From positions 4,821,029-4,885,028 of the forward strand of contig OZ026843.1 in the NCBI GenBank assembly GCA_964023205.1: 64,000 nucleotides of DNA, given 5' to 3'. Source of the stretch: Lutraria lutraria. Its lineage: Eukaryota > Mollusca > Bivalvia > Venerida > Mactridae. Shown piece by piece: positions 1-64,000 of the stretch. The translations under genes were made by a program, and so were the position numbers. The notes under the pieces were generated by a model. The model was not told where the DNA came from, searched no databases, and worked only from the letters and a program-made list of their open reading frames with translations. The stretch's first letter is position 1. The number at the start of each line of letters is the position of its first letter.

Positions 1-562
1 CAAGCTATGGTCGATGAACATTTACAACAGTCTGGTAGAAATTGTTAAAGCGTTTTCATATATTGGTATGATAATTATTTAGCTATAGAGGGCCATGTGT
101 CGAAACTCAATTGAATATTCATACAAATCTTTGAAAGCTGTATTTACAATGAATGCATACTTAGTAAATTTTGAAAACTTAAACATGAGCTTTTTTATAC
201 TCTCGAAGTTCATACTTTATGTTATCACATACCCGTGCCGTTTTGGCCGTGTCGTAAAAACGATATGGCACGGCCGTGCACATAATATGTAAATGAGCCG
301 ATTCACATGAACTTATTCCTACGCTGTTTTTCAACAAAATTTATAACTTCACAGGAGTAATGTTGAATTGATTTTAACAAATTGAGTGAGTAAAGATTTT
401 AACAAATTGAGTGAGTAAAGACACTGTTTATGTCGTTAGATATGTTCCAAAATTTATTATTTATGATTTTTCAAAAATGGAACTATTTTTGTGCTCCTGA
501 TTAAAAAGCCTTATAACGTACGTGTCACTCTTTTGTTGTTTGTAGCAATGTCAAACAGGTTA
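1..562. other. Intergenic AT-rich DNA, no gene seen
   Basis: No coding region is supported here. The only structures noticed are a perfect 12-bp palindrome GCACGGCCGTGC at 268-279, in a short GC-rich patch, and the 25-bp tandem duplication listed separately. Confidence 0.5.
371..420. repeat. Perfect 25-bp tandem duplication
   Basis: The 25 bases at 371-395, beginning ATTTTAACAAATTGAG, are repeated exactly at 396-420. Two identical adjacent copies with no divergence suggest a recent slippage or repair duplication. Confidence 0.9.
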
Positions 563-1751
563 CAGGTATATTGGTTTTCGCCGCATTTTCAACGCAAATT
601 GAATTTGTTTACGGACTTCTTGAAAGATAAATAGCTTCATCAATACAAGATAAATATGAGGGGCATTTGTATGGCGTTGTGGTTGTATTCGGAATATTTC
701 TGTATAAATGGTTAGTCCAACCCACCAAAGTACCCCCCCCCCCCCTTTACTCGGATGCACTTTTCGAGACACCGTATCCGCTCGGAAAATGCATTGCAGA
801 ATGCTTCTTTAGATATAGTGCTTAGACACAGGAAAAGTGCGCTGCCGACGGCATGACGGGATTTGAAGCGGCGACCTCTCATGTAGTTCTGTATGTATGT
901 GGTTAGCCAAAATTTACATGGAGCAAGTAAGGACTTAATGGCGGATGTATCGAGGTTTCAATATTATTGTCGCTAAGGTAAGAAAGAACCACGACTGATT
1001 TATGGGTAGGTGCGTTGGTCACTTGATACCGCGCACACCGGTATGTGGACAAGCTGTAGCATAGTGCCCCACGACTTCTGAAAGCACGGAATCTCGGTAA
1101 TAGACTTTCGTTACACTCCTGCCCTCCGACACAGGAACGCCAGCCACAATTCCATGGCAATAAGAAAATTGTGCATACATGATGTGTTTTGTGGCACAAG
1201 CACTAAGCACAACTTTGTTATTTTCACCGATAAACACCTTGTTTTTCCTTACCCTCTAGTTCACAAATGTTTCATCGTCAGTCACGATTTCATTCACGCA
1301 TTTTGCTCATCATTTTTGTATCTATCGCGCAGCTGTGACGTTATTCGCACGCACACCCTCTTTTTGGGCGCCAGTGAGGATGTGGGGTACCCATCGGGCG
1401 CACAACTTGCATAGCTTTAAAACATCTGTAAGTATATGAAAAACTGATGACCAAGTAATGCTACATAAATGAGTTATTTCTTCAACTGCATTGCGGGTAT
1501 CTTGCTCTATTGCTGCATTTATCTCAGGAACATCACTTTCGGATGTTGCTGTTGTGGGACAACCAGACCGGGGCTCCTCTTTGATTTCCATCATCCCGAA
1601 TTTAAATAACCGAATCCATCTACTAAGTGTGGGATACGATATGGTACTGTCTTCATAAACCATTAATATCAGGCGTGGCAAAGCTAAGCAATGCGGGAAC
1701 TTTACAATACGCTATTTGTTCTTCTTGGACATTGTACTCCATTTCCGCCAT
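563..1751 (-). pseudogene. Degenerate mariner-family transposase
   Basis: Read on the minus strand from an ATG at 1751 (MAEMEYNVQEEQIAY), the conceptual product is a mariner transposase. It shows an N-terminal helix-turn-helix with SYPTLSRWIRLFK and EEPRSGCPTTATSES; the first catalytic motif VTDDETFV (about 1270-1290); YYRDSVLSEVVGHYA; then NAPTHKS followed by HPPLSPYLLHVNFG; and a tail SKEAFCNAF...RIRCLEKCIRVKG running into a G tract (C on the plus strand, about 731-746). The frame is broken by several stops and shifts. The second catalytic Asp (normally HDNA) reads T in YQVTNAPTHKS, and the third (normally SPDL) reads SPYL, so the element is dead. Clear terminal inverted repeats were not found, so the outer limits are approximate. 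Family membership is secure; the subfamily was not determined. Confidence 0.85.
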
Positions 1752-3861
1752 TTTGAATCGCAGTGTACATAACCTTAGTTGGCTCAAGTAAAGATGTTAT
1801 TCACTGTGTAAGTTTATCCATAGTTTCTCGTGCACATACATGTAGAAGAGAGTCTAACTTTTCTATACATTTATAACACTTGTCCGATAGACTCTGACTA
1901 ACAGTAAAAAATTAGACTGATTAATATTTTTCAAATGCACCTCGTACGTATAATAAAAGTTTGGTTTAAAATGTCTCTAGTAATGGAACTAAATTAAGAA
2001 TACAGATAATTATACGCCTTAAAGCGAATCTGAACCATTTCCTAAGGAAAAAAGCATGGGCTGTATCAACGTGACTTGCTATCGATGTTAGGTATTTACG
2101 ATGTTTGGCATAATCAAAGCGTAGAAAATGCTAAACTTTATTAACAGTTTCTGTTCATGAACATCATCAGTTCATGAACAAATTCTAAACAGAGTTGTTA
2201 ATTATCATCATTATGAATTAGAATTAGAAGGTCAAGTATATAGACTTTACACAATGTACATCTTTACACCGATTAGCCTCAATTACCAAGCAAAAGCTGC
2301 ACCCTTTAACGGTTTGCTTGGAAGAAACACTTCCATTACTAATGCTAAAAGCCATGATATGCAATAACAAATTACAAGCTACTGCTCATTTTTTGAAAAT
2401 CCAAACAAAATCAGTTCATTCAGCGCTTTGATATGCATGCTGTTATATCGTATTCTGAACGTCTGGCCTTATGTCGTTATTTGTAATGTCACTACTCTCA
2501 GAAACAATATAGTCTTCCTGCATTACTTTACTGAATGAGACTATACATAAACTTTTCAATATATATACATTGTTGTATTACTTAGATTTGTTGCCTCGAC
2601 AGTTTATGAATGAAACATGTTTGTAGACGAATACTTAATTATTATACTTGTTAGTTTTACAATTTGATTTCCCAGAACACTATAATACTTACCATTCAAA
2701 ATCAACAGAATCCTGCAATGTATCTCCATTTTTTGTTAAAACTGCAAAAAGTGGTACTATTTTTCAACGCGGATGTAAGAGGCGTAACGTAATTGGAAGT
2801 AGAAAAAAGTAATGTATAACTACAGGAGCTTCGCTACTAATATGGAGTCTTCTCCCACCGTTATGTCTGGAAAGTCGTCAGATTTGCCTTGTTGTTGGTA
2901 ATGTCTACCAAAATACTACCCTTTGCCAATTCAGAACTGGGAGTTGTATCGCGCAAATCCTCTCCGATGAAATTCATTAAAAAGAGGTTGACAATTGACT
3001 ATTAAATTTAAAAGAATATGTTGAACTTTAATCACGTTCCTTGTTGTTAGTTAGGCGGAAGTAATGTAAAATCAAGGCCTTCAAACAATCCGATGTGTAA
3101 CCCAGCATGATTTAGTCACTCAACGAAGAACAGAATATCTATGTATATAGGTGGCGCTGTGTGTTTTGTATAATCCGATAAAACGGATTGTTGGTCAAGC
3201 GTCATTTCCCAGAGTTGTTGTCTCTAATTGGAACTGGATTCCAGAGGGTAAACTTCCGAAATTATATTCTCTTGTCATCAGGATATAGTGTCAGTTATAA
3301 TACAATTACTATATGTATTTATAATACTATAGCACACTTTCCTTGATGGTGACTTGCTAGTGCCCAAATAAACAAGGCTTGTCACAAGATGTGAAGAGTG
3401 CTCTCGAAGCATAAACCGGTCATAGGTGAAGATGGCATCTTAATTAACAAGAAACTGGGGTTTTCATTGTCAGCTAGAAGCAGTTGTAATATTTTCGATG
3501 GTAAGTGATCTGGAGGGTTTGGAGTGAAGTGATTAACTTTTTTGAAAATATATTTTATCCTAAAAGGTTTGCATAAAGGAAAAGAAAATAGCATGATGCT
3601 ATATATCAACGAAGATATAAATTTATTTCCAAAGAAACGAAAATGGAAAGAAATTTGATGAGGAAAGTATTGTTTTTCAGCAAATACTACAACAGTGGTA
3701 GGTATTTTAGCTGACATTTTACGTCAAAGTGTGACCTCGGGTAGGTACCTGGGTCTAGAGCGTGACACATCATCTCATGACTATGAATACGTTACAAATG
3801 TACCTCCAAAAGTGACTCAATGGATGTGCATGCATATCATTCTTAATACTGTGGTATCATT
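1752..3861. other. Intergenic DNA without recognisable gene
   Basis: About 2.1 kb of AT-rich sequence. No open reading frame here resembles a known protein. A short hairpin AATCCG-ATAAAA-CGGATT lies near 3172-3189. Otherwise nothing is seen. Confidence 0.4.
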
Positions 3862-4464
3862 AATTTTCGTTGTGGATTTAATTTCGTGGATTTCGTGGGT
3901 CGGTTCATTCACGAAATCAAATCCCCACGAATATAAATGCCGAGATTTCAGTCAACCATCCGAAAAAGTGTATCATCCGAAATTGGGCTACTTACAATAC
4001 AACTTTCGGTTTATACTGGAACTGACAACTAACAATCCATCTTCGATAATGTAAAATTCTTTTGAGTAAAAATATTATCTACCATATTCAATAAAAAAAT
4101 ATTCAGTATTCATATCATGTTTAATGATAATTGTTTCTTAATGAATATTAACATATCGATATGACATAATGGACTCGATGTCAATAGAAAGATGTGGACA
4201 CGAATGGCCCCTTGAAAGTTTGCGTGTCCGTCAAAATCGATCTGTATATTCAAGTTTAACATCTGGAGCTGCTAGTATAACTTTTGACATGTGAGAGTAA
4301 ATAACCTGTAATTTTCTATTCTAATAAGGTTATTTTGTTGAGGAAAATGACAGAAAAGGATTTTTTTTATTTTCCCAAAATTGAAAATCCACGAAGTTTA
4401 CGTCCCTACGAAATAGCCATTTTAGTAAAAACCACGAAAATTGTGCCCAACGAAAATAAATTTG
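3862..4464. repeat. MITE-like element with diverged inverted ends
   Basis: The left end (ATTTTCGTTGTGGATTT, with TTTCGTGGATTTCGTGG) reappears inverted near 4385-4464 (CCACGAAGTTTACG, AACCACGAAAATTG, CCAACGAAAATAAAT). The ends are diverged but clearly complementary in CGTGG/CCACG blocks. The interior does not code. This is the pattern of a small non-autonomous DNA element. The superfamily cannot be assigned because no target duplication was identified. Confidence 0.5.
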
Positions 4465-4769
4465 TCATACTATTTTCAAAAATAAATTCACGGCATGTTT
4501 TGTAAATGTAAATCACTGTAGCAGAGAGAGACATGCAGTATATGTGAGAAGTGAGATAAAATGGTCATACGGATCTATAATATTTTACAAAACTTATTAA
4601 AGTATACGTATTTTGCATTATATAACTGGATATTGATAAAACTGGTCTTTCGCACATTTCTTGCATACATCGTTTATTATTATCTTACTGAACAAAATGA
4701 TAATTATTGTGTAAAAAAATTACTATAGCTTAAAATAATTGTGAAAGGTTTGTCATTATTCATCAGGAT

Positions 4770-4776
4770 TATAAAA
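4770..4776 (+). promoter_or_regulatory. Possible TATA box of the sulfotransferase gene
   Basis: TATAAAA lies 36-42 bases upstream of the ATG at 4812. Used at normal spacing it would leave a 5' leader of only about ten bases. A longer leader from an upstream non-coding exon is an equally good alternative. Confidence 0.2.
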
Positions 4777-4811
4777 CATTGTATCAAGTGACTCATCTAT
4801 AATTGCTGAAA

Positions 4812-4926
4812 ATGAATACAGAAAGATTAAGGACAAAGACATTTGTGTTTGGAACAGTTTGTGTGTTTGGAGTTGCGTTATGTTTATTCACATTAAGTTC
4901 TTTACCGAATATGAACATTAATATCA
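4812..4926 (+). CDS. Sulfotransferase exon 1 (tail and membrane anchor)
   Basis: This exon encodes 38 codons plus one base, starting MNTERLRTKTFVFG. It gives a positively charged cytoplasmic tail, a hydrophobic anchor of about 19 residues, then SSLPNMNINI as the start of the stem. The donor GTAAGT at 4927 is a perfect consensus. Without splicing the frame would stop at 4934-4936. Confidence 0.78.
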
Positions 4927-7900
4927 GTAAGTAAATAGTGTTATTCTTTTTTTCTTTCAAACTGACCTGAGATCATTGAAGTTTTATATTTCTCCTCACA
5001 AAACGACAACAACAACATCAAAAAACGGTGTGTCTTTCATACTTTAAATTGTATTCTTGCTTTAAATTAGGCTTATAAGAAAAAATGACTTGATCCATTT
5101 TATCTAACCTTTTCTATTCTCATAGATTTTGTATTTGCATGTAAGGGATGTGGCGTTTTTTTGTTAATAAATCAACAGCTAAAGTGGTCAAATAGACTTT
5201 CAAAATAATCTTAAACATGTCTAAGTTCAACTGTATCAATTTAATTCTTCATGGCGATATATTATGCAGATGACATCGTTGTTTTCGCAAATTCTGCTGA
5301 AGAGTTACAAAACAACATTTGTTTATTATATAGTTATTGTGAGTTGTGGAAGTTGAAGGTCAATGTTGCTAAAACGAAAATAATGATTTTTAAAAAAGGT
5401 GGAACTAGATGTGCGTGAAGTTAGCAGCCTAGCAGCCTAGCAGCCTAGCAGCGTGAAGTTGGCAGCCTAGCAGCATAGCAGCCTAGCAGCGTGAAGTTGG
5501 CAGCCTAGCAGCGTAGCAGCCTAGCAGCGTGAAGTTGGCAGCCTAGCAGCCTAGCAGCGTGAAGTTGGCAGTGTAGCAGCGTAGCAGCCTAATACATTTC
5601 TACAAATAAACTTCACAAGAAATCAAGCTAAACACTTAAAAAATACACGAAGTAATGTGAGTCTGTTGTTTGAAAGTTAATTAATTGGAAATAAAGGAAT
5701 TTTCACAAAAAAATAATCATGTGAAATTATACGCTGCTAGCAGCGTGAAGTTGGCAGCGTGAAACTACGACCCAGCAGCGAAACAGCGTAATATATATTT
5801 CTACAGATGAACCTCGCAACAAATGCATAAAATAAGGTGAGTCTGTTGTTTGAACGTTAATCAAGTGAAAATATCGAAATTTTCAATAAAAAAAAATAAT
5901 GTGAAATTATACGCTGCTGGCAGCGTGAAGTTGGCAGCGTGAAACTAGCAGCGTAGCAGCGAAACAGCGTAATATATATTTCTACAGATAAACCTCGCAA
6001 CAAATGAAGCTCAATACTTAAGAATGCATAAGATAAGGTGAGTCTGTTGTTTGAACGTTAATCAAGTGAAAATATCGAAATTTTCAATAAAAAAAAATAA
6101 TGTGAAATTATACGCTGCTGGCAGCGGGAAGTTGGCAGCGTGAAACTAGCAGCCCAGCAGCGTTACAGCGTAATATGTATTTCTACAGATAAACTTCAAA
6201 CCAAATCAAGCTAAATACTTAAGAAAGCATAAAAGAACGTCAGTGTATTGTTTGAACGTTCATTAGTCGAAAATATGGGAAATTTCGTTTTTTTTGTGTG
6301 TGTGAAATTAGACGCTGCTGTCAGCGTGAAGTTAGCAGCCCAGCAGCTTAACAACGTCATATATATTTCTACAGATAAACTTAAAAGCAAACCATGCAAA
6401 GACTTTAAAATGCATGAAATAATACTATTATGTTGCTTTAATGCGTATTAGACTAAAAAATGCGATTTTTGTCGAGTTTGTGAGTTCGGTATTGTAGCGA
6501 CCACACAACGGTCTAATAGATTTCTACTGATAAACTGATAGAATAATACGATTATATTGCTTTAACGTTCAATAGAGAAAACTTAGTTTTTGTATGTGTG
6601 TGTGTTTGAAGTTGGAAGGGGGGGGGGGGATACACGGTGAATTAGACAACAATACGCATTGAATTTACATCTGTACTATATAAACATAGCACGCATTAAA
6701 CTAACACCTGTATCATAGGTGCATTGCACGTATAAAATGTACACCATCCTCATTGGTACGTAGCCCGCATTGAACGTACACCTGTATGATAGGAACATAG
6801 CGCACATTAGACGTACACCTGTATTATAGAAACATCGCCCGCATTGAACGTACAACTGTATAATATAAACATAGCCGGCATCGAACGTACACCTGTATTG
6901 TAAGGACATATTCCGCATTGATTATACACCCTCACTTTATAATTTAATACGATTTTTCTTTTTTCAGTCAAAGTTTGTGACATATTTCTTCATAAAATAC
7001 ACAAGTATGAAGGCTGAAGACTAAAATGCATAAACTAATACTATTTTTTTGTTTTGATGCTTATTAAAAAGAAGGTTTTGAGTTTGTATCATTTTGTGAA
7101 ACGATTTTTGCGGGAAGGAAAAAACGCAAGAAATTCAGACTGGATCATAGTTAGGCCATTAGCTTCCAGCGGTCTAGAATTACACACCCTACCATCGAGA
7201 TATGTATCAGAATCACGTTCTACAAGCTATAGAAACTATTTTGGATGGGAAAAAACGCTAAAAAATCACTGCATCATAGTAAGGCCGCTACGCCGCGAGA
7301 GCTTCCAGCGGTCCTATACTGTACAGGGTGCGTATCCGTATGTGTATTTTATGTGTACCTTTAAGTACGACATGATCGAGGATGACTGCAATTATTTCCA
7401 ACCTGGAACCATTATACAATCTATAATGGTCCCAGTTATAACCCGGACAGCTCAAAAACGGCGCTGAAACGTATCGACTATTAACAAATTGTGAAATCCA
7501 CTTATTTTTTACTAATCATGCTAATTTTGTATAACAGCAATAAACTGTGTTTCAAATACCGATTTTGCTTTTATACGAAAGTAAATTTAGTCAACCGCTA
7601 CACAGATTTTTATAATTTTATACATACTGTTTTAAATGCATTTGTTTTAGTCTTCTATTTTAATAATACTGAAACTCGATTGGGCGTTCATTTTTTATTA
7701 CCTTGTATAATGCATCATGTTGTGACTGTATATACAAGGATGCCTAATAGGCAGATATGATCTTCGCAAAATTCCGGTTATTTCCGTAAATATAACGACG
7801 TAAATATCCGAGATTTGCCGGAAGATCGTTGAATGGATCTTAAAAATCTCACGTGTATCATCAAGGGTCGGAGAAGATATCATTTGATGGTGGTCATATT

Positions 7901-10900
7901 TTATATGGTGAATGAAAATAAATTTTCAAAACGAGTGCACATTTGATGCCATTTTGCATATAAAAGTTATGATGTTAAAAACCTCGAATTTACTTCGGAA
8001 TCTACCAAGTTAGGTCTGGATGATTTTGATAAATTAAAACAGTCCATTTGTTGAAATTAATACAAACGTATCCTAACACCTTTACCTGTTAAATTAAATT
8101 AAATATTTCTAACCAATATATTTCCTCAAGCAGTACTGGTATTAACATCAAAGATATTTTTTGCAAGTTCTTTTGAAGATCATAATAGTTATCTTGTAAA
8201 ACATAATTTCATGTATAATTAGAATAATTTGATTTAGAAAAGAAGAATTAAGCATTCAGTTGCAATTTTAATGTATACAGAAGAAAAAATGGCAGCAATA
8301 AAATGTTAGTGACGGTAATTGTTATATTTTAGTATATACTGAAGTATGTAATTGTTCTTACATAATCTGGTAATTAAAGGATAACTTTCGTTTATTACAT
8401 ATATGCTACGGCGGTGTTTATCAAATTCCCGTACATCGGGAAAGTATTGTTGTCTAATTCACCGTGTATCCCCCCCCCCCCCCCCTTCCAACTTCAAACA
8501 CACACACATACAAAAACTAAGTTTTCTCTATTGAACGTTAAAGCAATATAATCGTATTATTCTATCAGTTTATCAGTAGAAATCTATTAGACCGTTGTGT
8601 GGTCGCTACAATACCGAACTCACAAACTCGACAAAAATCGCATTTTTTAGTCTAATACGCATTAAAGCAACATAATAGTATTATTTCATGCATTTTAAAG
8701 TCTTTGCATGGTTTGCTTTTAAGTTTATCTGTAGAAATATATATGACGTTGTTAAGCTGCTGGGCTGCTAACTTCACGCTGACAGCAGCGTCTAATTTCA
8801 CACACACAAAAAAAACGAAATTTCCCATATTTTCGACTAATGAACGTTCAAACAATACACTGACGTTCTTTTATGCTTTCTTAAGTATTTAGCTTGATTT
8901 GGTTTGAAGTTTATCTGTAGAAATACATATTACGCTGTAACGCTGCTGGGCTGCTAGTTTCACGCTGCCAACTTCCCGCTGCCAGCAGCGTATAATTTCA
9001 CATTATTTTTTTTTATTGAAAATTTCGATATTTTCACTTGATTAACGTTCAAACAACAGACTCACCTTATCTTATGCATTCTTAAGTATTTAGCTTCATT
9101 TGTTGCGAGGTTTATCTGTAGAAATATATATTACGCTGTTTCGCTGCTGGGCTGCTAGTTTCACGCTGCCAACTTCACGCTGCCAGCAGCGTATAATTTC
9201 ACATTAATTTTTTTTATTGAAAATTTCGATATTTTCACTTGATTAACGTTCAAACAACAGACTCACCTTATTTTATGCATTTGTTGCGAGGTTCATCTGT
9301 AGAAATATATATTACGCTGTTTCGCTGCTGGGTCGTAGTTTCACGCTGCCAACTTCACGCTGCTAGCAGCGTATAATTTCACATTATTATTTTTTTGTGA
9401 AAATTCCTTTATTTCCAATTAATTAACTTTCAAACAACAGACTCACATTACTTCGTGTATTTTTTAAGTGTTTAGCTTGATTTCTTGTGAAGTTTATTTG
9501 TAGAAATGTATTAGGCTGCTACGCTGCTACGCTGCCAACTTCACGCTGCTAGGCTGCCAACTTCACGCTGCCAGCAGCGTATAATTTCACATTAATTTTT
9601 TTTATTGAAAATTTCGATATTTTCACTTAATTAACGTTCAAACAACAGACTCACCTTATTTTATGCATGTATTGCGAGGTTTATCTGTAGAAATATATAT
9701 TACGCTGTTTCGCTGCTACGCTGCTAGTTTCACGCTGCCAACTCATGTCCAACTTTGGCGGACATGGCCTTATCGTGTATCTGATCAATTTTCAAGGGAA
9801 ACAACTACCATTCAGGGGTTTACATAGTTTAGGGTTTACATACAGTCTACCTATTGTTACCCTCCTTGCTTGCGTTATTCTGGTTTTATTAGGGGTCATA
9901 AAGAAATAACGTCCGTCACGCGTAACAGATAAAATCTGTTATCTCAATTGATCCAAAAATCGATATTTCACTGTATTACTGTTCGATCTCTGATAAGATT
10001 TGAACATGTCCCAACTATTATGTACGTTTTACTTGATTAAAATGGACAGAAACGTATAATATGGACATTCATTTGTTTCATCAGTAAAATTAATTTTGCA
10101 AATACGAATATCATCATGAAAAGACAAAATTCAAGAATCCAAGTAATAATTTTGTTATTGTGTACTCAGTCAAATAGCAATTTGATTCTATTCTTCATAT
10201 AATCACATTAGCTTACAATACATTTATTTGCACTACTTAAATCAACATTAAACTATCATGATTGCAATTAGGCGTGAAAAAATGTTGTTCTTTTCTTATT
10301 AAAAGTGGGGTATGTAGGTATACGGACTTTATGACAGAACAATCAACAAGTACGTGTTATTTGACTATTTGCGCATATGCGGGATATTGTACGATTTTCA
10401 GCCACTGTTTTGCTGTATTAATGTTTGATATGAACATGAAATCAAAGGACAACTGTATAATCTTAAATCTTTATTACCTTGTTTACATCTTGTTGTCACA
10501 TGCATGCAAGTACTTCCACGTGACTTTAGTATATCATTATTATAATTTATTATTTTGTGCAGTGTGTTGAATAGAGTATAATACAGGTATAAGTTATTTT
10601 AAAACTACCAGTAAACATGTAATTGTATCCTTGACAATATGAATTCAGTGAGGTAAATGATATCAGTAAACTTTATAAAATGCATTTGTATGAATTTGAA
10701 ATAAATGTTGCGCAACTGAAATATGTTTTTGTTATTAACCATTGATGTTCAGTTATGGATGAAATATTCTACAGCTATACTGAGCCTCTGTTGTTATAAA
10801 ATCTCCTAACTGTTAGTAATGATATGACAAGCAGAAATATATCAGACAGTAAACAAAATACATACATGTATACATATTTCATAGTAAGAATTAATTAAAA

Positions 10901-13900
10901 ACATGAGTGATCAATGATACTTGAGTTCTGACGCCCTAATGTTAGGTATTTTTTATTTTTGATACTCCTGTTGCTGGAACTTTACCGAAATACTGCATAC
11001 TTCATAAAATAATAAAAATTACATAATATCAAACATATTAATTTGAATTGATATAACAGTGACACTGTTTGTAAGGAACCTGTTTGTATTCTGCAAACAT
11101 GACCAACAATTATATTTGTGTCACATGTGGCTGAAAAAAATACCAAACGTATCCGTAAAATTGAGAAAGTGTATAACAGGTTAAACTAATCGCCAGTTGT
11201 AAGTTATGACGTATGGGAATTTCGTGGAAAACCCCCTGACAACGGTTAATTTTAAAAACTAAGATTTCTTTTCAAACTAAGAAAAATTCCGTCTGAGTTT
11301 ACGCTTAGAATAAGTCTAAGATGAAGACTTAGAAATTTCTTATGTCTTAGTAAAAAATTTAAGATAAAGAAAATTCTCAACTCGGAAAACTTAGAACGTT
11401 TGTGAATACGGGCCCAGGGTGTACAACAGTACATTCAAATTCTGCAATTTTTATGGAAATTTCCATCCGTCTTAATTTTATGAAAATAAAATTATATCTA
11501 TAGCTCGGTGCCCAATTGTTTATGAGTCAATGTGAGATGCGTATAAAAAATAGAATAAACAGGTAAAGTTAGCAACCATATAAAAGGATCTCAAAAATAT
11601 GATTTTATTATCCACCCTTTGTATACACATCATTGAAAAAATAAATATACAAAGTAGGTAATCTATATTATTTTATGACATGTTTTTATGTGACATGTGG
11701 ACGTATGCCAAAATGATATATTTAGCATATAATTAGATTATAAAAAATGAATTAATAAAAAAGTTCATTTAATGAAATATCATCGTCCAGTTAAAGGCCC
11801 ATTAGAACAATAGATGAAATATTAATAAAATATAAGAAATACATATTACTTGCTCTAAAACAATATATACATAATCCCTTTCTTTATCCACATCTCATAA
11901 AATAGATGTCAGATGCTTTTTCTTATTCTTTTGCAACATGATTAAAAAAACACTATGCCGTATTTCTATATGTACTTGGTGATTAAAAAAGAAAAAAATC
12001 CGAATGTTTTTATTGCAAGTAAAAGTCAGTTTCATATCTATGTAGGTAAAATAAGACCTACTTCAATTTTAACATCCAAAAAGCTAATGGGGCTTTAACA
12101 ATAGTGAAATCCATTCTTTTAATTTTGTTAATTTTTTATAATATCAACAAATTTTAAATATCGATTTTGCTTTTTATACGGAAGTGAAGTCCAATATTTC
12201 ACAGATTCTTATATTTTCATCCATGTTGTAATATGTTTTAGTCTTCTACCTCAATCATCCTAAAATTTGATTTAACGCGTTCAATTTTATTACCCTGTAT
12301 AATACATCGTGCTGTGACTGTATATACATGGATACCTAATCAGCAGATATGATCATCGCCAAATGCTCGTTGTTTCCGTAAACGTACGTAAAAATCCGAG
12401 ATTTGCCGAACGATTGACGAATATAACTTAAAAAATCCAAGGGGTAGCTTTAAAAATCATCAAAAGGGTCGAAGAAGATATTATTTTATTGTTTTCATAT
12501 TTTACATGGTGAAAGAAATTAAATTTTCTAAACGAATGCAATGAGTACAAATTTGATCACATTTCCCCCCAAAAAGTTATGATGTTGAAAACATCAAAAG
12601 TTCATTGAAAAATCTACCAGTTTCACGCTTTTTACATTGAATATAGAAGGAATCGATAGGTGTCTTTTTCAAACGCAAAAGGGTCGAAGAAAGCATTAAT
12701 TTAAAATAATAGAAAATACATCATTAGAAAGATAAAATATTAATTAAACTTTTGTGATGAGTACAAATTTCGTAATTTAAGTAGAACAAAAGTTATGACG
12801 ATTATAGTGAAAATCCCCTTCTTCGTTTAATGTAAAATTATTATCGATTTTCCAAATCAGCATGTCCGCGAAAGTTGGGTATGTCACGCTGCCAGCAGCG
12901 TATAATTTCACATTAATTTTTTTATTGAAATTTCGATATTTTCACTTAATTAACGTTCAAACAACAGACTCATCTTATTTCATGCATTTATTGCGAGGTT
13001 CATCTGTAGAAATATATATTACGCTGTTTCGCTGCTGGGTCGTAGTTTCACGCTGCCAACTTCACGCTGCTAGCAGCGTATAATTTCACATGATTATTTT
13101 TTTGTGAAAATTCCTTTATTTCCAATTAATTAACTTTCAAACAACAGACTCACATTACTTCGTGTATTTTTTAAGTGTTTAGCTTGATTTCTTGTGAAGT
13201 TTATTTGTAGAAATGTATTAGGCTGCTACGCTGCTACGCTGCCAACTTCACGCTGCTAGGCTGCTAGGCTGCCAACTTCACGCTGCTAGGCTGCTAGGCT
13301 GCTACGCTGCCAACTTCACGCTGCTAGGCTGCCAACTTCACGCTGCTAGGCTGCTAGGCTGCTAGGCTGCCAACTTCACGCTGCTAGGCTGCTAGGCTGC
13401 TAGGCTGCTAACTTCACGCACATCCAAAGAATACAGAAATTTTATGCGATGGACATCCTATTCAAATTGTAAAAAAGTTCAGTTATTTAGATATTGTTTT
13501 ACAAGCGTTGGTTCGCTTAGTTCAGCCCAAAGTCAAGCCCAAAAAGCAGTTTGTTTTTAAACTCAATAAATATTTGTATATAGATTTACATATCTTCCGT
13601 CGAAACATCAATTAGAATTATTTGATAAACTTGTATCCCCAATCTTAAGTTATTGTAGCGAAGTCTGTGGTTTTGTAAACGACTTATCAATTGAAAGGGT
13701 ACATTTGCAATTCTGTAAAAATATTTGGGTGTTGAAAAATCGACATAAAACGACTTTATATATGGGGAACTAGGACGAACATCATTAAAAACTGTGCATT
13801 TATTTAACATTATTAAGTACTGGATAAAGATGTTGCAACTTAGCCCTAACAAATATGTTTTTATTATATATTCTTTGTTAAAAAGTGATTTTGAACAACA

Positions 13901-16294
13901 TGACAATAGGCGTAATTGGTGCTCAATGTTAAAATATGTATTATGTTCATTGGGTTTTGTTGACGTATGGATTTATCAAGGTGTAGGAAATGTTAAAATG
14001 TTTTTATACATAGTTAAACAAAGAATTAATGATCAGTTTATACAGAATTAGAAATCTAGATTATCGAACTCTAGTAGGGCATTGTTTTATAGGAATATTT
14101 CTTCTTTTAAATTTCAACCGTATCTTGAATGTTTTAATATTGATAAATTTGTTCAGTCACTAACTCGCTTGAGAGTGTCCTCGCACAGGTTACAAATAGA
14201 GGCTGGTAGATGGGTCAAACCTACCAAAATACCAATTGATGAAAGAAAATGTTTTATATGTAATACTTTGGAAGACGAATAACAATTTTGTTTTAGAATG
14301 TTTAATGTATAAAAATTTGCGAATAACATATATACCAAAGAAATGCTGGAACCGACCAAATATGTCAAAGTTTCTAGAACTTCTGAATTCAAACAACAAA
14401 CATATTATTAGAAACCTTGAAATATTTGTTGAAAACGCTTTCACACTTAGAAATACTATTATGTAGACTATTTTTTATTTTATTTTGCAAAGATTATTTT
14501 ATCACTCTGCTGAATTCTTTTCATGAGAAATCACTCATTACTAGTGTCATAAGGTAAAAGCTTATTCAAATTATTATAAGTATACATAATTGCATTCTTG
14601 TTTGTAATACATATTGACCTTTTCCGAGCGTGATATAAAACGTTCGCCTTTTAATATATGAAGTACTCTTGTCTATTATTTATCATTAATTAGTATGATA
14701 CTTCCTTTGATTGCACAATCATATCTATACATGTATATAAATGTCACTGTTCGCCAATCTTATATTTTGCATATTTGTATCCTTGCGGGCTTCTTAGCCT
14801 TTTGGAAATAAAAAAACGGTTTAATAGTGCTCTATGACTATATATGTTGTGAACAGGACATGTTGAATGCTATAGAACTCATCTTCAGTACAATACAAAA
14901 TTTAAATTAGCCCAATATTCAATAATATCTACCTTGTTCAATCAACAAATTGTGCCTTGAGCTTCTATATGCGACTAAACGTGTTTTAAATTTAGTAATA
15001 ACAATGTCTGTAACATATTGTTCAATTCGATAAACCAATTTAAAAAAATTGAATAGTGATACAATTTACTGCTATGTCTAAGTGGATGTATGCAATAGTT
15101 TTTATTCTAATACATTTAGGTTAACAAATGAATATAATAGCTGTCACTGACAATTGTTTTCTACTTTTAGCAATTAGGAACTCAAACACCAAAGAAGTGA
15201 AAGAATCAGGTGTTTTTAATGATGTTTACCAGGAGAGAGTTGAAAGGATCAAACAAGTGTGCTTAGGGAGGAATATTCAGGCTGAAAATTATTCCAAACC
15301 TTCTTTGGTATACTCTGACAAACATCGTATAGCAAGTCTTACTGTTACGAAGGCTGGTTCGACAAGTACTGTCATGATATTTAGAATACTAAACGACATG
15401 GCCTCGGAAAAAGATTTCAAGGCAGCCCGTTCTTCGATTCATGGTAGTAACAAAAACATCAAGAAAAAGTTTGATTTGGAATCACTTTCGGATTACACGA
15501 TTCTCATCCCCGCACGTGATCCTTTCTCACGCCTGTATTCTGCATTTATAGATAAAGTGTATATGACGGACAATGTTGAACTAGTTCAAGATGTTCTAAA
15601 ACACTCAGTCAAACGCGGGAAAACCGAACAATGGTGGCGATATGATGTGACTTTCCAAATGTTTTTAGATTACGCGTTTGATCAGTCCTTTTCAAGTCAC
15701 ACTCTCGATGGCCACTATAAACCACTGTTTAGAGAAAAGATTTATTCGTGGCTGTGTTCACTAAATAACTTTATCGTTATTAAACAAGAAAACTTTTCTT
15801 CAGATTATGAATACGCGCTTAATGTAGTCGAAGTAGGTAAAAACAAAATGAAGTTGGTCAAAGATGTTTTACAGTCGCGTAGAATAGAAACAACAGTAAT
15901 CGGAATAATAAAAACTGAAATAAAAAAATTGAAAGATAGATTCCGCAGTATGGGACAATTTAAGAATGCGACGAATAGATACGATGCATCGATTTTCTTA
16001 TTGGGAAGAATATGGAAAACATTTCAAATTCAGGGATATATAAATGTTAAAAGTGACTTTCCATACAAAAAGTTTTCTTCAGAGCGCCTTGTCTTTGACG
16101 GCAACTACATTGAAAAGGTTATATTACAAGAGATAAAAAGAAACCCACTAACACCGACAGAAAGTAAACGACAAAGACATGAAGCGATGGTAACAGCGTA
16201 TGGAAACATTAAAGAAGATACTATAAATATGATCCAAACAATCTATGATCTAGATTTTCAAGCGTTTGGTTATAACCGTACGTTACCGTCTTAA
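4812..16294 (+). CDS. Carbohydrate sulfotransferase, two-exon gene (join 4812-4926, 15171-16294)
   Basis: The predicted protein is a 412-residue type II membrane protein that would transfer sulfate from PAPS to a sugar hydroxyl on a Golgi glycan. Exon 1 gives a short basic tail and a membrane anchor (residues about 10-28, TFVFGTVCVFGVALCLFTL). It ends in phase 1 at A|GTAAGT. Exon 2 begins after TTTTCTACTTTTAG and restores codon 39 as ACA. The catalytic part shows the 5'-phosphosulfate loop VTKAGSTST (residues about 97-105), the 3'-phosphate motif ARDPFSRLYSAFIDK (about 153-167), and the family C-terminal signature DLDFQAFGY. The length fits the CHST8-14/HNK-1 type (Sulfotransfer_2). Acceptor sugar and vertebrate orthologue cannot be decided. 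The intron contains nested transposons, but neither exon is damaged. The fold is near-certain; the exon 1 assignment rests on the consensus donor, phase match and anchor. Confidence 0.85.
5240..5408 (+). pseudogene. LINE reverse transcriptase, left part (YADD box)
   Basis: From about 5251 the reading is AIYYADDIVVFANSAEELQN, then CELWKLKVNVAKTKIMIFKKGG. This is the palm-domain catalytic box of a non-LTR retrotransposon and the region that follows it. Nothing upstream is recognisable as reverse transcriptase, so the element is 5'-truncated near 5240, as LINE copies often are. The frame is cut at 5408 by foldback element 1 and resumes at 13424. Confidence 0.85.
5409..6655 (+). repeat. Foldback element 1, left arm
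   Basis: The outer end (5421-5592) is an array of 8-bp words (CAGCCTAG, variants CAGCGTAG and CAGCATAG) punctuated by GCAGCGTGAAGTTGG. Inward are about four modules of 180-200 bp, each carrying CAGCGTGAAGTTGGCAGCG, TTCTACAGATAAAC, GTGAGTCTGTTGTTTGAACG and TGTGAAATTATACGCTGCT. The inner end is a G12 run (6618-6629) followed by GAATTAGACAACAATAC. The sequence matches the inverse of the right arm, including rare variants. Confidence 0.9.
6655..6930. repeat. 37-bp minisatellite, about 7.4 copies
   Basis: Units of exactly 37 bases start CGCATTGAACGTACACCTGT and end near AACATAGC. Seven full units run 6655-6913, followed by a partial one. They are diverged from each other and open the loop of foldback element 1. 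A 'protein' with CTFNAGY and YRCTFNAG repeats on the minus strand is only a by-product of this periodicity. Confidence 0.85.
7120..7340 (+). repeat. Relic of the foldback-2 type module inside foldback 1
   Basis: This stretch carries CCAGCGGTCTAGAATT, then TATCAGAATCACGTTCTACA, GAAACTATTTTGGATGG and AAAAAATCACTGCATCATAG. These are the same blocks, in the same order, as in the 306-bp units of foldback element 2. It shows that the two foldbacks share ancestry beyond their short words. Confidence 0.75.
7490..7990 (+). repeat. Diverged relative of the right part of the 3.1-kb element
   Basis: The order of blocks matches 12100-12580: ACCGATTTTGCTTTTATACG, TTTTAGTCTTCTA, ATTACCTTGTATAATGCATC, GTGACTGTATATACAAGGAT, CAGATATGATC, ATCCGAGATTTGCCG, AAAGTTATGATGTT. 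It is clearly homologous but much more diverged than the two full copies are from each other, so it is an older insertion or an ancestral segment. Confidence 0.75.
7991..8443. other. Loop DNA of foldback element 1, nothing recognised
   Basis: AT-rich, non-coding in all frames, and without internal repetition that could be seen. It ends where the right arm begins at GTATTGTTGTC. Confidence 0.4.
9744..12883. mobile_element. 3.1-kb element with palindromic ends, copy 1
   Basis: The left end is CATGTCC-N9-GGACATG. The right end (12861-12883) is its diverged inverse, CATGTCC-N9-GGGTATG, matching at 20 of 23 positions. The ends therefore form an inverted repeat whose units are themselves hairpins. 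The interior is AT-rich, with small unrecognised frames and no visible transposase. It includes a MITE-like patch (about 11240-11420, TTTGTGAATACGGGCCC). It sits in a foldback module whose intact versions read GCCAACTTCACGCTG; here GCCAACT and TCACGCTG flank the element with nothing duplicated. Insertion between T and T without a target duplication recalls Helentron/HINE elements, but that is a hypothesis. The nearly identical second copy is at 21638. Confidence 0.82.
13222..13423 (-). repeat. Outer word array of foldback 1, right end
   Basis: Runs of CTGCTAGG/CTGCTACG words separated by GCCAACTTCACG, ending CTAACTTCACGCACAT. Read on the minus strand it matches the left outer array, and it has more words. 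Confidence 0.88.
13424..14830 (+). pseudogene. LINE, right part (reverse transcriptase C-terminus and 3' tail)
   Basis: The frame resumes as PKNTEILCDGHPIQIVKKF, then SYLDIVL, the normal continuation of a LINE reverse transcriptase after the YADD region. Later pieces, in shifting frames, read YLPSKHQLELFDKLVSPILS, VHLFNIIKYWIKMLQLS, LRVSSHRLQIEAGRW, DERKCFICNTLEDE and HFVLECLMYKNLR (the first and last partly by inference across shifts). They end with a stop at 14464-14466. An AT-rich 3' region follows. Frameshifts and an in-frame stop after TLEDE show that it is dead. The clade was not determined. Confidence 0.82.
15171..16294 (+). CDS. Sulfotransferase exon 2 (catalytic domain, terminal)
   Basis: An uninterrupted 1.1-kb exon after a strong polypyrimidine acceptor. 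It encodes the PAPS-binding motifs VTKAGSTST and ARDPFSRLYSAF and ends LDFQAFGYNRTLPS. An in-frame ATG at 15128 lies upstream of the acceptor. Translation from it would lack a membrane anchor, so it is judged intronic. Confidence 0.88.
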
Positions 16295-17663
16295 TACATC
16301 AACTGTGTCTGTGGATTCAACTTTGACACAGGGCTCGAAACATTAACAACGCACAGCAAATAATATCTAACGCAGATAAAAATTGAATTGCCCCCTGAAG
16401 ATTGAGATAATTGGTTATATGACTGTATGAGACGATCACCCGCTGTCCGTCTGTAGATTTAACTTCGAGATTTGCCAAGATTTATGGGTTTCATTATTAC
16501 TAGGATCTTCCCGATCCTCCATTGACCATAAGATTATTTTTGACTTGCAAAATAATTTGTGTTCATTCATTTTGTATGCTTGATTATTAATTCATTTATG
16601 TATGGGCCTTTGTATGTACCACACCGTTTGTGTTAAGGGAACGTGTAATATCACTTAATGTTATGTGCCTAATTATGCGGTAATTATTAATTTGGGATAA
16701 TACAGGCAATTGTTGTTTTTTTGCATATATATCTTTATAGCAAAAAGCTAATGGGACATTAATGCATATTATGAGCGCAGGCTTATATATAGAAAAAGTA
16801 ACATGTCCGCAACTCAATGGACCATTTTGCAACACCTTTTGCTGATCAATATAAGCAATTTTGGCAGATTGTTCAGGACGCGAATGAATATGATTATAAT
16901 GGTCACAGTGTAGACTATTCTTAATAATAATTTAAATATTGAATTTTCTAATGCGATCTGAATCTGTAGGAGACCGGGGCAAAGAGTTACATTTTTCAAA
17001 CCTTTTCAGTATGTGCCAACATCAACTCGCACAGAGCCCTGTTACAATTTTTTCTAGAAAATACACACCATTTTGATCATCCATGTGTCTTTAATGAAAC
17101 AATTCAACCATATCAAAACAATTTATAAGAAGTACAAAATGACAGGTAAATGTAACACTTTGCCCCCAGGTGTTTTGAGTAAAACTAGTACAAAAATTAT
17201 TGAATGAGAAATGAAAATTTTGGTATTTTGTATAGACTATGTAAGTTTGTATATGAAGCATTTGTTATTAGAAAAAATATTATTATTAATGTTAATTAAT
17301 GTAACTGCCACCTGTAAATTTTAGTCCTTCCTCATAATTAGATATCTTGAATTTGCAGTATATCTTATGTTTATTAATTTCGTGTTTGAAAAGCATCACA
17401 TGTAAATTGTATATATACTTGGATAACTTATAAATGTTTTGCTATTGTTATTTGTATATATAATTCATTGGATCATGTAACCAGAAACATGTATATATGT
17501 TTACGTTACAAATAAAGAATCTTGAATCTTGAATCTATATGGTCAGTTAAATTTACTGACCAGTTGAATATAGAGTGATTATTGGTGCGTTGAATAATCG
17601 TTGAATTATCGTCATATTTTATCCGTATATACTCCACCAGTGCTATCAGATCTTATTGTTAAA
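16295..17663 (+). other. Probable sulfotransferase 3' UTR and flank
   Basis: There is no coding potential. AATAAA at 17511-17516 is followed by GAATCTTGAATCTTGAATC. That signal could end a 1.2-kb 3' UTR. Alternatively the 7-bp repeat TTGAATC could be the 3' microsatellite tail of a CR1/L2-like LINE or SINE. Both readings remain open. Confidence 0.45.
17511..17516 (+). terminator. Candidate polyadenylation signal AATAAA
   Basis: A canonical hexamer 1.2 kb after the sulfotransferase stop. The adjacent TTGAATC repeats make a retroelement tail an alternative explanation. Confidence 0.35.
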
Positions 17664-17672
17664 CGAGAATCA
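17664..17672 (+). repeat. Target-site duplication of foldback 2, left copy
   Basis: CGAGAATCA lies directly before the element tip ATGTGTGTGAAG and recurs at 31079-31087 directly after the other tip. It could be counted as 10 bases if the following A is included. Confidence 0.9.
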
Positions 17673-19463
17673 ATGTGTGTGAAGTTGGCGGCCTAGCGGC
17701 CTAGCGGCCTGGCGGCGTGAAGTTGGCGGCCTAGCGGCCTAGCGGCCTGGCGGCGTGAAGATGGCGGCCTGGCGGCCTAGCGGCCTAGCGGCGTGAAGTT
17801 GGCGGCCTGGCGGCCTAGCGGCCTAGAATTTTATACTCCCAATCGCCCAGAAATGCATCAGAATCACGTTCTATAAGCATTAGAAACTATTTTGGATGGA
17901 AAAAGTCGCAAAAAATCACTTTAACATAGGTATGAAATTTCGCCGAAAACTTAGTTTTTTCACCGACCCCAAAATTTTTAACACCCAATCACTCAGAAAT
18001 GTATCAGAATCACATTCTACATGCATTAGAAACGATTTTGGACGGAAAAAGTCGCAAAAAATCACTTTTTCATAGTTACGCCGCTAGGCCGCCAACTTCA
18101 CGTTTTCAGCGGCCTAGCGGCCTAGAATTTTATACCCCCAATCGCCCAGAAATGCATCAAAATCACGTTCTATAAGCATTAGAAACTATTTTGGATGGAA
18201 AAAGTCGCAAAAAATCACTTTAACGTAGGTATGAAATTTCGCCGAAAACTTAGTTTTTTCACCGACCCAAAATATTAAACACCCAATCACTCAGAAATGA
18301 ATCAGAATCACATTCTACATGCATTAGAAACGATTTTGGACGGGAAAAGTCGCAAAAATTCACTTTTTCATAGTTACGCCGCTAGGCCGCTAGGCCGCCA
18401 ACTTCACGTTTTCAGCGGCCTAGCGGCCTAGAATTTTATACCCCCAATCGCCCAGAAATGCATCAGAATCACGTTCTATAAGCATTAGAAACTATTTTGG
18501 ATGGAAAAAGTCGCAAAAAATCACTTTAACATAGGTATGAAATTTCGCCGAAAACTTAGTTTTTTCACCGACCCAAAATATTAAACACCCAATCACTCAG
18601 AAATGTATCAGAATCACATTCTACATGCATTAGAAACGATTTTGGACGGAAAAAGTCGCAAAAAATCACTTTTTCATAGTTACGCCGCTAGGCCGCTAGG
18701 CCGCCAACTTCACGTTTTCAGCGGCCTAGCGGCCTAGAATTTTATACTCCCAATCGCCCAGAAATGCATCAGAATCACGTTCTATAAGCATTAGAAACTA
18801 TTTTGGATGGAAAAAGTCGCAAAAAAATCACTTTTTCGTAGGTACGCAATTTCGCCGAAAACTTAGTTTTTTCACCGACCCGGAATATTAAACACCCAAT
18901 CACTCAGAAATGTATCAGAATCACATTCTACATGCATTAGAAACTATTTTGGACGGAAAAAGTCGCAAAAAAATCACTTCATCGTAGGTACGCAATTTCG
19001 CCGAAAACTTATTTTTTTCACCCACCCGGAATATTAAACACCCAATCACTCAGAAATGTATCAGAATCATATTCTACAAGCCTAAGAATCTATTTAGGAT
19101 GGAGAAGTCGCAAAAAACACTCTCACGGCATCATAATTACGCCGCTAGGCCACTAACTTCCCTTCTTTCGGCGCGTATACTCAAGCAATCATCGAGCGGC
19201 CTAATATATATTGTAGGAACTTGTTTTACCATTAATGGTAAAGAAGCAAATTTATTTAAACTAAATCATTCTTATTCAATATCGAAAGCAAAATCGGGAC
19301 AGATGAGTGTGTGAACTAAAACATATAATTCATAATCCAAAAATCAACTTTAACCACGGCGATAGCGACACTTCTCTATTATTTTAGTTTCCGAAACGCA
19401 GGTTTTACGGGTTTTTTTGTCTAGACTACTGATAAATAAACTAAGTTGATGCAGAAACATTTT
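17673..19463 (+). repeat. Foldback element 2, left arm
   Basis: The outer word array (17684-17826: CGGCCTAG words, GCGGCGTGAAGTTGG spacers) is followed by about four 300-bp units. Each contains CAGCGGCCTAGAATTTTATA, TCAGAATCACGTTCTATAAG, GAAACTATTTTGGATGG, AAAGTCGCAAAAAATCACTT and a TACGCCGCTAGGCCGCC block. It then runs to diverged modules and to TCTAGACTACTGATAA and GATGCAGAAAC, which pair with 26823-26870 of the right arm. Confidence 0.88.
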
Positions 19464-21637
19464 TGGAAGGGAAAAGTCGCAAAAAAATCACTTCACCATA
19501 CTGGTACGCCATTACGCCGAAAACTTCACCTTTTTAGCTATCTGGAATATTATACACACAATCGTCAAATAATGTATCAGATTCACGTTCTACAAGCAAG
19601 GGAAAAGTCGCAAAAGATACTCTCGCGGCAACAAAGTTACGCCGCAAGGCCACTAACTACCCTACTTTCGGCAACCCGGAATATTAAACACCCAATCACT
19701 CCGAAGTGTATCAGAATCACGTTCTACAAGCTTTAGAAACTATTTTTGAAGTGAAAGTCGCAAAATGGTCACGTGTATGTGTACGTGAACGAAGATAAAA
19801 GATTTATCATTCAGTAAGTGTTCTGAATACGTGAATAGGTACACTAATTTCGTGTTAAAGAAGAAATCGTTATGTTAATACATGCTTATGCTTCAGACAA
19901 AATAGAACGTATAAGAAAATCAAAGTACTGAATGTAGTGTCGGAACTCGATTTTTTCATATGAGACTAGTCACTGGTGTTGCTCGCAACACAACAATGAC
20001 TGTTAGGAGAAATCCTAAATTAGGAACTGTACAGTTGATGGATATTCATGCTTAGGAATTAACATACACAATCTCAATATTGCCATCTATTTATGTACAT
20101 ATTCTGATATTCATGTGCTAAATTCCATCAACCTAGCATGATGGTTATCTAAGTTATCAGATGTTTCGAGTTATTATGTAGCCCATTATCCAGCCTATAC
20201 TTTTCCGAATTCATCGGTACTAAAATAAGCATTGTTACCGTCGTATTTACTGATTTAATACATACCGGAAAGCTCTTCAATACGCCCCATTTTAATAATA
20301 TATCTTGATTATGGCCACATATCACTTTAAATGCATACTTCAGTGTTAGAAACGAATTAAAATCGACCTAGTGATAATCTGGTTTTGAAGAGTTTTTTTT
20401 ATTTTCCATGTTTTTAGTTCCATACACGGAACAAAATTGCTATCGATAATAGAAATGAACTGACATAAACAACTATCGATTGATTAATCGTAGTTTAGGA
20501 TTTTTTCAGAAATTCTATATAATTGGTGTGAATTATATTCAAACTTAATATCATGATGTTGGACTATATGACAGGTTTTGAAGTGAAAGTAAAAGTTAAT
20601 TGTAAAAAATTATAGCTATTCGGAAACTAGCCGGTATACGGCGATATTTGCCGATCGCGCTACGGAATATACCGACATAGCACGATTTCATTAGTTCCAT
20701 TACGATCCTTCTGTTTTAACAATTGCTAACTTCACAATAACTAAGTAAACAGTAGATTTGATTGTTAGTACAATCTGATTATTTGATGAAGCTGACGATT
20801 AACTATCACGTATGTTTACAAAATGACGACTTTATGAATGAATAAGGAAGGGTTTCTCATTATTAGGGCATTACTGAAATTAAGTAATTGTTCTGTCTTA
20901 AATATTATATAGATGCATTTTGTTATATCCATGTAATAGAATATAATGAGATCTTATTGAATCATGCCATTTACATTTAAATAGAAAATGCGTTTCGTCT
21001 ATGAAGTATGATTCCAAAAGCTGAGAGCTCTAACTTTGATAGGTTTTACAGTTTGTCCTAATTTCTCGTCCAATGAAATCTCCGCATTTCATTTGATATT
21101 TGAAAAATAGATCGCATAAAATGTGCTAAAACCTGATATGGAAAAAATACGTCACTTATCTTTCTGTATATACAGAAATTAAGACAAACTGTAAATCAGT
21201 CATCCTTCATAATTTGAATTTTATGCACCATAACACTGCGCTCCGCTCCGCGTCGCTTGTAATATATCCCATAAAATTCAATATATGGGTTATTCATAAG
21301 TGACAACCACATTTTCGTAATCTGATATGCTTATGGGTTTCAAACTTAATATTCTGTACATTGAGTTGTTTAGTAACTACTTTTTTCTATTAAACACATA
21401 AGCAAGTTGACTTTCAAGATGACCGCCAATTCAAACCAAGGAAGGTAAATATTGTAGATGTGGGAAATATGTATTGGTGTGCGACGCAAATATTTGCAAA
21501 TGCCAGTGTTTTTTTTTAGTTATTAATTTCTTTAATCATATTATATGAACTGTCTTATTCTTAACATTTTGCATTTAACATGCACATATATGCCTTGCTT
21601 AAAAAATGTATCAAATAGGGAATCAATTTAAGTATCT
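19464..21637. other. Left part of the foldback 2 loop
   Basis: Up to about 19780 there are further diverged arm modules (AAAGTCGCAAAAAAATCACT, TATCAGAATCACGTTCTACA). Beyond that is AT-rich DNA with no supported gene. Near 20630-20685 a patch CCGGTATAC...ATATACCG is partly self-complementary. Confidence 0.5.
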
Positions 21638-24600
21638 CATGTCCAACTTTTGCGGACATGGCCTTATCGTGTATCTGATCAATTTTCAAGGGAAACAACT
21701 ACAATTCAGGGGTTTACATACAGTCTACCTATTGTTACCCTCATTGCTCGCGTTATTCTAGTTTTATTAGGGGTCATAAAGAAATAACGTCAGTCACGCG
21801 TAACAGATAAAATCTGTTATCTCAATTGATCCAAAAATCGATATTTCGATCACTGTATTACTTTTCGATCTCTGATAAGATTTGAGCATGTCCCAACTAT
21901 TATGTACGTTTTACTTGATTAAAATGGACAGAAACGTATAATATGGACATTAATTTGTTTCATCAGTAAAATTAATTTTGCAAATACGAATATCATGAAA
22001 AGACAAAATTCAAGAATCCAAGTAATAATTTTGTTATTGTATACTCAGTCAAATAGCAATTTGATTCTATTCTTCATATAATCACATTAGCTTACAATAC
22101 ATTTATTTGCACTACTTAAATCAACATTAAACTATCATGATTGCAATTAGGCGTGAAAAAATGTTGTTATTTTCTTATTAAAAGTGGGGTAGGTAGGTAT
22201 ATGGACTTTATGACAGAACAATCAACAAGTACGTGTTATTTGACTATTTGCGCATATTGTACGATTTTCGGATAGACATTGGTTCAAGTTAATTGTCATA
22301 CAAGGGCAGAGCGATGTGAACTAAAATATCCTTAAACCATATATCATTTAATATATTTAAACATTGCTTTGCATGAACACTTTGAGTGCAAACATATTCA
22401 GCAACTGTTTTGCTGTATTAATGTTTGATGTGAACATGAAATCAAAGGACAACTGTATAATCTTAAATCTTTATTACCTTGTTTACATCTTGTTGTCACA
22501 TGCATGCAAGTACTTCCATGTGACTTTAGTATATCATTAATTGTAATTTATTTATTATTTTGTGCAGTGTGTTGAATAGAGTATAATACAGGTATAAGTT
22601 ATTTTAAAACTACCAGTAAACATGTACATGTAATTGTATCCTTGACAATATGAATTCAGTGAGGTAAATGATATCAATAAACTTTATAAAATGCATTTGT
22701 ATGAATTTGAAATAAATGCTGCGTAACTGAAATATGTTTTTGTTATTAACCATTAATGTTCAGTTATGGATGAAATATTCTACAGCTATACTGAGCCTCT
22801 GTTGTTATAAAATCTCCTAACTGTTAGTAATGATATGACAAGCAGAAATATATCAGACAGTAAACAAAATACATATTTCTTAGTAAGAATTAATTAAAAA
22901 CATGAGTGATCAATGATACTTGAGTTCTGACGCCCTAATGTTACGTATTTTTGATACTCCTGTTGCTGGAACTTTACCGAATTACTGCATACTTCATAAA
23001 ATAATAAAAATTACATAATATCAAACATATTAATTTGAATTGATATATCAGTGACACTGTTTGTAAGGAACCTGTTTGTATTCTGCAAACATGACCAACA
23101 ATTATATTTGTGTCACCTGTGGCTGAAAAAAATGCCAAACGTATCCGTAAAATTGAGAAAGTGTATAACAGGTTAAACTAATCGCCAGTTGTAAGTTATG
23201 ACCTATGGGAATTCCATGGAAACCCCCTGACAACGGTTAATTTTAAAAACTTAAGATTTCTTTTCAAACTAAGAATAATTCCGTCCGAGTTTACGCTTAG
23301 AATAAATCTAAGATGAAGACTAAGAAATTTCTTATGTCTTAGTAAAAAATTTAAGATAAAGAAAATTCTCAACTCGGAAAACTTAGAACGTTTGTGAATA
23401 CGGTCCCAGGGTGTACAACAGTACATTCAATTTCTGCAATTTTTATGGCAATTTCCATCCGTCTTAATTATATGAAAATAAAATGATATCTATAACTCGG
23501 TGCCCAATTGTTTATGAGTCAATGTGAGATGCATGCGTATAAAAAATAAAATGAACAGGTAAAGTTAGCTACCATATAAAAGGATCTCAAAAATATGATT
23601 TCATTATCCACCCTTTGTATACACATCATTGAAAAAATAAATATACAAAGTAGGTAATCTATATTATTTCATGACATGTTTTATAAGTGACATGTGGACG
23701 TATGCCAAAATGATATATTTAGATTATAAAAAATGAATTAATAAAAAAGTTCATTTAATGAAATATCATCGTCTATTTAAAGGCCCATTAGAACAATAGA
23801 TGAAATAATAATAAAATATAAGAAATACATATTACTTGCTTTAAAACAATATATACATAATCCCTTTCTTTAGCCACATCTCATAAAATAGATGTCAGAT
23901 GCTTTTTCTTATTCTTTTGCAACATGATTAAAAAACACTGTGCCGTATTTCTATATGTACTTTGTGATTAAAAAAGAAAAAAATCCGAATGTTTATATTG
24001 CAAGTAAAAGTCAGTTTCATATCAATGTAGGTAAAATAAGACCTACTTCAATTTTAACATCCAAAAAGCTAATGGGGCTTTAACAATAGTGAAATTCATT
24101 CTTTTAATTTTTTTATTTTTTTTATAATATCAACAAATTGGATTTTAAATATCGATTTTGCTTTTTATACGGAAGTAAAGTAAAATATTTCACAGATTCT
24201 TATATTTTCATCCATGTTGTAATATGTTTTAGTCTTCTACCTCAATCATCCTAAAATTTGATTCAACGCGTTCAATTTTATTACCCTGTATAATACATCG
24301 TGCTGTGACTGTATATACATGGATACCTAATCAGCAGATATGATCATCGCCAAATGCACGTTGTTTCCGTAAACGTACGTACAAATCCGAGATTTGCCGA
24401 ACGATTGACGAATAGAACTTAAAAAATCTAAGGGGTAGCTTTAAAAATCATCAAAAGGGTCGAAGAAGATATTATTTTATTGTTTTAATATTTTACATGG
24501 TGAAAGAAATTAAATTTTCAAAACGAATGCAACGAGTACAAATTTGATCACATTTCCCCCAAAAAAGTTATGATGTTGAAAACATCAAATTTTCATTGAA

Positions 24601-24873
24601 AAATCTACCAGTTTCACGCTTTTACATTGAATATAGAAGGAATCGATAGGTGTCTTTTTCAAACGCAAAAGGGTCGAAGAAAGCATTAATTTAAAATAAT
24701 AGAAAATACATCATTAGAAAGATAAAATATTAATTAAACTTTTGTGATGAGTACAAATTTCGTAATTTAAGTAGAACAAAAGTTATGACGATTATAGTGA
24801 AAATCCCCTTCTTCGTTTAATGTAAAATTATTATCGATTTTCCAAATCAGCATGTCCGCGAAAGTTGGGTATG
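21638..24873. mobile_element. 3.1-kb element with palindromic ends, copy 2
   Basis: Aligned by eye with copy 1 (9744-12883) over its whole length with only scattered substitutions and small indels, in the same orientation. The ends are CATGTCC-N9-GGACATG and CATGTCC-N9-GGGTATG. The main difference is about 130 extra bases at 22270-22400, after TTGTACGATTTTC. The flanks are ...AGTATCT and ATTCAG..., again with no evident duplication. The near identity of the copies implies recent activity or gene conversion. No protein family is recognised inside. Confidence 0.85.
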
Positions 24874-26822
24874 ATTCAGTAGCTATATATTAGCCATCTA
24901 ATAACTGATTGTGTAATTAGAAGCTAGTCTATCAATGACCTTGTTATTGGCCTATCTACCGTGGAATATGCGAGGGGTGATCCAGAAATTCGTAGACAGT
25001 ACATGTTAATCACAAATAAATATACGTAATAATTCTAAATTCCGATTCCGTCTGGCCATTAGCGGTTGCGAGATCTTACGTTGCACACGCGGTGAGTTAC
25101 ACGTGCTTACAACGTACTATCGTCTTGCGATTTTCACGTTATCGTATGAAGCCGTACTTGCATGTACCGTTTACGAACCGAACCCCTTCTCACTCTGATG
25201 TTTTAAGTGCGTGCAAGTATGATGAACGTGAGTACTGGGGTAAATCCGCAGCCGGTACTCACAACATTCGGATCGGCACGTTTATGCAAGTAGACAACAC
25301 GCACTTGAAAGTATGGCGAGTTGGGACCGGCGCTTACTGAGCGCAAATAATTGTTCCAATGAATGAGATCTGCCCTACTTGAATCAGAGGTAGTGATGAA
25401 TGACCACATAAGCTATTTCATTACCAAATCAACACATTTGAGCGGACTGGGATCGATCTCGTGATTACTGCATATAACATAATAAATAAAGTTTCCTTTT
25501 AAAAAGGAATGGCTTGGCTGGTTGTTGCTGATAAAAGTTAGTTCTGATACCATAACTAAATTGGTTCATTTTATTCGTCTTGTTGACCATTTTGTTATGG
25601 AATTGTCCTCTTTCAAAGTCAACAGGTAGTCTGAAACATCAGCGAAATATTCGATACCTTTCACTCGTTGAAGGTATATTTTTGGTCATGTTGATAGATT
25701 TTACTATAATTCATCGTACTGTACACAAATTTTACGGAAATATGTGCGGAAAACAAACGCGACTCATTTTGAGTCGTTTATCTGTAAGCTTTTATAGAAC
25801 AAGTTTGTTTGACGATGAACTGCAATATAATGCGTATACGTATCATCGTCAAAGACACATACAAAAACTGGGGGGGGGGGCTAGTAGGTACTAGAATTGC
25901 ATAAACAGAGGGCACTGCCTGGGAATTCATTTACTAACTAACAATCTAACATGGAACAAACACATTGATGAAACACGAAATAAAGCATAGGATTACTTAT
26001 AACTTCGTTCGTGTTGAGAAGAGAACAATGTCAAGAAAAAGAAGACCCATGCGTGGTGTAAAATTGGCCGTACTAAATATTTTCCTAAAATCTATTGATT
26101 ATATCCAGGTAATAAACAAATACGCATAATAAAAAACGTTCTGAATCACTCGTAAATAACATCAGAATTGGCGGCACAATTGCATCAGAGAAAGCGTTTC
26201 GCAAGTTAAATTATAGTAGGGGTGTATTTCATTAAATTAACTAATCCTCCGCTTATTACTTTCAGCAATTATGTTGATAATTAAACAAAGAGCTATTAAA
26301 GCAAAAAAAATTGAGACTGCGTTAAATTATATTATCTTTATTTGTCATAACGGATGATGGAACATGCCGATTTATAGTGAAACACACCGATTTTACAATG
26401 GACTCGCAAATGTGTATATCAAGATCACGTGACAAAATTATTAGCGGCAATAGCGTTTCGCAAGTTACATTATAGAAGGGCTTACTTAATTCTCTTGAAC
26501 AATCCTCCGCTAATATGTCTTTCAGTAATGATTAAAATAATTGATTTAAGTCACGTGATACCGATTCACACAGTTAGCGTAAACCAATCACCGGACTGTT
26601 AGCATATAGCTCTCAACCAATCGCCGGACTCTTTACATTTTTGTGCACTTGTACCCAGCTTTCGTATTGTATCTACCAGCATCTAGGGAACAAACGTAAC
26701 CGAAAACAATACATAGGCTTGGAGCCGTAGCTCCAAGCCAAAAACGGAACATTTGTGCATGTTTCTTCGCCGCTTTCGAAATGTATGAGTTAAATACACA
26801 TAATTCACGGCTACGTACCTTG
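24874..26822. other. Right part of the foldback 2 loop
   Basis: It contains a segment of more balanced composition (about 24960-25420) that starts GGGGTGATCCAGAAATTCG. It has a plus-strand frame of 82 codons (25092-25340) resembling nothing recognised. Also present are a G10 run near 25870 and two diverged copies of a block of about 80 bases at 26192-26272 and 26452-26532 (GCGTTTCGCAAGTTA...AATCCTCCGCT). No gene is supported. A transposase relic in this segment is possible but was not demonstrated. Confidence 0.4.
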
Positions 26823-27360
26823 AAACGTTTCTGCATGAACTTATCAGTAGTCTAGACCAAAAAAAACCTAAAACCAGCGTTTCGGAAAACTAAAATAATA
26901 GATAAGTGTCGCCGTGGTTAAAATTGATTTCTGGATGATAAATTATATGTCTTAGTTTACACACTCATCTGTCCCGATTTTGCTTTCGATATTGTATAAG
27001 ATGTATTTAGTTTAAATAAACTTGCTTCTCTACCATTAATGGTAAAATAAGTTCTAAGAGCTGAAAGAAGGAAAGTTAGTGGCCTAGCGGCGTAACTATG
27101 ATGCCGCGAGAGTGTTTTTTGCGACTTCTACTTCAAAAACAGTTTCCTACGGTTGTAGAACGTGATTCTGATACATTTCTGAGTGATTGGGTATTAAATA
27201 TTCAGGGTCGCAAAAAAATGTTTTTTCTGCGAAATTGCGTACCTACGATAAAATGATTTTTTTGCGACTTTTTCCATCCAAAATAGTCTCTAATGCTTAA
27301 AGAACGTGATTCTGATGGATTTCTGGGCGATTGGGGGTATAAAATTCTAGGCCGCTAGGC

Positions 27361-30300
27361 CGCTGAAAACGTGAAGTTGGCGGCCTAGCGGCGTAACTAT
27401 GAAAAATTGATTTTTTGCGACTTTTTCCGTCCAAAATCGTTTCTAATGCTTATAGAACGTGATTCTGATGCATTTCTGGGCGATTGGGGGTATAAAATTC
27501 TAGGCCGCTAGGCCGCTGAAAACGTGAAGTTGGCGGCCTAGCGGCGTAACTATGAAAAATTGATTTTTTGCGACTTTTTCCGTCAGAAATAGTTTCTAAT
27601 GCATGTAGAATGTGATTCTGATACATTTCTGAGCGATTGGGTGTTTAATATTTTGGGTCGGTGAAAAAACTAAGTTTTCGGCGAAATTGCGTACCTACGT
27701 TAAAGTGATTTTTTGCGACTTTTTCCATCCAAAAAAGTTTCTAATGCTTATAGAACGTGATTTTGATGCATTTCTGGGCGATTGGGGGTATAAAATTCTA
27801 GGCCGCTAGGCCGCTGAAAACGTGAAGTTGGCGGCCTAGCGGCCTAGCGGCGTAACTATGAAAAAGTGATTTTTTGCGACTTTTTCCGTCCAAAATCGTT
27901 TCTAATGCATGTAGAATGTGATTCTGATACATTTCTGAGTGATTGGGTGTTTAATATTTTGGGTCGGAGAAAAAACTAAGTTTTCGGCGAAATTTCATAC
28001 CTATGTTAAAGTGATTTTTTGCGACTTTTTCCATCCAAAATAGTTTCTAATGCTTATAGAACGTGATTCTGATGCATTTCTGGGCGATTGGGAGTATAAA
28101 ATTCTAGGCCGCTAGGCCGCTGAAAACGTGAAGTTGGCGGCCTAGCGGCCTAGCGGCGTAACTATGAAAAAGTGAATTTTTGCGACTTTTTCCGTCCAAA
28201 ATCGTTTCTAATGCATGTAGAATGTGATTCTGATTCATTTCTGAGTGATTGGGTGTTTAATATTTTGGGTCGGAGAAAAAACTAAGTTTTCGGCGAAATT
28301 TCATACCTATGTTAAAGTGATTTTTTGCGACTTTTTCCATCCAAAATAGTTTCTAATGCTTATAGAACGTGATTTTGATGCATTTCTGGGCGATTGGGGG
28401 TATAAAATTCTAGGCCGCTAGGCCGCTGAAAACGTGAAGTTGGCGGCCTAGCGGCCTAGCGGCGTAACTATGAAAAAGTGATTTTTTGCGACTTTTTCCG
28501 TCAGAAATCGTTTCTAATGCATGTAGAATGTGATTCTGATACATTTCTGAGTGATTGGGTGTTTAATATTTTGGGTCGGTGAAAAAACTAAGTTTTCGGC
28601 GAAATTTCATACCTATGTTAAAGTGATTTTTTGCGACTTTTTCCATCCAAAATAGTTTCTAATGCTTATAGAACGTGATTCTGATGCATTTCTGGGCGAT
28701 TGGGAGTATAAAATTCTAGGCCGCTAGGCCGCTGAAAACGTGAAGTTGGCGGCCTAGCGGCCTAGCGGCGTAACTATGAAAAAGTGATTTTTTGCGACTG
28801 TTTCCGTCCAAAATCGTTTCTAATGCATGTAGAATGTGATTCTGATACATTTCTGAGTGATTGGGTGTTTAATATTTGGGTCGGTGAAAAAACTAAGTTT
28901 TCGGCGAAATTTCATACCTATGTTAAAGTGATTTTTTGCGACTTTTTCCATCCAAAATAGTTTCTAATGCTTATAGAACGTGATTTTGATGCATTTCTGG
29001 GCGATTGGGGGTATAAAATTCTAGGCCGCTAGGCCGCTGAAAACGTGAAGTTGGCGGCCTAGCGGCCTAGCGGCGTAACTATGAAAAAGTGATTTTTTGC
29101 GACTTTTTCCGTCCAAAATCGTTTCTAATGCATGTAGAATGTGATTCTGATACATTTCTGAGTGATTGGGTGTTTAATATTTTGGGTCGGAGAAAAAACT
29201 AAGTTTTCGGCGAAATTTCATACCTATGTTAAAGTGATTTTTTGCGACTTTTTCCATCCAAAATAGTTTCTAATGCTTATAGAACGTGATTCTGATGCAT
29301 TTCTGGGCGATTGGGAGTATAAAATTCTAGGCCGCTAGGCCGCTGAAAACGTGAAGTTGGCGGCCTAGCGGCCTAGCGGCGTAACTATGAAAAAGTGAAT
29401 TTTTGCGACTTTTTCCGTCCAAAATCGTTTCTAATGCATGTAGAATGTGATTCTGATTCATTTCTGAGTGATTGGGTGTTTAATATTTTGGGTCGGAGAA
29501 AAAACTAAGTTTTCGGCGAAATTTCATACCTATGTTAAAGTGATTTTTTGCGACTTTTTCCATCCAAAATAGTTTCTAATGCTTATAGAACGTGATTTTG
29601 ATGCATTTCTGGGCGATTGGGGGTATAAAATTCTAGGCCGCTAGGCCGCTGAAAACGTGAAGTTGGCGGCCTAGCGGCCTAGCGGCGTAACTATGAAAAA
29701 GTGATTTTTTGCGACTTTTTCCGTCAGAAATCGTTTCTAATGCATGTAGAATGTGATTCTGATACATTTCTGAGTGATTGGGTGTTTAATATTTTGGGTC
29801 GGTGAAAAAACTAAGTTTTCGGCGAAATTTCATACCTATGTTAAAGTGATTTTTTGCGACTTTTTCCATCCAAAATAGTTTCTAATGCTTATAGAACGTG
29901 ATTCTGATGCATTTCTGGGCGATTGGGAGTATAAAATTCTAGGCCGCTAGGCCGCTGAAAACGTGAAGTTGGCGGCCTAGCGGCCTAGCGGCGTAACTAT
30001 GAAAAAGTGATTTTTTGCGACTGTTTCCGTCCAAAATCGTTTCTAATGCATGTAGAATGTGATTCTGATACATTTCTGAGTGATTGGGTGTTTAATATTT
30101 GGGTCGGTGAAAAAACTAAGTTTTCGGCGAAATTTCATACCTATGTTAAAGTGATTTTTTGCGACTTTTTCCATCCAAAATAGTTTCTAATGCTTATAGA
30201 ACGTGATTCTGATGCATTTCTGGGCGATTGGGAGTATAAAATTCTAGGCCGCTAGGCCGCTGAAAACGTGAAGTTGGCGGCCTAGCGGCCTAGCGGCGTA

Positions 30301-30856
30301 ACTATGAAAAAGTGAATTTTTGCGACTTTTTCCGTCCAAAATCGTTTCTAATGCATGTAGAATGTGATTCTGATTCATTTCTGAGTGATTGGGTGTTTAA
30401 TATTTTGGGTCGGTGAAAAAACTAAGTTTTCGGCGAAATTTCATACCTATGTTAAAGTGATTTTTTGCGACTTTTTCCATCCAAAATAGTTTCTAATGCT
30501 TATAGAACGTGATTCTGATGCATTTCTGGGCGATTGGGGGTATAAAATTCTAGGCCGCTAGGCCGCTGAAAACGTGAAGTTGGCGGCCTAGCGGCGTAAC
30601 TATGAAAAAGTGATTTTTTGCGACTTTTTCCGTCCAAAATCGTTTCTAATGCATGTAGAATGTGATTCTGATACATTTCTGAGTGATTGGGTGTTAAATA
30701 TTTTGGGGTCGGTGAAAAAACTAAGTTTTCGGCGAAATTTCATACCTATGTTAAAGTGATTTTTTGCGACTTTTTCCATCCAAAATAGTTTCTAATGCTT
30801 ATAGAACGTGATTCTGATGCATTTCTGGGCGATTGGGAGTATAAAATTCTAAGCCG
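27361..30856 (-). repeat. Satellite-like array of 306-bp units
   Basis: The landmark CGCTGAAAACGTGAAG occurs at 27361, 27514, 27812, 28118, 28424, 28730, 29035, 29341, 29647, 29953, 30258 and 30564. Spacing is 305-306 bases after one 153- and one 298-base unit. Each unit is a dimer of two similar halves of about 153 bases: one with CCGTCCAAAATCGTTTCTA, the other with CCATCCAAAATAGTTTCTA. Confidence 0.95.
27812..30257 (-). repeat. 1,223-bp higher-order repeat, two copies
   Basis: Four unit variants recur in the same order with a period of exactly 1,223 bases. TCGGAGAAAAAAC is at 27964/29187 and 28270/29493; GTGAATTTTTGCG at 28172/29395; CCGTCAGAAATCG, by its TCAG, at 28501/29724; GCGACTGTTTCC, by its CTG, at 28798/30021. 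So 27812-29034 and 29035-30257 are near-identical tetramer blocks. Confidence 0.92.
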
Positions 30857-31078
30857 CTAGGCCGCCAGGCCGCCAACTTCACGCCGCTAGGCCGCTAGGC
30901 CGCCAGGCCGCCAACTTCACGCCGCTAGGCCGCTAGGCCGCCAGGCCGCCAACTTCACGCCGCCAGGCCGCTAGGCCGCCAGGCCGCCAACTTCACGCCG
31001 CCAGGCCGCTAGGCCGCTAGGCCGCCAACTTCACGCCGCCAGGCCGCTAGGCCGCTAGGCCGCCAACTTCACACACAT

Positions 31079-31087
31079 CGAGAATCA
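31079..31087 (+). repeat. Target-site duplication of foldback 2, right copy
   Basis: CGAGAATCA directly follows the tip CTTCACACACAT and is identical to 17664-17672. Confidence 0.9.
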
Positions 31088-32417
31088 AGTGTTTATTTTA
31101 GATATACAAATATTTTACAGGTACCTCATGTCAGGACAACAACTTATGGTAAAAAATATTTTAAGTACGCTGCTCCATCACTGTATAAACATCACAATTT
31201 GGATTTACGTTGATAGTAAAGTGAGCCGAACTGTAGGACAACAGGTTTAACAATGGAATATAGTATACATACTATCATGATCTCAAAATATATCCGGGAA
31301 GAACATAATGACATAATAATCTGTAAGACGGACATATACAATTTTATAATCACATAACATATCATTTTCGAAGGTACATACTTATATACAATAATATGTT
31401 ATGTTAGAAGTACTCTCAGTAAGAATATTTTTATTATTTTTTTATAACTTTTAATAATGTGAATTATTAGTGTTTTATTGTTAAATGGACAAGACATTCG
31501 ATGTATAAAATAAGGTCACATACGTAATAATTATAAATCAATGATTACATTTTCATTAAACCCAGTATCATCTTTTTATATGGCTGAAAAGGATTTTAAT
31601 GCATTGACATAACTTATGAAGCACGTGGTAAGAAGTACATTGTAGAAGTTGCTGGAATTTTAATATATTAGGTGTTGTACAATATAATATAGTATTTGTT
31701 AAGCCATTTTTTTGAAAATAAATGTAAAGACAATATCCTTTATGAAAAAAGCAACTTCATACAAAAAACATAAACCAATATGCTTCTTGAAATTCGTCTA
31801 CCCGGTATAACGTTTTGTTATAGTTTTTCTTGTTATTATTTGATAATCATTCTAGATTGTTTGTACTTAATTTTGCCATGCTTAGTCAAGGTACGTATAT
31901 ATATATTCGCAGTATAATCGAAGGGAGGCAACTCAAAAATACATATTCTACATGAATCGCTTTGTTTGTCTTCCTTATAAAACTTTCCCCGTCTGAGCTG
32001 CCCACGCATTATTCAATGATCTCTGGTCTGCATCTTTTCAATATATTCAGTTATTCATTCACACGATCGCACAATAAGTTAATCTTAACAATTAATATAC
32101 ACATGTACTTTAACTTGATGGAATCAGAGACGTGTAATACGAATATGTAATTTTAAGTATCAACTTGGTCCCAGGTATTAACTTAAACTGGTTCCCGTTC
32201 CATGTATCAAAGGTCCTTTTACACAGAGACTTTTAAAACGGAAACCAGTTTTAGAATTAATTAAGTTCAGATCTGCGCGGAATATATTTGACATCAGTTT
32301 AAATGGATACAAATCATACAATGCCACAGTTGTTTAATGCGTATTATATAACACTATCATTCTCCAATGACATGTCAAATCGAGTAAACACGGTTGACAG
32401 GTCTTGTGGTAATTTAT

Positions 32418-32610
32418 TAAGGCGCTAGACAACTAAATTAAATGAAGGGTCGTAAATTACTTATAATGGTTCGAATCTCGAGATCGGCTTTTGATATTTC
32501 AGGGATGCTTTTTCAATGTCCCCATCCCATCTACCGAACCAAAGAAAATCACACGAAAAGGGTTGGGCGTACATGTATCGTTAATTACTTTACAACGGAC
32601 ATGATAACAA
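32418..32610 (+). repeat. Diverged tRNA-headed SINE (family 1)
   Basis: It has a Pol III B-box-like GGTTCGAATC at 32468-32477, then GGGATGCTTTTTCAATGTCC and CCCATCTACCGA, and AAAATCACACGAAAAGGG. The same blocks occur in the same order at 47385-47695 and 53455-53786. Confidence 0.6.
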
Positions 32611-32983
32611 AGGAAAACTGTATATATATATATATTCGACTGTTCAAATATAATTAAGAGGGTAATATATAAATAAATTAAATATATAAATGCCCGGTTC
32701 TCTAAAATTGTATATCTCTGGGGTATCACTGAATAACCATACCATAGCTATAATTGAATGGGTCGTTAATTAAAACATAAATTAAATACCCCTTACAGGG
32801 GTCTTATTTGTGGAAGTTTTATTCGATTATATATTTACAGGCTTAATCAGGAATGCATTTCATATCATAATTGCACCTCTGATCTGATTTGTAGTTAAAT
32901 TGTGCACTTGTTAACGTTTCTTAATTACCCCAATGTCGTATATATATAGCTGGTTGATAATAAATGTTGATGATATATAATAC

Positions 32984-33021
32984 CAAGGACTTATATACAT
33001 ATGTATGTATATAAGTCCTTG
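32984..33021. repeat. Perfect 17-bp inverted repeat (hairpin), 4-base loop
   Basis: CAAGGACTTATATACAT (32984-33000) is followed by ATGT and then its exact complement at 33005-33021, 362 bases before the SIK3 start codon. It could extrude as a cruciform or be a tiny MITE relic. No function is assigned. Confidence 0.85.
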
Positions 33022-33265
33022 ATAATACTAATAAGTATTCTTTTACATTGAACCTTATTAATTCGTTCAGTAAGACAGAATCACGACTGGGATCACCAAA
33101 ATGGTCCCAGATAACCCCAGTACAGTTGACATTAAATCTTCCACGTGTATTTAACAACCGTTTAGCATACATTGGAGAGATGCTTCATTTACTTGAAGTT
33201 TATATTGTTTGGTTAACGTATTTTAGACAATATTATCTGGTTTCCAGATGCATTATCTCCTCGTT

Positions 33266-63275
<30,010 letters not shown>

Positions 63276-64000
63276 TTTATATGTTGCATTTTTCTCTCAT
63301 ATTGTTTTGTTTTCTCCATGGTTTAATAGTTGGGTCAATATTGAAGCATATATTTCAGGGCTTGAGGCTACTCGTCCTGCTGGACAACAGCGTAGAATTT
63401 TAATTAGTTCTGCGACAATTCAGACTCCTCCTGAGTTGATTTCTACTCATCATTAAGAGTGGAAAAGTGGATTGGTCGAGCCCTGCATTTGCAATTTTTT
63501 GAAATCTTCATTCTTTATTTGATTGTTTGATATGATAAGACTTAAGACTTAGTGTCTCGACTTTAGATAAACATTGCCAGTGATCATTTGTAGTCAATTC
63601 TTTTATGTCTCAGATTTGGTTTTAGTTGTTTGTGCATAAAATGCCTATCTCACGACTAGAATGTCTAGGAGGGAAATTTCAGACATAGTTTACCTCTGAT
63701 GTAACCTGATTATTATAGATATTCTTTATGAGTGGAATTTTAAGTATTGTTCAGTATTATACAATAACATTCTGTTGATTTCTGATAGGTTCTGAAACTT
63801 TGATACTTCAGATGATGAATATTAATGGAATGTTACTGAATTCCTGTAATGTTAATTTGTTTTGAAGTGTTATTTATTTATTTTATTACTCAGTTAACCT
63901 TAATTAGATAGATTTGGCTTTCACTGGAAATATGGTCAAAGCTGTGTTTTAAGAACCACCTAACAATACAGGCCACCATGTTAACAACAACCCTTCTTTA
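63276..64000 (+). other. SIK3: SIK3 3' UTR, end not reached
   Basis: AT-rich sequence after the stop, with no AATAAA or ATTAAA seen, so polyadenylation is probably beyond the window. A short frame (GLEATRPAGQQRRILISS) after an AG at 63358-63359 is probably chance. Confidence 0.6.

What the first reader, a model, noticed from the sequence alone, without database searches (positions are those of the whole stretch)
17664..31087. 13.4-kb foldback transposon with clean 9-bp target duplication
The tips ATGTGTGTGAAG/CTTCACACACAT are perfectly inverse and CGAGAATCA flanks both, so this is a real transposed unit and not just palindromic satellite. The arms (1.8 and 4.3 kb) are built entirely of tandem modules. 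Foldback elements with 9-bp duplications are known from Drosophila FB. One of this size and modularity in a mollusc-like genome, with no recognisable transposase, could be an undescribed family.
Basis: partly seen in the sequence, partly recalled or inferred. Interest (0 to 1): 0.78.

Follow-up and report, generated by a model that had tools for sequence, protein, structure and literature searches.

The report
Bivalve foldback transposon, non-autonomous
A large jumping-gene copy with long mirror-image arms of tandem repeats and no recognisable gene sits in a probable bivalve genome beside a relative; it looks like a new member of the known foldback transposon type, most likely moved by an enzyme made elsewhere.

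Summary
The tips at 17673 and 31078 are perfect inverses and CGAGAATCA directly flanks both. Of 2055 outer-boundary inverted 12-mer pairs within 25 kb, 2 have a 7-11 bp direct flank; only this one exceeds 7 bp. The arms (about 1.8 and 4.3 kb) are mostly 38-bp and 306-bp tandem modules. Both elements hold a nested 3.1-3.2 kb insert. No read-through frame of the loops or of A's nested insert reaches a Pfam cut-off. The host is probably a bivalve. Best reading: a non-autonomous foldback moved in trans, probably by a Mutator-like (MULE) transposase, its arms lengthened by tandem duplication. The class is inferred from the 9-bp duplication and analogues; no transposase was found. The host-genome search did not complete (14 attempts), so mobility rests on one target duplication plus a diverged relative. 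Probable new family of a known kind (Drosophila FB, Tetris, Meloidogyne Tm1); size and modularity are unusual.

The parts
17664..17672 (+). left target-site duplication CGAGAATCA
17673..31078 (.). element A, 13,406 bp foldback transposon
17673..17826 (+). left outer domain: tip plus about 3.8 copies of a 38-bp unit GTGAAGTTGGCGGCCTAGCGGCCTAGCGGCCTGGCGGC
   Evidence: outer 138 bp of left and right arms 98.6% identical
17810..19144 (+). left 306-bp module array (4 units, the innermost diverged; each a 161+145 dimer), with tip-like hairpin junctions at 18087, 18393, 18699
19145..19460 (+). left inner domain, inverted against about 26830-27090
19461..26829 (.). loop; no Pfam family above cut-off in six read-through frames; 19461-19765 is a decayed module (about 70% identical to most modules)
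21638..24873 (.). nested insert (3236 bp) with imperfect 23-bp inverted ends (20 of 23 matches; CAT..CCAACTTT.GCGGACATG), no target duplication; same family as 9744-12883
26830..27090 (-). right inner domain
27111..30865 (-). right 306-bp module array (about 12 units, of which the two innermost are a half unit and a decayed one); 27736-28985 and 28959-30208 are an exact 1250-bp repeat at an offset of 1223 bp (four units)
30853..31078 (-). right outer domain, about 5.8 copies of the 38-bp unit, and tip
31079..31087 (+). right target-site duplication CGAGAATCA
5409..13423 (.). element B, related foldback (tip ATGTGCGTGAAGTTAGCAGCC; 38-bp outer unit, about 180-200 bp inner modules; no target duplication found)
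5409..6655 (+). B left arm; 5521-6655 is 99.4% identical outside gaps (98.3% by BLAST) to the inverse of 8444-9574
6656..8443 (.). B loop; holds one A-type module (7168-7299, 76-81% identical to A modules in the rows listed) and a decayed nested-insert fragment (7481-8007)
8444..13423 (-). B right arm, interrupted by the nested insert at 9744-12883
9744..12883 (.). nested insert (3140 bp) in B; joining its flanks restores an in-phase array unit without a duplication (97.5% to the undisturbed module at 5867-5988)

Best explanation
Element A is a non-autonomous foldback DNA transposon of a bivalve. Shown: inverse tips, one 9-bp target duplication, two long inverted arms made of an outer 38-bp array, a 306-bp array and a short inner domain, a loop without any recognisable protein, and a second element with related tips but different arm modules and flanks. 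Inferred: a transposase made elsewhere in the genome, most likely of the Mutator-like (MULE) class, binds the repeated tip motif GTGAAGTTGGC, pairs the ends, cuts the element out and inserts it with a 9-bp staggered cut. The arms then lengthened by tandem duplication of modules (unequal exchange or slippage) and may be kept alike by exchange between arms. The arm repeats are plausibly extra transposase-binding sites.
For: 9-bp duplication at the exact tips. A's loop shows no Pfam family above cut-off in six frames. The tip motif GTGAAGTT[GA]GC occurs 46 times in 64 kb: 25 in A (1 of these in the loop), 20 in B, 1 elsewhere. An exact 1250-bp repeat at a four-unit offset in the right arm, and unequal arms of 4 against about 12 modules, point to array growth. 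The outermost 138 bp of the two arms are 98.6% alike; left modules L2 and L3 are 97-99% identical to R1-R9, L1 95-96%. Published analogues: Tm1 has composite tandem TIRs, 9-bp duplications and a Phantom/MULE transposase (PMC3169594); Tetris has 8-10 bp duplications, 220-bp tandem TIR units and no coding middle (PMC4079207); Galileo's tandem TIR repeats hold binding sites for its transposase (PMC3688188 abstract). MULEs are reported in all mollusc genomes analysed in PMC10294476 (passages).
Against: No transposase or autonomous partner was found, so the MULE assignment rests on duplication length and analogy. Only one copy with a duplication is in hand. B has no target duplication. P-type Galileo shows that foldback anatomy alone does not identify the superfamily. 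Homogenisation is uneven: the innermost left module L4 is only 84-87% identical to R1-R10 and the whole arms align at 94.4%. The 1250-bp exact repeat could in part be an assembly effect.
Confidence: 0.72

Rival explanations
1. A foldback element moved by a non-MULE transposase (for example P/Galileo-like, hAT, Merlin or an unknown class), with foldback arms acquired by convergence.
For: Foldback or foldback-like arms are reported in several superfamilies: Galileo is P-type, FARE is MULE, Mcmar is Tc1/mariner (PMC3169594 discussion; PMC3573991 passages). No transposase is seen here. Merlin elements also make 8-9 bp duplications (recalled).
Against: Galileo uses 7-bp duplications; hAT makes 8 bp (recalled). 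Of the foldbacks with 9-bp duplications looked at here, Tm1 is MULE-type and Tetris was not assigned in the part read.
Confidence: 0.18
2. A palindromic satellite or inverted duplication created by replication or recombination, with the 9-mer match a coincidence.
For: Satellite-like arrays dominate the arms and the right array holds a recent-looking block duplication; B is similar but has no duplication.
Against: A 9-bp match at the exact ends has a chance near 2.4e-5 and is the only one longer than 7 bp among 2055 boundary pairs; the two elements share related tips ending abruptly in unrelated flanks.
Confidence: 0.05
3. Assembly artefact: collapsed or duplicated haplotypes or mis-scaffolded arrays produced the inverted structure.
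For: Long exact repeats (1250 bp in A, 617 bp between the B arms) are hard to assemble.
Against: The arms are diverged from each other in places, the flanks differ, and a nested insert with a clean in-phase junction interrupts B.
Confidence: 0.05

Closest known systems
Drosophila FB (Foldback) elements
   Same: long inverted arms built of tandem modules, 9-bp duplications (FB details recalled; no FB paper read here)
   Different: no sequence comparison was possible; A has 306-bp dimeric modules and a 7.4-kb loop; host is probably a bivalve
Tm1 of Meloidogyne (Mutator/Phantom foldback), PMC3169594
   Same: 9-bp duplications, tandem-repeat TIRs of unequal length, non-autonomous members, some copies without duplication, nested second element in one copy
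   Different: Tm1 units are ~14 bp and the sized elements in the parts read are about 1.1 and 2.6 kb, with asymmetric 7-bp ends; a transposase-bearing copy is known; A is 13.4 kb with symmetric tips and no known autonomous partner
Tetris of Drosophila virilis, PMC4079207
   Same: composite TIRs with a tandem domain and an inner domain; non-coding variable middle; 8-10 bp duplications; arrays can expand
   Different: 220-bp units behind a non-tandem flanking domain, TIRs up to 1.7 kb; A arms reach 4.3 kb, use two unit sizes and carry a tandem array at the very tip
Galileo (P superfamily) of Drosophila, PMC3573991 and PMC3688188
   Same: long TIRs with tandem units that hold transposase-binding sites; chimeric copies without matching duplications
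   Different: 7-bp duplications; THAP/P transposase; TIRs up to about 1.3 kb in D. mojavensis
Cg_HINE and other Helentron elements (for the nested insert only), PMC7492417 and PMC4067079
   Same: no target duplication, TT preference (the B site is T^T) and a palindromic 5' end
   Different: 3' inverted repeats of the mite HINEs lie about 38-60 bp from the end, with a palindrome nearer the end; here the inverted repeat is at the very end and the A site reads T^A

Membership tests
Foldback-type transposon (structural class) | long inverted arms made of tandem repeats | tested here: met
Foldback-type transposon (structural class) | target-site duplication at the tips | tested here: met
   A: 9 bp; B: none found
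Foldback-type transposon (structural class) | multiple dispersed copies with different flanks | tested here: inconclusive
   one diverged relative B in the window; the host genome could not be searched (14 unanswered genome-search runs)
Mutator-like (MULE)/Phantom superfamily | duplications of about 9 bp | tested here: met
   one element only; that 9 bp is the common MULE size is from PMC3169594
Mutator-like (MULE)/Phantom superfamily | MULE transposase (with FLYWCH in Phantom) in an autonomous copy | tested here: inconclusive
   not seen in this copy or in the B loop (Pfam); autonomous copies could not be sought
Galileo / P superfamily | 7-bp duplication | tested here: not met
   9 bp at A
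Helentron/HINE (nested insert) | no duplication, insertion within TT | tested here: inconclusive
   no duplication in 2 of 2; T^T in B, T^A in A
Helentron/HINE (nested insert) | 3' sub-terminal repeat set back from the end, with a palindrome nearer the end | tested here: not met
   inverted repeat ends at the 3' boundary (against PMC4067079)

The most novel reading that the evidence does not exclude
A bivalve group of giant foldback elements whose tips are conserved (GTGAAGTTGGC arrays) while the arm modules behind them are exchanged between subfamilies: B carries a single A-type module inside its loop. The arms would then work as factories that turn captured module sequence into satellite arrays, driven by an unidentified transposase.
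Probability: 0.12. Interest if true: 0.6.

Novelty: new member of a known kind. Interest (0 to 1): 0.36.

Why it matters
If the family is confirmed it extends large foldback elements with 9-bp duplications to bivalves, where my searches listed no such description, and gives a clear case of transposon arms growing into satellite-like arrays. The four-unit exact duplication, the two elements with related tips but different arm modules, and the tip motif repeated through the arms make the multiple-binding-site idea testable in a new phylum.

Tried and rejected
Whole-genome search for copies (genome search, own, the 88-bp tip): 14 attempts, none answered.

Exact tip patterns in viral contigs and in prokaryote genome contigs: 0 matches each; both collections are a poor place for a bivalve element, so this says little.

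Transposase remnants: six read-through frames each of 19460-21640, 24870-26860, the nested insert in A and the B loop (24 frames) gave no Pfam family above its cut-off. Sub-threshold matches were DUF4216 (E 0.096), DEFB136 (E 0.21) and tRNA-synt_1_2 (E 0.18), taken as chance. Seventeen open frames of the window were also scanned: the hits were Sulfotransfer_2 (above cut-off), a Pkinase fragment below cut-off (E 1.1e-5), and chance-level RusA and 7TM_GPCR_Srt. Of the nested insert in B one open frame was scanned, and the window outside the elements was not scanned in six frames.

A duplication for B was sought at 5-13 bp, boundaries shifted by up to 6, one mismatch allowed from 7 bp up: none. 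Exchange of flanks between A and B was tested on the 15 bases beside each of the four ends, both orientations, 7-11 bp with up to one mismatch: no match.

Helentron identity for the nested insert was considered and not accepted, because the 3' layout does not fit.

An unfiltered count of inverted 12-mer pairs with 7-11 bp direct flanks gave 54 hits among 21037 pairs, and a 9-bp control with displaced flanks gave 916 in 1,809,182. The hits that were printed (20 of the 54) lie inside the B arms, many with palindromic flanks, so restricts the count to outer boundaries.
Full report
Observation. With the AT-rich flanks a 9-bp match at fixed boundaries has a chance near 2.4e-5. Over the window, 2055 perfect inverted 12-mer pairs within 25 kb sit at an outer boundary; 2 of 2055 have a 7-11 bp direct flank, and this is the only one longer than 7 bp. 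These pairs are not independent, as many lie in the arrays. The unit is 13,406 bp.

Anatomy of A. From outside inwards each arm has (i) an outer array of a 38-bp unit, 3.8 copies left and 5.8 right; (ii) a 306-bp array, itself a diverged 161+145 dimer, 4 units left and about 12 right; (iii) an inner inverted domain of about 300 bp. The outer 138 bp of the two arms are 98.6% identical and the inner domain 93% outside gaps. Left modules L2 and L3 are 97-99% identical to right modules R1-R9, L1 95-96%, the innermost L4 only 84-87% to R1-R10; R11 is a half unit and R12 decayed. BLAST aligns the left arm to the right arm at 94.4%. The right array contains an exact 1250-bp repeat at an offset of 1223 bp, four units; modules R3, R4, R5 equal R7, R8, R9. 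The exact 28-base tip-like junction core occurs 3 times in the left and 12 times in the right array; it lies in a perfect hairpin with a stem of 17 bp in 11 of 15 and of 13 bp in 4 of 15.

A second element. B (5409-13423) has a related tip (3 mismatches of 21) and a related 38-bp outer unit, but its own arm modules of about 180-200 bp. Its arms are 99.4% identical outside gaps over 5521-6655 (98.3% by BLAST). No target duplication was found at 5-13 bp, and none of its end flanks matches those of A. Chimeric foldback copies without matching duplications are described for Galileo (PMC3573991, passages) and copies lacking a duplication for Tm1. The B loop holds one A-type module, 7168-7299, so the two elements share more than tips.

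Tip motif. GTGAAGTT[GA]GC occurs 46 times in the window: 25 in A (1 of them in the loop, at 20725), 20 in B, 1 elsewhere. I infer that this is the transposase-recognition motif. In Galileo, binding sites lie within such arm repeats (PMC3688188, abstract).

Nested insert. 9744-12883 in B and 21638-24873 in A are 97.7% identical outside gaps (3015 identities, 72 mismatches, 202 gap positions); BLAST gives two pieces at 93.2 and 95.4%. They have imperfect 23-bp inverted ends (20 of 23) and no duplication. In B the joined flanks make an in-phase array unit, 97.5% identical to the intact module at 5867-5988, so I infer that the insertion is later than the array. The layout resembles Helentron-type elements in lacking a duplication but not at its 3' end, and I leave its class open. 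The copy in A has no Pfam match.

Coding content. Six read-through frames of both loops and of the nested insert in A gave nothing above a Pfam cut-off. A is therefore non-autonomous, or its transposase is too decayed to see.

Host. The open frame at 15125-16294, between B and A, is a Sulfotransfer_2 protein whose best match is Ruditapes philippinarum at 36% identity; 6 of the 17 hits carry an organism name and all 6 are bivalves (that these genera are bivalves is recalled). An exon-like frame at 61896-63272 has 41 hits, 3 of them named: two Mytilus coruscus kinases and a protein of the snail Littorina saxatilis; 11 of the 41 carry PF02149. A bivalve is the likely host; the species is unknown.

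Known relatives. Tm1 combines tandem TIRs, 9-bp duplications and a Phantom/MULE transposase (PMC3169594; abstract, first part of Results, TIR section and first part of Discussion read). Tetris combines a tandem TIR domain, 8-10 bp duplications and a non-coding middle (PMC4079207, one of six parts read). MULEs are widespread in molluscs (PMC10294476, passages). Searches for foldback with mollusc or bivalve terms gave 11, 10 and 2 papers holding the terms; by title and start of abstract none presents a mollusc foldback. I looked at passages in PMC7492417, PMC8268682 and PMC11136912, where 'foldback' stands only in mentions or citations of Tetris; apart from the part of Tetris read, the other papers of those lists were seen as listings only. 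A search for MULE, bivalve and tandem-repeat terms gave only PMC10294476. This is no proof of absence from print.

Verdict. A is very probably a real transposed unit and a probable new family of a known structural kind. The MULE assignment is an inference from the duplication length and from analogues. The main gap is the host-genome search, which did not complete.

Noticed in passing
5409-13423: Second foldback element with related tips and no target duplication.
   Followed up: yes
9744-12883 and 21638-24873: Nested 3.1-3.2 kb mobile element with inverted ends and no target duplication, class open; a decayed relative lies at 7481-8007.
   Followed up: partly
15125-16294: Open Sulfotransfer_2 reading frame (carbohydrate sulfotransferase-like) lying between the two foldbacks.
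   Followed up: partly
48629-48961 and 61896-63272: Pieces of a probable MARK-type protein kinase gene (Pkinase C-terminal end below cut-off; 11 of 41 homologues of the second piece carry PF02149; the MARK name is recalled).
   Followed up: partly
60920-61402: 25-bp tandem array, about 19 copies, consensus TGTCCCTTTACATAATCAGAAGTTG.
   Followed up: no
38220-38525: 45/97-bp tandem array.
   Followed up: no
49248-49320: tRNA gene on the minus strand (Rfam, 61.9 bits).
   Followed up: no
6655-6921: Degenerate 37-bp tandem repeats (about 7 copies) in the B loop.
   Followed up: no
32984-33021: Short inverted 12-mer pair with a 7-bp direct flank, the only other boundary pair with a direct flank.
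   Followed up: no
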